DNA from: Chakrabartia godavariana | Lineage (GTDB): Bacteria > Pseudomonadota > Alphaproteobacteria > Sphingomonadales > Sphingomonadaceae | Length of the DNA: 64,000 nucleotides | Direction of reading: 5' to 3' | NCBI GenBank assembly: GCA_005518185.1 | Contig: RKSN01000004.1 | Location: 62,001 to 126,000 of the forward strand | Shown here: piece by piece, positions 1 to 64,000 of the stretch | Numbering within the stretch: the stretch's first letter is position 1 | How the letters are laid out: every line of letters starts with the position of its first letter | Notes under the pieces: model-generated | The model's database searches: none | The model's input: the letters and a program-made list of their open reading frames with translations, nothing else | Told to the model about the DNA's origin: nothing | Program-made: the position numbers and the translations under genes

Positions 1-183
1 GGAATAGGCGTAAGGCTCCGAATGGCGGTAATAGGGCTCCGGCTCCCGATATCCATGGCCGCGGTCGCCCAAGACCTCGTCACCGTAACCGCCACGATAT
101 CCGCCATCGTGATGTTGGGCCATCGCCGACGTCGGAACCGCGATCGTCAACGCGGCCAGGCCGGTCCATATGATCTTGCGCAT
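1..183 (-). CDS. small secreted Gly/Tyr/His-rich protein, partial (C-terminus outside window)
   Basis: Reading leftward from an ATG at 183, 61 codons stay open to the window edge. The protein starts MRKIIWTGLAALTIAVPTSA followed by MAQ, a typical signal peptide with an AMA-Q cleavage site. The mature part is rich in Gly, Tyr, His and Arg (HHDGGYRGGYGDE and then EPEPYYRH). No family is recognised. It may be a surface or metal-binding protein, but only the composition supports this. The 3' end lies beyond position 1. Confidence 0.6.
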   Translation of the reverse strand, partial: MRKIIWTGLAALTIAVPTSAMAQHHDGGYRGGYGDEVLGDRGHGYREPEPYYRHSEPYAYS

Positions 184-925
184 CGCGTTCTCGTTTTGAA
201 TGCCGCCCCTCTGGAAGGGCCGAAGCTTATATGAAAAATTGCTTTTGAACGCCGAGTGAACGTTAGGAACAGTGAAATTGCCCCTTCGCATCGCCGAGTC
301 CGGCGCGTCGAGCTGGACATTGGCACACCGCAAACAGTTGTCGGCGTCCCCGTAAGGCAGCAGCACTCGGCCACGCAGCGATCCGCCGTAAATGTAAACG
401 ACATTTGGGCCATGGTCGTCGCGATCTCCCGCGCGCCGTTCGATCAACGGCCCCGTGGGTGAAGCCAGCTCTTCTCGATATCGATCAGTGAGCCGCATTT
501 ACCGAACTGGGCGAAGCCTGAACGGGCGCTAGAGCAAGAATGCGTGTCCCGCCGTTCCAGGTCGCAAGATCCGAGGTGTGAGCAACCAGAGATTCTCAGC
601 GTCCTGCAGTCCGGTCGCCAGGTGGCGCCCGTCGACTTGGCGCGAGAACACCGCCATACCTTTGCCCACCCCAAGGCGACCCGCCACAGACTACATTGCA
701 AAGCGGTGGAAGTTCTCCATCTCTGGCATTTCCGCCATATGCCGCGCTCGCCGAGGGCAAATTGCGCGAATGATCGGCACGTGTGAAAGCGTCAAAGGAG
801 GTTATATAGAATGGGTGTTTTCCTCCATGGTCAGGTTGCCTTTTCGCTGGTGTCTGATGCGGCGGACGGCAAAGCCGCCCGCCTCTTACAGGGATGCCCG
901 TTGCCGATAGGGCGGCCACCAGGAC
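184..925. other. stretch without a convincing gene
   Basis: Open frames here are short, overlap on both strands, lack convincing ribosome binding sites and show no known motif. A 42-codon leftward frame starting near 646 after AAAGG was noted but not called. The stretch presumably holds the promoter of the leftward gene ending at the window edge and the region downstream of czcA. Confidence 0.5.
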
Positions 926-3900
926 TCACAGGGAAGCCTTGACGAGATTGGACGATCCCGGGTCGGGCCGCTTGTCCGGCGGCGGAATATCCGTCTCCCT
1001 GCGCCCGTAGCGCGCGTAGAGCGTCGGCAGCAGGAACAACGTCAGCAGGGTCGCCGAGATGAGCCCCCCGATGACCACCGTCGCCAGCGGCTTTTGAACT
1101 TCGGCGCCCGCACCCGACGCGATCGCCATGGGCACGAAGCCGAGTGACGCGACCAGCGCCGTCATGACCACGGGGCGCAAACGCATCATGGCGCCTTCAC
1201 GGGCGGCTTTCGCGCGCTCCATGCCTCGGGCCATCAGTTCCTGAATCGATGTCACCATGACGAGTCCATTCAAGACCGCAATGCCGGACAGGGCGATGAA
1301 GCCGACCGCCGCCGAGATCGAAAAGGGCATGCCCCGCAGGAACAGGGCGAGCACGCCACCCACCAGCGCCAACGGCACGCCGGTGAAGACGATCGCTGCA
1401 TCACGCATGCTTCCCAAGGCCCCGTAGAGCAGTAGGATGATGAGCGCGAAACAGGCCGGAACCACGAGCATCAGCCGCTCGCTCGCCGATTGTAGGTTCT
1501 CGAACTGGCCGCCCCAATCGAGATATTGCCCGGTGGAGAGACGCACCTCGCTCGCGATAGCAGCCTGCGCATCCGCAACCACGCCCGCCACGTCACGACC
1601 GCGCACATTCGCCTGCACGACGACCCGCCGCTTGCCATTTTCGCGGCTGATCTGGTTGGGACCATCGGTCACGCCAATGTCGGCGACGCTTTGAAGCGGC
1701 ACGAACCCCCCATTCGGCAGCGGCACCGGCACCTGACCGAGCGTTTGCAGATTGGCGCGCGCCACATCCGACAGGCGGATGGTGATGGCGAAGCGCCGAT
1801 CTCCTTCGAAGATCATGCCGGCGTCCCGTCCGCCGATCGCGGCTGAGATGGTGTCCTGCACGGTCTGCGCGGTGATGCCGAGCCTCGACATGATGTCGCG
1901 GCGCGGCCGAATGTCGAGCATCGGCAGGCCTTCGGTCTGTTCCACCCGAACGTCGACGGCACCTTCCGTCTTGCGCAGGACAGCCGCGATAGCATTGGCC
2001 GTCGCGTTCATCGCGTCGGTGTCGTCGCCGAACACCTTGACCGCGATGTCGCCCCTCACGCCGGCGATCAGCTCGTTGAAGCGCATCTGGATGGGCTGGG
2101 TGATCTCGAACGCACCACCCGGCAGACTTTCAAGCGTCTTCTCGACTTTCGCCACCAAGTCGGACTTGCTGAGCCCCGAGTCCGGCCACTCATCGCGCGG
2201 CTTGATGATGATGAAGGTGTCGGAGATGTTGGGGGGCATGGGGTCGGCGGCGAGTTCCGCCGTACCGGTCTTGGAGAAAACGAACCGCACCTCGGGCAGC
2301 TTGCCGAGTTCCCGCTCGATCCGCGACTGCATTGCCTGACTCTGATCGATTGACGTTCCCGGCACGCGGAGCACCTGGGCGGTCAGGTCGCCTTCATCAA
2401 GCTGGGGCAAGAACTCTTGGCCCAGGAACGAGAAGGTCAGGATCGCGGCAAGGAAGGCGCCGATACCCACGCCCATTGTGAGCGTTGGCCGCTTCATCGC
2501 GCGATCAAGGCCCGGCTCGTACTTGTGCTTGAGCCAGGTCATGATCCTTCCTTCCTTCTCTTCGACCGGCTTCGACAGCCAGATCGCCAGCATGGCCGGC
2601 ACGAAGGTCAACGAGAGGATGAAGGCGAAGACGAGTGCCATAATGACCGTCAGCGCCATCGGCGTGAAGGTCTTGCCTTCGACGCCAGTGAGCGTGAGCA
2701 GCGGCACATAGACGAGGATGATGATCGCCTGCCCGAACACGGACGGGCGGATCATTTCGCGGGCGGCATGCGCTACGACCGACAACCGTTCGTCGAGTGC
2801 GAGCGTGCGGCCGTAATGATGTTGCCGCTCAGCGATGCGTCGCAGCGCATTCTCGACGATGATGACCGCGCCGTCGACGATCAGGCCGAAGTCCAGCGCG
2901 CCGAGGCTCATCAGATTGGCCGAGACGCCGCCGCGCAACATGCCGAAGCTGGTCATTGCCATGGTGATCGGGATCACCAGTGCCGCGATCAGCGCTGCCC
3001 GGAAATTGCCGAGCAGCACGAATAGCACGACGATGACGAGCAGCGCGCCTTCGGTGAGGTTCTTGGCCACCGTCTTGATCGTCGAATTGACCAGCGCTGT
3101 GCGATCAAGCACCGGCTGAATCACAACGTCGGTCGGCAGCGAGGCATTGATTCCATCAAGCCGCTCCGCGACCGCCGAGGCAACGGTGCGGCTGTTTTCA
3201 CCGATCCGCATGATCGCGGTGCCGACGACGACTTCTTTGCCGTTTTCCGACGCGGAGCCGTAGCGGATCGCCTGCCCGAGACGCACCTGCGCCACCTGGT
3301 CGAGCCGGATCGGCGTGCCTTCGCGGGTCGCGATGACGGTGCCGGCCAGCTCGCCGACATTGCGGATGCGCGCGTCGGAGCGGACAGCGAGGCCCTCGCC
3401 GCCACGATCGACCACGCCCGCGCCGACGCCCACGTTATTCTCTTCGAGCGCGCGGGCGAGATCGGTCAGGTTCAGCCCAAGTGCAGCAAGCCGCTGGACG
3501 TCGGGAATGACCTGAAACTGCTTCACATGGCCGCCGATCGAATCGACGCCGGCAAGGCCCGGCGTATTCTTCAGCAGCGGCGCGACGATCCAGTCTTGTG
3601 CGGTGCGCAGATAGGTCGCCTGATCGGCCTCGCTGACAAGCCGGTCGCCCTCTGGCGTGATGTAACTGCCATCCGGCTGCATGCCGGGCTCGCCCGGCTT
3701 GTGCTTGTCTTCCTTCCGGTGCTGGAAACGGACAGTCCACATATAGACTTCGCCCAGGCCCGTCGCGATCGGCCCCATCGTCGGCACCGCACCATCGGGC
3801 AGGCTTTCTTCCGCGACGCGCAACCGCTCCGCGACCTGCTGGCGCGCAAAGTAAATGTCGGTCGAATCCGTGAAGACCGCCGTGACCTGGGCAAAACCAT

Positions 3901-4162
3901 TGCGGCTGAGCGACCGGGTGTATTCAAGGCCGGGAACCCCGGCGAGCGCGGTTTCGATCGGGAAAGCGATTTGCTTCTCGACCAGTTCGGGTGAAAGGGC
4001 CGGCGCGGCGATGTTCACCTGCACCTGATTGTTGGTGATGTCGGGAACGGCGTCGATTGGCAGGCGCGAAAGCGCCCAGCCTCCGATAGCCGCAGCGATG
4101 AGCGTCATGAGCAGGATGAACCAGCGACGCTCGACGGAAAATGTGACGATGCGGTCTATCAT
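926..4162 (-). CDS. czcA: CzcA-type heavy-metal RND efflux pump, inner-membrane subunit
   Basis: This 1078-residue protein is the proton-driven inner-membrane pump of a tripartite Co/Zn/Cd efflux system. It opens with a short N-terminal segment and TM1, then LPIDAVPDITNNQVQV, the usual start of the HME-RND family. TM4 carries DFGLIVDGAVIIVEN at residues 424-438. Its D424, D430 and E437 match in spacing the three acidic residues needed for proton relay in Cupriavidus CzcA. Length is normal for the family. It is the last gene of a leftward czcC-czcB-czcA operon, starting 2 bp after the czcB stop. The exact metal (Zn, Co, Cd or Ni) cannot be read from sequence; the TM4 motif argues against Cu/Ag. 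Confidence 0.95.
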   Translation of the reverse strand: MIDRIVTFSVERRWFILLMTLIAAAIGGWALSRLPIDAVPDITNNQVQVNIAAPALSPELVEKQIAFPIETALAGVPGLEYTRSLSRNGFAQVTAVFTDSTDIYFARQQVAERLRVAEESLPDGAVPTMGPIATGLGEVYMWTVRFQHRKEDKHKPGEPGMQPDGSYITPEGDRLVSEADQATYLRTAQDWIVAPLLKNTPGLAGVDSIGGHVKQFQVIPDVQRLAALGLNLTDLARALEENNVGVGAGVVDRGGEGLAVRSDARIRNVGELAGTVIATREGTPIRLDQVAQVRLGQAIRYGSASENGKEVVVGTAIMRIGENSRTVASAVAERLDGINASLPTDVVIQPVLDRTALVNSTIKTVAKNLTEGALLVIVVLFVLLGNFRAALIAALVIPITMAMTSFGMLRGGVSANLMSLGALDFGLIVDGAVIIVENALRRIAERQHHYGRTLALDERLSVVAHAAREMIRPSVFGQAIIILVYVPLLTLTGVEGKTFTPMALTVIMALVFAFILSLTFVPAMLAIWLSKPVEEKEGRIMTWLKHKYEPGLDRAMKRPTLTMGVGIGAFLAAILTFSFLGQEFLPQLDEGDLTAQVLRVPGTSIDQSQAMQSRIERELGKLPEVRFVFSKTGTAELAADPMPPNISDTFIIIKPRDEWPDSGLSKSDLVAKVEKTLESLPGGAFEITQPIQMRFNELIAGVRGDIAVKVFGDDTDAMNATANAIAAVLRKTEGAVDVRVEQTEGLPMLDIRPRRDIMSRLGITAQTVQDTISAAIGGRDAGMIFEGDRRFAITIRLSDVARANLQTLGQVPVPLPNGGFVPLQSVADIGVTDGPNQISRENGKRRVVVQANVRGRDVAGVVADAQAAIASEVRLSTGQYLDWGGQFENLQSASERLMLVVPACFALIILLLYGALGSMRDAAIVFTGVPLALVGGVLALFLRGMPFSISAAVGFIALSGIAVLNGLVMVTSIQELMARGMERAKAAREGAMMRLRPVVMTALVASLGFVPMAIASGAGAEVQKPLATVVIGGLISATLLTLFLLPTLYARYGRRETDIPPPDKRPDPGSSNLVKASL

Positions 4163-4164
4163 GA

Positions 4165-5334
4165 TCAGTGCCCATGCTCCGCTTCGCCCTTTCCGAGCTC
4201 AGCCTTGAGGGTGAAGCTATTGGGGCCGGCGAGCTGTTCGTGGCCCTTGAGCCCCGACGTCACGACCACGTTGTCGCCGTTCGGGCTTCCGAGCGTGACA
4301 GGGGTCGCCTTGAAGCCATGGTCGGTGCGCACAAACACCGTGGACCTGCCTTCGACGGTCTGTACCGCGCTTTGCGGCACGAGCAGCGATGCGGGGCCGC
4401 TGCCCGCAAGCTGGATCGCCGCCGTCACGGGCTCGCCCACGCGCCATTGGCCGGCTCGGTTGTCGATGACCGCGATCACGCTCGCAAGGCGCGTGGTTTC
4501 ATCGAGGATTGGGGAGACGAAATCGACCCGCGCCACCGATCGCCGATCGCCCGCCAGGATCTCGATTTGAGAGCCGGGGCGCACCTTGCCGGCATCAGCC
4601 GGTGACAGCGCCAGCGTCACCGCGACCCGCCCGAGGTTGGCGACGCGGAACAGCTCGGCATCGGCGGCGACCGTCTGGCCCAGCGTCACGCTGCGCGCGA
4701 CGACCTGGCCCGAGAGGGGAGCATTGATCGCGATGCGATTGAGCGCGCCGCCGCCGCCGCCAGCGGCCGACACCTGTTGCTGCGCGAGACGCAGCGCGAT
4801 GCGTGCTTCTGTGGCTGCCGTGCGGGCCGCAATCAGATCCTGTTCGGGCGACACACGCTCGTTGAAGAGACGCTGTTCGCGACGGAGATTGCTCTCGGCG
4901 AGCGCCAGTCTGGCCCGCGCGGCCTCAATTTCGGCGTTGAGCGATGCCGCTTCACGGCTTTCGATGACAGCGAGCGTCTGCCCGCGTCCGACGGACTGGC
5001 CGAGGTTGCGCGTGAGCGAGACGACACGCCCGCCGATCGCGGCGGACACGACCTGCATACCTTGGGGGTCGCCTTCGATCGTTGCGGGGAGGGTCAACGC
5101 ACCCCCACCGCTGCGGATCACGCGGACCAGCTCGACACCGGCTTTGCGAATCTGATCGGCGCTAAGGTCGATTTCGCCTTCTTCGTCGGCATGACCTCCC
5201 TCTTCGGATGCCGCGCCATTTTTGGCCGTGGTGGCGTTCTGCGCGTCGTCCGCCGCCTTCTCGCCGCCGGAACATCCGGCCATCAGGAGTGCGGCCAGCG
5301 TGAGCGGCAAGATCGCCATGGTACGGGTTTTCAT
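4165..5334 (-). CDS. czcB: CzcB-type periplasmic adaptor of RND metal efflux (lipoprotein)
   Basis: A 389-residue membrane-fusion protein linking the CzcA pump to the outer-membrane channel. The N-terminus has a lipobox, LMAGC, near residue 20, so it is probably lipid-anchored. A short acidic/His segment (GGHADEEGE) follows, then the barrel-sandwich halves around a long alpha-helical hairpin (about 125-200, AEIEAARARLALAESNLRRE). It ends in a His-containing tail, GEAEHGH. The start follows the czcC stop by 3 bp, with a G-rich ribosome binding site inside the czcC end. It is a middle gene of the czcCBA operon. Confidence 0.92.
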   Translation of the reverse strand: MKTRTMAILPLTLAALLMAGCSGGEKAADDAQNATTAKNGAASEEGGHADEEGEIDLSADQIRKAGVELVRVIRSGGGALTLPATIEGDPQGMQVVSAAIGGRVVSLTRNLGQSVGRGQTLAVIESREAASLNAEIEAARARLALAESNLRREQRLFNERVSPEQDLIAARTAATEARIALRLAQQQVSAAGGGGGALNRIAINAPLSGQVVARSVTLGQTVAADAELFRVANLGRVAVTLALSPADAGKVRPGSQIEILAGDRRSVARVDFVSPILDETTRLASVIAVIDNRAGQWRVGEPVTAAIQLAGSGPASLLVPQSAVQTVEGRSTVFVRTDHGFKATPVTLGSPNGDNVVVTSGLKGHEQLAGPNSFTLKAELGKGEAEHGH

Positions 5335-5337
5335 TTG

Positions 5338-6639
5338 TCATTCCCCCTGTGTGATCGGCGCGCGGGCGGTAAGCCGCTCAAGCTGCGCCTGGGCGATGTG
5401 GTAGGAGAGCAGCGCGTCGATCGCAGCCGCCCGTGTCTGGGCGAGCGTGCGTTCGGCATCGAGTAGATCGAGCTGGCCGAACTTGCCCTCGCGATAGCCG
5501 ATGCGGGCGATGCGGGCGGCTTCTTCGGCCGCCGCGAGCGCGGGTCCACTGGCCGCCGCCGCATTTGTGGCGGCGTTGGCGGCATCGGCTTGGGCGCGCG
5601 CAATGGCCTGGTCCACATCGAGTGCCGTGAGGCGTCGCCGCGCGTCCGCGCTCTGCCGTTCGGCGGTGGCTTGGCTCAACGCCGCCCGGCCGTTGTTGAA
5701 CATCGGGATCGGGATCGACAGGCTGAAAATCGCCGCCGTGTCATTGGTCTGTTCGAGCCGGCGCGCGCCGGCCCCAAGCGTCAGGTCGGGAACGCGCTGC
5801 GAGCGCGCGAGGCGCACGCCGGCGTCGGCGATAGCGAAGTCGGCATTGGCCGCCGCCATCATGAGCGTGCCCGTGCTGTCTATTGGCCGGAGGGGGCCAT
5901 AGGTCGCGGGCGCGCGGGAGAACCAGTCCGTGTCGAGCGGCCCCGCGATGGGTTGGCCGATAATTCGCGACAGGGTGAACCGCGCGACTTCGACAGCCCG
6001 TTCTTCCCGCGTTAGCGCAGCGTCGGCATTGACCCGTGCTACGTTCGCTCGCTCTGCCTCGATCGGCGACGCGCGGCCCGCCTGCACGCGGACCTGCGCG
6101 GCGCGCAGGGTTTCATTTGCGATACGGGCCTGATCGCGGGCGGTAATGAGCCGACGTTCCGCCGAGGCGGCCTCCGCGTAGGCGCGAATGACGTTCAGCC
6201 GGAGATCGGCTTGTGCGATCGTGGCCTGTATGGTGGCCCGGTCGGTTCGAGCGTCCGCGACGGCGATCCGAGCCGATCGCTTGCCGCCGAGTTCGATCGG
6301 CAGCGTAAGCGATGTGGTCGCTTCGAGGCTCTGCGTGCCACGGTACGGGCCGGAACCAGCGACATTTTCAGCTTCGACCATGACGCTTGGATTGGGCCGG
6401 AGCCCCGCGACGCGCCGTCCCGCTTCGGCAGCGCGAATGTCCGCCGTGGCGGCTTCGAGCGACGGCGAAACGACGCCGGCAAGTTCGAGAGCGCGATCGA
6501 CTGTGAAAGATGGGCCTATTAAGGCGGGCGACGTGCTTTGGGGCTGAGCGGCTCCGGTATCAACCGGCGACGCGGTTTGGGCCTGCGCGATGCTCGCGCA
6601 AGCGGTCGCGGCCAGCAAGGCCGCGAGCAATCGGTGCAT
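5338..6639 (-). CDS. czcC: CzcC-type outer-membrane efflux protein (TolC family)
   Basis: A 433-residue TolC-family outer-membrane channel for the CzcBA pump. A signal peptide (MHRLLAALLAATACASIAQA-Q) is followed by two repeats of the outer membrane efflux domain with long Ala/Arg/Glu-rich helices. The motif IPIPMFNNGRAALSQA, typical of CzcC, lies in the second half. AGGAG lies 10 nt before the ATG at 6639. It is the first gene of the three-gene pump operon. Its C-terminal 120 residues match the czcC remnant at 19506-19876, which shows two related systems in this window. Confidence 0.92.
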   Translation of the reverse strand: MHRLLAALLAATACASIAQAQTASPVDTGAAQPQSTSPALIGPSFTVDRALELAGVVSPSLEAATADIRAAEAGRRVAGLRPNPSVMVEAENVAGSGPYRGTQSLEATTSLTLPIELGGKRSARIAVADARTDRATIQATIAQADLRLNVIRAYAEAASAERRLITARDQARIANETLRAAQVRVQAGRASPIEAERANVARVNADAALTREERAVEVARFTLSRIIGQPIAGPLDTDWFSRAPATYGPLRPIDSTGTLMMAAANADFAIADAGVRLARSQRVPDLTLGAGARRLEQTNDTAAIFSLSIPIPMFNNGRAALSQATAERQSADARRRLTALDVDQAIARAQADAANAATNAAAASGPALAAAEEAARIARIGYREGKFGQLDLLDAERTLAQTRAAAIDALLSYHIAQAQLERLTARAPITQGE

Positions 6640-6698
6640 GATCGAAAGACTCCTGATAATTCCGGGGGAGTCCCACGGATGGGACTAGGCTGGAATCG

Positions 6699-7034
6699 TC
6701 ATGCCTTTGGAGGTCGGTGATTTGGATCGGGCGCGCTCGAGACGCGAGCCTTCGCATTCGGAAGCAAGGGCGGCGCTGTGCGCAGATGCGCTTGGGTGGC
6801 GAATCCTTCCTTCTCGGGCTCGCCTACTTGTTCACCCTGGCAGCTACCGTGATGGTGCGCTGCCGCCTTGTCATCTTCAGACGGAACTTGCTCGCGAACG
6901 TCATCGACATAGCCGAGGTGCGCCGCAGCATCTGAACCCACGCATCTAATGGGTTCGGCCGCGCGCGCAGCCGTGCCCGCGGTCAGCGACAGCGAGACGA
7001 GGCACGTCAGGATCAAAGCGAGGAAGCGTCCCAT
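6699..7034 (-). CDS. small secreted His-containing protein upstream of czcC (CzcI-like position)
   Basis: A 111-residue protein using the ATG at 7034 (AGGGC precedes it; an upstream in-frame ATG at 7079 has no ribosome binding site). The signal peptide is MGRFLALILTCLVSLSLTAG followed by TAARA. The mature part has few recognisable features apart from AAAHHHGSCQGEQ, a likely metal ligand cluster, and a Pro-rich tail. Small periplasmic proteins of this type (CzcI in Cupriavidus) often precede czcC and modulate expression. Similarity here is by position and composition only. It is 59 bp upstream of czcC on the same strand and probably in the same operon. Confidence 0.65.
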   Translation of the reverse strand: MGRFLALILTCLVSLSLTAGTAARAAEPIRCVGSDAAAHLGYVDDVREQVPSEDDKAAAHHHGSCQGEQVGEPEKEGFATQAHLRTAPPLLPNAKARVSSAPDPNHRPPKA

Positions 7035-7124
7035 GGCGGGCGCCCTATAGCACGCCAACCAATTCAGAAAAGGATTCATTTGCTGATTTTGGCTTGATGT
7101 GCTGGTATATCATGCATTTATTAG

Positions 7125-7142
7125 TCGACAGCTAGTTGTCGA
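7125..7142. promoter_or_regulatory. inverted repeat between divergent czc operon and stress-protein gene
   Basis: TCGACA-6-TGTCGA forms a perfect 6-bp dyad in the 307-bp gap between the leftward czc unit (start 7034) and the rightward stress protein (start 7342). It lies about 90 bp before the czc start. It could be an operator, but no regulator gene adjoins it. Nothing else was recognised in the gap. Confidence 0.3.
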
Positions 7143-7341
7143 ACGCGGACATCGAATCATGCCAATATCGCGCATGACTTCGCCAAGGTCAGAATAGTCA
7201 TTCTGCAACATAGATGTGGAGAAGGTCGCGGCCAATTTTGGTCTACTGGAAAAGCATCGGCAAAGCCATTCTGCAACCAGCAGAGCGATCGAACGCTGTT
7301 ATCAGTAAAACCAATCTCAGCCGAGAAAAGGAGGGAAGAAA

Positions 7342-8154
7342 ATGACCCCGGAGATACTGCGCAGCCTCGTCGTGGACGCAACCCCTGATGGCCCCCTCGA
7401 GCAACGTCTCGAGGCGGCATTGCAAATTGCCAACGAGCACAAGGGCTCCCTCGTGGCCGTTTGCCCAGCATGGCCTACGGGCATGTCCTTCGCTGATGCC
7501 CTCGTCCGCGGTCCTCTTCAATCGATGGCTCGGGAAGAAGAAATGCGTCAAGCGATCGCGACTTCGCGAGCAACATTCGATCGCTTGACGCAAGGCTCCT
7601 CAGTCACGACCGATTGGTGCGACAGCATTGCTGATCCTGCCGTCGTCCTGCGCGAGCACGGCTTGCTGGCCGACCTCATCATCATGAGTTTGCCGAGGGA
7701 GAGCGAGGTGGCGCAGGCCGATCCCGTCGATCTCGCTGCCGCCACAGGCACGCCCATTCTTCGCTTGGGTGCTGCAACCTCGCGAGAGGCCTTTCGACGC
7801 GTGCTGATCGGTTGGAAGGATTGCCGGGAGTCGCGTTGCGCCTTGCGGGCAGCCCTACCCATCCTGCGGCGGGCCGAAACCATCCTCATCGTAGGCGTGG
7901 GCGACGAAGCGTCATCGGAGTGCCTCAGCGCCGTGCAGCGTTATCTTTGCGCCCGCGATATGAACGCACAACACGACCATGTTCCCGACAATGGCAAAGG
8001 TGCGGCTGCATCGATGACTGAGATTGCCCGGCGCGACGGCTATGGCCTGCTGGTGGCGGGCGCTCGGGCGCAAGGCCGGTGGAAAGAGCGGATAGTCGGT
8101 GGCGCCACCGAGGAATTGCTGAGGACCGATGTGAACTGGCTTCTGGCAAATTAG
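7342..8154 (+). CDS. universal stress protein (UspA) family, two-domain
   Basis: A 270-residue cytoplasmic protein with two Usp-like halves. The second half (about 150-268) is clearer: RRVLIGWKDCRESRCALRAA is the usual first strand and helix, and GARAQGRWKERIVGGATEELL is a variant of the ATP-binding G-x2-G-x9-G(S/T) loop. The N-terminal half is more diverged. Family members bind ATP or act in redox, starvation or metal stress. A strong ribosome binding site (AAAGGAGGG) precedes the ATG. It stands alone, divergent from the czc operon. Confidence 0.85.
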   Translation: MTPEILRSLVVDATPDGPLEQRLEAALQIANEHKGSLVAVCPAWPTGMSFADALVRGPLQSMAREEEMRQAIATSRATFDRLTQGSSVTTDWCDSIADPAVVLREHGLLADLIIMSLPRESEVAQADPVDLAAATGTPILRLGAATSREAFRRVLIGWKDCRESRCALRAALPILRRAETILIVGVGDEASSECLSAVQRYLCARDMNAQHDHVPDNGKGAAASMTEIARRDGYGLLVAGARAQGRWKERIVGGATEELLRTDVNWLLAN

Positions 8155-8324
8155 ATATGCGGCTCGCTATTCAAGCAAGCTGCGGTAGTGCCCCACCGGC
8201 GGATGGGCGCTCCAGATTCGGAGGGGGCATGATCCCTGCTCTGATGACCAGAACGGCGGCATGAACGACAACCGGATGAGCGTAACTCAGCCGCCAAACG
8301 GTCCAAGAAAGGCGGCGCCACCTC

Positions 8325-8579
8325 TCAAATATGGGAGAACGGCGCTGTCGCATCACCACAGCTGGCCGCGCTTCTGCCTTCAAGCTGGATCGGTGGGCAA
8401 GGAATGCTGCCGAATGAACAGAAGACGCAGCAATCACCATGCTTCGGCCGGAGGACCGCACCGCAACCGGCGCAGTCGTAGAAATATTGGCATGCGTTGG
8501 TCGGCATGATCTCTGTTTTCACGAAGTTGCAGTGCGGACAGGTGAGCGTCGATTCGAGCTGAGGCGCCTGCTCAGACAT
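8325..8579 (-). CDS. GDCCVxC-domain small Cys-rich protein
   Basis: An 84-residue protein with CPHC near residue 14, CAGC near 37 and then GDCCVFCSFGSIPCPPIQ. The last is the signature of the GDCCVxC family, some members of which are selenoproteins. Here the positions are ordinary Cys codons. The paired CxxC motifs suggest metal or thiol chemistry. Such genes often accompany merT in mercury operons. It overlaps the 3' end of the merT-like gene by 8 bp, so the two are co-translated. Its exact role is unknown. Confidence 0.75.
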   Translation of the reverse strand: MSEQAPQLESTLTCPHCNFVKTEIMPTNACQYFYDCAGCGAVLRPKHGDCCVFCSFGSIPCPPIQLEGRSAASCGDATAPFSHI

Positions 8580-8934
8580 AGGAATAGCCGAGCCAAAGCA
8601 GGGCCGCGCCGGTGAGCAGCCCGATGAAGAGGATCAAGCGCAGCCACACCGGGGTGCAGGCACGTTCTGAATCACAAGTGGCGGTAGAACGTTGCATCCG
8701 CCAGAGCAGGAGCGTGCCTCCGGCAAGGCTGAGCGCGCTCAGCCACAACAGAAGATCGCGATAAGGGGCCGCCGTCGTCGCAATCCCGCCGAACCAGGCG
8801 GCACTGATCCCCACAGTCGTGAACAGGAAAGGCAAGGCGCAGCAAGCAGCCACGCCAAAGGCGGCCGTAACGCCTCCGAGCGTCAACAGGACCGCTCCAC
8901 TTGTTCGCGCTCCGCCTCGTGAACCGGTCCGCAT
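8572..8934 (-). CDS. merT: MerT-like mercuric ion transport protein
   Basis: A 120-residue inner-membrane protein with three hydrophobic segments. TM1 holds the vicinal cysteines AACCALP. A second Cys pair (CDSERAC) lies in the loop after TM2, as in Tn501 MerT, where these residues hand Hg(II) across the membrane. The ATG at 8934 is preceded by AAGGAG with a 6-nt gap; a TTG one codon earlier is less likely. It is transcribed from the MerR-type promoter at 8964-8994 and followed by the GDCCVxC gene. No merP or merA is nearby, so the reductase step must come from elsewhere or be absent. Confidence 0.85.
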   Translation of the reverse strand: MRTGSRGGARTSGAVLLTLGGVTAAFGVAACCALPFLFTTVGISAAWFGGIATTAAPYRDLLLWLSALSLAGGTLLLWRMQRSTATCDSERACTPVWLRLILFIGLLTGAALLWLGYSYV

Positions 8935-8963
8935 CAACGACTCCTTGAATCTGTCATGAGGAG

Positions 8964-8994
8964 GTCATACCGTCTGTAGTAGCTACAGACTCAA
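8964..8994 (-). promoter_or_regulatory. MerR-controlled promoter of the merT unit
   Basis: Reading leftward, a -35 box TTGAGT and a -10 box TATGAC are separated by 19 bp, the over-long spacer that MerR activators untwist. A perfect dyad, GTCTGTAG-3-CTACAGAC (8972-8990), sits in the spacer. The divergent merR starts at 9018. Confidence 0.85.
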
Positions 8995-9017
8995 GCCATT
9001 ATTTTCGGAAGGCACGT

Positions 9018-9425
9018 GTGAGCGGAGAGATGATCGCGATTGGGGAACTGTCGCGCCAGGCTGGCTGCAACATCGAGACGATCCGCTATTATGAGCGAAT
9101 CGGCCTTACGCCAAGGGCGAGCCGGCGGGGCCGCTATCGCAGCTATGATGCTGACGATGTCAGGCGGCTGCGCTTCATCCGCCGTGCGCGCGAGCTCGGC
9201 TTTACGCTTGAAGAGATCCGCGCACTGATCGGGATTGCCGCTGCAGGTGAGGTGTCATGCGCGGATGCGCGCGGTATCGCCGCCGCGCATCTCGCAAGCG
9301 TGCGCGCACGGCTCTTCGATCTGCGGCGGATGGAAGAGGTTCTTCATGAAGTCGTGCGCGCTTGTGATGCAGGCGAGCATGCCGGATGCCCATTGATCGA
9401 GACGCTTTCTGCGGACGCTAGCTGA
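9018..9425 (+). CDS. merR: MerR-family regulator, Hg(II)-type
   Basis: A 135-residue activator/repressor. The N-terminal winged helix (IGELSRQAGCNIETIRYYER) binds the dyad at 8972-8990. The C-terminal part has C81, C116 and C124 in the context VSCADARG and CDAGEHAGCPLIE. These correspond to the three Hg-binding cysteines of Tn501 MerR (C82, C117, C126). The start is a GTG with GGAAGG 5 nt upstream. It is divergent from the merT-like gene and should control it. The Cys pattern favours Hg over Zn/Pb regulators. Confidence 0.88.
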   Translation: MSGEMIAIGELSRQAGCNIETIRYYERIGLTPRASRRGRYRSYDADDVRRLRFIRRARELGFTLEEIRALIGIAAAGEVSCADARGIAAAHLASVRARLFDLRRMEEVLHEVVRACDAGEHAGCPLIETLSADAS

Positions 9426-9452
9426 GCGACGCGGTGCCATCACAGGACGCTT

Positions 9453-11417
9453 CTACTCGGCCGCGGCGGTGCCTGTCGCATGCCTTCGACCATTATACCA
9501 GAATCCAACACACAGGATCGCGAGCGCGAGAAGTTGGAGCAGCAGCGGTTGCAATGAGGGGAAGATGCCGAGCATCGACAACCTCGGCACATGCGCGACC
9601 GGCGTGATGTCGATGAGCCCGGCCTCCTGGAGCGCGGCCGTGCCCTTGCCGGCGAGCACCACTGCCAGGATGGCGACGAGCACCGAGCTGTAGGCGAAGA
9701 ATTTCCCGATCGGCAGCACGCGGCTGTAACGCAGCATTGCCCAGGCAACCACGGCGAGCGCCGCGACCGCGGTTGCAGCACCTGCCGCGATGACGCCGCC
9801 GCGCCCTTGCGCCGCCAGCGCCGCGAAGAACAGGATCGTCTCGAACGCCTCTCGATAGACGACGAGAAAGGCGAGTCCGAACAGGAACCAGGCCGAGCGT
9901 CGCGACAACGCCTTGCCGAGCGCTTCGCGGATATAGCGTTGCCAGCTTTCGGCATGCGACTTGCCGTGCATCCAGATGCCCACAGAGACCAGCACCACCG
10001 CCGCGAAGAGTGAGCCGAACCCTTCGGTCAGTTCGCGGCTCGCGCCGCTGATCGAGATCGCATAGGTCGCAACCGCCCAGGTCGCGCCGCCCGCAACGAG
10101 CGCGGCGATCCAGCCGCCATGAACAAAGGGCAGAACTTCCGGCCGGTCGGCCTTGCGGAGGAAGGCGATCATCGCGACGACGATCAGCAGCGCCTCGAGC
10201 CCTTCGCGCAGCAAAATGGTGAGTGCGCCGATGAAGGTCGAGACGTCGCTCGCCGCATCGGGCGACAGCACGGTCTCTGCGTCTGCGAACAGACCCTCGA
10301 TCACGGCGACCTTGTCGGCGAGTACCTCTGCCGGCTCACCGCGACCGATCGCGGTCCGGAATTCCCCCATCGCGCCCTCGATGCGCGCCATCAGTGTCGC
10401 GTCGCGGGCAGTGAGGATCGGCTCCACCGGCTCGAACCCATCGAGATAGGCCGAGAGTGCAAGCCGCTCGGCGTTGCGCCTGTCGCCCGCGCGATAGGCG
10501 GTGAGGCTTTGTGAAAGCTTCTCGCGTGCGACCGCGAGCGATGCGGGTGTCGGCATGCTGAGTGCCTGCGGGTTCATGCGCAGGTAAGCGACGACGGCAT
10601 CCGCCTTATTCTGCCCTATAGCGCGGCCGAGTTCTTCCGGCGTCATGCTGGTGAAGGCCTGGAGATCGGGGAAACGCTGGCGCAGGGCGGCGTTGCTCTT
10701 CCACATGCGCTCGCCCGCCGCCGCGTCCTTGAACGCGAAACCACCGACATAGGCTGCAAGCGCCCAGCGGTCTTCCGATGGCAGATGCGAAAAGCTCTGC
10801 ATGGCCGTGCCGTCGAGCCCTTGATCGATCACCTGATAGAGCGCGAACAGGCTGCGTTTGCGCGCACGCTCAGCGTCGGTGAAGGCGATCGGCGGCGGAT
10901 CCATTCCAACCGCCTGCGGACCGCGGCCGTCGCCCTTGGCGCCGTGGCAGCTCGCGCAATTCTCGGCGTAGAGCGCCCTGCCGCGTGCAGGATCGGGCGC
11001 CTTGGCGGGCGCAAGTGGCACCGGATAGGCGGCCAGCAGATCACTCGCCAAGGCTCGCGCCTTCTGCGCCACCACTTCCGGCGCTGCCTTTGAAGCGATG
11101 GCGGCCTCAAGCCCCTGGGCCTCGCCGATCAGCCTGGCCCGTCCGGGCTTCGAAGGAAGGGCCGCGATGCCGGTCCGGATCGTCGCCGAGAATTCGGTCA
11201 TCTCAGCATATTCATTCGTGCTCGTGACGCGGCCGCCCGACACTGCTCCGGCATAGTCGACAGCCACATAGTCGAGAAGCCGCCAAATGGTCTGAACCTC
11301 GCCGCCTTGCGCTCGCGCAGCTACCGGAGAGAGCATGATGCCGCCCAGCGCTGCAAGAAGAAGAGTGAACAGGCGAAGACGGAAAAGCAGGACCACGCAG
11401 TGAACTCCAAAGATCAA
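9453..11417 (-). CDS. cytochrome c-FTR1 permease fusion (PbrT/iron permease family)
   Basis: A 654-residue fusion. A signal peptide (cut near ARAQ-G, residue 37) is followed by a periplasmic region with a c-type heme site, CASCH at 154-158. The C-terminal half (about 390-640) is a seven-helix FTR1 permease with both metal-binding motifs, REGLE at 404-408 and REAFE at 522-526. FTR1 proteins import Fe(III) coupled to an oxidase. The PbrT branch is fused to a cytochrome and takes up Pb(II). Its neighbours here (CDF exporter, MerR regulator) resemble metal-resistance rather than iron-uptake loci. The start overlaps the CDF stop as ATGA, so the two are coupled. Iron or lead as substrate cannot be decided from sequence. 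Confidence 0.85.
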   Translation of the reverse strand: MIFGVHCVVLLFRLRLFTLLLAALGGIMLSPVAARAQGGEVQTIWRLLDYVAVDYAGAVSGGRVTSTNEYAEMTEFSATIRTGIAALPSKPGRARLIGEAQGLEAAIASKAAPEVVAQKARALASDLLAAYPVPLAPAKAPDPARGRALYAENCASCHGAKGDGRGPQAVGMDPPPIAFTDAERARKRSLFALYQVIDQGLDGTAMQSFSHLPSEDRWALAAYVGGFAFKDAAAGERMWKSNAALRQRFPDLQAFTSMTPEELGRAIGQNKADAVVAYLRMNPQALSMPTPASLAVAREKLSQSLTAYRAGDRRNAERLALSAYLDGFEPVEPILTARDATLMARIEGAMGEFRTAIGRGEPAEVLADKVAVIEGLFADAETVLSPDAASDVSTFIGALTILLREGLEALLIVVAMIAFLRKADRPEVLPFVHGGWIAALVAGGATWAVATYAISISGASRELTEGFGSLFAAVVLVSVGIWMHGKSHAESWQRYIREALGKALSRRSAWFLFGLAFLVVYREAFETILFFAALAAQGRGGVIAAGAATAVAALAVVAWAMLRYSRVLPIGKFFAYSSVLVAILAVVLAGKGTAALQEAGLIDITPVAHVPRLSMLGIFPSLQPLLLQLLALAILCVGFWYNGRRHATGTAAAE

Positions 11418-12058
11418 GCCGTCTGCGTCAACTCGCGCAGCTCGGTACGCGCGCCGCGGAGGATTTCATAGGCGGAGTGAAGGAAGAGGACCGCGATTAC
11501 CGAGGCAACCGCAAGGTCGGGCCAGGCGCTGTCCGTCCACGCGACAAGCCCAGCAGCCACAATGACCGCGACATTGGCGAGCGCATCGTTGCGGCTGAAC
11601 AGCCAGACCGCTCGCACATTTGCATCGCCTTCGCGAAACCGCGAGAGTACGAATGCCGAGGTCACGTTCACGATGAGTGCTACGACGCCGAGAGCGCCCA
11701 TCAGATCGGCCTCGGGCGGGACCGCGGTCAAGGCACGCCAAAGAGCGACGCCGATCACGCCAAGCCCCAGCGTCAACAGGAATATGCCCTGCACAAGCGC
11801 GACCCGGGCGCGCGCTGCGGCGGTCCAGCCGAGCGCGATGAGGCCTACCAGCGTGATCGTCCCGTCGCCGATGAAATCGAGCGAGTCGGCCTTGAGCGCC
11901 TGGCTGTCGGCGATAAAGCCGCCGACGATCTCGCATGCGCCGAAGCCGAGATTGAGGAGCACGACGATCCAGAGCGCACGCCGGTAGGCCGGATCCTTCT
12001 CCGCGCGCGCGCTGTCCCCAGTGCAGCCACAGCCGCTTGCTTCATCCGAATCTGCCAT
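11414..12058 (-). CDS. CDF-family divalent cation transporter (short form)
   Basis: A 214-residue protein with six predicted transmembrane segments. It starts with a Cys-containing tail (GCGCTGDS). TM2 carries ADSLDFIGD and TM5 carries SRNDALANVAV, the two CDF metal sites, here as DxxxD and DxxxN instead of the common HxxxD. The cytoplasmic C-terminal domain found in CzcD and YiiP is missing, as in a short subgroup. The likely role is efflux of Zn/Co/Cd/Pb-type ions. The ATG lies only 6 nt after the -10 box of the MerR-type promoter at 12065-12095, so the message is probably leaderless. It is followed by the overlapping FTR1 gene. Confidence 0.85.
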   Translation of the reverse strand: MADSDEASGCGCTGDSARAEKDPAYRRALWIVVLLNLGFGACEIVGGFIADSQALKADSLDFIGDGTITLVGLIALGWTAAARARVALVQGIFLLTLGLGVIGVALWRALTAVPPEADLMGALGVVALIVNVTSAFVLSRFREGDANVRAVWLFSRNDALANVAVIVAAGLVAWTDSAWPDLAVASVIAVLFLHSAYEILRGARTELRELTQTA

Positions 12059-12064
12059 GTGCTG

Positions 12065-12095
12065 CTTCTACAACCTCCAGTAACTGTAGAAGCAA
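12065..12095 (-). promoter_or_regulatory. MerR-type promoter of the CDF-FTR1 unit
   Basis: Leftward TTGCTT and TAGAAG are 19 bp apart, with an extended dyad (CTTCTACA...TGTAGAAG) and the core CTCCAGTAACTG in between. The core nearly repeats the operator at 12821-12835, so the MerR encoded at 12847 probably binds both. The start codon begins 6 nt after the -10 box. Confidence 0.75.
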
Positions 12096-12117
12096 GCATT
12101 TCTGCAAATGGTTCGCG

Positions 12118-12804
12118 TTATAGGTTTTTGGGAGCCTGGAGGAGGAACAAGCTGATCGCGCCGGTGAGCGTCGGGATCGCTCGCAGGGGGGCTACCGGTC
12201 CGCCTGCCAAATCGGCAAGAATGGCCTCGATCGCGCCCTCGGCATTGGGCTGGGTATCGGCGAAACCATCGAGACGCTGCACGGTCAGCCGGAACAGCGA
12301 GCGCATCAGTGGCGATGTTTGCGCCGCATAGTCAGCGATGTGAAGTTCCCCGCCGGGCTTCAGCGCTGCGGCCATCGCTGCAATCCCGCTTCGCTTTCCA
12401 GCCAAGGGAACCTGATGAAAGACGAGGCTCGAGACGGTCTTGTCGAAGCGTGCGCCCAAGGTTGCCGCATCGCTTGCAAAGCCTTGGCGCCACTCAATCT
12501 CCACGCCTGCCCTTCTCGCCTTGGCTTCGGCGCGATGAAGAACGTCCGCATCAGGGTCGAGCCCTATGATCCGGGCATCCGGAGCCCGACCTTTCATCAG
12601 AAGCGCAAAGCTGCCCGTGCCGCAGCCGACATCGAGGATAGTCTCGCCGTTGCGCGGCGCCACTTGCCCAAGGAGCGCGGTTCGCCACAGCCGCTCGCGC
12701 GTTAGCAGCCTGATGGCGAAATCATAGGCGCCGGTCAGTCCGGCTCGCCCGAGCGCGGGCGTGAAGCGCTCATCGGCTGAGACTGTTTTTTCGGGTTTGG
12801 ACAT
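12118..12804 (-). CDS. class I SAM-dependent methyltransferase
   Basis: A 228-residue cytoplasmic enzyme with the SAM-binding motif I ETILDVGCGTGSFALL near residue 60. An acidic residue ends strand 2 (GLDPD), and a UbiE-like FDKTVSSLVFHQVP motif follows. The substrate is unknown; linkage to metal transporters suggests metal or metalloid methylation or detoxification, but this is inference. The ATG at 12804 is used: the longer frame would begin with TTG inside the -10 box. The ATG lies 6 nt after that box, so the transcript is probably leaderless. Confidence 0.8.
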   Translation of the reverse strand: MSKPEKTVSADERFTPALGRAGLTGAYDFAIRLLTRERLWRTALLGQVAPRNGETILDVGCGTGSFALLMKGRAPDARIIGLDPDADVLHRAEAKARRAGVEIEWRQGFASDAATLGARFDKTVSSLVFHQVPLAGKRSGIAAMAAALKPGGELHIADYAAQTSPLMRSLFRLTVQRLDGFADTQPNAEGAIEAILADLAGGPVAPLRAIPTLTGAISLFLLQAPKNL

Positions 12805-12810
12805 GGATAA

Positions 12811-12841
12811 GCTATACAATCTCCAGTAACTGGAGGATCAA
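12811..12841 (-). promoter_or_regulatory. MerR-type promoter of the methyltransferase gene
   Basis: Leftward TTGATC and TATAGC have a 19-bp spacer holding the dyad CTCCAG-TAA-CTGGAG (12821-12835). It lies between the methyltransferase and the divergent merR gene at 12847. Geometry and core match the promoter at 12065-12095. Confidence 0.8.
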
Positions 12842-12846
12842 GAGGC

Positions 12847-13266
12847 ATGACCAAGCTGCTGGCAATCGGTGATCTGGCGAGGCGGACCGGAACCAAGGTC
12901 AACACGATCCGCTTCTATGAGGATATTGGTCTCCTCCCGCGCGCCCTGCGGACCGCCTCGGGACGGCGCACCTATGGCGCCGCGGACGTGCGCCGCCTTG
13001 CCTTCATCCGACATGGCCGTGGCCTTGGCTTCTCAGTCGAGGAGATCCGCTCGCTCCTTGCGCTCGCCGACGAGCCGGAACGCGACTGCGCCGAGGCGGC
13101 GGCAATTGCACGCCGCCATCTACGGGATATCGAAATGCGCATCGCACAGCTTGAGACGCTGCGCGATGCGCTCGCGGAGGTCGCTGTTTCCTGCGAGGGC
13201 GGTCGCGCGGGCGATTGCCGCGTGATCGAAGCAATTGCCGGCGCGGAACTATCGGTCGAGGCCTGA
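12847..13266 (+). CDS. MerR-family metal regulator (ZntR/CadR/PbrR-like)
   Basis: A 139-residue regulator with the N-terminal winged helix IGDLARRTGTKVNTIRFYED. Its Cys pattern is DCAEAA near residue 80 and SCEGGRAGDCRVIEAI near 116-130. The C-terminal CxGG...DCRVIEAI loop is typical of Zn/Cd/Pb sensors (ZntR, CadR, PbrR) rather than Hg sensors. It faces the methyltransferase promoter and shares operator sequence with the CDF promoter, so it likely controls both. The MAPEG gene begins 3 bp after its stop. Confidence 0.87.
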   Translation: MTKLLAIGDLARRTGTKVNTIRFYEDIGLLPRALRTASGRRTYGAADVRRLAFIRHGRGLGFSVEEIRSLLALADEPERDCAEAAAIARRHLRDIEMRIAQLETLRDALAEVAVSCEGGRAGDCRVIEAIAGAELSVEA

Positions 13267-13269
13267 TCC

Positions 13270-13836
13270 ATGGAGAAGGTGACGGACTTAGAGGCCGAGC
13301 AGCGCAAAATCATCCGGCGGGCCGCGGTGGCCATCGTCTTCTGCGTGCTTGTACTTGCCGGAAGCTACCTCCTGCTGCCGCGCTTGATGGCTTTCCCGAC
13401 CGGTCTTGCCCAACGCCTTGCCTTCGCGCTTCAGGCAGACCTCTTCGTTCTGATCTGGATCATTATCGGAGTCAGGATGGTGTCGAGGGGACGCTTTCAT
13501 TCTGCCATCGACAATCCCGGCTCCGCCTTTGCTCCGCCGAGTCCGGCGATTGCTGTCCAGGTCGCCTTCCTTCAGAACACGCTCGAACAGGCGGTGGCCG
13601 CCGTTGGCGCTCATCTGGCGCTTGCAACCTTGATCAGCGGCCCGTTGCTCGCGCTGATACCTGGCGCCGTCTTCCTCTTTGCGATCGGACGGTTCACTTT
13701 TCTGCGCGGGTATCCCCATGGCGCCGGTGCACGGGCATTCGGTGTCGTGACGACGGTTGTTCCGACCATCGGCGCCTATGGCTGGGCGATCGGCCTCATT
13801 CTTTTTCGGTCGCTTTCGGGGTCATCGGCGACTTGA
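13270..13836 (+). CDS. MAPEG-family integral membrane protein
   Basis: A 188-residue protein with four hydrophobic segments (about 18-37, 55-75, 105-135 and 155-182). It carries the MAPEG-style NTLEQAVAAVGAHL and a terminal helix after GYPHGAGARAFG. MAPEG proteins include glutathione-dependent enzymes of membranes; catalytic activity cannot be judged here. It follows the merR by 3 bp and is probably co-transcribed with it. Its stop is only 2 bp from the convergent small membrane gene. Confidence 0.75.
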   Translation: MEKVTDLEAEQRKIIRRAAVAIVFCVLVLAGSYLLLPRLMAFPTGLAQRLAFALQADLFVLIWIIIGVRMVSRGRFHSAIDNPGSAFAPPSPAIAVQVAFLQNTLEQAVAAVGAHLALATLISGPLLALIPGAVFLFAIGRFTFLRGYPHGAGARAFGVVTTVVPTIGAYGWAIGLILFRSLSGSSAT

Positions 13837-13838
13837 GG

Positions 13839-13982
13839 CTAGCGCGGCCCCGATCGCAGATATTTTACAAGAGCCGCAGTCGTGAGCAAAAGCACGACAA
13901 TGACCAGCAGCCATATGAGGCCCATCCCGATCATCATCAGTCTGCTACCACCGCTCATCATCTCCATGCAGTTGGCAGGCAT
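13839..13982 (-). CDS. small single-span membrane protein (47 residues)
   Basis: The ATG at 13982 has AAGGAGAG 4-9 nt upstream, which favours this start over longer frames. The protein has a Met/Cys-containing N-terminus (NCMEMMSGG), one strong hydrophobic helix of about 24 residues and a basic end, KYLRSGPR. Small Met-rich membrane proteins of this kind are common in copper and other metal loci. The function is unknown. Confidence 0.6.
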   Translation of the reverse strand: MPANCMEMMSGGSRLMMIGMGLIWLLVIVVLLLTTAALVKYLRSGPR

Positions 13983-14304
13983 CGTTTCTCTCCTTGGCGT
14001 CCAAGCTCTATTATGCGCCGTGAGATACCCAACGGCGATATGTGGGCGACCCACATTCGCTGAAGCTTCGATTCCCATGCGCCGCCTGTGCTCGATGCGT
14101 GACGACAACAGGAAATGCGAAACCTCGCTTAAATGTGCATAGGTCCTAATCTGCCGGGTCGTTGCACGAACGGGATCGAACCCAACCCGCGGGCAGCTTG
14201 AGCTACCCCCAGCATCTCGCAACGCGGCGCGAACCCTTTCATTCACCGAGGACAGCAGGCCGTCAGCGCTTGACGCAGGGCGACGAGAAGCAGACAATAT
14301 TCAT
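13983..14304. other. intergenic stretch without a recognised gene
   Basis: This 322-bp gap between divergent small genes shows no frame with motif or ribosome binding site support. It presumably holds the promoters of the leftward 47-residue protein and the rightward Cys-rich secreted protein. Confidence 0.5.
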
Positions 14305-14664
14305 ATGAGGCGAGCACTGAAAATCGTGCTGGTCATAGCCGCCTTGCTTGGGCTCTTCGGGCAGACGGTGGCGATTGCTGCAAGCCCCGCCACGGCGGCT
14401 ATCGAGGCAATGGCTCCGGCGACCATGCCGATGGATTGCGTCGGCATGATGCAGGGCGATAGCGACAAATCGGTTCCCTGTGACCGGATGACGCTCGCGT
14501 GCGTTGCTGGCCTCTGCTGTGCGATGCCGTTCATGCTCCATGTTGGACAGCCCGTAGTGGCAGAAACGATGATCGACGCCGGCTCTCTGGCATGGCCGTC
14601 AACCTCGTCCATAGAGGGACGATCGACCCAGCCCGAACAACATCCACCCAACTCCTTGGCCTGA
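14305..14664 (+). CDS. secreted Cys-rich protein, paralogue of the product at 34056-34418
   Basis: A 119-residue protein with a signal peptide (MRRALKIVLVIAALLGLFGQ then TVAIAA). Six cysteines follow in the order MDC, PC, AC, LCC. A second protein at 34056-34418 shares the framework GLxGQ...MxxDCxxxM...D..PC..MT..C. The spacing suggests disulphides or metal ligands in the periplasm. No family name is known to me. The ribosome binding site is weak. Confidence 0.6.
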   Translation: MRRALKIVLVIAALLGLFGQTVAIAASPATAAIEAMAPATMPMDCVGMMQGDSDKSVPCDRMTLACVAGLCCAMPFMLHVGQPVVAETMIDAGSLAWPSTSSIEGRSTQPEQHPPNSLA

Positions 14665-14767
14665 TAATTCGCCAGGCGAACCCTTCCCAGCACTGGACTG
14701 CGCGGTGCGCTGTCCAGTGCTTCGGCGCCAGTTCGTCCAAGGCACTATCAGTCCAAGGAGAGGAATC

Positions 14768-15106
14768 ATGAAGACCTTGATATTCGGCGCTGCGGTGGCC
14801 GCATTCACGACACTCGTCGGCGTCCCTGTCCCGGTATGGGCACAAGCAGATGTCGAGAAACCGGCGACCATCAAATGCGAGTGGCAACCCCAGGCACCTG
14901 GTCCGCGTGCGCCGCTGAGTGCGCGGGTCTGCAAGAAGGTCGGCGACGAGCGCAAACAGTGGACAGGCAAAGGCGGACCGGAATGCGATCCAGCCTACAC
15001 TGGCGAGACCGGCCGTTATGTGTGGCGGATGCGGCCGCAATATGGTCCGCGTGCGCCCATGCAGGGACCGGTCCGCGTTTGGGTCGATGGGCGCGATGTC
15101 TGCTGA
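14768..15106 (+). CDS. hypothetical secreted protein
   Basis: A 112-residue protein from an ATG preceded by AAGGAGAGG. The signal peptide is MKTLIFGAAVAAFTTLVGVP then VPVWAQA. The mature part is basic, with three or four cysteines and two GPRAP repeats (PGPRAPLSARVCKK, YGPRAPMQGPVRVW). Not recognised. It converges with the CusF-like gene across a hairpin at 15184-15222. Confidence 0.6.
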   Translation: MKTLIFGAAVAAFTTLVGVPVPVWAQADVEKPATIKCEWQPQAPGPRAPLSARVCKKVGDERKQWTGKGGPECDPAYTGETGRYVWRMRPQYGPRAPMQGPVRVWVDGRDVC

Positions 15107-15183
15107 TGAAGTGATGGCGAGGGGCTAACTTGCCCTCGCCGTCGATCATGGATCGGCGAACATTGCCTGTTCCAACTTGCCGG

Positions 15184-15222
15184 AACTCTTCGGGAGGTGC
15201 TCCTCGGTGCCTCCCGAAAGTT
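15184..15222. terminator. bidirectional terminator-like hairpin
   Basis: TTCGGGAGG (15189-15197) pairs with CCTCCCGAA (15210-15218), extended by AACT/AGTT across a one-base bulge. It sits between convergent genes ending at 15106 and 15233. No long T tract is present. Confidence 0.6.
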
Positions 15223-15232
15223 CAGCGACGGT

Positions 15233-15622
15233 CTACTTTTTCTCGATGGCCGTCACTTCGCCGGCATTGCCGTCGAGCTTCAGCTCGAAATTCACCTGAT
15301 CGCCCACCTTCACGCTGTCGATCAGGGTTGGCGCTGCCTTGAACGCCATCGTCATCGCCGGCCAGTTCGCCTCGGTGATCGGGCCATGGTCGAGCGTGAT
15401 GGTCCCGGCGCTCTTGTCGACGGCTGTCACCTTGCCGGTGCCCTTGGCCATCTTGGCGGTAGGCGACATCTCCATTTTGCCCATGTCGTCCGCCATCGCA
15501 TTGGTTTCCGTAGCCGCAGGCGACGCCGTGTTCGTGGCGGCCGTCTCGTTGGACTCGGTCTTGGAGCCGCAGGCGGCGAGCGCGGCGGTGAGGCCGAGAA
15601 CGGTCAGTGCATGCAATTTCAT
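15233..15622 (-). CDS. CusF-like periplasmic copper-binding lipoprotein
   Basis: A 129-residue protein with a lipobox (ALAAC near residue 18) and a linker rich in Thr, Ala and Glu. The CusF OB-fold motif follows, LDHGPITEANWPAMTMAF. The His, Trp and two Met residues of that motif bind Cu(I)/Ag(I) in E. coli CusF. AAGGAG lies 6 nt before this ATG; an ATG one codon upstream is possible. It is the last gene before the Tn3-family element. Its former neighbour on the other side was probably the czcC now truncated at 19506. Confidence 0.88.
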   Translation of the reverse strand: MKLHALTVLGLTAALAACGSKTESNETAATNTASPAATETNAMADDMGKMEMSPTAKMAKGTGKVTAVDKSAGTITLDHGPITEANWPAMTMAFKAAPTLIDSVKVGDQVNFELKLDGNAGEVTAIEKK

Positions 15623-15686
15623 CATAGTCTCCTTTCGTGGTGCTTCATGGTTTGGTGTGAAGGGATCCCCGCCTCAGAAGCAGATA

Positions 15687-15724
15687 GAGGGCATAGCGTG
15701 GAAAGTACGCTAAACAACGCTAAG
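15687..15724. repeat. left terminal inverted repeat of the Tn3-family element
   Basis: Begins GAGGGCATAGCGTGG and ends CAACGCTAAG. Over the inner 36 bp it matches the right repeat at 35 positions. Similarity continues inward for a few bases (GAGAAC). The GGG start and TAAG end are Tn3-like. Confidence 0.9.
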
Positions 15725-15769
15725 CGAGAACGCATGGCGAACGCTCGATGCGAACGGACGGGCGCTTAA

Positions 15770-16339
15770 TCAGGCGGGCCGTTCGATTCCCATCCTACGC
15801 ATTTCGCGATAAATGGTCGATCGGCCGATGCCGAGTTGCCGCGCTGCTTCGGTAGGCGAGATACGAGCTTCGACCAGCTTGATGGCCGCATCCACTTTGG
15901 ACATGTCCAGCGGCTGACGGCCAGGCTGTTTGCCCTTAGCACGGGCGGCGGCAATACCATCTCTGGTTCGCTCAGAAATCAGCCGTCGCTCAAAATGGGC
16001 GATGGCCCCAAACACATGGAAGATGAGCTCGCCGGCAGCTGACGAAGTGTCGATCTTTTCTTCAAGGCTCAGGAGCGCGATGCCCTGACCGCGTAGCGTC
16101 TCAACCGTGGTGAGAAGTTCGGCAAGCGAGCGCCCAAGCCGATCGAGGCGGACCACCGCCAGCGTGTCACCCTTGCGGGCATAGGCGATTAGCTCAGCCA
16201 GACCGGGCCGTTCCATGCTCTTACCTGAAATGACATCGGTGAAGATTTTGATGGCGCCAGCCTTCTCCAGACGCATGGTCTGGCCCGCAACGTCCTGATC
16301 GCCGGTGCTGACGCGGGCATAGCCCAGAATATCACCCAT
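15770..16339 (-). CDS. tnpR: serine recombinase / Tn3-family resolvase
   Basis: A 189-residue resolvase. The catalytic domain starts GYARVSTGDQD, with the Ser nucleophile in RVST, and has the usual VVRLDRLGRSL motif near residue 65. The C-terminal HTH is ISPTEAARQLGIGRSTIYRE. The start chosen is ATG 16339, matching the family; the longer frame adds 25 unrelated residues. It would resolve cointegrates at res and is divergent from tnpA. Confidence 0.92.
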   Translation of the reverse strand: MGDILGYARVSTGDQDVAGQTMRLEKAGAIKIFTDVISGKSMERPGLAELIAYARKGDTLAVVRLDRLGRSLAELLTTVETLRGQGIALLSLEEKIDTSSAAGELIFHVFGAIAHFERRLISERTRDGIAAARAKGKQPGRQPLDMSKVDAAIKLVEARISPTEAARQLGIGRSTIYREMRRMGIERPA

Positions 16340-16365
16340 GCCGCACGTCTCCCAAACGGTCGTTC

Positions 16366-16471
16366 TGTGGACGCTATGGAGGGCAGCCGCTGCGCCCCAC
16401 CCATATCCGTCCACATACTATGTCTCTTTACTCCTCGCTGTCCATAGGCCCAGATGACCTTTTGTGGACAG
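16366..16471. promoter_or_regulatory. candidate res site between tnpR and tnpA
   Basis: Several copies of a TGTGGAC/GTCCACA element lie here. TGTGGACGCTATGG at 16366 faces CCATATCCGTCCACA ending near 16414. CTGTCCA (16438) faces TGGACAG (16465-16471). Inverted arrays like this are typical of Tn3 res subsites. The divergent promoters must also lie here. Confidence 0.6.
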
Positions 16472-16479
16472 GAAACGGC

Positions 16480-19449
16480 ATGACGAAGCGCAAGCATCAA
16501 CTCCTGACCGAGAGCGAACGCGATCAGATACTCGCCATCCCGACCGATCGCGACCATTTGGCCCGGCTCTATACCTTCGAGCCTTCCGATATCGAGATCA
16601 TCGGCGCGCGACGGGAGCGACGGAACCAGTTGGGCGTGGCGCTGCAACTCGCGCTCCTGCGGCACCCGGGCATCACGCTTGCGCAGTTGATACAGGACAG
16701 GGGAGCAATACCCCATGATCTCGCCGCTTTCGTCGCGGAGCAACTTGGTCTGCACGTAACCGAGCTGGCCAACTATGCGGCGCGGGATCAGACAATGACG
16801 GATCATGCCCGTGAGCTGGCGGCGCGTTTGGGGCTTCGGGGGCCAACCCGCGCCGATATTCCCTTCATGGTCGAGGCGGCCGCGAGAACGGCATGGGCGA
16901 CCGACAAGGGGATGACGATTGCGATGGGCGTGGTCACCGCCCTGCGCGAGGCCCGGATTTTGCTGCCGTCCATCTCCACCATCGAACGCGCCAGCAGCGC
17001 GGGACGTGCCCGCGCGCGCAAGCAGGCCGCCCACGCCCTGATCGCCGATCTCAGCGCCGAACAGGTCCAGGCCCTCGATCAGCTCTTCGACGCCGCCGGC
17101 GGCATGAGCCATCTCGCCTTGCTTAAGACCATCCCCGTCGCGGCCAAGCCCGATCACGTCCGCCAGATCCTCGACCGTCTGAGGCAGGTGCGGAAGATCG
17201 GCATTTCCCCCGACGTCGCGGGCCGCATCCACGCGGACCGATTTCGGCAATATGTCAGGGAAGGCCGTGCGTCGCCTGCCTATATGATCGAGCGCTATAT
17301 TCCCTCCCGGCGACGCGCCACGCTCGTTGCCTTCCTGCTCGATCTTGAAGAACGGCTGACGGACAGCGCCCTGGAGATGGCGGACAAGCTGATCGGCGGC
17401 ATCTTCACCCGCGCGAAGAACGCCCAGGCGCGCAGCTATGCCGCCACGTCGAAGAACGTGGCCCGGCTGATGCTGATCTTCCGCAGGACGATCGACGCGC
17501 TCACCGATGCAGTCGATACTGGCGAAGATCCTATGGAGGTCCTGGATGCCTCAGTAGGATGGCACACCCTCCTGAAGGCCAGACCGGAAGTGGCGACGAT
17601 CGCGGAAACCGCCAATCTTGATCCGCTGAGGGTCGCGGCCGACCGCTATGCGACGTTGCGCAAGTTCGCCCCTGATCTGCTTGAAGCGCTGCAGTTCAGG
17701 GCCGGAAAGGGCAGCGCGAAAACGATTGCCGCTATCGAGATGCTGCGCGACCTCAATAGGTCGGGCAAGCGCGATCTGCCTGCCGACGCTCCGATGCCCT
17801 TCCGCAAGGAATGGCAGAAAATCGTCATGGGCGATGACGGCAAGATCAATCGGCGGCTCTGGGAAATCGCGACTATCGCGCATCTGCGCAACAAGCTGCG
17901 CTCCGGTGATGTCTGGGTGGAACGATCGACGGGATACCGCCAGTTCGACAGCTACCTGCTAAGCGAACCGAAGGCCAAGCCGATCGTGTCGGCTCTTGGT
18001 CTGCCACCCACAGCCGGCGAATGGCTCGAACAGCGGGGCCGCGAACTGGACTGGCGGCTGAAGAAATTCGCCCGGAGCCTGAAGCGCGACGCTCTGGAGG
18101 GTGTGCGATACCGCGACGGCCGCCTCCAGATATCCCCCGTTCGCACGATCGCAACGCCCGACGCCGAAGCCCTGGCCGACCGGCTCGATGCGATGATGCC
18201 ACGCATCCGTATCACCGAACTGCTACATGAGGTGGCGCAGGAAACTGGCTTTCTTTCGGCGTTCACCAACCTGCGCACCGGCGAGCTATGTCCCAATGAA
18301 AATGCGCTGCTCGCCACGATCCTCGCCGACGCCACCAATCTCGGCCTGTCGCGCATGGCCGCCGCGAGCCAGGGCGTCACGCGCGATCAACTCCTATGGA
18401 CCCATGACGCCTATATCCGCGACGAGAGCTACCGCGCGGCGCTCGCCGTCCTCATCAACGCGCACCACCGCCTGCCATTCTCGCGGGTATGGGGCGACGG
18501 CACAACGTCCAGTTCCGATGGTCAGTTCTTCAGGGGCGCGAAGCGCGGCGCATCGGGCGGCGACATCAACGCCCGCTATGGCGTCGATCATGGCTTCAGC
18601 TTCTACACCCATGTTTCCGATCAGCGCGGGCCCTACCACGTCAATGTGATCTCGGCCGCCACGCATGAAGCGCCCTATGTCCTCGACGGCCTCATCAGCC
18701 ATGGCACCGATCTCAGGATCGTCGAGCATTACACCGACACCGGCGGAGCGACCGATCATGTCTTCGCCCTGTGCGCGATGCTGGGATTTCGCTTCTGCCC
18801 GCGCCTGCGCGACTTTCCGGACAGGCGGCTTGCGCCGATCGCGCCGGTTTCGGCCTATCCGTCCATCGCCCCGTTGTTGGGCAAGCGTATCCGCACCGAC
18901 ATCATCAATGAACAATGGGACGACGTGCTGCGCCTCGTGGGGTCGATCAAGGCTGGCCACGTCGCGCCGTCGGTCATGCTGCGAAAGCTCGCCGCCTACG
19001 AACGGCAGAACCAGCTCGACGTCGCACTACAGGAGATCGGCAAGATCGAACGGACCCTGTTCATGCTGGACTGGCTTGAAAATCCCGATCTGCGCCGGCG
19101 ATGCCATGCCGGCCTTAACAACAGCGAGCAGCGCCATGCCCTGACGCAAGCGATCTACACCTTCCGCCAGGGCCGCATCATCGACCGCAGCCATGAAGCT
19201 CAACAATATCGGGCATCAGGCCTCAACCTAGTCATCGCGGCGATCGTCTATTGGAACACGATCTACATGGCCGACGCCGCCCAGCATCTGCGATCGGCAG
19301 CGGCCCCGGTCCCCGATGATCTGCTTGTCCATACGTCGCCGGTTGGCTGGGAGCATATTGCCTTTTCCGGCGATTTCCTCTGGGATCGAGCCGCCGCTTC
19401 CGCTGGCCGCAAGGCCCTCAATCTTCCGCCGGACAGCCGCGCCGCCTAA
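16480..19449 (+). CDS. tnpA: Tn3-family transposase
   Basis: A 989-residue DDE transposase, full length for the family. It begins MTKRKHQLLTESERDQIL after AGGAAAC; the longer frame adds 20 residues read from the res region. The catalytic domain has the first Asp in VWGDGTTSSSDGQFF, a second in GTDLRIVEHYTDTGGATDH, and the late HALTQAIYTFRQGRI region. It appears intact. It acts on the two terminal repeats at 15687-15724 and 19470-19507. Confidence 0.95.
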   Translation: MTKRKHQLLTESERDQILAIPTDRDHLARLYTFEPSDIEIIGARRERRNQLGVALQLALLRHPGITLAQLIQDRGAIPHDLAAFVAEQLGLHVTELANYAARDQTMTDHARELAARLGLRGPTRADIPFMVEAAARTAWATDKGMTIAMGVVTALREARILLPSISTIERASSAGRARARKQAAHALIADLSAEQVQALDQLFDAAGGMSHLALLKTIPVAAKPDHVRQILDRLRQVRKIGISPDVAGRIHADRFRQYVREGRASPAYMIERYIPSRRRATLVAFLLDLEERLTDSALEMADKLIGGIFTRAKNAQARSYAATSKNVARLMLIFRRTIDALTDAVDTGEDPMEVLDASVGWHTLLKARPEVATIAETANLDPLRVAADRYATLRKFAPDLLEALQFRAGKGSAKTIAAIEMLRDLNRSGKRDLPADAPMPFRKEWQKIVMGDDGKINRRLWEIATIAHLRNKLRSGDVWVERSTGYRQFDSYLLSEPKAKPIVSALGLPPTAGEWLEQRGRELDWRLKKFARSLKRDALEGVRYRDGRLQISPVRTIATPDAEALADRLDAMMPRIRITELLHEVAQETGFLSAFTNLRTGELCPNENALLATILADATNLGLSRMAAASQGVTRDQLLWTHDAYIRDESYRAALAVLINAHHRLPFSRVWGDGTTSSSDGQFFRGAKRGASGGDINARYGVDHGFSFYTHVSDQRGPYHVNVISAATHEAPYVLDGLISHGTDLRIVEHYTDTGGATDHVFALCAMLGFRFCPRLRDFPDRRLAPIAPVSAYPSIAPLLGKRIRTDIINEQWDDVLRLVGSIKAGHVAPSVMLRKLAAYERQNQLDVALQEIGKIERTLFMLDWLENPDLRRRCHAGLNNSEQRHALTQAIYTFRQGRIIDRSHEAQQYRASGLNLVIAAIVYWNTIYMADAAQHLRSAAAPVPDDLLVHTSPVGWEHIAFSGDFLWDRAAASAGRKALNLPPDSRAA

Positions 19450-19469
19450 GCGTTCCTCGGTTGTTCTCC

Positions 19470-19507
19470 CTTAGCGTTGTTTAGCGTACCTTCCACGCTA
19501 TGCCCTC
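19470..19507. repeat. right terminal inverted repeat of the Tn3-family element
   Basis: Reverse complement of the left repeat with one mismatch in the inner 36 bp. The next base outside is already in the czcC remnant frame. Confidence 0.9.
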
Positions 19508-19876
19508 TTGTTCAATGGAGGCAAGGCGGCGCTCGATCAGGCAACGGCGCAAGAGTCCGCCTCGGACGCCCGGCGGCGCGTGGCGCTGATCGAAACCGAG
19601 CGCGAGATTGCCTCGGCCCAGGCCGAACTCGCCAATGCCGCCGCCAGTGCGCGCGCCGCAGGCGGTCCGGGCCTTGCCGCTGCGTTCGAGGCCGCCCGGA
19701 TCGCCGGGATCGGTTACGCCAACGGCAAGTTCAGTCAGCTCGACCTGATCGAGGCGCAACGGACCCTGGCGCAGACCCGATCAGCCTATGTCGACGCGCT
19801 CATTGCCTATCACACTGCCGAAGCAAACCTTGCACGGCTCGTTGCGCCTGCTCCCGACCGGGGAATTGCGCAGTGA
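19506..19876 (+). pseudogene. czcC: czcC remnant truncated by the transposon
   Basis: The frame encodes the C-terminal about 122 residues of a TolC/CzcC protein (LFNGGKAALDQATAQ, then GKFSQLDLIEAQRTLAQTRS). It aligns with the end of the intact 433-residue CzcC at 5338-6639. Signal peptide and first domain, about 300 codons, are missing because the transposon end joins directly to the frame. It is followed by czcB and czcA, so this second czc operon has lost its own channel gene and promoter. The TTG that opens the frame is unlikely to give a working channel. Confidence 0.88.
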
Positions 19877-19954
19877 AGCTGGATGCCCTCATTTCCCGAT
19901 GCCTGCCGCGCGCCGTAACCGGCGCCGGGCGTCGCCCCATTTCGGAGATTACCC

Positions 19955-21109
19955 ATGTACTTTGACGACAAGCGCCTCGTCGCCGGTGTTGCCGGCGCGC
20001 TCGTGCTCGCAGCAGGGGGGGGCTTCATGGCTGCCCGCTGGACGAGCGAACCGTCCACCGCCGCCGCGCCGGCCGAGGAAGCTGCTGAAGCCGCTCCGAC
20101 CTCGCTCGATCTCTCCGCCGAAGCGATCCGCAATTCGGATATCGCCGTCGAAGGGGTGTCGGCAGGCGGGCTCGGTTCCGAGATCGTGGTTCAGGCCGTG
20201 GTCGCGTCCTCGCCAACCGGTGAAGCCGTGTTGACTGCCCGCGCCGGGGGCGCCGTCACCCGCGTGTTCAAGCGGCTTGGCGATCCGGTTCGCGCCGGTG
20301 AGGCGCTGGCGATCGTCGAAAGCCGCGACGCAGGTCAGATCGCCGCAGAACGTTCCTCGGCTGCGGCACGTTCGACTCTCGCGCAGCGCAATCTCGCCCG
20401 CGAGCGCTATCTCTTCGAGCAGAAGGTATCGTCGCGCGCCGAATATGAAGCGGCACAGGCCGAGGCCGCTGCAGCTGAAGCGGAGGCCCGGCGCGCCAGC
20501 GCGGCCATGGGTGCAGCGAATGTTACACGCGATGGTCGGGGAACAATAGTCAGCAGCCCGATCTCGGGTCGTGTAACGTCTGCGACTGTCATGCTCGGTG
20601 CCTATGTCCAGCCTGAAGCTGAGCTGTTTCGCGTCGCCGATCCTCGCCAGATTCAGGTGGAAGCCGCTGTAGGGCCAGCCGACATGGCACGGCTTGCGGC
20701 CGGCAACCGTGCGGTCATCGAATTGCCGGGTGGCGGAACGATTGAGGGCCGCGTTCGTGCGGTGACACCGACGCTCAGTGGCCAATCGCGTTCCGCGACG
20801 GCGGTGATCGATATAGTCGGCGGCTCGCTGCAGCCCGGTCTCGGGGTGAGAGTAAGGCTCTATCCCAGTCTCGCTGCTCCCAGCAATGCCATCGCACTGC
20901 CCGACGATGCGCTCCAGTCGATGGACGGCAAGGACGTGGTCTTCGTGCGCACGACCAAGGGGTTCCGGGTTCAACCCGTCACGGTTGGTCAGCGTAGTGC
21001 CGGGCGGGTGGAAATCCTTTCGGGTCTGCAGCCCGGCCTACAGGTCGCCACGCGTAACGCGTTCCTGCTCAAGGCCGAACTCGGCAAGGGCGCGGGCGAG
21101 GAGGAATAA
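19955..21109 (+). CDS. czcB: CzcB-type periplasmic adaptor (second czc operon)
   Basis: A 384-residue membrane-fusion protein. An N-terminal hydrophobic anchor (VAGVAGALVLAAGGGFMAA) replaces the lipobox seen in the first CzcB. A lipoyl-like half, an Ala/Glu-rich helical hairpin (about 130-190) and a beta-barrel ending QPVTVGQRSAGRVEI follow. GGAG lies 7 nt before the ATG. czcA starts 3 bp after its stop. With its czcC truncated, it would need another outer-membrane channel, perhaps the product of the gene at 5338-6639. Confidence 0.9.
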   Translation: MYFDDKRLVAGVAGALVLAAGGGFMAARWTSEPSTAAAPAEEAAEAAPTSLDLSAEAIRNSDIAVEGVSAGGLGSEIVVQAVVASSPTGEAVLTARAGGAVTRVFKRLGDPVRAGEALAIVESRDAGQIAAERSSAAARSTLAQRNLARERYLFEQKVSSRAEYEAAQAEAAAAEAEARRASAAMGAANVTRDGRGTIVSSPISGRVTSATVMLGAYVQPEAELFRVADPRQIQVEAAVGPADMARLAAGNRAVIELPGGGTIEGRVRAVTPTLSGQSRSATAVIDIVGGSLQPGLGVRVRLYPSLAAPSNAIALPDDALQSMDGKDVVFVRTTKGFRVQPVTVGQRSAGRVEILSGLQPGLQVATRNAFLLKAELGKGAGEEE

Positions 21110-21112
21110 GTC

Positions 21113-24100
21113 ATGATCGCAAGTCTCATGGCGTTCTCCGTCCGCATGCGCTGGGCGGTGGTGCTGTTCTTCCTCGCCATCGCCGGGATCGGCCTGTGGC
21201 AGCTCGCCCGGCTGCCCATCGATGCCGTTCCCGACATCACCAACAATCAGGTGCAGATCAATACGATCGATCCGGGCTTGTCGCCGGTCGAGATGGAAAA
21301 GCTGGTCACTTATCCGATCGAGACCGCGCTTGCCGGTATCCCGGGCCTTGAAACCACGCGCTCGCTCTCGCGCAACGGCTTCAGCCAGGTCACCGCGATC
21401 TTCTCCGATTCCACAGAACTCTATTTTGCGCGCCAGCAAGTGGGCGAGCGCCTGGCTCAGGCCGGAGAAAAACTTCCCGCGGGCGTTCAGCCGCAGATCG
21501 GGCCGGTCACCACCGGTCTTGGCGAGGTCGTCATGTACACGGTCGGCTATGCCAACCCGGACGGCAAGGGCGCGCGCCGCGTCGCCGGCCAGCCTGGCTG
21601 GCAGCCCGATGGAAGCTATCTGACGCCGGAAGGCCAGGTTCTCAAGGATGAGGTGACGAAAGCCGGTTACCTGCGCACCGTGCAGGACTGGATTATTGCG
21701 CCGCAATTGAAGAACGTACCGGGCGTGGCGGGCGTTGATTCCATCGGCGGCTATGCCAAGACCTTCGTGGTCGAGCCCGATCCCACCAAGCTCATTGCGT
21801 TTGGCATTTCGTACAGCGAACTCGCCAAGGCACTTGAGGCCGCCAATCTTGCGATCGGCGCCAACTACTTCAATCGCGGCGGCGAGGCCTATCTCGTGCG
21901 CGCCGACGCGCGCATCCGTTCGGTCGATGAAATCCGCAATGCCGTGGTCGCAACGCGCGGCGGCGTTCCGATTATCGTTTCCCAGATCGCCAATGTTCGT
22001 GTCGGTGGCGATCTGCGCACTGGCGCTGCCAGCATGAACGGGCGCGAGGCCGTGATCGGCACCGCGCTGATGCTGATCGGCGAAAACAGCCGCACGGTGG
22101 CGGAAGGCGTCGGTGCAAAGCTCGATCAGATCGCCAAGACGCTGCCGCCGGGCGTGAAGGTCGAGGTCGTGCTCGACCGCGCCAAGCTGGTCAACGCGAC
22201 CGTCGCGACGGTCGAGCGCAACCTCACCGAGGGCGCGATCCTTGTCGCAGCCGCGCTGTTCCTTTTGCTCGGGAACTGGCGCGCGGCGATCATTGCGGTA
22301 CTCGTCATTCCCTTTTCGTTCCTGATGATGGCGACAGGGATGAATATCTTCGGCGTCCCCGGCAACCTGATGAGCCTCGGCGCGCTCGACTTCGGGCTGA
22401 TCGTCGATGGCGCGGTGATCATCATCGAGAATTGCCTGGCCCGGCTCGCGCACCGTCAGGCCCATGAAGGCCGCGTCTTGTCTTTGCGCGAACGGCTCGA
22501 AGTGACGATGCGCGCCAGCCAGGAGATGATCAAACCGACGGTGTTCGGGCAGGCGATTATCCTCCTTGCCTTCGCGCCCCTGCTGATGTTCACGGGTGTC
22601 GAGGGCAAGACCTTCTCGCCGATGGCAATCACTATCATGCTGGCGCTGGTGGCGGCGTTCATCCTCGCCATAACGCTGGTCCCGGCGCTGGTTGCGCTCC
22701 TGATCCGCGGCGAGGTCGCCGAAAAGGAAGTCTGGCTGATCGCCCGGACCAAGCAGCGCTACCTGCCGCTGCTAGACCGTGCGCTGGAGCGTCCGTGGCG
22801 CTTCATCGGGGCAGGCCTTGCCTTCTTCGTGGCGGCCATACCCGCTTTCGCTCTGCTGGGGTCCGAGTTCATTCCTCAGCTCGACGAGAAGAACCTGGCG
22901 CTGGCCTCGACCCGCGTGCCTTCGGTCAGCATTGAACAGTCGCTCGCAATGCAGCGCGGCGTCGAGAACGCGGTAACGAAGCTCCCCGAAGTGCATCTCA
23001 TGTTCTCGAAGACCGGTACTGCGGAGGTTGCCACCGATCCCATGCCCCAGAACATCTCGGACGGGTTCGTGATCCTTAAGCCGCAGGACCAGTGGCCTGA
23101 TGGCGTGGACAGCAAGGAAGATGTGGTCGAGCGTGTCGAGAAGGCGGCCAACGGACGCCTTGGTCAGCTTTACGAAGTCAGCCAGCCTATCCAGCTGCGC
23201 TTTAACGAACTGATCGCCGGGGTGCGCGGCGATGTCGCGATCAAGCTCTATGGTGACGACCTCGACAAGATGGCGCAGTCGGCGGACGAGATCGTTCGAG
23301 TGCTCCAGTCGATCCCTGGCGCATCGAGCGTCAAGGCCGACCAGACAGGCGGCGCACCAACGCTCGACGTCCGCTTCGACCGCGCGGCGATCGCGCGCTA
23401 CGGTCTCAGCGTTGAAGAAGTGGCCGACACCGTTGCCGCCGCGATGGGCGGGCGCGAGTCTGGACTGCTGTTCGAAGGCGACCGCCGGTTCGAGATTGCC
23501 GTCCGGGTGCCCAACACCACGCGGGCAAGCCTTGACGAGGTCATGGCGCTCCCGGTCATGCTGCCTGCGCAGGAGGGCCAGGCGCGCCGTTCGGTCCCGC
23601 TGTCGCAGGTCGCTCAGATTCGCTTCACCGAAGGGCTCAACCAGATCACCCGCGAGAACGGCAAGCGCCGCGTCGTGATCCAGGCTAACCTTCAGGGGCG
23701 CGATGCGGGCTCATTCGTGGCCGAGGCGCAGGCCAAGGTTGCGAAGGTCAAGCTGCCTGCCGGCTATTATCTCGAATGGGGCGGCCAGTTCCAGAACCTG
23801 CAAGCCGCGGCCGACCGTCTGTCGATCGTCGTTCCGTTGTGCTTCGCGGCGATCTTCGTGCTGCTGTTCCTGGCTCTCGGGACTCTGCGGCGGGCCTCCG
23901 CGGTCTTCCTTGCGGTGCCGCTCGGCCTTGCCGGCGGTGTCTTCACCCTGGCGGTGACCGGAATCGCGTTCTCGGTGTCCGCAGCGGTCGGGTTCATCTG
24001 TCTGGCGGGCGTTGCCGTGCTCAACGGTCTCGTCGTCATGACCGCTATCCGCGAGCGGCTCGACGAGGGCGTGGTTCTGGTCGAGGCCATTCGGGCCGGC

Positions 24101-24358
24101 ATGATCGACAAGATGCGCGCCGTCATCATGACCGGGTTCGTTCCCGCAATCGGCTTCGTACCGATGGCGCTGGCGCATGGCACCGGCGCCGAGGTGCAAA
24201 AGCCGCTGGCAATGACCGTCATCGGCGGTCTGATCGCTGCGACCCTCCTTACCCTGCTGGTCCTTCCGGCGATTGCCCGGGTTGTCCTGGGTCCGAAGGA
24301 AGGCCTCTCGAATGATAAATTGGATGACGTCACGCCCACGCCGGCGGCGGCGCAGTGA
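21113..24358 (+). CDS. czcA: CzcA-type heavy-metal RND efflux pump (second copy)
   Basis: A 1081-residue inner-membrane RND pump, full length. The N-terminus has RLPIDAVPDITNNQVQINT. TM4 has DFGLIVDGAVIIIEN, with D426, D432 and E439 in the proton-relay positions of CzcA. It is closely related to, but distinct from, the copy at 926-4162. It belongs to a rightward group with czcB before it and the DUF190 and P-type ATPase genes after it. The likely substrates are Zn, Co or Cd. Confidence 0.94.
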   Translation: MIASLMAFSVRMRWAVVLFFLAIAGIGLWQLARLPIDAVPDITNNQVQINTIDPGLSPVEMEKLVTYPIETALAGIPGLETTRSLSRNGFSQVTAIFSDSTELYFARQQVGERLAQAGEKLPAGVQPQIGPVTTGLGEVVMYTVGYANPDGKGARRVAGQPGWQPDGSYLTPEGQVLKDEVTKAGYLRTVQDWIIAPQLKNVPGVAGVDSIGGYAKTFVVEPDPTKLIAFGISYSELAKALEAANLAIGANYFNRGGEAYLVRADARIRSVDEIRNAVVATRGGVPIIVSQIANVRVGGDLRTGAASMNGREAVIGTALMLIGENSRTVAEGVGAKLDQIAKTLPPGVKVEVVLDRAKLVNATVATVERNLTEGAILVAAALFLLLGNWRAAIIAVLVIPFSFLMMATGMNIFGVPGNLMSLGALDFGLIVDGAVIIIENCLARLAHRQAHEGRVLSLRERLEVTMRASQEMIKPTVFGQAIILLAFAPLLMFTGVEGKTFSPMAITIMLALVAAFILAITLVPALVALLIRGEVAEKEVWLIARTKQRYLPLLDRALERPWRFIGAGLAFFVAAIPAFALLGSEFIPQLDEKNLALASTRVPSVSIEQSLAMQRGVENAVTKLPEVHLMFSKTGTAEVATDPMPQNISDGFVILKPQDQWPDGVDSKEDVVERVEKAANGRLGQLYEVSQPIQLRFNELIAGVRGDVAIKLYGDDLDKMAQSADEIVRVLQSIPGASSVKADQTGGAPTLDVRFDRAAIARYGLSVEEVADTVAAAMGGRESGLLFEGDRRFEIAVRVPNTTRASLDEVMALPVMLPAQEGQARRSVPLSQVAQIRFTEGLNQITRENGKRRVVIQANLQGRDAGSFVAEAQAKVAKVKLPAGYYLEWGGQFQNLQAAADRLSIVVPLCFAAIFVLLFLALGTLRRASAVFLAVPLGLAGGVFTLAVTGIAFSVSAAVGFICLAGVAVLNGLVVMTAIRERLDEGVVLVEAIRAGMIDKMRAVIMTGFVPAIGFVPMALAHGTGAEVQKPLAMTVIGGLIAATLLTLLVLPAIARVVLGPKEGLSNDKLDDVTPTPAAAQ

Positions 24359-24369
24359 AGGAGATGGAC

Positions 24370-24717
24370 ATGAACAAGGCCGCGAGACTGCTTCGCGTCT
24401 ACACTGACGAGAGCGCCTATGTCGGTGATCGCAAGGTGTTCGAATACGTCACCGCGCTCGCCCGGGAGCGTAAGCTCGCCGGGGCAACCGTGCTCGAAGC
24501 CCTCATGGGCTTCGGACATTCAACACATCTGCACCGAAAACACGTGATCGAGAACGACCGCGCCCTCGTCATCGAAATTGTTGACGGTGAAGACAACTTG
24601 CGCAGCTTCGCTGCCGAACTGACCGGAGTTTCGGGCATCGGTCTCGTCACCCTTGAAGCGGTTGAAATCCTGAGCGGGCTCGGGGATTGCGATAGTGGAG
24701 AGGGCGCTCATGGTTGA
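24370..24717 (+). CDS. DUF190 (PII-like) protein
   Basis: A 115-residue cytoplasmic protein of the DUF190 family, which has a PII-like ferredoxin fold. It shows LLRVYTDESAYVGDRKVFEY, a GATVLEALMGFGHS loop and PII-like strands ending LVTLEAVEI. PII-like proteins bind small ligands or metals and regulate partners. Start: AAGGAG is placed for ATG 24370; an upstream GTG at 24355 is less suitable. It sits between czcA and the P1B ATPase and overlaps the latter by 8 bp, suggesting co-regulation and perhaps a role in sensing for transport. No ligand is known. Confidence 0.82.
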   Translation: MNKAARLLRVYTDESAYVGDRKVFEYVTALARERKLAGATVLEALMGFGHSTHLHRKHVIENDRALVIEIVDGEDNLRSFAAELTGVSGIGLVTLEAVEILSGLGDCDSGEGAHG

Positions 24718-27163
24718 GAAGGTCAAATTCGACGTTCCGCTGGTCCTGCCCGACGTACACGACGCGGCTGATCGCTGCGTCGAGCGCCTGCTGGCAGTGC
24801 TGAAGGCGCGCGACGGCGTCGATGATGCACACATCGCAAAGTCCAACGGCGACACGCCGGTGCTGTGCGTTCACTTCAACCCGGGTGCGCTGTCACTGCC
24901 CCAGGTGCGCTCGGTCATCGAGGCTGCGGGCGCGGATATTTCGGCGCGTTTTGGCCATGTCGGATGGGAGCTTGGCGTGACCATCCGCCCGCGAGAAGCA
25001 AGCAGGATCGGCGAACAACTCGGCAAGATTTCTGGCGTGCTCGAAGCCGGGGTCAGCCCGGCGGGTTTCGTGCGGGTCGAGTTCGACCGGAATCAGATCG
25101 ACGAACCGGCAGTCCTGGTGGCTTTGGAGAAGCTGGGCCTGCGACAGAAGACCGCGGACGAAGAGGATCACGCCAGACATGACCACGGCCCCGGCGAGCA
25201 TGACCATGGCCACGGCGGAATTTTCGGTTCGTGGACCGAACTTGTCTTCGCGCTCGGCTGTGGTCTCGTGCTCGCGATCGGCTTCGCCATCGAGAAGCTC
25301 GGCGATGCGCCTGGTTGGATTCCACTGGGTTGCTACATTGTCGCCTATGGACTCGGCGGCTTCTTCACGCTGCGCGAAGCGTTCGAGAACCTGAAGGCCC
25401 GGCGGTTCGAGATCGACACGCTGATGCTGGTCGCAGCCGCCGGCGCCGCCGCGCTTGGCGCATGGGCGGAAGGCGCACTGCTGCTGTTCCTGTTCAGCCT
25501 TGGTCACGCCCTTGAACACTATGCGATGGGTCGGGCGAAACGCGCCATCGAGGCGCTGTCGAAGCTAGCCCCTCGCACAGCGATGGTGCGCCAGAGCGAC
25601 GGATCGACGCGCGAGGTGCGGGTGGAGGAACTCGCGCTCGGCGACGTCCTCGCCGTGAAACCTGACGAGCGCATTCCGGCCGACGGCTTTGTCGTCAAGG
25701 GCTCGAGCGCGGTCAACCAGGCCCCGGTGACCGGTGAGAGCATGCCGGTCGACAAGCGGGCAGTGATGGACGACGATGCCGCGCGCGCCAATCCCGACCG
25801 GCTCGAGTCCGCCTATCGGGTTTTTGCTGGAACGATCAACGGCAGCGGTGCGCTCGAGATCGAAGTCACCAAGCTCGCCAGCGAGTCCACGCTCGCCAAA
25901 GTCATCAAGCTGGTCAGCGAGGCCGAGACGCAGAAATCGCCGACCCAGCGCTTCACCGACAAGTTCGAACGCTACTTCGTGCCGACCGTGCTCGGACTCA
26001 CCGTCCTTCTGCTTTTTGCCTGGGTGGTGATCGACGAGCCGTTTCGCGCGAGCTTCTACCGCGCAATGGCGGTGCTTGTCGCGGCCAGCCCCTGTGCGCT
26101 CGCTATCGCGACGCCCAGCGCGGTGCTTTCCGGCGTGGCTCGCGCCGCGCGCGGCGGTGTCCTGATCAAGGGCGGCGCGCCGCTCGAACTGCTTGGTTCA
26201 CTGAATGCGATCGCATTCGACAAGACTGGCACTCTGACCAAGGGCGCGCCGCGTATCCAGGAGATCGTGGCCGCGCCTGGCATCGACAAGGAGGACCTGA
26301 TAGCGGTCGCGATTGCGGTCGAGAGCCAGAGCGACCATCCGCTCGCGCAGGCGATAGCCCGTGATGGAAGGGACCATATTGGCGATCGTTCGATTCCCGA
26401 GGCGATCAACATTGAGAGTCTGACCGGGCGCGGCGTGACCGCCGAAGTGGGTAGTGAACGGGTGCTGATCGGCAAGGCTGAGATGTTCGGCGCCGAGGGG
26501 ATCGACCCCTTGTCCGCCCCGATGGCTGCCGCGATCGAGAAACTGCGTGCCGGAGGGTACACAACGATGGTTGTGCGGCGCGGCGATACCGACCTCGGTG
26601 CGATCGGCCTGCTCGACACGCCCCGCGAAGCCGCTCGCGATGCGCTTGATCGCCTGCGGCAACTCGGCATCCGGCGCATGGTCATGCTCTCGGGTGACCA
26701 CCAGCGCGTGGCAGATGCGGTTGCGCGCCAGGTCGGGCTCGACGAGGCCTGGGGCGACCTTATGCCCGAGGACAAAGTCACCGCCATCCGCAAGCTGCGC
26801 AGCGAAGCACAGGTCGCAATGGTGGGCGACGGGGTCAATGATGCCCCGGCGATGGCCAGCGCGACGGTCAGTATCGCGATGGGCGCGGCAGGCTCGGACG
26901 TCGCGCTTGAAACCGCCGACGTCGCGCTGATGGCCGACGACCTGTCGCACCTGCCGTTCGCGGTGGGACTGTCCCGTCAAACGCGCCGCATCATTCGTCA
27001 GAACGTGTTCGTCAGCCTTGGAGTCGTGGCGCTGCTCGTACCGGCGACTATTCTGGGTCTGGGGATCGGGCCGGCGGTTGCCATGCACGAAGGTTCAACG
27101 CTGATCGTCGTGTTCAACGCCCTGCGATTGCTTGCCTACCGTGATCGCACGGCCAGCAGCTAA
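24710..27163 (+). CDS. P1B-type heavy-metal ATPase (P1B-4-like, SPC motif)
   Basis: An 817-residue ATP-driven metal exporter. The N-terminal 150 residues hold two diverged ferredoxin-like segments without the usual CxxC, then a His-rich linker (HDHGPGEHDHGHGG, about 155-170). The core has TGES, the metal-site SPC at 463-465, phosphorylation DKTGT at D504, MLSGDHQRV and GDGVNDAPAM. TM8 carries HEGST (H793). SPC plus HEG-S/G-T marks the P1B-4 group (CzcP, CoaT; Zn/Co/Cd), whereas ZntA-type pumps have CPC. It overlaps the DUF190 gene and should share its operon with czcBA. Confidence 0.92.
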   Translation: MVEKVKFDVPLVLPDVHDAADRCVERLLAVLKARDGVDDAHIAKSNGDTPVLCVHFNPGALSLPQVRSVIEAAGADISARFGHVGWELGVTIRPREASRIGEQLGKISGVLEAGVSPAGFVRVEFDRNQIDEPAVLVALEKLGLRQKTADEEDHARHDHGPGEHDHGHGGIFGSWTELVFALGCGLVLAIGFAIEKLGDAPGWIPLGCYIVAYGLGGFFTLREAFENLKARRFEIDTLMLVAAAGAAALGAWAEGALLLFLFSLGHALEHYAMGRAKRAIEALSKLAPRTAMVRQSDGSTREVRVEELALGDVLAVKPDERIPADGFVVKGSSAVNQAPVTGESMPVDKRAVMDDDAARANPDRLESAYRVFAGTINGSGALEIEVTKLASESTLAKVIKLVSEAETQKSPTQRFTDKFERYFVPTVLGLTVLLLFAWVVIDEPFRASFYRAMAVLVAASPCALAIATPSAVLSGVARAARGGVLIKGGAPLELLGSLNAIAFDKTGTLTKGAPRIQEIVAAPGIDKEDLIAVAIAVESQSDHPLAQAIARDGRDHIGDRSIPEAINIESLTGRGVTAEVGSERVLIGKAEMFGAEGIDPLSAPMAAAIEKLRAGGYTTMVVRRGDTDLGAIGLLDTPREAARDALDRLRQLGIRRMVMLSGDHQRVADAVARQVGLDEAWGDLMPEDKVTAIRKLRSEAQVAMVGDGVNDAPAMASATVSIAMGAAGSDVALETADVALMADDLSHLPFAVGLSRQTRRIIRQNVFVSLGVVALLVPATILGLGIGPAVAMHEGSTLIVVFNALRLLAYRDRTASS

Positions 27164-27179
27164 TGAAGGAGGTGACAAA

Positions 27180-27575
27180 ATGACCAACGGAAGATGGAGA
27201 TTTCGCGGCCTGCCACTTGGAGCCGCTATATTTCTGGCAGGAGGATGTGCGACACTTCCACCTGTCCCAGCGCCGCTTACCGCGAAAGCCAACTCGCGGG
27301 TCGAAATCCGTTCGGTCTATGCTCACGCGGCAAAGGATGGGGTGACCGTGGGCGGATTTGCCCGTCGGCGGGGCTTCGGTTTTCTGCCAGGGGGAAGTCA
27401 TCTTCACGTGACGGCGTTCAGGAAAGATGGGACCAAGCCTGTCGAAGGGGATGCGTCCTGGCATCCACCGGTGCGCCATCGAACGCTGATATCATCTTAT
27501 CAGGCAAGACTGCACGGCATCACATCCGAAGAGATTGCACGGATCGAGGTCGAATTTCGAGAAATTCGCGAATAG
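27180..27575 (+). CDS. hypothetical lipoprotein
   Basis: A 131-residue protein with AAGGAGG 7 nt before the ATG. The signal ends in a lipobox (AGGC near residue 23). The rest is basic, with GFARRRGFGFLPGGSHLHV and an acidic end, ARIEVEFREIRE. Not recognised. It follows the P1B ATPase by 16 bp and is probably the last gene of that operon. Confidence 0.65.
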   Translation: MTNGRWRFRGLPLGAAIFLAGGCATLPPVPAPLTAKANSRVEIRSVYAHAAKDGVTVGGFARRRGFGFLPGGSHLHVTAFRKDGTKPVEGDASWHPPVRHRTLISSYQARLHGITSEEIARIEVEFREIRE

Positions 27576-27680
27576 TCTTGAAGTCTCAACTTAATTCTAA
27601 CCCGAACTGGCATCAGGAGAGAGCCGGCAAGGGCTTTGCTAAGAAGTCGGGGCATCGCTACCGGTCAAATTCTAAGGGTG

Positions 27681-27717
27681 GCATGCGACCCGTTGGGCTT
27701 GGCCCCAGATCGCATGC
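27681..27717. terminator. hairpin between convergent genes
   Basis: GCATGCGA (27681-27688) pairs with TCGCATGC (27710-27717) across a GC-rich loop. It lies between the rightward lipoprotein (ends 27575) and the leftward cus operon (ends 27735). No clear T tract. Confidence 0.4.
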
Positions 27718-27734
27718 TGGCGTTAAAACCCTTT

Positions 27735-28118
27735 TCAACAGCAATCTGCACTACCCTTGCGCAATTTCGTGACTGTGCCTTGCTTGCCGTCCCAATCGAC
27801 TTCAAACGATACGTGATCTCCCACCTTAAATCCTTGGAGGACTTCCGGATTGGCGGAGAAGCCCATTTTCATTGCCGACCATTGTAGAGCCGGAATTTTC
27901 TTATGGTCGAGCGTGATTGTCCCTTTGGCGAGATCGACTGCGGTGATCGTTCCGGTGCTGGCACCGTGAACAACCGCATCTGCATCACCAGTGCTTTTTG
28001 GGGTACTCTTGCTGCTCGCTGGCGCAGTCGTGGCACTCGACGCCTCGGGTTGTTTGTTGCAAGCGGTTAGCGAGGCCAACAGTGCGAGACTGGAGGTGAT
28101 GATCAAGCCTGACTTCAT
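27735..28118 (-). CDS. cusF: CusF-type periplasmic copper chaperone (lipoprotein)
   Basis: A 127-residue protein with a lipobox (LASLTAC near residue 20), a low-complexity Ser/Thr/Ala linker and the CusF OB-fold core. Its ligand motif is [18 protein letters not shown], with the His, Trp and Met residues used for Cu(I)/Ag(I). The tail ends in two cysteines (SADCC). Its ATG overlaps the cusA stop as ATGA. It would deliver copper to the CusCBA pump. Confidence 0.9.
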
Positions 28119-31100
28119 AGTGCTTCTCCTTCGGGTTGATTGCGAAATTGGGAGCGTCGGCGCATCAGTAGGTAGGCCGCAGGGATGATCAGCATCGACA
28201 GGAGGGGCGCCGTCAGCATGCCGCCGACCATCGGTGCCGCGATCCGGCTCATCACTTCCGAACCTGCTCCGCCACCTGCCAGGACGGGGAGCAGGCCCGC
28301 GAGGATCACCGCGACTGTCATGGCTTTGGGCCGGACGCGCATCGCAGCGCCATCGCGGACCGCCGCCACTACGTCGTCATCGCTGCGCGCCTCCAGCGCG
28401 TGCTTGAGGTAAATCAGCATGACGACCCCGAACTCTGCCGCGACGCCCGCGAGCGCGATGAACCCCACAGCGGTCGCCACCGACTGGTTGTAGCCGAGCC
28501 AATAGAGCAACCACAGGCCGCCAGTGAGGGCAAAGGGCAAGGTGCCCATGATCAACAGTGCTTCATCCCAGCGCCGGAAAGTCAGGAACAAAAGCCCCAG
28601 AATGATCGCGAGCGTCACCGGGATCACCAGCTTCATCCGCTCTTTGGCGCGGACGAGAAACTCGTACTGACCAGTATAGGAAACGCTGACGCCGGGTGGC
28701 AACTTGACCTGCACAGCAATGGCGCGCTGGATATCGCCCACCATGGTCTGCATGTCGCTGCCCCGGCCATCGACGTAGATCCATGTCACCGGTCTGCCGT
28801 TCTCGCTGCGAAGCATGGGCGGCCCCTCGGTGATACCGATGCGGGCGACACTGCCGAGAGTGATTTGCTGGCCGGTAGGGGTCAGCACCGGCAGGCTTGC
28901 AAGCTTGTCCGGACTGTCGCGGATTTCGCGAGGGTAGCGGACCTGGATCGGGTAGCGCGCCAATCCTTCGACTGTCTGCCCAACCGTTTCGCCGCCAATC
29001 GCGCCCGACACAACCGACTGGACATCGGCCACATTGAGCCCGTAGCGGGCTGCGGCGGCGCGATCGACCGTGACGTCGATGTAGCGCCCTCCGGTCAGCC
29101 GCTCGGCCAGCGCCGAGGCGACACCCGGCACCGTCCGGACGACCTGCTCGATCTGCCTTGCAGTGCGATCGATCTCGGCGAGGTTCGAGCCGGCGACCTT
29201 GATCCCGACCGGGCTCTTGATCCCGGTCGCCAGCATGTCGATGCGGTTGCGGATCGGCGGGATCCAGAAGTTGGCGAGGCCCGGCACCTTGACCCGCGCA
29301 TCGAGCTCTTCGACCAACTTCTCGGGGGTCATGCCGGATCGCCATTGCTCTCGCGGCTTGAAGCGGATGGTCGTCTCGAACATCTCCAGCGGGGCAGGAT
29401 CGGTTGCGCTCTCGGCGCGTCCGGATTTACCGAAAACGCTCTGAACTTCAGGCACGGTCTTGATCAGCCGATCGGTCTGCTGAAGCAGCCGCCCGGCCTC
29501 TGTCGGCGAAATCCCCGGCAGCGCCGACGGCATGTAGAGCAAGTCGCCTTCGTTCATCTGCGGCAGGAACTCTCCGCCAATCCGCGACATCGGCCACAAG
29601 GTGGTCGCGAAGATCAGGGCTGCTATCATGAGCGTGCGCTTGGGGTGAACGAGCACCCAGTCGATCGCCGGGCGGTAAATCCGCGTGAGCCAGCGATTGA
29701 TCGGATTGGCCTCCTCGCTGGGTATGCGACCCCGGATCAGGAGCCCCATCAGCACCGGAATTAGCGTGATCGAGAGCAGCGCCGCAGCCGCCATGGCATA
29801 GGTCTTGGTAAAGGCGAGCGGCGAAAACAGCCGTCCTTCCTGTCCCTGAAGCGTGAAGATCGGCAGGAACGAGAAGGTAATGATCAAGAGGCTGAGAAAC
29901 AGCGCCGGGCCTACCTCGGCCGCAGCCTGCGTGACCAGGCGCCACCGCGTCGCCGTGTCCAGTTCGCTATCGGGATGCTCGTGCTGCCAGCGTTCAAGAT
30001 GCTTGTGCGCATTCTCGATCATCACGACCGCCCCATCTACCATCGCCCCAATGGCTATGGCGATGCCGCCGAGCGAGAGGATATTCGCGTTGAGGCCCTG
30101 CAACCGCATGACGATGAAGGCCATCAGGATGCCGAGCGGAAGCGTCAGGATCGCGACGAGCGCCGAGCGGGTGTGCCAGAGGAACAATGCGCAGACGAGC
30201 GCGACGATGACGAACTCTTCGAGGAGCTTGTGTCCGAGGTTCTCCACTGCCCGGTCGATCAACCCTGAGCGGTCGTAGGTCGGCACTATCTCGACGCCCG
30301 GCGGCAAGCTTCTTTTCAGTTCATCGAGCTTGGCCTTGACCCCGTCGATGACCGCGCGGGCGTTCTGGCCCTGGCGCATGACGATGACCCCGCCAGCCAC
30401 TTCGCCGTCCCCGTTCAATTCAGCAATGCCGCGGCGCATTTCCGGGCCAATCTGGACCGTCGCGACATCGCCCAGCGTCACAGGAACGCCTCCATCGGCG
30501 CGCAGCGGAACCGCACGGAAATCGTCGAGCGTCTTGAGATAGCCGCTGGCACGAACCGTATATTCGGCGCCGGCCATTTCCACGCTGGACCCGCCAGTCT
30601 CCTGATTGGCGCGCTTGAGCGCCTCGGTGACCTGTTCGGTGGTAACCGCATAAGCCGCCAGCTTCTGCGGATCGACGATCACCTGGTACTGCTTGACCAT
30701 GCCGCCGATGCTGGCGACCTCGGCCACCCCCGGCACAGTCTTCAACTCATAGCGCAGGAACCAATCCTGCAAGCTTCTGAGCTGGGCAAGGTCATGGCCG
30801 CCCGACCGGTCAACCAGCGCATATTCAAAGATCCAGCCCACCCCCGTGGCGTCGGGCCCCAGAGCGGGCTTGGCCCCCTCAGGCAGACGGCCTTGCACCT
30901 GGCTCAGATACTCAAGAACGCGGCTGCGCGCCCAATAAAGGTCGGTGCCGTCGTCAAACAGGACGTAGACAAAGCTGTCGCCGGTGAACGAATAGCCGCG
31001 CACGACGCGCGCACCGGGCACCGACAGCATGGTCGAGGCGATCGGGTAGGTAACCTGGTTTTCGACGATCTGCGGCGCCTGACCGGGATAGCTGGTGCGA

Positions 31101-31246
31101 ATGATGACCTGCACATCGGAGAGATCGGGCAAGGCATCGACCGGCGTCGTCCGGACCGCGTAAAAACCGAAAACACTCAGCACTGCTGCCACAACAAGCA
31201 CCAGATTGCGCGAGCGGACAGAGGCACGGATGATCGCAGCGATCAT
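28115..31246 (-). CDS. cusA: CusA-type Cu(I)/Ag(I) RND efflux pump
   Basis: A 1043-residue RND pump. All three methionines of the E. coli CusA metal site (573, 623, 672) are conserved one residue earlier: M572 in DLLYMP, M622 in LEMFET and M671 in IDMLATG. TM4 has [17 protein letters not shown] with D404 (E. coli D405). Length is normal. It overlaps cusB upstream and cusF downstream by 4 bp each. It exports Cu(I) and Ag(I) from periplasm and cytoplasm through CusBC. Confidence 0.96.
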
Positions 31247-32475
31247 CGCACATCTCCGATCGGCCGTGCCGGAATCCCGCTCAGGCTCGCTTCGGAATCA
31301 AGCAGGAACTGCCCCGAGGCCGCCACCTTCTCGCCTGGCGCAAGCCCGGCAAGGATTTCGGTCTTGCCGCCGTCCTCGCGGCCAAGCCGGACCTCCGCTG
31401 GCCGATAGCGTCCGTCGGCAAGGGCAAGAATGACGAGATTGCGCGCGCCGGTGCGGATGACCGCTTCGCTCGGCACCAGCAGTCCGGGGTGGCCTTCGTC
31501 GCCGAGCACCACGGTGGCGAACATGCCGGGGCGCAGCATGCCGCCGCGGTTGGCCAGCTCGATCCGCACCGTGATAGTCCGGCTATCTACCTGCGCTGTC
31601 GGCAGGATCGCAATCACGCGGCCCGCGAGGCTTTGACCGGGAAGCGCGGCCAGCGTCACCTTTGCGCGCTGCCCGACCCGGACAAGGCCCGCCTGCGCCT
31701 GCGGCACGGCGGCATTGACCCAGACCGTGCCGATCCCGTTGACCTGTGCAAGGGTCTGGCCTGCCACGAGCGTCACGCCCTGCCGTGCATCCAGCGTCTG
31801 GATGACCCCGCCGATTGGCGACGTGATGGTGAGGACACCGCTCGTTCTCCCGCTGCGCTCGACTTGCGCGATGAGCTGCTCGGGCATGCCCAGTAATCTC
31901 AGCCGCTGGCGTGCCGCCTCGGTAAGGTCGGGGCGGCCAAGGCGGCGGACCGCGAGATACTCGCCCTGCGCGCCGCCCCATTCGGGCAATTGCAGGTCCG
32001 CAATAGGCGCGCCCACACCGATCACGTCGCCCGGCGCCCTGCCATAGACACGGGTTACAAAACCGCCCGAGCGCGCCTGGATGATGGCGACATTGCGCTG
32101 GTTAAAGTCGATCGTGCCGGTGACCGTGACCGATGAAGGCAGTGTGCCAATCTCCGCCGTGACCACACGCAGGCCAAGGCTCTGCCGGACAGCCGGGTCG
32201 ATGCTGACCCCCGGGGCCGTGGCGGTTGCAGCCCCTTCGTCGGCATATTTTGGGATGGTTTTCATCCCCATCGACGACAGTGAATTGGGGTTGTCGTAGT
32301 GCTCGGCGGGTACCATCGGATCGTACCAGTAAAGGATCTTGCGCTCCGATCCGGCGCCCGTCACGGTACCGGGACTGCTGCTATGACCGAGCCAATACCC
32401 GCCCGCGCCTGCCGCCAGGGCGATCGCCAAGATGCCTGCGCCCCAACGCGCGGTCTGCTTCGCGTGCCAGTTCAT
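31243..32475 (-). CDS. cusB: CusB-type periplasmic adaptor
   Basis: A 410-residue adaptor with an N-terminal membrane anchor ([18 protein letters not shown]). The CusB copper-binding segment ILYWYDPM...[14 protein letters not shown] follows at about 47-80. Its three methionines correspond to the Met ligands of E. coli CusB. Barrel-sandwich, helical hairpin and beta-barrel domains follow. Both ends overlap neighbours by ATGA (cusC before, cusA after). Confidence 0.93.
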
Positions 32476-33704
32476 GGCCGCACCTCCATGTATGTGTAAT
32501 TGATCCGGACCGCGTCGCGCGCGACATCAGCTTCGCGGGCGAGTGCATCGACTTCAGCTTCGGCAAGAGCGAGGCTCGAGAGGAGCGCGCTGCCGAGATC
32601 GAGCTTGCCTGCGGCATAACTCGCCATATCCAGCTCGGCCCGCCGCTTGGCGAGCGGCACGAGTGTAGCCCTGGCGTTGTCGAGTTGCCGGCGATGCATG
32701 TCGTAATCGGCAAGATCGGACGTGAGCCCCGCATTCAGATCGCGTTCGCCCGAAGTGCGGCTGAACCGTGCCCGGTCCGCCTCGGCTTCGCGGGCTGCTA
32801 TCAGCGGATCTTGCCGTTTGCGCGAGAACAGCGGCAGATCGATACTGACGCCGACGGAAACCATGTCGCCATAGGCCGGATCGCGCCGGCCATAACTGGT
32901 GCTGACCCGCCAATCCGGCCGCTTTGCCGCGCGGGCAAGATCAGTCTCTGCCTCGGCGGCAGCGACATCGGCATCAAGAGCGGTCAGGCGCGGAGTTGCG
33001 CCAATACCGCCCCTCAGCCGTTCACGTTCGACCGTGAGCAAGGGCGGATCGCTGCTAACGTCAGCATCGGGATCGCCCGTCAGGCGCGCGAGCCGGGCTT
33101 GCGCCTTGGCCACCTCAGCCTCAAGCTGAGCTTGCCGGTCGTTAACCGCCGCGCGCAACTGCTCGGGTTCATAGGCCTGGCTTGGCCGGGCTGAACCCGA
33201 GGCAAGCCGCGCCGTAACCGTAGCCTGTAAGTCGCCAAGGCTCGCATCAAGGCGCCGCAACTGGGCAAGGCGACGTTTGGCATAGTAAAGATCGATCCAG
33301 GCAAGCGCCGTTTCCAGGCGGACGTCTTGCGCCGTGACCGCTTGTCCTGCTTCCGCCGCGCCGATCGCAGCCCGCGCGCGGGTTTGCTCCGCCCGCCGCT
33401 TGGCCGGGTTGGGGAATGCTTGTTCGATCCCGATCCGTGCGGTGGTCATGCTTTCATCACGCGGACGAAAGGCTGGCGGGCCCGAAATCGGAAAATTATC
33501 GATGCCAACGGACAAGGTGGGATCAGGAAGCTGGCCGGCAGCAATCGCACGAGCGTGCGATGCGCGGACGCTGGCCTCACTGACTTTGAGCGCAGGTGCT
33601 GCGTTCGCCGCTCGTTCGAGCGCGGCTTCGAAAGTCAGTGGTTCCGCACCTGCCGCGCAAGGCAGCGCAGTGGCCAAGGCCGGTGCTAGGAATAGTATAC
33701 GCAT
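32472..33704 (-). CDS. cusC: CusC-type outer-membrane efflux protein (TolC family)
   Basis: A 410-residue TolC-family channel with a signal peptide (MRILFLAPALATALPCAAGA-E). Two helical repeats follow, with motifs such as LPDPTLSVGIDNFP and GVSIDLPLFSRKRQDP. It is the first gene of the cusCBAF operon, where each junction is a 4-bp ATGA overlap. A GGAAG element lies about 7 nt before the ATG. Two hairpins lie 60-135 bp upstream. Confidence 0.88.
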   Translation of the reverse strand: MRILFLAPALATALPCAAGAEPLTFEAALERAANAAPALKVSEASVRASHARAIAAGQLPDPTLSVGIDNFPISGPPAFRPRDESMTTARIGIEQAFPNPAKRRAEQTRARAAIGAAEAGQAVTAQDVRLETALAWIDLYYAKRRLAQLRRLDASLGDLQATVTARLASGSARPSQAYEPEQLRAAVNDRQAQLEAEVAKAQARLARLTGDPDADVSSDPPLLTVERERLRGGIGATPRLTALDADVAAAEAETDLARAAKRPDWRVSTSYGRRDPAYGDMVSVGVSIDLPLFSRKRQDPLIAAREAEADRARFSRTSGERDLNAGLTSDLADYDMHRRQLDNARATLVPLAKRRAELDMASYAAGKLDLGSALLSSLALAEAEVDALAREADVARDAVRINYTYMEVRP

Positions 33705-33765
33705 GAAATTGTCTTCCGATATGCACCTTCGAGGCCGATTGCGACAGGTTGGCTTTGGCGGATCG

Positions 33766-33838
33766 GGCGCCGGTGAAGCGAGGGAACTTCACCGGCGCCA
33801 CGTGCCCGGCTGTCGTGTCTTATCGTTATGAGCCGGGC
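33766..33838 (-). promoter_or_regulatory. two hairpins in the cusC leader / downstream of the Cys-rich gene
   Basis: A perfect 13-bp stem (33766-33778 with 33787-33799, 8-nt loop) and an 8-bp stem (GCCCGGCT 33804-33811 with AGCCGGGC 33831-33838) stand in tandem between cusC (start 33704) and the gene ending at 34056. The first could terminate that gene. Either could be part of a structured cus leader. The rest of the 351-bp gap shows nothing recognisable. Confidence 0.4.
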
Positions 33839-34055
33839 AACTGCTCAACCTGCCTGCGGCGATCCGGTCCTGTCACAGTCATGCGGCAGCCGGTTCACCA
33901 GGGTTTCGGTGGCGCCAGTTGGATATCCATTTCGCGTAAACCACGTAGAGGGGAGGCCCCAAGTGGATGCATCGCGGGCGTGGATTGACGTGAATCCTTC
34001 GGTCCGATGGGCAGCAGCTAAGGAGTCGGCAAAGCCGACGTAGACCGCTCAGCGA

Positions 34056-34418
34056 TCAGCCGATATGCGCCGGAGGTTCAGGCTCGGGCGGAACCGTACG
34101 TCCCCACAGTGCCGCAACAGGGGATACGACAGGTTGGAAAAGCGTCAGGGCCTGAACGTCGTCAACCACCGCGCCGGTGAGTAAAGCCAAGGGTACGGCG
34201 CAACCCATTTTTGCGATGCATTCCGGGGTCATCCCTTGGCAGGGTTGGTCATCCGATGATGGCTGAACGGCAATCCCCATTGCTTTGGCGCAGTCGGGGT
34301 CCATTTGGTTCGTTTCGGATTGTACCGGTTTGAGCGTCATCTGCGCGAAAGCTGTTTCCTGCCCCAGAAGGCCAAGGATTGCTCCAATAAGAAGCAGGAA
34401 GGCGAGCCGACGATCCAC
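34056..34418 (-). CDS. secreted Cys-rich protein, paralogue of the product at 14305-14664
   Basis: A 120-residue protein from a GTG start with ACAGGA upstream. The signal peptide includes FLLLIGAILGLLGQETAFAQ. Then DPDCAKAMG, QPCQGMTPECIAKMGCA and a Pro-rich end. The Cys framework (DC, PC, C, C) and the GLLGQ signal match the 14305-14664 product. Probably periplasmic, with disulphides or metal ligands. It lies upstream of the cus operon on the same strand. Function unknown. Confidence 0.6.
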   Translation of the reverse strand: MDRRLAFLLLIGAILGLLGQETAFAQMTLKPVQSETNQMDPDCAKAMGIAVQPSSDDQPCQGMTPECIAKMGCAVPLALLTGAVVDDVQALTLFQPVVSPVAALWGRTVPPEPEPPAHIG

Positions 34419-34796
34419 GTTATGTCCTGTCTGGCAGGAACAGCACAGCGTGGGAAGCAAAAATTACCAATGACGGGGCATTCCTGCATGCTGCTATGTC
34501 CTTGATTAAGACGTATCGCGCAACACGCTGCAGGAATTATCCTGTATTCCGACTGTTCGCTCGCGTTTGGAATTGGCATTTATGGCCGAGTAGTCTGCCT
34601 TTGCGCAGCACCCTGCAACACCACCTGTTGGTTGTATGAATCAGGGACGCACGGGCGGGCGGCTTGGCATCAACGACGGCCTGGTTTACCGCCGCAGCAG
34701 TCCAGCGGATCACGTCAGCACGGTTGGCCGCCACTTTTGGTCCTGTGTCCCTGCAATAGGGTGGCCAAGCCGCAGTAGCTGTAAGTCTGTTGAGTT
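34419..34796. other. non-coding stretch
   Basis: No frame here has a motif or good ribosome binding site. With the decayed gene that follows and the bases up to 35372, this is about 950 bp without an intact gene, the longest such stretch in the window. Confidence 0.5.
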
Positions 34797-35006
34797 ATGG
34801 TCTTTGGAAGCATGCCGCTTGTCGCGTAAGGCGTTGGGCATGCAATCTTCAGGCGTGGAAAGATCGTTTGTATAGATGCGGGCGGATTGGTCGCGTGTCT
34901 CGGCAAGGCCGATGGAGCGCAGGTCGACCGTGTCGAGGTTCATCAAATTGTCGGCGGTCATTCTGCGCATTTTAAGGTCACGGATGTTGCCTCACAGAAG
35001 GGTGAC
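34797..35006 (+). pseudogene. decayed copy of the GxGHxxFxRG secreted-protein family
   Basis: Read rightward, the frame gives MPLVA, a TAA stop, then GVGHAIFRRGKIV, IDAGGLVACLGKADGAQV and later HSAHFKVTDVASQKGD. This parallels the protein at 61239-61598 (PVLAQ, GIGHTWFMRGTVV, GTVVCIGKADGAEV, HFAHVTVVDGRAAKND). The TAA stands where the paralogue has a Gln after the signal peptide, so a CAA or CAG to TAA change is likely. About 28 middle residues are missing and most of the signal peptide is gone. From 35007 to 35372 no gene is seen. Confidence 0.7.
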
Positions 35007-35372
35007 CGCCACGCGCGGTCGGCTCGAATTGACAAGGGCCTCGGCCGTGGATTGAGCGCGCAGGCAATTCGTTTGTCTGCCTGCCCTGAACATCTTCGAT
35101 ATCCACTAATAAATAATCGTCTGAACTTCCGACGCAATTGATTGCTTATCTTACGGAGAAACATTCCCGACCGGGAAAACCGGCTTCTGCGGAATTTACT
35201 TATAGGCCCCCACAGCACAGGGTTTACCGGCAGATTTCTGGGCACAGGTCGCCTTTCCGACCACAATCCCGCGAACGGAAGCTTCACAGAATACCACAGT
35301 CGGCTGCGATACGCTTCCCAACGAGGAGTGGCAGTGTTGATAACGCAGGGACGCACAGGGGAGCCGGTCAGT

Positions 35373-36662
35373 ATGATCCAACGCGCAAAACTTAACTTCT
35401 ATGATTGCGTTCTTCGACCCGATCCATCGCGGACCGTCGTTCGGCCATTCGATCCGCACTACCCACGAGACTTCGCCGGCGGCACGTCACGCGCTCAGGA
35501 GACCGTGGACCTGATCGTGGCGCTTGACGAGGCTGAATTGGCGCGCCAGCTAAAAGGCGTCACATTGTCTCTGGATGAAAACCACCGTGACGTGGAAACG
35601 ATGCTGCTTCGGCGGTTCGAGGAGGTCGCTGGCGGCATCGAGGGCGCAGATCGTACCAACCTAGAGCAGCGGCGGTTGATCGGCGCCTACTTCAGCGAAG
35701 AATTTGCGTACGAGGCCGCGGCCTTGTTCAATCCAAGCGTGGTACTTCATCCCGACCAGTCGGGGCTCCCGGAGGGAACCATCCGTTTCGTGATGTCGCT
35801 GCGAGGAATTGGCGAGGGACATGTGTCTTCCGTGACGTTCCGGACAGGCACCTGGGCACCGGGTGGCGCACTTTTGATCGATGATCCCAGCCCGACATCG
35901 GTATCGCCACTTATCGATACGTGCGGGAAAGGAGAGGGCGTAGCAGCGCGCCTGTGCTGCGCCGGCAGTCGCACGATCTCGGAGACGGTGCTTTTTCCGG
36001 TCCTGCCGAGCCAAAGGCAGGGCATTGAGGATACGCGCTTAGTCCGCTTCTGTGATGATGACGGCAGTATGGTCTATCATGCAACATATACCGCGTTCGG
36101 TGGTGGTGAAGTGCGATCGGAATTGCTGAGCACCACCGATTTCCGGTCGTTCGAAATGCGCGTTCTGACCGGCCCGGCCTCGAGCGGAAAGGGCATGGCC
36201 CTTTTCCCTCGCCGCATTGCGGGTAAATACGCCATGCTTGGACGTCAGGACGGTAAGGCTATCTGGCTTCATTTCTCCGATTCATTGCTCAACTGGGAAG
36301 GCGGCACAAAGCTCATTACGCCAAAATACCCGTGGGAATTCGTGCAGATGGGCAATTGCGGATCGCCGATCGAGATCGACGAAGGATGGTTGGTGATGAC
36401 CCACGGCGTCGGCACGGTGCGCAACTATTGCATTGGCGCATGCCTCCTCGACAAGAATGATCCGTCAAAGCTGCTGGCGCGAACACCGCGCCCGGTCCTG
36501 GCGCCCAGTCCGCACGAACGGGACGGGTACGTACCCAATGTCGTCTATAGCTGCGGTGCGCTCGTTCAGGATCGGACCATGCTTCTGCCATATGGAATTG
36601 CTGACAGCTTCACTGCTTTCGCTACGGTCTCGATCGATAACCTCCTGAGTGTGATGGAGTAA
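35373..36662 (+). CDS. GH130-family glycoside phosphorylase/hydrolase
   Basis: A 429-residue protein. The C-terminal two thirds form a five-bladed beta-propeller with GH130-style motifs: GIEDTRLVRFCDDDG, TDFRSFEM, KGMALFPRRIAGKYAMLGRQDG, WEFVQMGNCGSPIEIDEGWLVMTHGVG. The family phosphorolyses beta-mannosides and related oligosaccharides. The N-terminal about 130 residues (LRPDPSRTVVRPFDP) form the extension of a subgroup often paired with a glycosyltransferase. The start is uncertain: ATG 35373 (GGGAG upstream) is used, and GTG 35334 (GAGGAG upstream) is possible. It converges with the glycosyltransferase gene. Confidence 0.85.
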   Translation: MIQRAKLNFYDCVLRPDPSRTVVRPFDPHYPRDFAGGTSRAQETVDLIVALDEAELARQLKGVTLSLDENHRDVETMLLRRFEEVAGGIEGADRTNLEQRRLIGAYFSEEFAYEAAALFNPSVVLHPDQSGLPEGTIRFVMSLRGIGEGHVSSVTFRTGTWAPGGALLIDDPSPTSVSPLIDTCGKGEGVAARLCCAGSRTISETVLFPVLPSQRQGIEDTRLVRFCDDDGSMVYHATYTAFGGGEVRSELLSTTDFRSFEMRVLTGPASSGKGMALFPRRIAGKYAMLGRQDGKAIWLHFSDSLLNWEGGTKLITPKYPWEFVQMGNCGSPIEIDEGWLVMTHGVGTVRNYCIGACLLDKNDPSKLLARTPRPVLAPSPHERDGYVPNVVYSCGALVQDRTMLLPYGIADSFTAFATVSIDNLLSVME

Positions 36663-36841
36663 GCTACTTCAGTTGATGAGAATTAATGACCGTTTGGATA
36701 GTGGATACCCTTCCGGGAAGACTTACTCCCATTCAGAGCGGGTGGGTGGTGACGAGCATTCCGCAAGAGCTCTTCATTTTGTAACAGCCCTTGAACCCGG
36801 CAGTGCCCACCGCCTGTGTGCCTGCCTGGATCGAGGGCGTT

Positions 36842-39265
36842 TCAATTGGCTGTCGCCAGCTGCGTCGTGGATAGAGCACCCAATTCAACGTCCGGCATAA
36901 GCCAGCTACCAGCCGCGCCGGTATCGATGGGATCCTCGCTGGCTCCGCCGAGGCGGCATGAACATCGTGCGGTCGTCATTTCCGAAATACGTGGCAAGTC
37001 AGGCTGGGCAAACGGAGTGCGCCGCATCGCGGTCAACGCCGCGAGATAAGCCAGCGTCGATTCCGCGCCCTGATTGGCGTTGCGCCGGTCGGGATGTAAT
37101 CCATCGAAGCAGGCTCCGCGCTCGATATCCACCACCGGAACGCGAAGATCGTTTTGGCCAAGGAACCAGGCAAAGGCACGGCTCGCTTCACCTCGCCAGA
37201 CGGCGTCTCCAGTGACACGCGCCGCGGTCAAACAGGCACTGACGGCCGCCCAGGCTTCCAGTGGCTGCTGATCGAAGGGTTGCGGATGCCGATGATCGGC
37301 ACCGAAGGTCTCTGTTCCGATGGGCCGGAAATGACCGCGTTCGGCTGTTTGCAGTTTCATCAGCCAGTGCAGCGCATCAAGGCCTGCATCGAGATAATGC
37401 TCCTTGGCGGTGTCATGGCCGCTGACAATCAGCGCCTCGCATAAACGGGCATTATCGTAGCCCAGCCTATCCTCGAACCAGATCCAATCCGGCCTGGCAG
37501 CGTCGGACCAGCGCTGGAAAAGTCGATTGGCTAGTTCGCCCCTGAGGCGCTCAAAACCGCGATGGCCTGGAAAGCGTTCCAGGAACCTGGATATGCCGAG
37601 TAAACCATAGGTCCAGGCGCGCGGTGATGTACACGCCATCAAGACGGGCGCGATCTCCAGCACCCGGGCTGCGGCCCAGCCATCTAGCGAACGAGCGTCT
37701 TTGTGCCGAGCAACATTGCCTAGCGCCCAAATCGTGCGGCCCAGAGCGTCATCCGCGCCATCGCTCTCCAACCACGTCCGATCGAAATTCATGAAGTTAT
37801 GGACCTGGTTGGTCTGTGGTGACCAGGCGCTCTCGACAAAGGCTGCGTATGTGAGGTGCAACTGTTCCTCTTGCGCTGTCAAAGGGCGCAATGCCGCGAG
37901 TTCGGTGAGGACGAGCAGCGCGCGCGCATTATCGTCTAGGCAATAGCCATGTCTTCGATCGGGCACCGCAAATTTGGTGTGCTGCATAAGGCCGACCGAA
38001 TCGGTGAGCGCAGCAAGATGGGCCGTCGAGACAGGTGGCAATGGGGTGTTGCCTGGTTCGATCGATGGAAAGGCGATAATGGTTGCGCTTGCCGAACGCC
38101 GCTCCAATCGGACGGTTGAAAATACTTCGAGATACTGTTCCGCCACTGACGGCCAGATCATTGCCCGGCCACGAGCATAGGCGTTCGTCCGAATTTCGCT
38201 TCGCAATGCATCGTCGTCGATCAACCTGCGAATGGCCGTTGCGAACCCGCCTGCCTGTTCAAACGGAACGAGCAAGCCGCAATCGTCTGCGAGCAGCTCC
38301 TGCGCGTACCAGAACGGCGTTGAGACAACGGCTTTGCCGAGCGCAATCGCATAGGCCAGTGTCCCGGAAACGATCTGTGCCTCGTTGGGGTAGGGTGACA
38401 GATAGATGTCACACGCGGCCAAATAATCCAGCAACGCGTCAAGCGACAGGTATCTGTCCACGAACTGCACATGTTCGCTAACGCCCAGCTCGCTGGCGAG
38501 TACTGCCAGGCTCTCGCGGTAGCGCTCGCCCTCGTCCCGGACCAGGTTTGGATGAGTAGCGCCGACGATCATGTAGAGGAGTTTGGGGTTATCCTGGACG
38601 AGCGCGGGGAGCGCGCGAATAGCAGTCTCGATACCTTTTCCTGGCCCAAGCAGTCCGAAGGTCATGAGCAAGGTCCGCTCTGCCAAGCCTAGATCGTGCT
38701 TCGCCATGGCTGGATCCAGAAAGGGCCGATTTGGTACGCCATGGGGGATCACGTCGATTTGATCGGCCGAAACACCATAGACATCCTGCAGGATCTGGCG
38801 CCCCTTGTCGGCCATCACGACCAGGCGAGCGGAGCTCGCGATGAGTTCATCCATGACTAGGCGTTGAGCCGGATTCGGTGAGGCAAGGACGGTGTGCAGC
38901 GTCGTGACGAGTGGTGCTTTCAGACCGCGCACGAGGCCGAGGACATGCTCACCCGCCTCACCGCCGAAAATGCCGAATTCATGTTGCAGCGAGACGATCT
39001 CGATATCAGCAACATTCAGAAAGTCCGCCGCCACTTCATAGGAGGCGGGGTCTGCGTGTTGAATCTCCAGCGGGACCTGATCGGGATAGGCGTAGGCATT
39101 CTTGTCGTCGGTCATGGCAATTGTCGCCGCGGCCACGTTCGGATCGGCAGTGCTCAGCGCCTGCTGGAGATCATTTGTGAAGGTTGCGATACCGCAATGG
39201 CGCGGCACGCATGTCCCGATAAGAGCGATGCGGCTAGGCCGGGGAGTGAGGACGGGACCGTTCAT
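36842..39265 (-). CDS. GT4-type glycosyltransferase with C-terminal helical domain
   Basis: An 807-residue protein. The first 390 residues form a GT-B glycosyltransferase of the GT4 type: IALIGTCVPRHCGIATFTND, DVIPHGV, FGLLGPGKGIETAIRALP, and SPYPNEAQIVSGTLAYAIALGKAVVSTP with the acceptor Glu. The remainder (about 430-760) is helix-rich with Trp and His clusters (DDNARALLVL, ARPDWIWFEDRLGYDNARLCEAL), like an alpha/alpha toroid of glycoside-active enzymes. ATG 39265 has AGAGG upstream. It converges with the GH130 gene; the pair may make and turn over a mannose-type oligosaccharide, which is inference. Confidence 0.82.
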   Translation of the reverse strand: MNGPVLTPRPSRIALIGTCVPRHCGIATFTNDLQQALSTADPNVAAATIAMTDDKNAYAYPDQVPLEIQHADPASYEVAADFLNVADIEIVSLQHEFGIFGGEAGEHVLGLVRGLKAPLVTTLHTVLASPNPAQRLVMDELIASSARLVVMADKGRQILQDVYGVSADQIDVIPHGVPNRPFLDPAMAKHDLGLAERTLLMTFGLLGPGKGIETAIRALPALVQDNPKLLYMIVGATHPNLVRDEGERYRESLAVLASELGVSEHVQFVDRYLSLDALLDYLAACDIYLSPYPNEAQIVSGTLAYAIALGKAVVSTPFWYAQELLADDCGLLVPFEQAGGFATAIRRLIDDDALRSEIRTNAYARGRAMIWPSVAEQYLEVFSTVRLERRSASATIIAFPSIEPGNTPLPPVSTAHLAALTDSVGLMQHTKFAVPDRRHGYCLDDNARALLVLTELAALRPLTAQEEQLHLTYAAFVESAWSPQTNQVHNFMNFDRTWLESDGADDALGRTIWALGNVARHKDARSLDGWAAARVLEIAPVLMACTSPRAWTYGLLGISRFLERFPGHRGFERLRGELANRLFQRWSDAARPDWIWFEDRLGYDNARLCEALIVSGHDTAKEHYLDAGLDALHWLMKLQTAERGHFRPIGTETFGADHRHPQPFDQQPLEAWAAVSACLTAARVTGDAVWRGEASRAFAWFLGQNDLRVPVVDIERGACFDGLHPDRRNANQGAESTLAYLAALTAMRRTPFAQPDLPRISEMTTARCSCRLGGASEDPIDTGAAGSWLMPDVELGALSTTQLATAN

Positions 39266-39267
39266 GT

Positions 39268-39870
39268 TCAACCTCTAACCAAATGGATCTCTTTCGAGTC
39301 GGCAACACGAACGCGGCGGCGCGTATTGCCATTGCGCAATGCGTCCAGGCCTGCCCGTCGAAGTTCGATGAGGCACTTGCATGCCGAATGTCGCGGTTGC
39401 CGCACTATACGTATTGTCCGTGAAACACGCCCCCCTGGCAGGAAAGGGGCCACATCGCAGGTCAAGGCTTCGTTGGCTTCCAGTGAGGCTTGCCAGAATG
39501 GCCGAAATCGTTTGATCGTGCTGTCACTAAGCGCAGCGACGGACATCCCGCTGTCGGTTTGTCCAGCAGACCTGACTCCCGTATTGGCGTCGACCCTGAA
39601 CATGGGTGGCAATTCTGCACGGATTATCGGGTGCAGTTGGGGCGATACTTCGTGGAATAGAATCTGCCCCCGGTAGCCAAGCGACGGGAAATGTTCATTT
39701 CTGCGACAGCGCCGGCAGAAATTTGTCGCGATCGACACGTGCGCAAGTGGCGCATCCGATTGTCTTAGATTGGATCTTGGTGCGAGGTCATTGTGCAATC
39801 TGGCCTGGTGATAGAATCGCCGATGGTTACGGGATCGCAATGTTGACGGCTCACAGATAGACCTGCGCAA
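39268..39870 (-). CDS. doubtful open frame upstream of the glycosyltransferase
   Basis: A leftward frame of up to 200 residues ends 2 bp before the glycosyltransferase start. It has a CRRCRR motif and a basic tail (NTRRRVRVADSKE). The only initiators are TTG or internal codons without clear ribosome binding sites, and no family is recognised. A TACGTA element at 39408 falls inside it, which argues that at least the downstream part is promoter. Treat it as uncertain; if it is not coding, 39266-39879 is a 614-bp intergenic region. Confidence 0.25.
   Translation of the reverse strand: MRRSICEPSTLRSRNHRRFYHQARLHNDLAPRSNLRQSDAPLAHVSIATNFCRRCRRNEHFPSLGYRGQILFHEVSPQLHPIIRAELPPMFRVDANTGVRSAGQTDSGMSVAALSDSTIKRFRPFWQASLEANEALTCDVAPFLPGGRVSRTIRIVRQPRHSACKCLIELRRAGLDALRNGNTRRRVRVADSKEIHLVRG
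39408..39413 (-). promoter_or_regulatory. TACGTA motif upstream of the glycosyltransferase
   Basis: Core of an 18-base match (ATACGTATTGTCCGTGAA, 39407-39424) to the motif at 43715-43732, with one mismatch. It lies 143 bp before the glycosyltransferase start. Confidence 0.4.
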
Positions 39871-39879
39871 AATGATCGC

Positions 39880-40575
39880 TCAATGTACCTTGACCATACC
39901 GACGCCCTTGATGTTATTGAACGAGTCCGTCTGGTGACAACTGAAGCACTGATCAACGCGCGCGCGTTTCTCCCCGCTGATCATTTTGTCCATCATTTCA
40001 AAGTGCATCATATAATGGCTCGGCGGTGCCTTGTGGCATTGCGAGCATTCGGTTGATTTCGGGCTGGGATGCAAGAAGCCGCTGATCTTCCAGCTTTCCG
40101 TTGTGTGGCAGCTTGCGCACTCGGGTCCGAAGAATCCCTTATGGATATCCCGAGGCGCGTGGCAGGACTGGCAGTCGAGTTTTGCAACTTGTCCCGTAGT
40201 ACGCTTCGCAATCGCCTCGAGGACCTGGTGATCCATCCTGACAGGACGAATAGTGCGGCCCTGATGCTCGATGTGGCAACCCGTGCACTCCTTCAGGTTA
40301 GCGTGGAAGGCGGTCGCTGGTTTCATCAGGAGTTCAGGCGCAAAGGCGTGGCATGCGATACAGGTTGCGGCCTTGATGCCCTGGTTGGGAGTATGGCAGC
40401 TCTCGCATTTGCCTTCAAGAAACGCGTGGGCGCTCGATAGGGGCCCGGGACGGACTGCTGATGACCATTGAGGCAGCGCCGTGCTTCCCGATCGGTAGAC
40501 GGTGAAAGGGATGGCGGCGGCGGCGAGCAGCGCGATCGTCGCAAGCACCAGGTAAAGGATTGTGGTTCGCTTCAC
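39880..40575 (-). CDS. seven-heme c-type cytochrome, membrane-anchored, periplasmic
   Basis: A 231-residue protein with an N-terminal hydrophobic anchor (TTILYLVLATIALLAAAAIP). Seven CxxCH heme sites follow: CESCH, CIACH, CTGCH, CQSCH, CASCH, CSQCH, CFSCH. The spacing resembles class III / cytochrome c7-type electron carriers. The start is the GTG at 40575, which overlaps the stop of the preceding gene as GTGA, so the two are coupled. It is the last gene of a four-gene operon and should receive electrons from the membrane cytochrome b encoded next to it. The terminal acceptor is not evident. Confidence 0.88.
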   Translation of the reverse strand: MKRTTILYLVLATIALLAAAAIPFTVYRSGSTALPQWSSAVRPGPLSSAHAFLEGKCESCHTPNQGIKAATCIACHAFAPELLMKPATAFHANLKECTGCHIEHQGRTIRPVRMDHQVLEAIAKRTTGQVAKLDCQSCHAPRDIHKGFFGPECASCHTTESWKISGFLHPSPKSTECSQCHKAPPSHYMMHFEMMDKMISGEKRARVDQCFSCHQTDSFNNIKGVGMVKVH

Positions 40576-41255
40576 GGCAGCCACCGAAGGCCGTAATAGT
40601 AGCCGCCCCAAATGTGCAATGCCATCAGGCCATACATCACAATCGCAACCGCGACATGGAACACAGTCCACCGCGCGAGGGTGCGCTTGATCGCATCCCG
40701 TGCCATTATTGTAAATTCGAGATCTGAAATGGCCCCGAGCAGATGATCGAGCCTCAGTCCTGACGGATCGACGACGCTATCGCGGGTCCAGACTACGGAA
40801 ACTGTGGCCAACCCATCGTAGCGGTCGCGAAGCAGCTTGAGCTCTTTTTGCTGAATCCGGAGATCCTGGCTGACCTGCGCAAGATAATATCGCCCGATGA
40901 ATCCGCTCGCGACGACCGCGAGCATCGATATCACAAGGCTCACACCGAGCGGACTCTGAAACTTGTGGCCGGAGTGAATGATGCCGAGCAATGCCCCGAT
41001 TGCGCCGGCGTAGACGTGAAACCCCATTAGCGCCCCAAGCGAGATGGAGCCTTTGGTCCGCTCCTTGATCCAGGCCTGCCGCTTCACCGCCGTGTAGGAC
41101 AGCAGGAGCAGGAACAGAAGCGCGGCGGCGATCCCGAACATGCTCCCGGCAAGGCTGCCCGGGAAGCGGGGCGCGGAATGGATAAGAAATCCGGGGACGA
41201 TCAGCGTTAGCACACTGACCAGGCCTCCGACCGTGATTTTTTCGGTTTCGGTCAT
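40572..41255 (-). CDS. diheme b-type membrane cytochrome, ferric-reductase-like
   Basis: A 227-residue membrane protein with about five to six hydrophobic segments. Two helices carry histidine pairs with exactly 13 residues between them, H80-x13-H94 and H200-x13-H214. This is the bis-histidine pattern of two stacked hemes in ferric reductases and NADPH oxidases. A charged loop (about 125-190) lies between the halves. It takes the middle place between a flavin/[2Fe-2S] protein and a periplasmic multiheme cytochrome, so it probably carries electrons across the membrane. It shares one base with the upstream stop. Confidence 0.78.
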   Translation of the reverse strand: MTETEKITVGGLVSVLTLIVPGFLIHSAPRFPGSLAGSMFGIAAALLFLLLLSYTAVKRQAWIKERTKGSISLGALMGFHVYAGAIGALLGIIHSGHKFQSPLGVSLVISMLAVVASGFIGRYYLAQVSQDLRIQQKELKLLRDRYDGLATVSVVWTRDSVVDPSGLRLDHLLGAISDLEFTIMARDAIKRTLARWTVFHVAVAIVMYGLMALHIWGGYYYGLRWLP

Positions 41256-43246
41256 CAGGCCTCCACCACCAGGTCACCCGTCGATTTTGCCTGACAGGCG
41301 AGGATGATTCCCGCTGCCTTCTCATCCGCGGCGAGCGCGTCCTCGACCTCCATGGTTGCCTGACCCTGGCGGAGTGGCACTTTGCACCGACCGCAGGTGC
41401 CAGCTCGGCAATCATAATCAATCGCTACGCCAATCGCCTCGGCGGCTTCGAGCACCGACTGGTCCGGCGCGAGGGGGCCTGCCTTGCCGGACTTTGAGAA
41501 TGTGATGGTGGCGTGTGCAGACGGGATCGGCACGGCCTGATCAGCGGTGAATGCCGGTGTCGCAACAGGTTCCGAGGGTTCGGCTTCCATGACTGGGCCA
41601 CCCTTGGGCGGAGCGAACTCTTCGGTTTTAACCTGGTCTGATGGGACTTGGAGCTGCGCGAGCGCTTCTTTCACTGCAGCCATCATGGGGGGTGGGCCGC
41701 ACAAGTGGACTCGTCGTTTCGCAATGTCGGGTACCGAGGCCGCTATGAAATCTGCCGTCATGTAGCCCACCTGGCCTTGCCAATCGGTGCCTTCGGCTTT
41801 GGCGACGGTATACGCGACGTGAAGCTTGGGATGGCGACGTGCCAGATGATCGCACTCATCGCGGAAAATGAGATCTTCTGGTGTATTCACGCCGTAAAGT
41901 AGAAAAATGTCGTGCTCGTAGGACCGGTCTGTGAGACTTCGCAGAACGCTCATCATTGGCGTGATGCCAACGCCGCCGGCGATCAGAACGATGCCGTCGG
42001 CTTCCTTCCCCGTGAAGAAGAACCTGCCGGCGGGGGCAGATATTTCAAGGAGATCGCCGGTATCGGCATGATCGTGAAGATGACGCGACTCCAGGCCATA
42101 TTGTTCACGCTTGATCGTGAGTTCGATATAGTCGCGCTGGGTGGGGGATGATGAGATCGTGTAGGATCGACGGACTTTCTGTCCGTCGATTTCCGAAGTG
42201 ATTGTTGCGTATTGCCCCGGCAGGAAAGTGAACGGGATGGGACCGCCGTTCGCCTCCATTAAGCGGAACGTTTTCACGTTCGGCGTTTCGTCGAAGATCG
42301 CCTTGATCCGCAGCACCCCCTTCCAAGGGCGTTGAGCGGGCGGCGGAGCATTAGTCTCGGCAGACAACTGTGGCATGCCTGCGAGAACAGCGGGCTGTGC
42401 CATCGCTGTGGGTGCAGCCGGAGCGCCAATTGCAGTTTGTGCTGTGGGCGACCCTGGCATCAGTCGCTCGACAAGGCTCGCGATGCGACGAAGCCGAGCC
42501 TGCCGCAAGAGCAGGGCGGCAAGGAGTGCCGCCGCGAGCAGTACCATTCCAATGATGTGCCACCAGGAAAGGCCGCTATCCGTCGCCATTTGTTCAGCTC
42601 CGCCTATTCCATTTTGGTTCTTGAACCATGTGAGAGCGATCTCGCGGGGTGCCTTGCCTTCCTCCAGTCCCTTGAGGGCGCTCACGCCGCTGTCGGCTTG
42701 GGCAAGGCCTTCGCGAGCCCCCTTGATGGCGTCACCGGCAGCTACGAAGTCGTTGGACGCAAGCGCGTGATGGAGTCGGGATTGCTCGGCAGTCAGCACT
42801 TCGGTCCCCGAGCCGAGGCGCTTTAGCGCTTCGGCTCGAACGGCCCGCCGCGCTTCGTCGGTCAGCGCTGGCCATTGCATCAGCGAGGGGTAGAAGGGTT
42901 TGGCACCCATTGGCCCGCAACAGCCGGAGGGCGCGGCTGTGCCACCCATACCTCCCGGCCCGGCAGATCCGGCCGACGGTGACATCATCTGCTTCATCAT
43001 GGCGGCCATTGGGTCAGTGCCCGAGCCTCCCATGGGTTGTGTTGCAGGCATGTCGGTGCCGCTGGCTGCGGCAGGCATGGCTGGAGCTGCCCCGCCTCCG
43101 CCTGGATGATGCGAAGCGTGCTCGTCAGCGGTTTGCGCCACGACCGACGGTGATGTGAGCATCACCGTCAGTGCGATCAGAACCCGGTAGCCAATCCGAC
43201 TCCAGAGAGTTCGGTGAGTAGTGATTTGATGGAGCGGACGCTTCAT
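41255..43246 (-). CDS. FNR-like flavin reductase with [2Fe-2S] ferredoxin domain and periplasmic metal-binding N-terminus
   Basis: A 663-residue chimera. A signal peptide ends near VVAQ (residue 38). A Met/Gly-rich periplasmic part with SGCCGPMG and an alpha-helical stretch (about 115-210) recalls CpxP-like heavy-metal-resistance proteins. A TM helix lies at about 227-247. The cytoplasmic half has an FNR module: FAD-binding RRSYTISSSP, NAD(P)-binding GGVGITPMMSVL and LCGPPPMM. The C-terminus is a plant-type ferredoxin with C613, C618, C621 and C651. It should oxidise NAD(P)H and feed the b-type cytochrome encoded next. The domain combination is unusual. Confidence 0.82.
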   Translation of the reverse strand: MKRPLHQITTHRTLWSRIGYRVLIALTVMLTSPSVVAQTADEHASHHPGGGGAAPAMPAAASGTDMPATQPMGGSGTDPMAAMMKQMMSPSAGSAGPGGMGGTAAPSGCCGPMGAKPFYPSLMQWPALTDEARRAVRAEALKRLGSGTEVLTAEQSRLHHALASNDFVAAGDAIKGAREGLAQADSGVSALKGLEEGKAPREIALTWFKNQNGIGGAEQMATDSGLSWWHIIGMVLLAAALLAALLLRQARLRRIASLVERLMPGSPTAQTAIGAPAAPTAMAQPAVLAGMPQLSAETNAPPPAQRPWKGVLRIKAIFDETPNVKTFRLMEANGGPIPFTFLPGQYATITSEIDGQKVRRSYTISSSPTQRDYIELTIKREQYGLESRHLHDHADTGDLLEISAPAGRFFFTGKEADGIVLIAGGVGITPMMSVLRSLTDRSYEHDIFLLYGVNTPEDLIFRDECDHLARRHPKLHVAYTVAKAEGTDWQGQVGYMTADFIAASVPDIAKRRVHLCGPPPMMAAVKEALAQLQVPSDQVKTEEFAPPKGGPVMEAEPSEPVATPAFTADQAVPIPSAHATITFSKSGKAGPLAPDQSVLEAAEAIGVAIDYDCRAGTCGRCKVPLRQGQATMEVEDALAADEKAAGIILACQAKSTGDLVVEA

Positions 43247-43256
43247 GCTGATAATC

Positions 43257-43631
43257 TTACATATCGTCCTGCATGGGCATTGGCTTGTCGGCGGGCATCG
43301 GTGCAGGCTTTGCGGCGGCCGGCTTGGCGTGCCTGCGATGTCTGGGGCTGTGCTTCGACCTTCCCATAGTTTTCATCTTCTTGGCGCAGCATCCTGACTT
43401 GTCCTGTGCCATAACGGGTTTAGGCATTTGCATGCCGCCTTGCATGCCGGGCATCGCGTCATGACCTTCCATCATCCCACCGGACGGCATTGCACTGCCG
43501 TTGGGAGACATGGGGGGCTGGGTTGAGGCCTGTCCTGTTCCTTGGCTCTGGGCCGCAGCAAGGCTGGGAGACAGAAGAACGCCGCCTATCAATGCCAGCG
43601 AATAAAGATAGGAAGTGCGACTTTTCATCAT
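43257..43631 (-). CDS. secreted Met-rich protein with CC motif
   Basis: A 124-residue protein with a signal peptide (YLYSLALIGGVLLSPSLAAA-Q). The Met/Gly/Pro-rich mature part (GGMMEGHDAMPGMQGGMQM) is followed by SGCCAKKMK and a basic His/Lys/Pro tail. Met-rich periplasmic proteins commonly bind Cu(I). GGAGG lies 7 nt before the first of two ATGs. It is the first gene of the electron-transfer operon, 10 bp before the reductase, and carries a TACGTA motif 85 bp upstream. Confidence 0.7.
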   Translation of the reverse strand: MMKSRTSYLYSLALIGGVLLSPSLAAAQSQGTGQASTQPPMSPNGSAMPSGGMMEGHDAMPGMQGGMQMPKPVMAQDKSGCCAKKMKTMGRSKHSPRHRRHAKPAAAKPAPMPADKPMPMQDDM

Positions 43632-43715
43632 GATCTTTCCTCCGTTGAAAAACGACCGGCGATAATTTGGCGAGCCGCGATGCCCCTGATGGACGACTCC
43701 TCAAACTGGCTGATA

Positions 43716-43721
43716 TACGTA
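43716..43721 (-). promoter_or_regulatory. TACGTA motif upstream of the electron-transfer operon
   Basis: ATACGTAGTGTCCGTGAA (43715-43732) matches the site near 39408 at 17 of 18 bases. It lies 85 bp before the first start codon of the operon. Confidence 0.5.
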
Positions 43722-43828
43722 GTGTCCGTGAACCCAAAAAAGTGGGGCACGGAGCGGCCGATGGATGCGCGCTGGCGGTAGAGCGACGACTGTGTGATTG
43801 GGTGCATGTGCTAAAACCGAACTGCTAT

Positions 43829-44197
43829 TCAGTCATCGCGGTGGACTCCTGTTGCCCTTTGCCAAGGCCAACGGCCCTTAATCTCAACTTCAAGAGAGAA
43901 GCTCAGAAATGTCCTTATAAGCACAATGCCCGCAAGAACGGCCAAACTGTTCAGCGTTGGCTGAATAGCTATGGTATTGATTATGTCCGCTGCAACCAGG
44001 AATTCGAGACCCAAGAGGATGGCTTCCCCCAGATTTGAGCGGAAACTTCCAACAGAACCTTCATCGGTCAAGCCCTTTGCCGCTGTCAGTAGGAATCTGA
44101 GAAGCGAGTAACCCGCACCGACGACAATGATCGCCGTACCCGTGATTTCTATCGCACGCGTGATCCAGTGGATAGCCTCGATGAGAATGCTGTCCAT
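43829..44197 (-). CDS. DUF1622 membrane protein
   Basis: A 122-residue protein with three hydrophobic segments: an N-terminal helix ending IVVGAGYSLLRFL, then LGEAILLGLEFLVAADIINTI and SLAVLAGIVLIRTFLSFSLEVEI. The last two are the DUF1622 signature. Function is unknown. ATG 44197 follows a G-rich tract that may act as the ribosome binding site; a TTG just upstream is not needed. It stands alone between the electron-transfer operon and a doubtful secreted-protein gene. Confidence 0.8.
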   Translation of the reverse strand: MDSILIEAIHWITRAIEITGTAIIVVGAGYSLLRFLLTAAKGLTDEGSVGSFRSNLGEAILLGLEFLVAADIINTIAIQPTLNSLAVLAGIVLIRTFLSFSLEVEIKGRWPWQRATGVHRDD

Positions 44198-44305
44198 CAA
44201 ACTACCCCCCCGTTACCACCGGCATTGCCGGGCCATTTAGGTTATAACTTTCCGTCTAGGAACGAGTTTTTCTTCTGAAATCGAGATATAATGCTCATGC
44301 AGGGA

Positions 44306-44692
44306 TCAAGGGCATCGGTGCATTACATGCCGGACCCTTCGTCCGGTAATGGCAACAATCCGTTTGGGGCTATGTTCAATTATATCCATGCGCTTCGTTA
44401 ACGGCCCTGCAATTGATCCCTTCGGCAATGCCAATGAGTAGAATAACGTGTTCCCTCGCAGGACCCATTTGCCATCACCCTGCGCTGTGAAATCGGGCAG
44501 CATAATCTCACTGTAGCTTCCGTCGGACATGAATATCCATGCGTTGCCAACCTTGCACTCAGAGCGTCCATTGAATGCCCAGACACCTTCCATGTCGATT
44601 TTGGCATTTTCTGGCGTTTCGTTCCTGATTTTTGCCATCAGGGGACTGATTGAGCTTCCGGCCAGGAGAAAGACCACTAGAGTTTGCCGCAT
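44306..44692 (-). CDS. hypothetical secreted protein, AT-rich region
   Basis: A 128-residue product is likely if ATG 44692 is used: a signal peptide (TLVVFLLAGSSISPLMA) precedes NETPENAKIDMEGVWAFNG and repeated beta-strand-like segments (WIFMSDGSYSEIML, GKWVLRGNTLFYSL), as in small lipocalin-like domains. The ribosome binding site is poor and the frame continues upstream to 45004. Base composition is noticeably lower in GC than the neighbours, which may mean later acquisition. Not recognised. Confidence 0.45.
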   Translation of the reverse strand: MRQTLVVFLLAGSSISPLMAKIRNETPENAKIDMEGVWAFNGRSECKVGNAWIFMSDGSYSEIMLPDFTAQGDGKWVLRGNTLFYSLALPKGSIAGPLTKRMDIIEHSPKRIVAITGRRVRHVMHRCP

Positions 44693-45042
44693 TAGGAGAG
44701 GCGTGGGTGTTGACAAATTTGTGTGGCTACGCACATTCCAGATGGCTAGGCGACGCCCGAGAATACTGAAATGCACAAGCTTTTGGGCCCACATGACGCA
44801 AGTGCGCCGCCCAAATGCTTCAAAAAGCGGCAGAAGCAGAAACGAGCGAAGTCTGTTCATCATAATAGTGTGCCCATCGTTCACCAAAGGATCAGATCCT
44901 GGCTGGTTCTTGCTGAAATTCCACTCGCGCATGATTGAAATTGTTACAATTTCCAATATTATAACGTGATTTGAGTTTGATCCGCCAAGGCCTTTTATCT
45001 CCATGGGTCTAACCGCAGATTGCGCGGATGCATTCTCGAACT

Positions 45043-45789
45043 CTACGGCTTTGTGAAAGCAATGAGTGCGAGAAGAGCAGTGTTGGTCTCGGCAGGATCG
45101 CGTACAGCAATCGTGTCGATTCCCGCTTCGCGGACAGGATCATCGTTGCCGCCTGGATAGATTGCATCGCCGAAGAACAGCATGGCTGAAAAGGGAATGC
45201 CTGTATGTTCGGCAAGCTTGCGCATGCCGTAGGCCTTGTCGATGCCCTGGCGCGTGATGTCGATTGAGGTCGACCCGCCGATGTTCACGGACAGATCCGG
45301 CAGCATGCGGCGAAGTGACAACTGGAGCAGCTTGCGTTTGGCGAAGTCTGGATCCCAAGCCGTCTTGGCCGCAAGTGGCGCGAGCTGACCGAGCCCGGAA
45401 AAGGTGATCTGGCTGCCGCGGTCTTCCACCCGATCGCCCCAAATCTGCTTCTCGTGGAGTTGGTTTCCGTCAATAGCGGCATCAATCGCTTCGCCGATAC
45501 GGCGGCGCTCATGGGGCGTGAAAATGTCAGCGTAAATCGCCTGCCAGCCATTGTCGAAACGATAGAGCTTGGTCCCAGTGGTCGGCAGGATGAACAGGTT
45601 CTGGAGAGCCGCGCTGCGGGGCAAGCGAGAGACGACCTGAGTCTCAAATTGCGGCCAGTCGCCTCCCGAGATCACCGCAACGGTTGCGACACCGAGCAAT
45701 GCACTGAGTAACTCGGCAGTCGCCTGGCTGATCGGCTGTTTGCTCTCGGCAAGCGTGCCGTCGAGGTCGAAAGCGATGAGGCGCTTCAT
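45043..45789 (-). CDS. HAD-IIB phosphatase, phosphomannomutase-like
   Basis: A 248-residue HAD enzyme with catalytic FDLDGTLAESK near residue 6, motif II VAVISGGDW, and motif IV FFGDAIYPGGNDDPV. The last resembles the eukaryotic-type phosphomannomutase (PMM2) signature. The start is ATG 45789 after AGGA; the longer frame adds 38 residues of poor quality. It could act on a sugar phosphate linked to the pentose-phosphate genes upstream or to the mannoside genes nearby. It is the last gene of the leftward carbohydrate cluster, 198 bp after the previous gene. Confidence 0.8.
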   Translation of the reverse strand: MKRLIAFDLDGTLAESKQPISQATAELLSALLGVATVAVISGGDWPQFETQVVSRLPRSAALQNLFILPTTGTKLYRFDNGWQAIYADIFTPHERRRIGEAIDAAIDGNQLHEKQIWGDRVEDRGSQITFSGLGQLAPLAAKTAWDPDFAKRKLLQLSLRRMLPDLSVNIGGSTSIDITRQGIDKAYGMRKLAEHTGIPFSAMLFFGDAIYPGGNDDPVREAGIDTIAVRDPAETNTALLALIAFTKP

Positions 45790-45987
45790 CTGAGAAATCC
45801 TATCGGAAGCCTGCCCGACGCGGGCAGTGGTGGTCGCTTGGGCGTTTTCCTCGTCATCGGGAATAGCCCATTCGGTGCGGGCCAAACGAATTCCGTGTTC
45901 CATGGTCCGCGGAACGGCCGAGCTCAGCTCCCTCCGGTCGCGTGAAATGTGCCCAGCACGACGATTGAACCAGAGGCGGCCGGTGGC

Positions 45988-46803
45988 TCACCTTACGACC
46001 TTGGCCAAGATGAACGAGTCGATGGCATGGGCAACGCCATCCTTTTCGTTCGAAAGGGTCACTAGGCTTGCGGCCGTGCGGACGGCAGCCGGTGCTTGCC
46101 CCATCGCGATCGACAGGCCGGCACGCGCAAACATCGGCATATCGTTGCGTTGGTCACCGATTACAGCGACGTCGTCGAGCGGCACTCCAGCTGCACCAGC
46201 CAATGCAGAAAGGCCATCGCCCTTGTTGGCACCGGGCGCCGTGATGTCGAGATAGTAGGGTTGGGAACGGCCGACCGTTGCCGCCGCGCCAAGTGCGGAT
46301 GAAATTTCTTTGTCGAGGCGGGCCAGAAGCTCGCGGTCGCCGCTGACTCCAACGATCTTGTCAACCCGTGCCAGCAATCCGTTAAAATGGCTCCGGAGCA
46401 CTGGTTCAATGTTGGCGGCATGCCGTTCAAGAGGGACGTAGACCTCGTCGATCGTTTGGGCAAACCAATGGCCGTCGGCGAACAACCACAGGGTGACCGC
46501 TGGGTGGTCCAATAAGGCAATCGCCCGCGCCGCACAGTTTGGCTCGATATGCTCAGCCAATACTATCTTTCCGTCGGGGCGCATGACTGTTCCTCCGTTG
46601 AATGCGCCCATGACATCGGAGATTTGCAGCCTTTTCGCGATCCACAACATGCCGCTTGGGGGACGGGCGCTGATCAGGCTCATTGCAAGACCAGCGTTCC
46701 GGACCCGTTCGACTGCGGCGATCACGCCGTCCGACAGGCTTTTGTCATCGCGGACCAGCGTACCGTCGATGTCACACACAAGGAGGCGTATGCGCCCGCT
46801 CAT
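45988..46803 (-). CDS. HAD-IIB sugar phosphatase (Cof-type)
   Basis: A 271-residue phosphatase with LLVCDIDGTLV at the N-terminus, SLISARPP motif II, Lys in GANKGDGL and GDQRNDMPMF motif IV. This is the Cof subfamily layout, with a cap domain between. ATG 46803 overlaps the zwf stop as ATGA; a longer frame would read into zwf and is rejected. Members dephosphorylate sugar phosphates; the substrate is unknown. Co-translation with zwf points to hexose-phosphate metabolism. Confidence 0.83.
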   Translation of the reverse strand: MSGRIRLLVCDIDGTLVRDDKSLSDGVIAAVERVRNAGLAMSLISARPPSGMLWIAKRLQISDVMGAFNGGTVMRPDGKIVLAEHIEPNCAARAIALLDHPAVTLWLFADGHWFAQTIDEVYVPLERHAANIEPVLRSHFNGLLARVDKIVGVSGDRELLARLDKEISSALGAAATVGRSQPYYLDITAPGANKGDGLSALAGAAGVPLDDVAVIGDQRNDMPMFARAGLSIAMGQAPAAVRTAASLVTLSNEKDGVAHAIDSFILAKVVR

Positions 46804-48230
46804 CCCAGACGGTGCCAGCGCCGGTGCGCGCGATGCATCAGCGCGTCGGCGCTTTCGGGGCCGGCGCTGCCTGCAGGATATTCCTCGGGCGAACCCTGCT
46901 GCCACATTTCGAGCAGCGGTTGCACCGCGCGCCATCCGGCTTCGATCTGGTCGGCCCGCTGGAAAAGCGTCTGGTCGCCAGTCAGCACATCATAGAGCAG
47001 TGTCTCGTAGCCAGTCTGATGTTGGAGCTCAAAATGGTCTGCATAGCTGAAATCCATGCTGACCGGCGCCGTGTTCACTGCGGGGCCTGGCTGTTTGACC
47101 ACGAATTCGAGGCTGATTGCCTCGTCAGGCTGGATTTGGATGACGAGCCGGTTAGGCGGGAGCCGGTCGACCACCGTCTCCCTGAAAAGAGAGAGCGGTA
47201 CATCCCGAAACTGGATCACGATCTCGGTATCGCGCGCCGCCAGCGCCTTGCCCGTGCGCAGGTAGAAAGGGACCCCCGTCCAACGCCAGGTTTCGACGTG
47301 TACCTTCATTGCGACGAATGTCTCGGTTCGACTGAGTGGATCGACAGCGGGCTCCGTGAGGTAGGCAGAAACTGGTTCGCCCGCGACCGCGCCGGTGCCA
47401 TATCGGCCGCGAATGGCCTCCTGGGGGTCGATCGGGCAAATAGCACAGATGACCTTCGCTTTCTCGGTGCGGATCGCCGCAGCATCGAAACTTACCGGCG
47501 GCTCCATGCCGATCATGGCGAGAAGCTGAAACAGATGGTTGGGCACCATGTCACGCAGCGCGCCGGTGGCATCGTAGAACTTGCCACGGCTGCCGATGGT
47601 TACGGCTTCTGCGGCCGTGATCTGGACGTGATCGATGTAACGGTTGTTCCAGACAGATTCGAGCAAGGTGTTGCCGAAGCGCGCTACCATGATGTTCTGG
47701 ACCGTTTCCTTGCCGAGGAAATGGTCGATCCGGTAGATCTGGTCCTCTTTGGCGCGGGCAAGGACCTGGCGGTTGAGCGCCTGTGCGGTAGTGAGATCGG
47801 TGCCAAACGGCTTTTCGATTACCACCCGCCGAAAGCCCCGGGATTCGTCGAGCAGACCCGCATCACCTAAAGCATCGACGATGGGGCCGAAAAAGCCTGG
47901 ACCAGTGGCGAGGTAGAAAACAGTGTTCCCCTTGAGCTCGCCCGCCAACGACGTGAACGTTTTTGAATCACGGAAGTCGCCCTTCCGGTAATGGACGTGG
48001 CTCCGGATGTTCTCCCAACTGGGCCTCTCTTTCAGGAAGTCATCGAGAGCGCGACGCAGCCCGTCGTCATCACAGTCATGATGACTAATGCCAAGCAGCT
48101 CGGTCTCAGGCGCCAGAAGCCCGGCTTCCGCGAGATTGACGAGCGCCGGGAAAAGCAGTCGACGTGTGAGATCACCCAACGCGCCGAAGATGACGAACGT
48201 CGCTGCCGGGGAGACCGGAGCCTTATTCAT
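46800..48230 (-). CDS. zwf: glucose-6-phosphate 1-dehydrogenase
   Basis: A 476-residue enzyme making 6-phosphogluconolactone and NAD(P)H from glucose 6-phosphate. The nucleotide-binding site [12 protein letters not shown] is at the N-terminus. EKPFGTDL follows, then the substrate signature RIDHFLGKE near 165-173. Length is normal. It overlaps gnd upstream and the HAD gene downstream by 4 bp each, in the order tal-pgi, gnd, zwf. No lactonase gene is present in the cluster. Confidence 0.96.
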
Positions 48231-49213
48231 TGCGGCATTTCGACGTGCCCGCCGAACCCGAATCGCATCGCCGATAGCACCTGGTCGCCGAAAGTATGGT
48301 CGACCCGGCTGCGATAGCGGGCGAACAGCGCAGCGGACAGGACGTAGACGGGGACAGACTCCTCCATTGCCGCCTCGATCGTCCAGTGACCCTCTCCCGA
48401 GTCGGCGACTCGTCCGGAAAATTGGCTGAGCATCTGGTCATTCGCCAGCGCATCGGCAGTCAGATCGAGCAGCCAAGAGGAGATGACGCTGCCACGCCGC
48501 CACACTTCGGCTATGTCGGTCAGATTGAGGTCGAAGCGCTCATCCTCCGGCAGCTTGTCCGACTTTTTGCTCTTGAGAATATCGAAACCCTCAGCGTAAG
48601 CCTGCATCAGCCCGTACTCGATGCCATTATGGATCATCTTGACGAAGTGGCCTGCACCTGCCGGCCCTGCGTGGATGTATCCCTGCTCGGCGCGCGGATC
48701 TTCGCCCTCTTGCTCCATACGGTTGGCGGTACGCGGGATCGTTCCGAGCCCCGGCGCCAGCGCTGCGAAGATCGGGTCAAGCAGATCGACTATCGCCTTG
48801 TCCCCGCCGACCATCATGCAATAGCCGCGCTCCAGTCCCCAGACCCCGCCGGATGTGCCGACGTCCACATAATGGATGTTCATCTCTCGCAGGGAACGTG
48901 CCCGTCGGATGTCATCCTTGTAAAAACTGTTGCCGCCATCGATGATTATGTCGCCCGGCCTGGCGAGGCCCTTGAGCGTCTCAATCGTGTCCTCGGTAGG
49001 CGAGCCGGCGGGGAGCATCACCCAAAAGATGCGTGGTGATGTCAGCGCGTTGGCGGCGGCTTCCAACGACGAGGCCGCGATCGCACCCTCTGCGGCAAGG
49101 TCTTCGACGAGGGGGGGATTGCGGTCGAAGGCCACGACTTCATGTTCGCGGCGCATCAGTCGGCGCGCGATATTGGAGCCCATCCGCCCCAGACCAATGA
49201 TTGCAATTCGCAT
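48227..49213 (-). CDS. gnd: 6-phosphogluconate dehydrogenase (decarboxylating), short form
   Basis: A 328-residue enzyme of the short, often NAD-linked GndA type (the long form has about 470 residues). It has [45 protein letters not shown] and the catalytic [16 protein letters not shown]. It makes ribulose 5-phosphate and CO2. It starts 4 bp after the tal-pgi stop and overlaps zwf. Confidence 0.94.
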
Positions 49214-49217
49214 AGAG

Positions 49218-52037
49218 TTAGGTTCCCTGATGGTCGCGTGCGGCAGCGACCACCGCTGCGCGCAACGCTTCGATGCCGCCGCCGTCCCCCTTTAAGTTGA
49301 CACGCAGTACATGCCGACCGCGCGAGGCCAGAACGGCCATGTCACCGCGGGCCTGTGCAAGCTGGATCGTCCCGAAGCTCGCTTTGTGACCGGGGATGGC
49401 TAGATCGGCATCGGAATCGCGCGTGATGACCAAGAATGAGCCGCTCGCCGGGCCGCCTTTATAGACCTGCCCGGTCGAGTGGAGGTAGCGGGGTCCAAAC
49501 CCGGCAACGGTCGCCACGGTGTTGGCATCGCGGAGCGCTTGGCGCATTGTCGTGACAGCCTTTTCATTGGCCTCGTTCCGCTCGATGTAGGCGAGAAGTC
49601 CCGCATATGTACCATGTGTTAGGCTAGCGAAGTGCAGTCGTAGCAACGCGACTGGATCGGCAGAGCGCGGGCCGTCATCATCCGAGGCATACACGGAAAA
49701 GTCGGCATTTTCTGCGATCGGTTTTTCCTGCCCGAGAGCGCCCGTCGCCTCGAACGAGTCGACCAGTGCGCGCGTCGCGATCTTGGCGTCCTCGACATCG
49801 GGTTGGTCGAACGGGTTGATGCCGATTACCGCACCGGCGATCGCGGTCGCGACCTCCCACCGGAAGAATTCCTGACCAATCAGGTCACGGCTAGCGACGT
49901 GGATCGTAACTAGCGGCTGGCCGGCGGCCACGAGTGCCTCGAGCTTCAATTCAAGTGCGTCGTCGTCGTCGCCCTGCAGGTGCAAATGGACGAACATCCG
50001 ATCGTTCGCATAGCTTTCCGGTGAGCCGACGGGCTCCAGGTCGACGGGAACAACACCCTTTCCCTGCTTGCCTGTGGATTCGGCTATGAGCTGTTCCAGC
50101 CAGGCACCGAACGGCTCCAACCCCTTCGACGGCAGGATGGTAAGCTTGTCCCGCCCGGCCAATGCCGCCTCGCCGATAATCGCCCCAAGGCGCATGCCGG
50201 GGTTGTGTGTGGGAGGCACATCGGCACCGCATGCAGATATCATCGCCGCGGTCGCCGCATAGATGGCGCTTGTGTCGAGCCCCATTACGGCCGCGGGCAC
50301 CATACCGAATGCCGATAGCACGGAGTAGCGCCCGCCAATGGCCGGGTCGCCGGCGACGATCATCGTGAAACCGTCCCGCTTGGCAGAAGCCTCAAGCTTT
50401 GAACCTGGATCAGTGACCGCGATAAAATGGTTGCCATCCTTGCCCGACAGTTCCCAGAAATAGGCGCGCAACAACTCTGGCTCCATGGTCGAGCCCGATT
50501 TGGATGAGACGATGAACAGGGTGTTTGCTGGATTTATCTCGGCCGCCACTGCCGCAATCTGGTCTGGATCCGTGGTGTCGAGCACGTGGAAGCGTGGATG
50601 GGTTTGGCGGCTGCCCAGGATCAGCGATAGCACTTCCGGACCGAGGCTCGACCCACCCATGCCGAGCAGGACCGCGTCCTTATAGCCTCTGGCCTTTGTG
50701 GTTAGTGACTTCAGCGCATCGCCATCGACCTGCTGACCCCGAGCCGCCGCGAGCCAACCGAGCCAGTTGGCTTCCCCCCGGTCGGTCCACAGCGTCGCAT
50801 CATGCTGCCACAGACGGCGCACCCAGCCGTCCACACGCGCCGACTCCAAACGGGCCTCGACCGCCTGTCGGAGCCCCTCGGGAAGGGTGACTTCCATTCC
50901 GTTCTGGCGGTCGCCCAGATATGCCTCGCGCTTGGCCGCGACGCCGCCAAGCAGCGCGTCGGCGGCGTCTGCGAACAGTCTCACGCCTTCTTCGACGAGG
51001 CCGGTGGTGACAACGTCCAACGCCAGGCCGAGCCGTCGCGCCTCTGCGAGGACGTGACGGGCATCGTCAAGCTGCTGGGTCAGGGTCAGTTGAATGGTGC
51101 CGTGGTCGCGGAAGGCATCCATCGTCTTGGGCGGTATCGTGGTGATCGTGTCCGGGCCGATCAGCGCGTCGACATAAAGCGTGTCCGGGTAGGCGGGATC
51201 CTTGGCCCCGGTTGAAGCCCACAGCAGTCGCTGCGGCATTGCGCCTTTTGCAGCGAGGGCTTGCCAGCGAGCGCTGGCAATCATGTCCTCGTACCAAACG
51301 TAAGCCAACTTGGCGTTGGCGATCGCAACTTTTCCTCGGATGGCGAGCAACGCGTCGCTCTCGGCATCGCCGGCTTTCACCCGTTCGTCGATTGCCTTGT
51401 CAATTTGCGCATCGATGCGGCTAACAAAGAAACTGGCGACGCTCGCCACCCTGTCAATCGGTTCGCCAGCCTCTGCCCGTGCCTCGAGTCCATCCAGATA
51501 AGCTTCGGCAACCAACTGATAAGCTTTGAGCGAGAAAAGCAAGGTCACGTTGATATTGAGCCCATCCCTGATCAACGGAGCGATCGCGCGGACGCCGGCT
51601 TTTGTGCCGGGCACCTTCACCATCAGGTTGGGCTCATTCACAGCTGCCCACAGGCGCCTTGCTTCCGCAACCGTGACATCGGTGTCGTTCGCGACATAAG
51701 GCGAAATCTCGAGGCTGACGTAGCCGTCTTTGCCGTCGAGTAGGTCATATACTTCGCGCAGATCGGTCGCGGCCGCCTTGATGTCCGCGATAGCCTGGCT
51801 TTCGTAAATATCCTGAACACTTGCATCGGCATTACCAAGGATCGACTGAAATCCGGCCTCATAGGTATCGCCGTGGCCCATCGCCTTCTCGAAGATAGAC
51901 GGATTGGAGGTGACGCCAGTTAGGCCGTCCTCGCCGACAAGCTTGCGCAGCCCGCCGTCTGCGAGGAACTTGCGGTCAACGAAATCGAGCCATACTGCCT
52001 GGCCCATTCCGCGAAGCTCGTTCAAGCGGCTGGTCAT
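49218..52037 (-). CDS. bifunctional transaldolase / glucose-6-phosphate isomerase
   Basis: A 939-residue fusion. The N-terminal about 370 residues are a transaldolase with GVTSNPSIF and the Schiff-base lysine in [10 protein letters not shown] (K141). The C-terminal part is phosphoglucose isomerase, with [14 protein letters not shown] near 510 and a [12 protein letters not shown] motif. The start is ATG 52037 after AGGAG; the longer frame adds 36 poor residues. Together the two activities return pentose-phosphate products to glucose 6-phosphate for Zwf. First gene of the tal-pgi-gnd-zwf-HAD operon. Confidence 0.93.
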
Positions 52038-52208
52038 CTGTAGCTCCTCTCGATCAGACGCCCCGAATGGCGCTCTTATTATTGAGAATGACGCATGATA
52101 TCTCACTAAGCTGAGCGTATTGGCTAAGGCTCTGAGGCTACCCAACGTGATCGGGCTGACGTTCCGGCCGACACAAAGACCCAGGACACTTGGCCCAGCT
52201 TCTCAGTT

Positions 52209-52490
52209 TTATGCACTCCTCGAGGCCAGAAAATTGTAAAGCGGCCCGAAGACGAGCGCGATGTACCAACCCCAGCCAAATGCCTCGCCAAGGCCGAGCA
52301 GAAAGGTCTTCCAACTCAGCAACTGGAACCCCGGCAGAAAGATGGCGAGGGCGGAATGCTGCACCGGTAGGCCGGGCAGGAAAAGGTAACCCAAGATGCA
52401 CAGAATGTAGCTCACCGAAAAGAACAGGCTCAGTGCAAACCCACTGGTGAAAACCGGGATCAAAGCCGGCTGATGGCGATCATGCGGCAT
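52209..52490 (-). CDS. DUF5676 two-helix membrane protein
   Basis: A 93-residue protein with two hydrophobic helices (SGFALSLFFSVSYILCILGY, and near the end GEAFGWGWYIALVFGPLYNF), typical of DUF5676. The ATG at 52490 lies inside the end of the YHS gene (11-bp overlap), with AGGAG 9 nt upstream. Often found in metal and stress loci; function unknown. Last gene of a four-gene operon. Confidence 0.75.
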   Translation of the reverse strand: MPHDRHQPALIPVFTSGFALSLFFSVSYILCILGYLFLPGLPVQHSALAIFLPGFQLLSWKTFLLGLGEAFGWGWYIALVFGPLYNFLASRSA

Positions 52491-52794
52491 GGCGTGGTTC
52501 TCCTGATGGCGCGATATTGCCAGGCGCCGCATAGAGCTGCGGGTTGGCTTCGAACTTGTCACGGCATGCCCCCGAGCAGAAATGCCATACGCGGCCTCCG
52601 ATCGCGGCGGTCTTGGCGCTGGCTGTATCCACAGCCATGCCGCATACCGGATCGACTGCTTGTGCCGTATGATCCTGCATGTCGTTGTCATTCCGGTGAT
52701 GTCTATGGTGCCCCATAACGTGCGCACCGCAGCCGAAGCGCATCATGAACATGAAGAGCAGGCCCCAGACGAGAAGGTATGCGACAGTTCCCAC
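52480..52794 (-). CDS. YHS-domain membrane-anchored protein
   Basis: A 104-residue protein with an N-terminal TM helix (AYLLVWGLLFMFMM), a His-rich linker (GHHRHHRNDNDMQDH) and a YHS domain: DPVCGMAVD, then VWHFCSGACRDKFEANP. YHS domains bind metals through Cys residues and occur in copper ATPases. The start is a GTG with AAGAGGAG upstream. It belongs to the DUF2933-methyltransferase-YHS-DUF5676 operon. Confidence 0.8.
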   Translation of the reverse strand: MGTVAYLLVWGLLFMFMMRFGCGAHVMGHHRHHRNDNDMQDHTAQAVDPVCGMAVDTASAKTAAIGGRVWHFCSGACRDKFEANPQLYAAPGNIAPSGEPRHAA

Positions 52795-52818
52795 GACACG
52801 CTCCTCTTAATTGCTGCG

Positions 52819-53481
52819 CTAGCGACCGCTTGGACTGTGATCGCGGTATCCAAGTCTCGGAATGAAACCGGGCACGAGTGCCATGTATTGCCGGTATTGG
52901 TCGCCAAATTCGCGGATTGCATCACGCTCTTCATGGCGGGCGAGGCGCACATACATAACGACCAGAACTGGAAACATCGCGAGCGTTAGCAAGGTCGGCC
53001 ACTGCAGCAGGAAGCCGAACATCACTGCGATGAACCCTGTATATTGGGGGTGCCGCATCCGTGCATAGAGACCGGTAGTGGCCAGTGCATGATGCTGTTG
53101 GGCGGAATGCAGAGCCTTCCAGCCAGATGAAATCAGCATAAAACCACCGCCAATGAAGACGAAGCTGGCAATATGGAATGGACCGAAATGCGGATTTACG
53201 CGCCACCCGAACATCATTTCGAGAAGGTGTCCGGCGTCATGTGAGAACCAGTCGATCCCTGGAAAGCGCGATTGCAGCCAGCCTGACAAAATATAGATCG
53301 TCAGAGGGAATCCGTACATTTCTGCAAATAGCGCTACGAGAAAGGCGCTGAACGCACCAAAACTGCGCCAATCGCGCTTGGTTTCAGGCTTGAAGAAACT
53401 GAAAGCAAAGAAAATGAAGATCGCCGCGTTGACGAATGCTAGTCCCCAAAGGCCATAAGCCGGAGTGTCAGAGTGGGTCAT
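52819..53481 (-). CDS. isoprenylcysteine carboxyl methyltransferase-family membrane protein
   Basis: A 220-residue integral membrane protein with four to five helices. It has the ICMT signature LYARMRHPQYTGFI and, near the end, EERDAIREFGDQYRQYMALVPGFIPR, which bind SAM and the substrate head. Bacterial members have varied or unknown methylation substrates. Its ATG overlaps the DUF2933 stop. Confidence 0.82.
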   Translation of the reverse strand: MTHSDTPAYGLWGLAFVNAAIFIFFAFSFFKPETKRDWRSFGAFSAFLVALFAEMYGFPLTIYILSGWLQSRFPGIDWFSHDAGHLLEMMFGWRVNPHFGPFHIASFVFIGGGFMLISSGWKALHSAQQHHALATTGLYARMRHPQYTGFIAVMFGFLLQWPTLLTLAMFPVLVVMYVRLARHEERDAIREFGDQYRQYMALVPGFIPRLGYRDHSPSGR

Positions 53482-53720
53482 TTCCCATCTCCACTGCTAC
53501 GGTGATGCCCTTTGTGCATGAACAAGTGCATGATCGGGCAAATCAACAATATGGCGTACGGTAGAAAACCAAACAGGTGAGCACGATGCTCGGTCACAAG
53601 GTAATATCCACCGACGAGAAAAAACGTCAGGAACGCGAGTTTCTCGAACCACCAACGGCCATTCCGCACTGATTTCGGCGCAGCATTTTTCCTCTTATTG
53701 TCATTGCCGCAACAATCCAT
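53478..53720 (-). CDS. DUF2933 small membrane protein
   Basis: An 80-residue protein beginning MDCCGNDNKRKN, with one helix (AFLTFFLVGGYYLVTEHRAH) and the DUF2933 end LLICPIMHLFMHKGHH. The Cys and His residues suggest metal contact. ATG 53720 is chosen over a longer frame from 53792. First gene of the four-gene operon; its stop overlaps the methyltransferase start. Confidence 0.75.
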   Translation of the reverse strand: MDCCGNDNKRKNAAPKSVRNGRWWFEKLAFLTFFLVGGYYLVTEHRAHLFGFLPYAILLICPIMHLFMHKGHHRSSGDGK

Positions 53721-53810
53721 GGCACGTCCCGCATTTAATAGGAGTGGCCATGGTGGCTCGCTGACCTCAATCCCTCCATCCGTAAACACCACATTTTGAC
53801 AAGCTTTTGG

Positions 53811-55130
53811 TCAGGTCCGACCGAGCGGGCTGGCGATAGCCTTGATCCCCTTGAGACCCGAGCCGAAGCGCGCGATGGCATCCCGATGTCGAGCAAGTTC
53901 GCCGTACGGAAGGTAGGCAATATCCAGATCGCCGATGCGGCTGAATGCCGGGCGCTGGAGCTGCGCTCGCACGTCGCCTTCGCGCGCGTCAGGCGCGACC
54001 AGGAACAAGCCCGCCGTAGCGTGAAGGCTGTCGCCATTCAGCGCCAGGTCGAGCATGCGGACGATACCCGAATAGATCGACGTCGTATGCTCGACCTCGA
54101 AGGCGGCGGCGACAGACTGATTGGCCTCGTCGATCCATAAGACATCGATCAGACGAATGGCATCTGCTCCCGGACAAGTCACAAGGCCCGGGGGCAGTTG
54201 GTCCAGGCATCCCTTCGACAAAGGCGCATTTTGGTACAGGCGCCCCCTGTCATTGGCGGCTATCCAGACGCTAAACCCCAGGGACTTGCCAAGATCGCGC
54301 AGCCAGGCCTGGACCTCTGTATGCGTGCGGTCGCTCTCCTGGTTGGATAGCGACTGCTTGTTCAAGCTTTCGGCTTCGGCTCGTGCAATCAGCAGTCGTG
54401 CATTCCAGTCGGTGACGCTGGAGGCATCGGTCGTTTGGGGCGGCACTGGGTAGCGTCCTGAACCGACGTCAAACAGAAACCCGCCGATCGCGCCGAGATC
54501 GTTCGAAAGCAGATCGCGATAGCGGTCATTGAATTCGATGACCCCGCTTCGCATTGCGAGGAAGTGCGGCCAGCTCCCAAGCTTCACGTTTGCGTTTGCT
54601 AGGGCGTTATAACCCTTCACGATTGCTGTATTGAACGGCGGGATGAGCGTTGGGTGCAGAAAATAAAGCAGGTTGGCCACCGCAGGGCCCAGGCCCTTGA
54701 TCTTCCTGCGGTCGATTGCGTGGATGTGGTTGATGATCGCATCAGCGGTGTCGCAACAGGCGCAGTTGGCGAGCAGTTGACCAAATGCTCTCTGGTTCGC
54801 GGCGTCTTCGTAGATATCGGGTATGCGTAGTTTGGGCTTCCAGAGGAAAGCGTGATCCGCGCCCCGAAAAATCTGTCGCTGTTCGGCAATCGAGTGAACG
54901 ACCGTTTCCAGCGAGGAGTTGCGGTAGGTCACGCCAAATGTGCCTTGCTCGATCTCAGATACGACTTGTGCTATGCCGCGGCGGATTGAGCGGAAGTTCT
55001 TCAGGCGCTCCTCCCAGAGGAACCAACCCCTGTAAGTCGCACCGGGATCTTCGCGCCACTGCAGGATCAATTGGCGCACCAAGCCATTCGGAACGCAGGA
55101 TTGATCATTCGTTTCGATTAGTTGGCTCAT
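53811..55130 (-). CDS. predicted PD-(D/E)XK-type nuclease with HhH-like domain
   Basis: A 439-residue cytoplasmic protein, ATG 55130 (an upstream TTG at 55166 is unlikely). The N-terminal part has a helix-hairpin-helix-like [17 protein letters not shown] (DNA backbone contact). The C-terminal part has [20 protein letters not shown] and then [15 protein letters not shown], a plausible PD-(D/E)XK core (Asp, then ExE). No methyltransferase partner is nearby. It could be a solitary defence or repair enzyme. No exact family is recognised. Confidence 0.55.
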
Positions 55131-55324
55131 GGCTGCAGGGATGCGATTGCGCTTTCGAAAGCGCAAGGAGTTTCCCGGTCCCCGCCTTTCATTTGTGGCA
55201 TAATTGCATCAGGCTATCCGGCTCACACAGCCGGGTCGGTTGACTACCATTTGGATAGGCGCCATCATGAAATGATAAAGATCTGCCCGCAGGAGGAACA
55301 CCTTGTTCATGAAGGGACTGATCT

Positions 55325-55543
55325 ATGAAAAAATACATTCCAATTGCAGCCATGGCTACGATGGCTTTGGGGGCCTGTGCTGCGGTTCCTGCTACCTCGG
55401 CTGAGGTGGAAAGCTGCCGGAAGATGGAAAGTGACATGGGTCTCGGGACCCGGCATGACCATCAGGAGATGAAAGGCATGGGGTTGAATCCCATGAACAT
55501 ATCGCATTCTCGGTGCGTGGAAATCCTCGGCAAGGCGCAATAG
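55325..55543 (+). CDS. small Cys/Met lipoprotein
   Basis: A 72-residue protein. GAAGGGA precedes the ATG; the lipobox MALGAC lies near residue 18. The mature part has MESDMGLGTRHDHQEMKGMG and NISHSRCVEILG, with Met, His and Cys residues able to bind copper. Not recognised. A strong hairpin at 55583-55616 follows. Confidence 0.6.
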   Translation: MKKYIPIAAMATMALGACAAVPATSAEVESCRKMESDMGLGTRHDHQEMKGMGLNPMNISHSRCVEILGKAQ

Positions 55544-55582
55544 ATTGCGAGCCCAAAGGATGTAAGCTTATCTGGGTATGAC

Positions 55583-55616
55583 AAAGGTCCGCCACCCGTA
55601 GAGGCGGCGGACCTTT
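55583..55616. terminator. bidirectional terminator hairpin
   Basis: AAAGGTCCGCC (55583-55593) pairs perfectly with GGCGGACCTTT (55606-55616) around a 12-nt loop. It lies between convergent genes. The A/T ends of the stem give a short T run in either direction. Confidence 0.75.
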
Positions 55617-55662
55617 GAAGCATGAGGTGCCAGCGATTACTTTCTCGAAGTTATCGCAGTAT

Positions 55663-55998
55663 TCAGCAGCAGCCGCCGCCAGATTTCTTGGGAGCAGGCG
55701 AAGTCGTCGGCGCGGTCATGGGCATCTGCCCCCCCTGCATCATGTGTCCGCCTTTCATCATACTCCCTCCGGACATCATGCTCCCTCCGGACATCATGTG
55801 ACCACCGGACATTTTATGTCCGCCCGTCTGGCCCGCCGAACGGTGCTGATGCCTTGCAGAGTGCTTGGGCTTCGGCTTTGCAGGATGTTTGTGAGCGGGC
55901 AAATCCTTCATGCCAGGGGGCATTTGATCGGCTAATGCCGGAGCGGTGCCGGAAGCCAGCAACCCCAGGGCGGCAATAATCATCGTTGTCTTACGCAT
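55663..55998 (-). CDS. secreted Met/His-rich protein, ADxxPPGMK family
   Basis: A 111-residue protein with AAAGGA before the ATG. The signal peptide ends ALA-DQ. The mature part opens ADQMPPGMK, as does the product at 63773 (ADELPPGMK). A Lys/His/Pro stretch, then repeated GGxMM units (GGHMMSGGSMMSGGSMMKGG) and a final GGGCC follow. It probably binds Cu(I)/Ag(I) in the periplasm. A TACGTA motif lies 78 bp upstream, beyond which is the IS66 element. Confidence 0.72.
   Translation of the reverse strand: MRKTTMIIAALGLLASGTAPALADQMPPGMKDLPAHKHPAKPKPKHSARHQHRSAGQTGGHKMSGGHMMSGGSMMSGGSMMKGGHMMQGGQMPMTAPTTSPAPKKSGGGCC
55763..55798. repeat. two perfect 18-bp tandem repeats inside the Met-rich gene
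   Basis: CTCCCTCCGGACATCATG occurs twice in a row and encodes the GGSMMS-type units of the 55663-55998 protein. Confidence 0.85.
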
Positions 55999-56075
55999 AC
56001 AGCGGTCCTTTCCTTGGCAGCCTTGGTTAGGCCAGCCTCAGGCCCCCTATGTCGCGACCAAGATTGGCATCGATA

Positions 56076-56081
56076 TACGTA
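56076..56081 (-). promoter_or_regulatory. TACGTA motif upstream of the Met/His-rich gene
   Basis: GATATACGTAG context, as at 43716. It lies 78 bp before the start codon at 55998 and 66 bp from the IS66 target duplication. Confidence 0.45.
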
Positions 56082-56139
56082 GATAACGAATGCCTCGGCT
56101 CCGGGGGGAATTCCTGCAGGTCGGGTAGGGCCGGGCAGG

Positions 56140-56147
56140 GGTTTAGC
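56140..56147. repeat. IS66 target-site duplication, left copy
   Basis: GGTTTAGC, identical to 58607-58614 on the other side of the element. Confidence 0.9.
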
Positions 56148-56233
56148 GTAAGCGCTGTTCTGTGCCCACCTTGCGCGATTGAAGCGTAGCGCCGAGTTTC
56201 CGCGCCCTGATTGGCCGGGAGTGCGCTGCTACT

Positions 56234-56686
56234 ATGATAATCTCGGGTGATGATCCTGTGAGCAAGGGCGCGCAGCGTTTCGAGGTGTTTACGGGCGCGG
56301 GCAAGCGGCGGGATTGGCCGCCCGAAGTGAAGGCCTCGATTGTCGCGGAGTGCTATTCGGGCCGGGAGGGTGTGAGTGCTGTGGCGCGCCGGCATGGGCT
56401 CGATCCTTCGCAGGTTTACGCATGGCGGCGGGATTTACGGAAGCGGCTTGAAGCCGAAGGCGTGGTCCTGCCTCTGTCAGAGCCGGAAGCGGTCGGGTTC
56501 GTGCCTGCCGTAATCGAGCCCAGCGCGGTGCCAGATCCTGCTCCCACGCGGCGTCTCCGCCGTCGACGTCGCACCGCAGCTGCAGCCGTCGAACTGGAGA
56601 TCGACGGGGTGGCGGTGAAGATCGGCCGCAGTGCCGATGCTGGCTTGATTTCCGCAGTGATCGAAGCCCTCAGGGCAACACGATGA
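56234..56686 (+). CDS. tnpA: IS66 accessory transposition protein TnpA (OrfA)
   Basis: A 150-residue protein with an HTH of the IS3/IS66 OrfA type (DWPPEVKASIVAECYSGREG, then VSAVARRHGLDPSQVYAWRRDL). An Arg-rich linker and an IDGVAVKIGRSADAGLISAVI tail follow. Its stop overlaps the tnpB start as ATGA. Confidence 0.88.
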   Translation: MIISGDDPVSKGAQRFEVFTGAGKRRDWPPEVKASIVAECYSGREGVSAVARRHGLDPSQVYAWRRDLRKRLEAEGVVLPLSEPEAVGFVPAVIEPSAVPDPAPTRRLRRRRRTAAAAVELEIDGVAVKIGRSADAGLISAVIEALRATR

Positions 56687-57039
56687 TCGGACCTGGCGCT
56701 GGCGCGCGTGTGATGGTCGCGACGCGCCCGGTGGATTTCCGCAAGGGGCCTGACGCCTTGGCGGCGCTGGTCGGCACCGAGTACGGTGGCGATCCCTATT
56801 CAGGCGTGATCTACGTCTTCCGAGCCAAGCGCGCCGACCGGATCAAGCTCGTCTGGTGGGACGGCACTGGACTGTGTCTGATGGCCAAGAAGCTGGAGTC
56901 CGGAGGCTTCAAGTGGCCGGGTATTCAGGACGGCGTGATGCGTCTGACGTCAGCGCAACTCGGTGCATTGCTCGAGGGTCTGGATTGGCGCCGAGTGCAT
57001 GGTGGACGACGCCCGATTGCCCCGCAGATTGCCGGTTGA
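56683..57039 (+). CDS. tnpB: IS66 accessory protein TnpB (OrfB)
   Basis: A 118-residue TnpB: MVATRPVDFRKGPDALAALV, YSGVIYVFRAKRADRIKLV and WDGTGLCLMAKKLE are the standard motifs. It is intact and needed with TnpA and TnpC for IS66 movement. Confidence 0.92.
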   Translation: MIGPGAGARVMVATRPVDFRKGPDALAALVGTEYGGDPYSGVIYVFRAKRADRIKLVWWDGTGLCLMAKKLESGGFKWPGIQDGVMRLTSAQLGALLEGLDWRRVHGGRRPIAPQIAG

Positions 57040-57070
57040 CGGGGCTTTCATGTACTGATTCACTGCCTTC

Positions 57071-58593
57071 ATGCTTATGGAAGCGGACCTTCCCGACGAC
57101 GTTGAAGCGCTGCGTGCGCTCGTTCTCGAACAGGCCCGCGAGCTCGATGTACTCAAGGTTTTCCGGGCCGAGGTCGAACGGCTGAAGGCGATCATCGACG
57201 CCTTGCAACGTCACCGTTTCGGACGCCGGTCGGAGCAGCTCGATCCTGATCAGTTCGAACTCGCCCTGGAAGAAGTCGAGACGGCGTTGGCCGAAGCCGA
57301 GCATGCCCGGGACAAGGCAAGCAGGACCCCGCCGAGCGCCCACGTAAGGGCAACCGCGGTTCGCTCCCGGCCCATCTCGAACGGATCGAGCAGATCGTCG
57401 ATGTCGAGGACAAGGCCTGTCCCTGCTGCGGCGGCGCGCTCCACCAGATCGGCGAGGACGTGGCCGAACGCCTCGACGTCGTGCCGACCACCTTCCGCGT
57501 CCTCGTCACCCGCCGCCCGCGCTACGGCTGCCGGTCGTGCGAGAGTGCCATTGTGCAGGCCCCGGCACCGGCACGGATCGTCGAGGGCGGCATTCCCACC
57601 GAGGCACTGATCGCCCAGGTGCTGGTCGCCAAGTATGCCGATCACCTGCCGCTCTACCGCCAGGCGCAGATCTACGCCCGGCAAGGCATTCAACTCGATA
57701 GATCGACGCTGGCCGACTGGGTCGGCCGGGCGGCCTGGTATCTGCGCCCCATGCGCGACCATATTCTGGAACGGCTCCGACGATCCGAGCGGCTGTTCGC
57801 CGACGAGACCACCGCGCCGGTGCTCGACCCCGGACGTGGGCGGACCAAGACAGGGCAGCTCTGGGCCTACGCCCGTGATGATCGCTCATGGGGCGGCATT
57901 GATCCGCCGATGGTCGCCTATGTCTACGCCGCCGACCGCAAGGGCGAGCGGGCAGGAGCGCACCTCGGCGACTTCGCAGGCATCCTGCAGGTCGATGGCT
58001 ATGGCGGCTACGCCGCGCTCGCCAGGCGTCGTCAGCAGATCAGCCTCGCCTTTTGTTGGGCACATGTGCGCCGCAAGTTCTTCGAGCTAGCCGATACATC
58101 GCCGGTCGCTACCGAAGTGCTGCGTCGCGTCGCCTTGCTCTATGCCATCGAGGATGAGGTGCGAGGATTATCCGCGGAGCAACGCCGGGCTGTACGCCAC
58201 GACCGCAGCCGCATCATCGTCGACGATCTTCGCCAATATCTCGATGCCCGGAACCGCCAGGTCAGCGCCAAGAGCAAGCTCGGCGAAGCGATCCGCTATG
58301 CGCTCACCCGCTGGGATGGCCTTTCATGCTTCCTAGACGATGGCCGCATCGACCTCGACAGCAACACCGTCGAACGCTCAATCCGGCCCCTCGCGCTGAA
58401 CAGGAAAAATGCCCTGTTCGCTGGTTCCGATGAAGGCGGAGACAACTGGGCGGTGATCGCCACGCTCATCGAGAACTGCAAGCTCTCCGGCATCAACCCG
58501 CACACATGGTTGACCGATACACTGGCCAGGCTGGCCAACGGCCATCCCGCAAACGCCGTGGGCGAGCTCATGCCTTGGACAGCCGTGGCCTGA
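57071..58593 (+). pseudogene. tnpC: IS66 transposase TnpC, one frameshift
   Basis: The N-terminal coding frame (57071 onward, LMEADLPDDVEALRALVLEQ) and the rest (AERPRKGNRGSLPAHLERIE through DLDSNTVERSIRPLALNRKN to 58593) are in different frames. They join at the C run 57327-57330. Five Cs instead of four would restore RTPAERPRK. The zinc-finger CPCCGG, the catalytic Asp/Glu motifs (FADETTAPVLDPGRGRTK, DGYGGYAAL) and the end are otherwise intact. A one-base deletion or a sequencing error explains it; programmed shifting is not known for IS66 tnpC. Confidence 0.85.
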
Positions 58594-58606
58594 AAACACC
58601 GCTTAC

Positions 58607-58614
58607 GGTTTAGC
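58607..58614. repeat. IS66 target-site duplication, right copy
   Basis: GGTTTAGC. On the minus strand it contains the TAA stop of the LOG gene (58610-58612). Confidence 0.9.
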
Positions 58615-59422
58615 CAGCAATAGCCGGACTAAGCCCCTCGTCGATCAGGGTCGCCCAGAGAGCCTCGGCGCTATCGGCATACGAAAACAAGTCGCGATCT
58701 TCGCTGTCGATCATGCCGTTCTCGCTGAAAATATCCAGATTGATCGCGCTTTGCCAATAGTCTCGATCAAACAGGATGATGGGGACCTTGGGGGCCTTGC
58801 CGGTCTGCCGCAGTGTCAGAATTTCGAACATCTCGTCCAGGGTTCCAAATCCCCCTGGGAAAACCACCAGGGCACTGGCGCGCATGGCCAGATGCATCTT
58901 GCGGATCGCGAAATAGTGAAAACGGAATGTGAGTTCGGGCGTGGTGTAAGGATTTGGGACCTGTTCGCGAGGGAGCGTGATATTGAAGCCGATAGAAGGA
59001 GCGCAGACGTAATGGGCGCCGCGGTTGGCCGCCTCCATGATCCCTGGTCCTCCTCCTGTGGCGATCACGTTCATGCGTTTGCCACCACTGCGGGTGAGCG
59101 CGCCTCCCCGCTCGGAGGCGAGTCGGCCGAACTTGCGGGCTTCGTCATACCAGGCGCCCCTCCTGCCTGGCTGCGCCTCTCGGACGCGAGCACTCCCAAA
59201 TACGACAATGGTTGAAAGGACGCCCCATTCGCGCAACGCTTCCTCCACCTTCTCGTATTCGAGCATGAAGCGAACTCCGCGCATGGAGTCCCCAAGAATG
59301 AAGTCCTGATCCAAGGCGGCGAGCCTGTAAGATGGCAAGTCCGCTGCGTGGTGGCTGGGGAAGCAATGCTCACAGGGATGTGGCGTTAGAGCGCTGCAGA
59401 AAGGGGTGTCATCTGAAGTCAC
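58610..59422 (-). CDS. LOG-family (TIGR00730-type) Rossmann-fold protein
   Basis: A 270-residue protein with GGGPGIMEAANRGAH and PGGFGTLDEMFE, the two signatures of the LOG/lysine-decarboxylase-like family. Members hydrolyse cytokinin nucleotides or other nucleotide N-glycosides. A Cys/His-containing N-terminal extension (CEHCFPSHH) precedes MRGVRFMLEYEK. The start is a GTG at 59422; initiation further in cannot be excluded. It is divergent from the MBL gene. Its stop codon lies inside the IS66 target duplication. Confidence 0.85.
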   Translation of the reverse strand: MTSDDTPFCSALTPHPCEHCFPSHHAADLPSYRLAALDQDFILGDSMRGVRFMLEYEKVEEALREWGVLSTIVVFGSARVREAQPGRRGAWYDEARKFGRLASERGGALTRSGGKRMNVIATGGGPGIMEAANRGAHYVCAPSIGFNITLPREQVPNPYTTPELTFRFHYFAIRKMHLAMRASALVVFPGGFGTLDEMFEILTLRQTGKAPKVPIILFDRDYWQSAINLDIFSENGMIDSEDRDLFSYADSAEALWATLIDEGLSPAIAG

Positions 59423-59565
59423 ATTTTTGTCCCGTTCAAAGCATGTATCTTGTGGTCATCGGCTTTTTCAGGCTGCGTTCGCGAGACTGTCTCAGTGCTG
59501 GCGCCACGAATGCCGCGCCATATGTAAACATCACATGCTCCCGCCTGCGTCCCGTCTGCGATCAT

Positions 59566-59571
59566 TACGTA
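59566..59571 (+). promoter_or_regulatory. TACGTA motif upstream of the MBL gene
   Basis: CATTACGTATG context, 63 bp before the start codon at 59634, in the gap shared with the divergent LOG gene. Confidence 0.45.
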
Positions 59572-59633
59572 TGGTCGCAGACCAATCGGCTGGCCAATCC
59601 ATGCAGAAATCCACAGGCGCGGGAGTGATGTCC

Positions 59634-61121
59634 ATGCACGGGCACAAGAATCGACACCAAAAGGACAAAACCCGGAGGCACTTCGTGCCAAGCGGGACAC
59701 CTCAAGCCTCATTTGAGGTGAAGCCAAGACCTGCTGGCGGAGGATTGGCGATCGGGTTTTTCGGGGCGAGCGGCACTGTCACCGGATCGCGCTATCTCCT
59801 CGAGGATGACAGCACGCGCTTGTTGGTGGATAGTGGATTGTTCCAGGGTGGCCGCGATTTGCGCAACCTCAACTGGGCTCCCCCTCCGCCAGAAATTGCA
59901 GGGGTAGAGACGATCCTGCTGACGCACGCGCATCTCGATCATTCCGGTGCCATTCCGCGTTTGGTCCGTGATGGTTGGAGGGGCCGGGTTCTCACCACCC
60001 GGGCAACAGCCGAGCTTTGTGAACTACTTCTGCCGGACAGCGGCCACCTGCAAGAAAAGGATGCCCAGTTCGCAAACCGTCGAGGATATTCGCGGCATCA
60101 ACCTGCGCTGCCACTATATACCCAGAACGATGCGTTGAACGCACTGGAGCATTTTCAGGGAGTGGAATTCGGTGAGTTCATCGAAGTTGCCCCAGGTGTC
60201 TCTGCCCGCTTCCACCGCGCCGGGCATATTCTCGGAGCAGCTTCGATCGAGATCGACTGGAAAGGAACCAAGGTCGTCTTTTCGGGCGACCTTGGGCGTT
60301 ATGACGACGCTGTGATGTTCGATCCCGCACCTCCGCCATTGGCTGACTTTCTAATCGTCGAGTCTACCTATGGCGATCGGGAGCATGACGCTGTTTCGCC
60401 TGAAGTAGCCTTGGGTGAGTGTATTGAGCGATGCGTAGCGCGTGGTGGGACGGTCGTAATCCCGGCCTTCGCGGTGGGTCGGGCCCAATCGCTCCTCTAT
60501 TACCTGTCCCTCTTGAAGAAGGCCGGCCGCCTTCAGGGCGTGCCTGTCTACCTCGACAGCCCGATGGCAATCGACGCCAGCGGCATCATGTGCGCAAACT
60601 CAGGGGATCATCGCCTGTCGCATGATGAATGCAAAGCCGCGTGCGCCGTAGCGCACTATGTACGCGATGCCGAAGAGTCGAAGGCGCTGACGGCGGATAG
60701 CAATCCCAAGGTCATCATTTCGGCAAGTGGCATGGCGACTGGCGGACGTGTCCTTCACCACCTTGCACAGTTTGCCCCGGATCCGAAGAACCTGCTGCTT
60801 TTTGCAGGCTTCCAGGCAGCCGGCACCCGAGGCGCGGCGCTTGTCGCTGGCGCGACCTCGGTAAAGATTTATGGCGAGGTTGTGCCGGTTTTTGCCGAAG
60901 TAACCAATCTTTCGATGCTGTCGGCCCATGCTGATTGCAACGAGATCTTGCGTTGGCTTTCTGGCATGCCGCAAGCACCGAAAATGACGTTCGTCACGCA
61001 CGGAGAGGCGAGTGCCTCTGCCAGTCTGGCCGAACGGATTCGGCACGAGCTAGATTGGACATGTACCACGCCTGCTCTCGGAAGCTGGGGCGATCTCACC
61101 TCCCGCGCGCATGGCTCATGA
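59634..61121 (+). CDS. MBL-fold/beta-CASP RNA-processing-type nuclease
   Basis: A 495-residue protein. It has a basic N-terminal tail, then FFGASGTVTGSRYLLE, the metal site LTHAHLDHSGAIP, GHILGAASIEI and FSGDLGR, the beta-CASP part (ESTYGDRE, VIPAFAVGRAQSLLYYL, ISASGMATGGRVLHHL) and the final AHADCNEI and FVTHGE. This layout is that of CPSF/Ysh1-like and RNase J-related enzymes acting on RNA. ATG 59634 has GGGAG 8 nt upstream. Related genes occur with phosphoketolase or stress clusters; the RNA target is unknown. Confidence 0.88.
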   Translation: MHGHKNRHQKDKTRRHFVPSGTPQASFEVKPRPAGGGLAIGFFGASGTVTGSRYLLEDDSTRLLVDSGLFQGGRDLRNLNWAPPPPEIAGVETILLTHAHLDHSGAIPRLVRDGWRGRVLTTRATAELCELLLPDSGHLQEKDAQFANRRGYSRHQPALPLYTQNDALNALEHFQGVEFGEFIEVAPGVSARFHRAGHILGAASIEIDWKGTKVVFSGDLGRYDDAVMFDPAPPPLADFLIVESTYGDREHDAVSPEVALGECIERCVARGGTVVIPAFAVGRAQSLLYYLSLLKKAGRLQGVPVYLDSPMAIDASGIMCANSGDHRLSHDECKAACAVAHYVRDAEESKALTADSNPKVIISASGMATGGRVLHHLAQFAPDPKNLLLFAGFQAAGTRGAALVAGATSVKIYGEVVPVFAEVTNLSMLSAHADCNEILRWLSGMPQAPKMTFVTHGEASASASLAERIRHELDWTCTTPALGSWGDLTSRAHGS

Positions 61122-61133
61122 AAATGTGACCAT

Positions 61134-61139
61134 TACGTA
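61134..61139 (+). promoter_or_regulatory. TACGTA motif upstream of the tandem secreted paralogues
   Basis: CATTACGTATG context, identical over 11 bases to the site at 59566. It lies 100 bp before the start at 61239. Confidence 0.45.
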
Positions 61140-61238
61140 TGTTGAGCTTGGAGCTTGGTCCTTACTCCGGACTTTGAAGAACAGCTCTTCCCCATAAGGC
61201 TTGGGGGCGGCCTTAAAAAATTCACGAAGGAGTCGAAG

Positions 61239-61598
61239 ATGATCAAGAAGTCTCTCATGGTTGCGATTGCAGGCATATCTATGCTTGGAGCTGCCCCGGT
61301 CCTCGCTCAAGGTATCGGCCACACGTGGTTCATGCGCGGTACTGTTGTCGCCGTCGACAAGACCGGCACTGTCGTCTGCATCGGCAAGGCCGATGGCGCG
61401 GAGGTTGGCCAGACCCTCGACGTGGTCCGTGTCGTCTACCATCCGGGGCCGAGCAAAGGTGCGGGTCCGACCTATCACCGGCAGAATGTTGGCCACGTTC
61501 GCATCGACCACATTTTCGATGACCATTTCGCCCATGTCACTGTCGTCGACGGCCGTGCGGCAAAGAACGACATCGTCGAACTGGGTCGCAGCCACTGA
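61239..61598 (+). CDS. secreted protein, GxGHxxFxRG family (copy 1)
   Basis: A 119-residue protein with AAGGAG before ATG 61239. The signal peptide ends APVLA-Q. The mature part starts GIGHTWFMRGTVVAVD, then GTVVCIGKADGAEVGQ, and ends with HFAHVTVVDGRAAKNDIVEL. The repeated beta-strand pattern suggests a small beta-barrel (SH3- or OB-like). The next gene is a paralogue with about half identical residues, and a decayed copy lies at 34797-35006. Family and function unknown to me. Confidence 0.68.
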   Translation: MIKKSLMVAIAGISMLGAAPVLAQGIGHTWFMRGTVVAVDKTGTVVCIGKADGAEVGQTLDVVRVVYHPGPSKGAGPTYHRQNVGHVRIDHIFDDHFAHVTVVDGRAAKNDIVELGRSH

Positions 61599-61696
61599 TC
61601 CCTCGTGGTCATGACCGACGCCTGAACGCGCTGCCGGAGCCTCCGCACGGAGGGGTCGGCAGTAGTCGTCGCTCGTGACAAGAACTGGAGGATCGC

Positions 61697-62053
61697 GTGG
61701 CCAAGTTTCACATGACGGTGGCATTTGCAGCGTCCCTCTTTACAGCAAGCGCACCGGTAAGTGCACAGGGCATAGCCCACACCTGGTTCATGCGAGGATC
61801 GATTGTCGGAATTGACTATCGCGGGCCCATTGTTTGCATTGGCCGTGTTGATGGAGCCGAAGCCGGGCAGGTACTCGAGGTTTATCGTCCAGCGCCCGTT
61901 TACTTGCGCAGGCGGGGGTCAAACCACTACCGCAAGAAATTGATCGCACATGTCGCAGTCGATCAGTTAATAGATGACCACTACGCTCATGTATCGGTGA
62001 TTGATGGAGAACCACGCAAGGACGACATTGTAGAATTACAACGACACCATTGA
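61697..62053 (+). CDS. secreted protein, GxGHxxFxRG family (copy 2)
   Basis: A 118-residue protein from a GTG start with GGAGG 5 nt upstream. The signal peptide ends APVSA-Q. The mature part is GIAHTWFMRGSIVGID, GPIVCIGRVDGAEAGQ, and HYAHVSVIDGEPRKDDIVEL. It is a clear tandem paralogue of the preceding product, with a more basic middle (YLRRRGSNHYRKK). Divergence suggests a distinct role rather than a fresh duplication. Confidence 0.68.
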   Translation: MAKFHMTVAFAASLFTASAPVSAQGIAHTWFMRGSIVGIDYRGPIVCIGRVDGAEAGQVLEVYRPAPVYLRRRGSNHYRKKLIAHVAVDQLIDDHYAHVSVIDGEPRKDDIVELQRHH

Positions 62054-62185
62054 TCGATCAGCGAACGGGACAGCGTTGCCTGGCGACGACAATCCAAAGA
62101 AGGTTGCGATCGGCAAGGGTGAACCTCATTGGCTGCAGGTACAAATGAAGAATAAGCTTGGGCCTGTGGATTGGAGACGGATGCT

Positions 62186-62638
62186 ATGGCCAATTTCAAG
62201 ATTGGCGAACTCGCTGCTGCAGCGGAGGTGGGTCGCGACACGATCCGCTACTATGAAAGGCTTGGCCTTCTCCAGGCTTCCTCGCGAAGTCAGGCAGGAT
62301 ACCGCTTGTACAATGACGATGAACTCGCCCGTCTGAAATTCATTCGGTCGGTGCAGGATCTCGGTTTCACGCTCGAGCAGACGCGAGACCTGCTCGAAGC
62401 ATCTGCAGCTGCTCCGTCGCGCGTCGAAGATTTGCTGGCCGTAACCCGCGGAAAACTGATCGCCGCAGAGAGCAACATCGGCCGCTTAAGGCAAGTTGAG
62501 CAGTTGCTTGCCGATCAATCAAGCGCCTCTCAAGCTTCCTGTTCGCAACCCCTCTGGATGAGGCTGAGAACCGAGAAGAGTTCTGCTGAGCACTTGAACA
62601 GTGATTTGGCAGAATGCCCAGTGGACCAACTCGTATGA
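62186..62638 (+). CDS. MerR-family regulator, effector unknown
   Basis: A 150-residue regulator with the N-terminal IGELAAAAEVGRDTIRYYER helix-turn-helix and a family dimerisation helix. Only two cysteines occur, in the last third (QASCSQP and AECPVDQ), not in the CueR, ZntR or MerR metal-loop spacing. The usual metal site is therefore absent or altered. ATG 62186 has GGAG about 9 nt upstream. A Met-rich lipoprotein gene follows by 11 bp, so it may be the regulator of the local Met-rich genes. Confidence 0.78.
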   Translation: MANFKIGELAAAAEVGRDTIRYYERLGLLQASSRSQAGYRLYNDDELARLKFIRSVQDLGFTLEQTRDLLEASAAAPSRVEDLLAVTRGKLIAAESNIGRLRQVEQLLADQSSASQASCSQPLWMRLRTEKSSAEHLNSDLAECPVDQLV

Positions 62639-62649
62639 AAGGATCGATC

Positions 62650-63009
62650 ATGACCAATTGGAATCGTAAGGCTCGGTGGATGACCGGCAGTCTGGTAGTG
62701 GCAGGCACCCTTATCCTTGCCGGCTGTAACGGCAAGGATAAGGGGGCCACGCCGACCCCAACGTCCAGCGCGGCAACAAATGCCACAGATAGCCAGACAT
62801 CATCTGTGCGTGATGACGCCGCGGCTGGAAGCGCCACAGCAGCAGCGGAAGATATGCACAATCGCATGGAAACAGATCAGCGGCAGAGGATGGATCACGA
62901 CAACATGCGGATGGGGCCAGGCATGAACCATCCTGCTTCGCCAGCCCCCAGTACCCCACCGGCAGATCCTGGCGCGGGCATGCAGGGCGGGGGAATGAAA
63001 GATATGTAA
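62650..63009 (+). CDS. Met/His-rich lipoprotein
   Basis: A 119-residue protein with ribosome binding site AAAGGA and a lipobox (LILAGC near residue 26). A Thr/Ala/Ser linker follows, then a Met-rich, His-containing end (DMHNRMETDQRQRMDHDNMR, then GPGMNHP). Likely periplasmic copper/silver binding, by composition only. It is probably co-transcribed with the merR before it, and a 14-bp hairpin follows. Confidence 0.65.
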   Translation: MTNWNRKARWMTGSLVVAGTLILAGCNGKDKGATPTPTSSAATNATDSQTSSVRDDAAAGSATAAAEDMHNRMETDQRQRMDHDNMRMGPGMNHPASPAPSTPPADPGAGMQGGGMKDM

Positions 63010-63049
63010 TCAGGATGGGTGCAGGAACGCCCACGGTATCACCTTGACT

Positions 63050-63080
63050 GGACGCGAGCCGACGCTGTCGGCTCGCGTCC
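63050..63080. terminator. perfect 14-bp hairpin with 3-nt loop
   Basis: GGACGCGAGCCGAC (63050-63063) pairs with 63067-63080 around GCT. It follows the merR-lipoprotein pair. There is no T tract, so it may act with Rho or as an RNA-stability element. Confidence 0.6.
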
Positions 63081-63224
63081 GGCTGGGACGATAGTGTCCT
63101 GGCATGCCACAGTCTCGCGGGCTTCAAATTTTTCTGCAAGTAGCGTGGGTTCCAATTAAGGCATTACAGGCGAATAAATCCAGTGTCTGGATGAGTGAAT
63201 TTTACCTTGATCCGGAGAAAATGT

Positions 63225-63662
63225 ATGTTGGAAAGACGCAAACTACTGGGAGGGGGAGCTGTTCTGCTAGTGGCAGGTGTTACTGGTCAGGCCAGTGGCA
63301 AGAATGATGGCGAACGCGGCATGCCTATGCCAATGCCGATGAAGGATTGCATCGATCTGTGCTGGGCGTCGCATTTGATGTGCCTGGAGACAGCCGCGGG
63401 CCTTACCGTGACGGGGGCCAGCGCCACTGCATTGCAACTCGCTGCGATGTTGAGCGATTGTGCGGAGATCTGCCAAACTACGGCAAACTCCATGATCAGA
63501 CGCTCGCCCTTGCATACGGTGCTCTGTCAGGCTTGTGCCGAGGCTTGTGAGCGGTGTGCCCGTGCCTGTGGCCAACAAGGTAGCGACCCCTCTCTGGCAC
63601 GTTGTGTGGAGAGTTGTCGGAGCTGTTCGGAAAGCTGCAGGCACATGGCGACGATGGGATAA
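63225..63662 (+). CDS. csp1: Csp1-like copper storage protein (Cys-rich four-helix bundle, Tat-exported)
   Basis: A 145-residue protein with a twin-arginine signal (ERRKLLGGGAVLLVAGVTG) and a four-helix bundle of the DUF326/Csp type. Fourteen cysteines line the helices in CxxxC and CxxC spacing: CIDLC, CAEIC, CQACAEACERC, CVESCRSCSESC. Csp1 of methanotrophs uses 13 such Cys to bind about 13 Cu(I) and is Tat-exported. ATG 63225 has GGAG 7 nt upstream. It fits the copper genes around it. Confidence 0.85.
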   Translation: MLERRKLLGGGAVLLVAGVTGQASGKNDGERGMPMPMPMKDCIDLCWASHLMCLETAAGLTVTGASATALQLAAMLSDCAEICQTTANSMIRRSPLHTVLCQACAEACERCARACGQQGSDPSLARCVESCRSCSESCRHMATMG

Positions 63663-63682
63663 TAGGATCTAGCTTCGCACAT

Positions 63683-63688
63683 TACGTA
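63683..63688 (+). promoter_or_regulatory. TACGTA motif upstream of the right-end Met-rich gene
   Basis: CATTACGTATA context, 85 bp before the start at 63773. Confidence 0.45.
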
Positions 63689-63772
63689 TACCGATACGGA
63701 TGCCAGCATTGCATCAACGTGGTCTCAATTTGTTGTTCACGAAGTAACGCAGCAATGGCTGGAGATCGGAAT

Positions 63773-64000
63773 ATGCGTAGGTCAGCAATTTATTTTGCCC
63801 TTTTTGGGCTGGCTGTGGCCGGCACCGGTTACGTATTGGCTGATGAACTTCCTCCCGGAATGAAAGTGGTGCAGGCGCCAAAGCCCAAGGCCACAGCTAC
63901 ACCCGCACCGGGGACGGCGTCTCAAAGTCGTGAACACATGCAGGGCATGGATCATGGCGCGCAGCAGATGCATGATCGGATGATGCATGATCATCAAATG
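63773..64000 (+). CDS. secreted Met/His-rich protein, ADxxPPGMK family, partial
   Basis: Open from ATG 63773 (GGAG 8 nt upstream) to the window edge, 76 codons. The signal peptide ends YVLA-DE. The mature N-terminus ADELPPGMK and the following Lys/Pro/Ala stretch match the protein at 55663-55998. Its Met/His content (HMQGMDHGAQQMHDRMMHDH) is copper-type. The C-terminus lies outside the window. Confidence 0.68.
   Translation, partial: MRRSAIYFALFGLAVAGTGYVLADELPPGMKVVQAPKPKATATPAPGTASQSREHMQGMDHGAQQMHDRMMHDHQM

Follow-up and report, generated by a model that had tools for sequence, protein, structure and literature searches.

Where would electrons go that enter a flavin reductase predicted to sit in the bacterial membrane beside a putative di-heme protein and a seven-heme cytochrome? 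This question is raised by four minus-strand genes, A to D, in the window, a 64,000-nucleotide stretch of Chakrabartia godavariana DNA (Table 1). On balance, we favor the reading that B, C, and D form a transmembrane conduit from NAD(P)H to the periplasm, one that probably reduces a metal in copper islands. The gene set, its conservation, the cofactor motifs, the co-occurrence of the genes, and their neighbors were read from the DNA and are described first.

The gene set and its predicted topology

The four genes have the arrangement given in the original prediction: A and B are separated by 10 bp, B and C overlap at TGATG, and C and D overlap at GTGA, whose GTG is the start of D (the mechanical open reading frame begins at 40671). 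A scan for promoters and terminators gave a result no better than shuffled sequence. The original prediction took all four genes as one unit; the conserved unit is B-C-D, hereafter called the triad, and A is variable and lies outside the strictly conserved core. In 19 of 31 loci, a gene for a DUF1622 protein lies no farther than 10 kb from C, and it overlaps the end of D in L034, L098, L099, and L100.

Table 1. Positions of the genes, predicted sites, and neighboring features in the window
Feature	Position	Strand	Description
Gene A	43257..43631	-	124 aa, secreted, Met-rich, CC motif, C-terminal PMPMQDDM
Gene B	41255..43246	-	663 aa; predicted signal peptide, exported part, one TM helix, cytoplasmic reductase
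B HASHH, residues 43-47	43106..43120	-	Near predicted mature N-terminus; metal-site candidate
B TM helix, residues 229-247	42506..42562	-	Invariant H230 at predicted periplasmic end
B FAD- and NAD(P)-binding domains, about residues 312-546	41609..42313	-	Profile matches and alignment
B plant-type [2Fe-2S] domain	41285..41470	-	C613, C618, C621, and C651 invariant
Gene C	40572..41255	-	227 aa, five-TM membrane protein, putative di-heme b cytochrome
C H80-x13-H94	40974..41018	-	Third TM helix; invariant in 23/23
C H200-x13-H214	40614..40658	-	Fifth TM helix; invariant in 23/23
Gene D	39880..40575	-	231 aa, membrane-anchored periplasmic heptaheme c-type cytochrome (seven CxxCH)
DUF1622 small membrane protein	43829..44200	-	PF07784 match; frequent partner of the triad
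CusF-type copper-binding protein, RND pump, putative adaptor, TolC family	27735..33704	-	Cus-like efflux by inference
Glucose-6-phosphate dehydrogenase, 6-phosphogluconate dehydrogenase, transaldolase-PGI fusion	46800..52145	-	NAD(P)H-forming context genes

The A protein has a hydrophobic signal segment, 17 Met residues, and a C81-C82 pair, and it matched nothing in Pfam and NCBIfam scans. In 8 of the 14 loci inspected (the window, L029, L030, L034, L035, L038, L098, and L099), a gene upstream of B encodes a Met-rich protein that ends in a similar Met/Asp sequence. Since tblastn with the low-complexity filter on returned no relatives of A in plasmids, the case for its conservation depends on gene position and protein composition in those loci. 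As to the suggestion that the N-terminal parts bind metal, the candidate site common to the B proteins is an HxxHH motif, which lies near the mature N-terminus in all 25 full-length proteins recovered from 27 loci tried (0.08 expected from shuffles). When 16 B proteins were inspected, the CC motif turned up in the window, L028 to L031, and L039 only.

Matches to NAD_binding_1, FAD_binding_6, and Fer2 in B all exceed their Pfam cutoffs, and the FAD/NAD motif residues and the four iron-sulfur cysteines are invariant in 18 of 18 aligned proteins. By domains and motifs, B belongs to the Hcr/BenC superfamily of NAD(P)H:flavin/[2Fe-2S] reductases, and the best PDB match of its cytoplasmic half is benzoate dioxygenase reductase (1krh). 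All 16 B proteins inspected have 3 to 6 Lys/Arg in the 20-residue stretch that follows the transmembrane helix and 0 to 2 in the 15 residues preceding it, a bias that predicts a cytoplasmic reductase half, as had been proposed.

D is a multiheme c-type cytochrome of the c3/c7 type, having seven CxxCH motifs, all invariant in 21 of 21 aligned proteins, and Pfam matches above cutoff to Paired_CXXCH_1 (30.8 bits; cutoff, 20.6), Cytochrom_c3_2 (29.9; 25), and C7 (25.7; 24.8). Its structure model was useless (pLDDT 36.3). Its score against the MtrC/MtrF domain model was 23.8 bits, with a cutoff of 30, and neither a beta-barrel porin nor a decaheme protein appeared among the window proteins scanned, which represent part of the window genes.

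Gene C, its relatives, and co-occurrence

Two H-x12-13-H pairs on two transmembrane helices, the pattern of ferric reductases and NOX enzymes, are present in C, and six His residues (H26, H80, H94, H97, H200, and H214) are conserved without exception among the 23 aligned members; H-x13-H-type spacing is also found in other b cytochromes. The implied kinship with NOX/ferric reductases was not borne out. Window C has no Pfam match to PF01794, a single one of the 23 members matches it (E = 0.0016), and hhalign of C against 12 PF01794 proteins (3 of 15 were dropped as misframed or partial) gave a probability of 0.8%. No Pfam or NCBIfam family reaches its cutoff with window C, the best Pfam hit being the subthreshold DUF4405 (PF14358; 19.8 bits versus 26.7). 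Among the 23 members, DUF4405 touches 6 (best E, 9.1e-5) and PF01292 touches 1 (E ≤ 0.01). Comparison by hhalign gave 10% with DUF4405 (5 proteins) and 26.5% with PF01292 (14 proteins); the positive control, PF01292 against DUF4405, gave 99.1%. We therefore rejected C as a ferric reductase, cytochrome b561, or DUF4405 member on the basis of this controlled profile comparison, although the PF01292 alignment, spanning 31 columns of the last helix, may reflect a remote kinship. The structure model of C was weak (pLDDT 61.8), and a fold search with it returned nothing at E ≤ 0.001. A PDB profile search likewise yielded no significant match, and the two cytochrome b chains that it listed at E = 0.97 and 8.5 carry no weight as evidence.

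Distant relatives of C have a consistent setting. An open reading frame with at least four CxxCH motifs is adjacent in 47 of 47 loci and in 0 of 45 controls (7 further weak matches, which lack a locus, fall outside this count), and at least two H-x13-H pairs occur in 29 of 29 members tested, namely, those of the 47 loci with E values of 1e-10 to 1e-5 (L062 was dropped). In a tile control, which includes the triads' own D genes, such reading frames appeared in 17 of 103 plasmid-locus tiles and 1 of 18 window tiles. We define the C superfamily by two H-x13-H pairs plus an adjacent multiheme c gene, both of which C has. Its members pair with more than one cytoplasmic module, either FNR/[2Fe-2S] or a Pyr_redox/cNMP/4Fe-4S protein.

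The triad genes also occur together, in line with the original prediction. When 72,556 plasmids were searched once with C and once with D, the same 52 records came back, 50 of them with the two genes no more than 300 bp apart, and B was present in all 31 loci tallied. The plasmid hosts are Alpha-, Beta-, and Gammaproteobacteria and Bacteroidota. Within the class, D was detected at E ≤ 1e-10 in 4 of 385 genomes: the source genome itself, two further genomes that match C strongly, and one (G109) with a divergent FNR-C-octaheme triad. Over 25 loci, the distances of B, C, and D are correlated (Pearson, 0.90 to 0.93; Spearman, 0.58 to 0.73), the Pearson value being reached in 0 of 2,000 permutations. 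Viral or phage origin was discarded as an explanation, viral contigs and phages yielding no match. Among the literature matches listed, none describes the whole B-C-D triad.

Copper, hydrogenase, and dehydrogenase neighborhoods

Of the 31 loci, 20 have copper-type genes or RND pumps within 10 kb, or 17 if RND pumps are left out, at phmmer E ≤ 1e-8, where RND and P-ATPase matches may not be copper specific. The 11 loci with neither (L024 to L029, L036, L089, L091, L095, and L097) include four near-copies of the window locus, L024 to L027, whose flanks extend 8 kb at most. CopA, CopB, a Cu-type ATPase, and a four-helix Cu protein recur as neighbors, and elsewhere on the window's 182,679-bp contig a CopA/CopB pair occurs twice, along with Cu-type P-ATPase matches. 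CopA occurs in 2,926 of the 72,556 plasmids at E ≤ 1e-50, a cutoff different from that of the neighbor count, so the two figures give no enrichment ratio.

The islands carry several metal systems, which would fit a different natural acceptor (silver, tellurite, selenite, or gold) with copper genes merely co-located on resistance plasmids. The recurrence of the copper neighbors speaks against this reading, which we judge unlikely. A match of D to the tellurite/selenite protein ExtO (E = 0.0015; 17.4 bits, with a cutoff of 200) could be cited in its favor but is probably due to heme motifs only.

Other copies point to another partner. In both Alteromonadales records examined (L095 and L097, of 9 listed), genes for a [NiFe]-hydrogenase follow directly downstream on the same strand; the small subunit bears a Tat motif, and the set gave no cytochrome-b561-type match. 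A hydrogenase cluster lies 9 to 10 kb from the triad in BTAi1, and L088 has a small-subunit fragment. The L095 order (C, D, a 1,224-bp gene, HyaD, HupH, small subunit) matches the order orf1/cyt/orf2/hynD/hupH/hynS given for the Alteromonas macleodii HynSL cluster in a passage of PMC3102683, so that orf1 is presumably C and cyt is presumably D. The same source states that in E. coli HynSL reached its maximal activity without a need for Orf1 and Cyt; the passages used from PMC3102683 and PMC3701524 mention neither gene B nor the broader family.

With these copies in view, reduction of a metal need not be the sole output. The triad might instead be a general-purpose link between NAD(P)H and the periplasm, running in either direction, with a nearby enzyme such as the [NiFe]-hydrogenase or the multicopper oxidase CopA using the electrons and the tail of B playing a regulatory part. 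The downstream and nearby hydrogenase genes, the 10 of 31 loci that have CopA within 10 kb, and the variety of cytoplasmic modules all suit this explanation; it is at odds with the retention of HxxHH in every full-length B whatever the neighbor and with the 21 loci in which CopA was not found within 10 kb, and we regard it as rather doubtful. The hydrogenase-linked copies keep HxxHH with no copper marker within 10 kb, and the B tail may therefore serve sensing or assembly. The original proposal of a metal or copper-linked substrate thus stands in part: copper neighbors and the invariant HxxHH back a metal, while the hydrogenase-linked copies make other outputs possible.

Upstream of the window triad, on the same strand, lie zwf, gnd, and tal-pgi. 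Gnd and AdhP were each found in 6 of 31 loci, ALDH in 7, and G6PDH in 5, all of the latter being the window and its near-copies L024 to L027. Such genes could mean that the triad is a reductive relief valve, in which stress NAD(P)H from island sugar and alcohol dehydrogenases is oxidized with oxygen or a diffusible acceptor, as by NADPH oxidases. We consider this quite improbable: at least 24 of the 31 loci lack any given one of these dehydrogenases within 10 kb, and the metal tail, the Met-rich A, and the heptaheme chain would be left unexplained.

Proposed electron path and comparison with known systems

Returning to the metal-reducing conduit, we infer heme binding, complex formation, direction, and acceptor from the sequence features above. 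B, C, and D would assemble as one membrane complex exporting electrons. In the cytoplasmic half of B, electrons would pass from NAD(P)H to FAD and [2Fe-2S]; two b hemes of C, ligated by H80/H200 on the cytoplasmic side and H94/H214 on the periplasmic side, would carry them across the membrane to the seven c hemes of D. Outward flow would be helped by the membrane potential, so D could become more reducing than NADH alone would allow. This conduit architecture we think very likely. In copper islands, including the window, the likeliest acceptor would be a metal ion on the HxxHH/Met-rich tail of B and on A. Cu(II) or some other soft metal is the probable candidate, and once reduced it might be handed to Cus/CopAB; that a metal is the acceptor in the copper-linked copies is a tentative assignment. 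Because Cu(II) reduction in the periplasm can raise copper toxicity, an enzyme that carries it out would have to be paired with a pump or trap for Cu(I). For the copies in Alteromonas and Glaciecola, the co-encoded periplasmic hydrogenase would probably act as acceptor or donor.

More broadly, and with somewhat less than even confidence, we suggest that the C superfamily is an unrecognized group of di-heme proteins that wire varied cytoplasmic donors, free of quinone, to periplasmic multiheme cytochromes. Its seven-heme plasmid branch would be a membrane-potential-assisted NAD(P)H:metal (copper) oxidoreductase, a single phylum-crossing cassette that is also hydrogenase coupled. If these proposals are true, copper-resistance islands hold an active electron-export machine, which changes the picture of periplasmic copper redox control; genes annotated as hypothetical protein, iron reductase, and cytochrome c3 gain a function; and the Alteromonas HynSL hydrogenase, studied for hydrogen production, gains a candidate electron partner. 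As a sequence handle, the superfamily would also help to find routes that link NAD(P)H to multiheme cytochromes independently of quinone.

Among known systems, the Hcr/GbcB-type NADH oxidoreductases resemble the cytoplasmic half of B (NF058606, 231 bits; PRK10684, 201 bits), but B falls far under their equivalog cutoffs (500 and 383, respectively) and is predicted to be membrane anchored with an exported metal-binding part. The inner-membrane multiheme conduits, of which CymA/NrfH and Cbc are examples, and the c3/c7 cytochromes are comparable to D in its seven CxxCH motifs and one transmembrane anchor. D has weak matches to NrfH (E = 0.0047; 17 bits of a 134-bit cutoff) and to PDB 2a3m (E = 0.0007), a membrane-bound tetraheme type, and none to NapC/NirT in the Pfam scan; unlike in CymA/NrfH-type systems, its predicted donor is NAD(P)H rather than quinol. 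The NADPH oxidase/ferric reductase (FRD) family, including MsrQ, has NAD(P)H-FAD in the cytoplasm, two stacked b hemes held by H-x13-H pairs on two helices, and a far-side electron exit, a plan that the triad would share. The triad differs in that C lacks clear kinship to the PF01794 proteins of relatives, which we take to be MsrQ, in that the flavin belongs to a separate protein of the Hcr/BenC type that also has [2Fe-2S], and in that a heptaheme c cytochrome is added.

Operon layout and conserved residues

All four genes lie on the minus strand at the positions originally predicted, with the 10-bp gap between gene A (Met-rich, secreted) and gene B (reductase) and the TGATG and GTGA overlaps in place. 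B has Pfam matches for FAD, NAD, and [2Fe-2S] domains, and gene D (heptaheme cytochrome) has them for c3/c7-type heme motifs; Pfam and NCBIfam returned no family match for A and no family at cutoff for gene C (membrane cytochrome). Met-rich small secreted proteins or lipoproteins also lie 5' of B at loci L029, L030, L034, L035, L038, L098, and L099, and these B-upstream proteins, A included, have a Met/Asp-rich C-terminal tail (e.g., PMKDM or PMKDDM).

B begins with a signal segment and an exported part, then runs through a transmembrane (TM) helix and FAD/NAD domains to a plant-type ferredoxin domain at its C terminus. A Lys/Arg-rich stretch directly follows the TM helix in all 16 B proteins inspected, and both the four ferredoxin-domain cysteines and H230, at the predicted periplasmic end of the TM helix, are invariant (18/18 aligned). 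Shortly past the signal segment, HxxHH occurs in all 25 full-length B proteins, of which some are near-identical (shuffle expectation, 0.08); 27 loci were tried, L032 yielding no open reading frame (ORF) and the shorter B ORF of the Acetobacter copy L037 lacking the motif. C has five predicted helices and six invariant histidines: H80, H94, H200, and H214, which build two H-x13-H pairs, and H26 and H97, predicted to lie near the periplasmic face. D joins an N-terminal anchor to seven CxxCH motifs and has nine more invariant histidines that could serve as distal ligands. From this order of cofactor motifs we infer that electrons probably pass outward from NAD(P)H through FAD, [2Fe-2S], two b hemes, and seven c hemes to the periplasm, with membrane potential as a probable additional drive. 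Alternatively, the B-C-D triad might act as a reductive valve.

Coordinates of the operon and of features observed in the window and at other loci
Location	Position (strand)	Feature
Window	39880-43631 (-)	Operon of A, B, C, and D
Window	43257-43631 (-)	Gene A
Window	40575 (-)	GTG, best start for D
Window	9453-11417 (-)	FTR1-type permease fused with cytochrome c domain; cation-efflux gene adjoins, MerR regulator near
Window	49218-52145 (-)	Transaldolase-phosphoglucose isomerase (PGI) fusion; adjoins G6PDH and 6-phosphogluconate dehydrogenase
L033 (BTAi1 plasmid)	1056-3264	Second, incomplete triad; B shortened, C and D intact-looking; IS3 transposase adjoins
L078 (G109)	5706-9046	Divergent FNR/Fer2, C-like, and 8-heme triad; VIT-family metal transporter gene adjoins
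L079 (G003:C1:889000-902000)	1607-5883	Distant C homolog; adjoins ORFs with 21 and 31 CxxCH
L096 (Methylophaga plasmid)	8166-20753	Triad and DUF1622, then, past a gap, a cytochrome c maturation (ccm) set

Co-occurrence of B, C, and D and relatives of C

Searches of a 72,556-plasmid collection with C and with D returned the same 52 records, and the two matches lay within 300 bp of each other in 50. The exceptions were Legionella anisa (399 bp apart; C matched over 55%) and Gluconobacter (best matches far apart; C matched over 44%; second C place left out). B was present at 31 of 31 loci and D at 30, near-copies included, the Gluconobacter locus L101 being the one without D; the conserved co-occurrence that had been anticipated is thus borne out. 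Damaged copies occur in Roseomonas L032 (B and D split) and at L024 (B split). Distances of B, C, and D correlate over 25 loci (Pearson, 0.90-0.93, reached by none of 2000 permutations; Spearman, 0.58-0.73), with B trimmed to its last 380 residues and L024-L027, the second L033 triad, and loci without one sequence left out.

At E≤0.01, Pfam matched DUF4405 in 6 of 23 aligned C members, PF01292 and PF01794 in one each, and three unrelated families in one or two each; NCBIfam matched four unrelated families, one member each. Membership of C in PF01794 or DUF4405 was not confirmed by profile comparison (0.8% and 10%, respectively). Comparison with PF01292 gave 26.5% over just 31 columns, in the last helix, and C may be remotely akin to that fold.

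Weak C relatives from the relatives, class, and phylum samples belong to the same superfamily as C (hhalign, 99.7%). At least two H-x13-H pairs were present at all 29 weak loci tested (E of 1e-10 to 1e-5, L062 dropped) of 47, a set that leaves out seven further weak phylum-sample matches without a locus. An ORF bearing four or more CxxCH lay in the flanks (∼1.5 kb) of 47/47, compared with 0/45 control loci of three other membrane-cytochrome families. A B-like reductase was detected at 7 of the 47 and a CxxCxxC ORF at 22, that of L042 being the multiheme ORF itself and that of L005 short. Distant C members are also paired with ORFs of 19 to 31 CxxCH; the 19- to 24-heme ORFs of L081, L082, and L084 are similar to those of L079. 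At L080, L083, L086, and L087, a C-like frame stands beside a 10-CxxCH cytochrome and a large protein with two CxxCxxC; that of L080, the one scanned, is a Pyr_redox/cNMP-binding/4Fe-4S protein. This arrangement may represent a second conduit type with a different cytoplasmic donor.

Plasmid distribution and neighboring genes

The window's contig measures 182,679 bp in a 3.17-Mb genome. The nearest C copies in genome contigs are in four Novosphingobium records (98 to 99% identical). Among 98 relatives' genomes, own included, strong matches occurred only in the own genome and G029 (42%); at E≤1e-30, the class sample (385 genomes) and the phylum sample (398), each including the own genome, held two and five further genomes, respectively. 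Hosts include Sphingobium, Rhizorhabdus, Bradyrhizobium, Acetobacter, Methylocystis, Roseomonas, Variovorax, Legionella, Methylophaga, Alteromonas, and the Bacteroidota Spirosoma and Pontibacter. In the C tree, whose support is SH-aLRT only, without bootstrap, and whose deeper forks are weak, the Legionella copy nests in an alphaproteobacterial branch holding the window (7 rows, SH-aLRT 97), and the two Bacteroidota cluster with Methylocystis and G642 (SH-aLRT 93). Copies on other Sphingobium and Novosphingobium plasmids are just 38 to 40% identical. The overall pattern fits plasmid-borne transfer.

A CusF-RND-TolC set in the window stops 6 kb away from the operon. Upstream of the operon, and on its strand, are G6PDH, Gnd, and the transaldolase-PGI fusion, which together make a pentose-phosphate block on a contig of plasmid size. 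Elsewhere, the contig carries two CopA/CopB pairs, Cu-type P-ATPase matches, a DUF411 protein, and a further RND pump. Within 10 kb at the 31 loci were DUF1622 (19 loci), CopB (11), CopA (10), MerR (10), Cu-type ATPase (8), CusA-like (6), four-helix Cu protein (6), Gnd (6), G6PDH (5), and hydrogenase small subunit (4). Twenty of the loci had one or more copper-type genes or RND pumps in that range (17 without RND pumps). None was found within 10 kb at L024-L029, L036, L089, L091, L095, and L097; of these, L024-L027 nearly duplicate the window locus and have at most 8 kb of flanking sequence, L089 has CopA ∼15 kb off on the same contig, and L029 has a TolC/RND set ∼12 kb off. As background, 2926 of the 72,556 plasmids match CopA at E≤1e-50, stricter than the tally's cutoff. 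In the copper islands, the likeliest acceptor would be metal bound by A and the HxxHH/Met-rich tail, and the Cu(I) formed would then be handled by Cus or CopAB; another metal could instead be the acceptor.

The triad might also be a shared conduit serving whichever periplasmic enzyme adjoins. Two of the nine Alteromonadales records with C were examined, Alteromonas pAM1A3 and Glaciecola pGLAAG01; in both, a multi-TM gene 12 bp after D is followed on the same strand by hydrogenase maturation and structural genes, the small subunit bearing the Tat motif RRTFLK. These hydrogenase gene sets hold no cytochrome-b561-type match, and the C profile matches C alone there; pAM1A3 also has MerR, cupredoxin, and RND-type genes farther along. 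The Alteromonas cluster order is described as orf1/cyt/orf2/hynD/hupH/hynS/hynL/hyp (PMC3102683), and by gene order orf1 would be C and cyt would be D. According to that paper, HynSL, assayed with methyl viologen, reached maximal activity in E. coli without need for Orf1 and Cyt. Given the gene linkage and these identities, the hydrogenase has in the triad a natural candidate for an electron partner, one that might exchange electrons with NAD(H).

Comparison with known systems

There are known transmembrane NAD(P)H reductases and known multiheme conduits; among the matches listed from openly licensed PMC papers, we found no description of the B-C-D combination or the C superfamily. B-C-D would work like NOX and ferric reductases, but its membrane-step part has no detected kinship to them. 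E. coli RclA, although a different protein, is a precedent for a protective Cu(II) reductase (PMC7527725).
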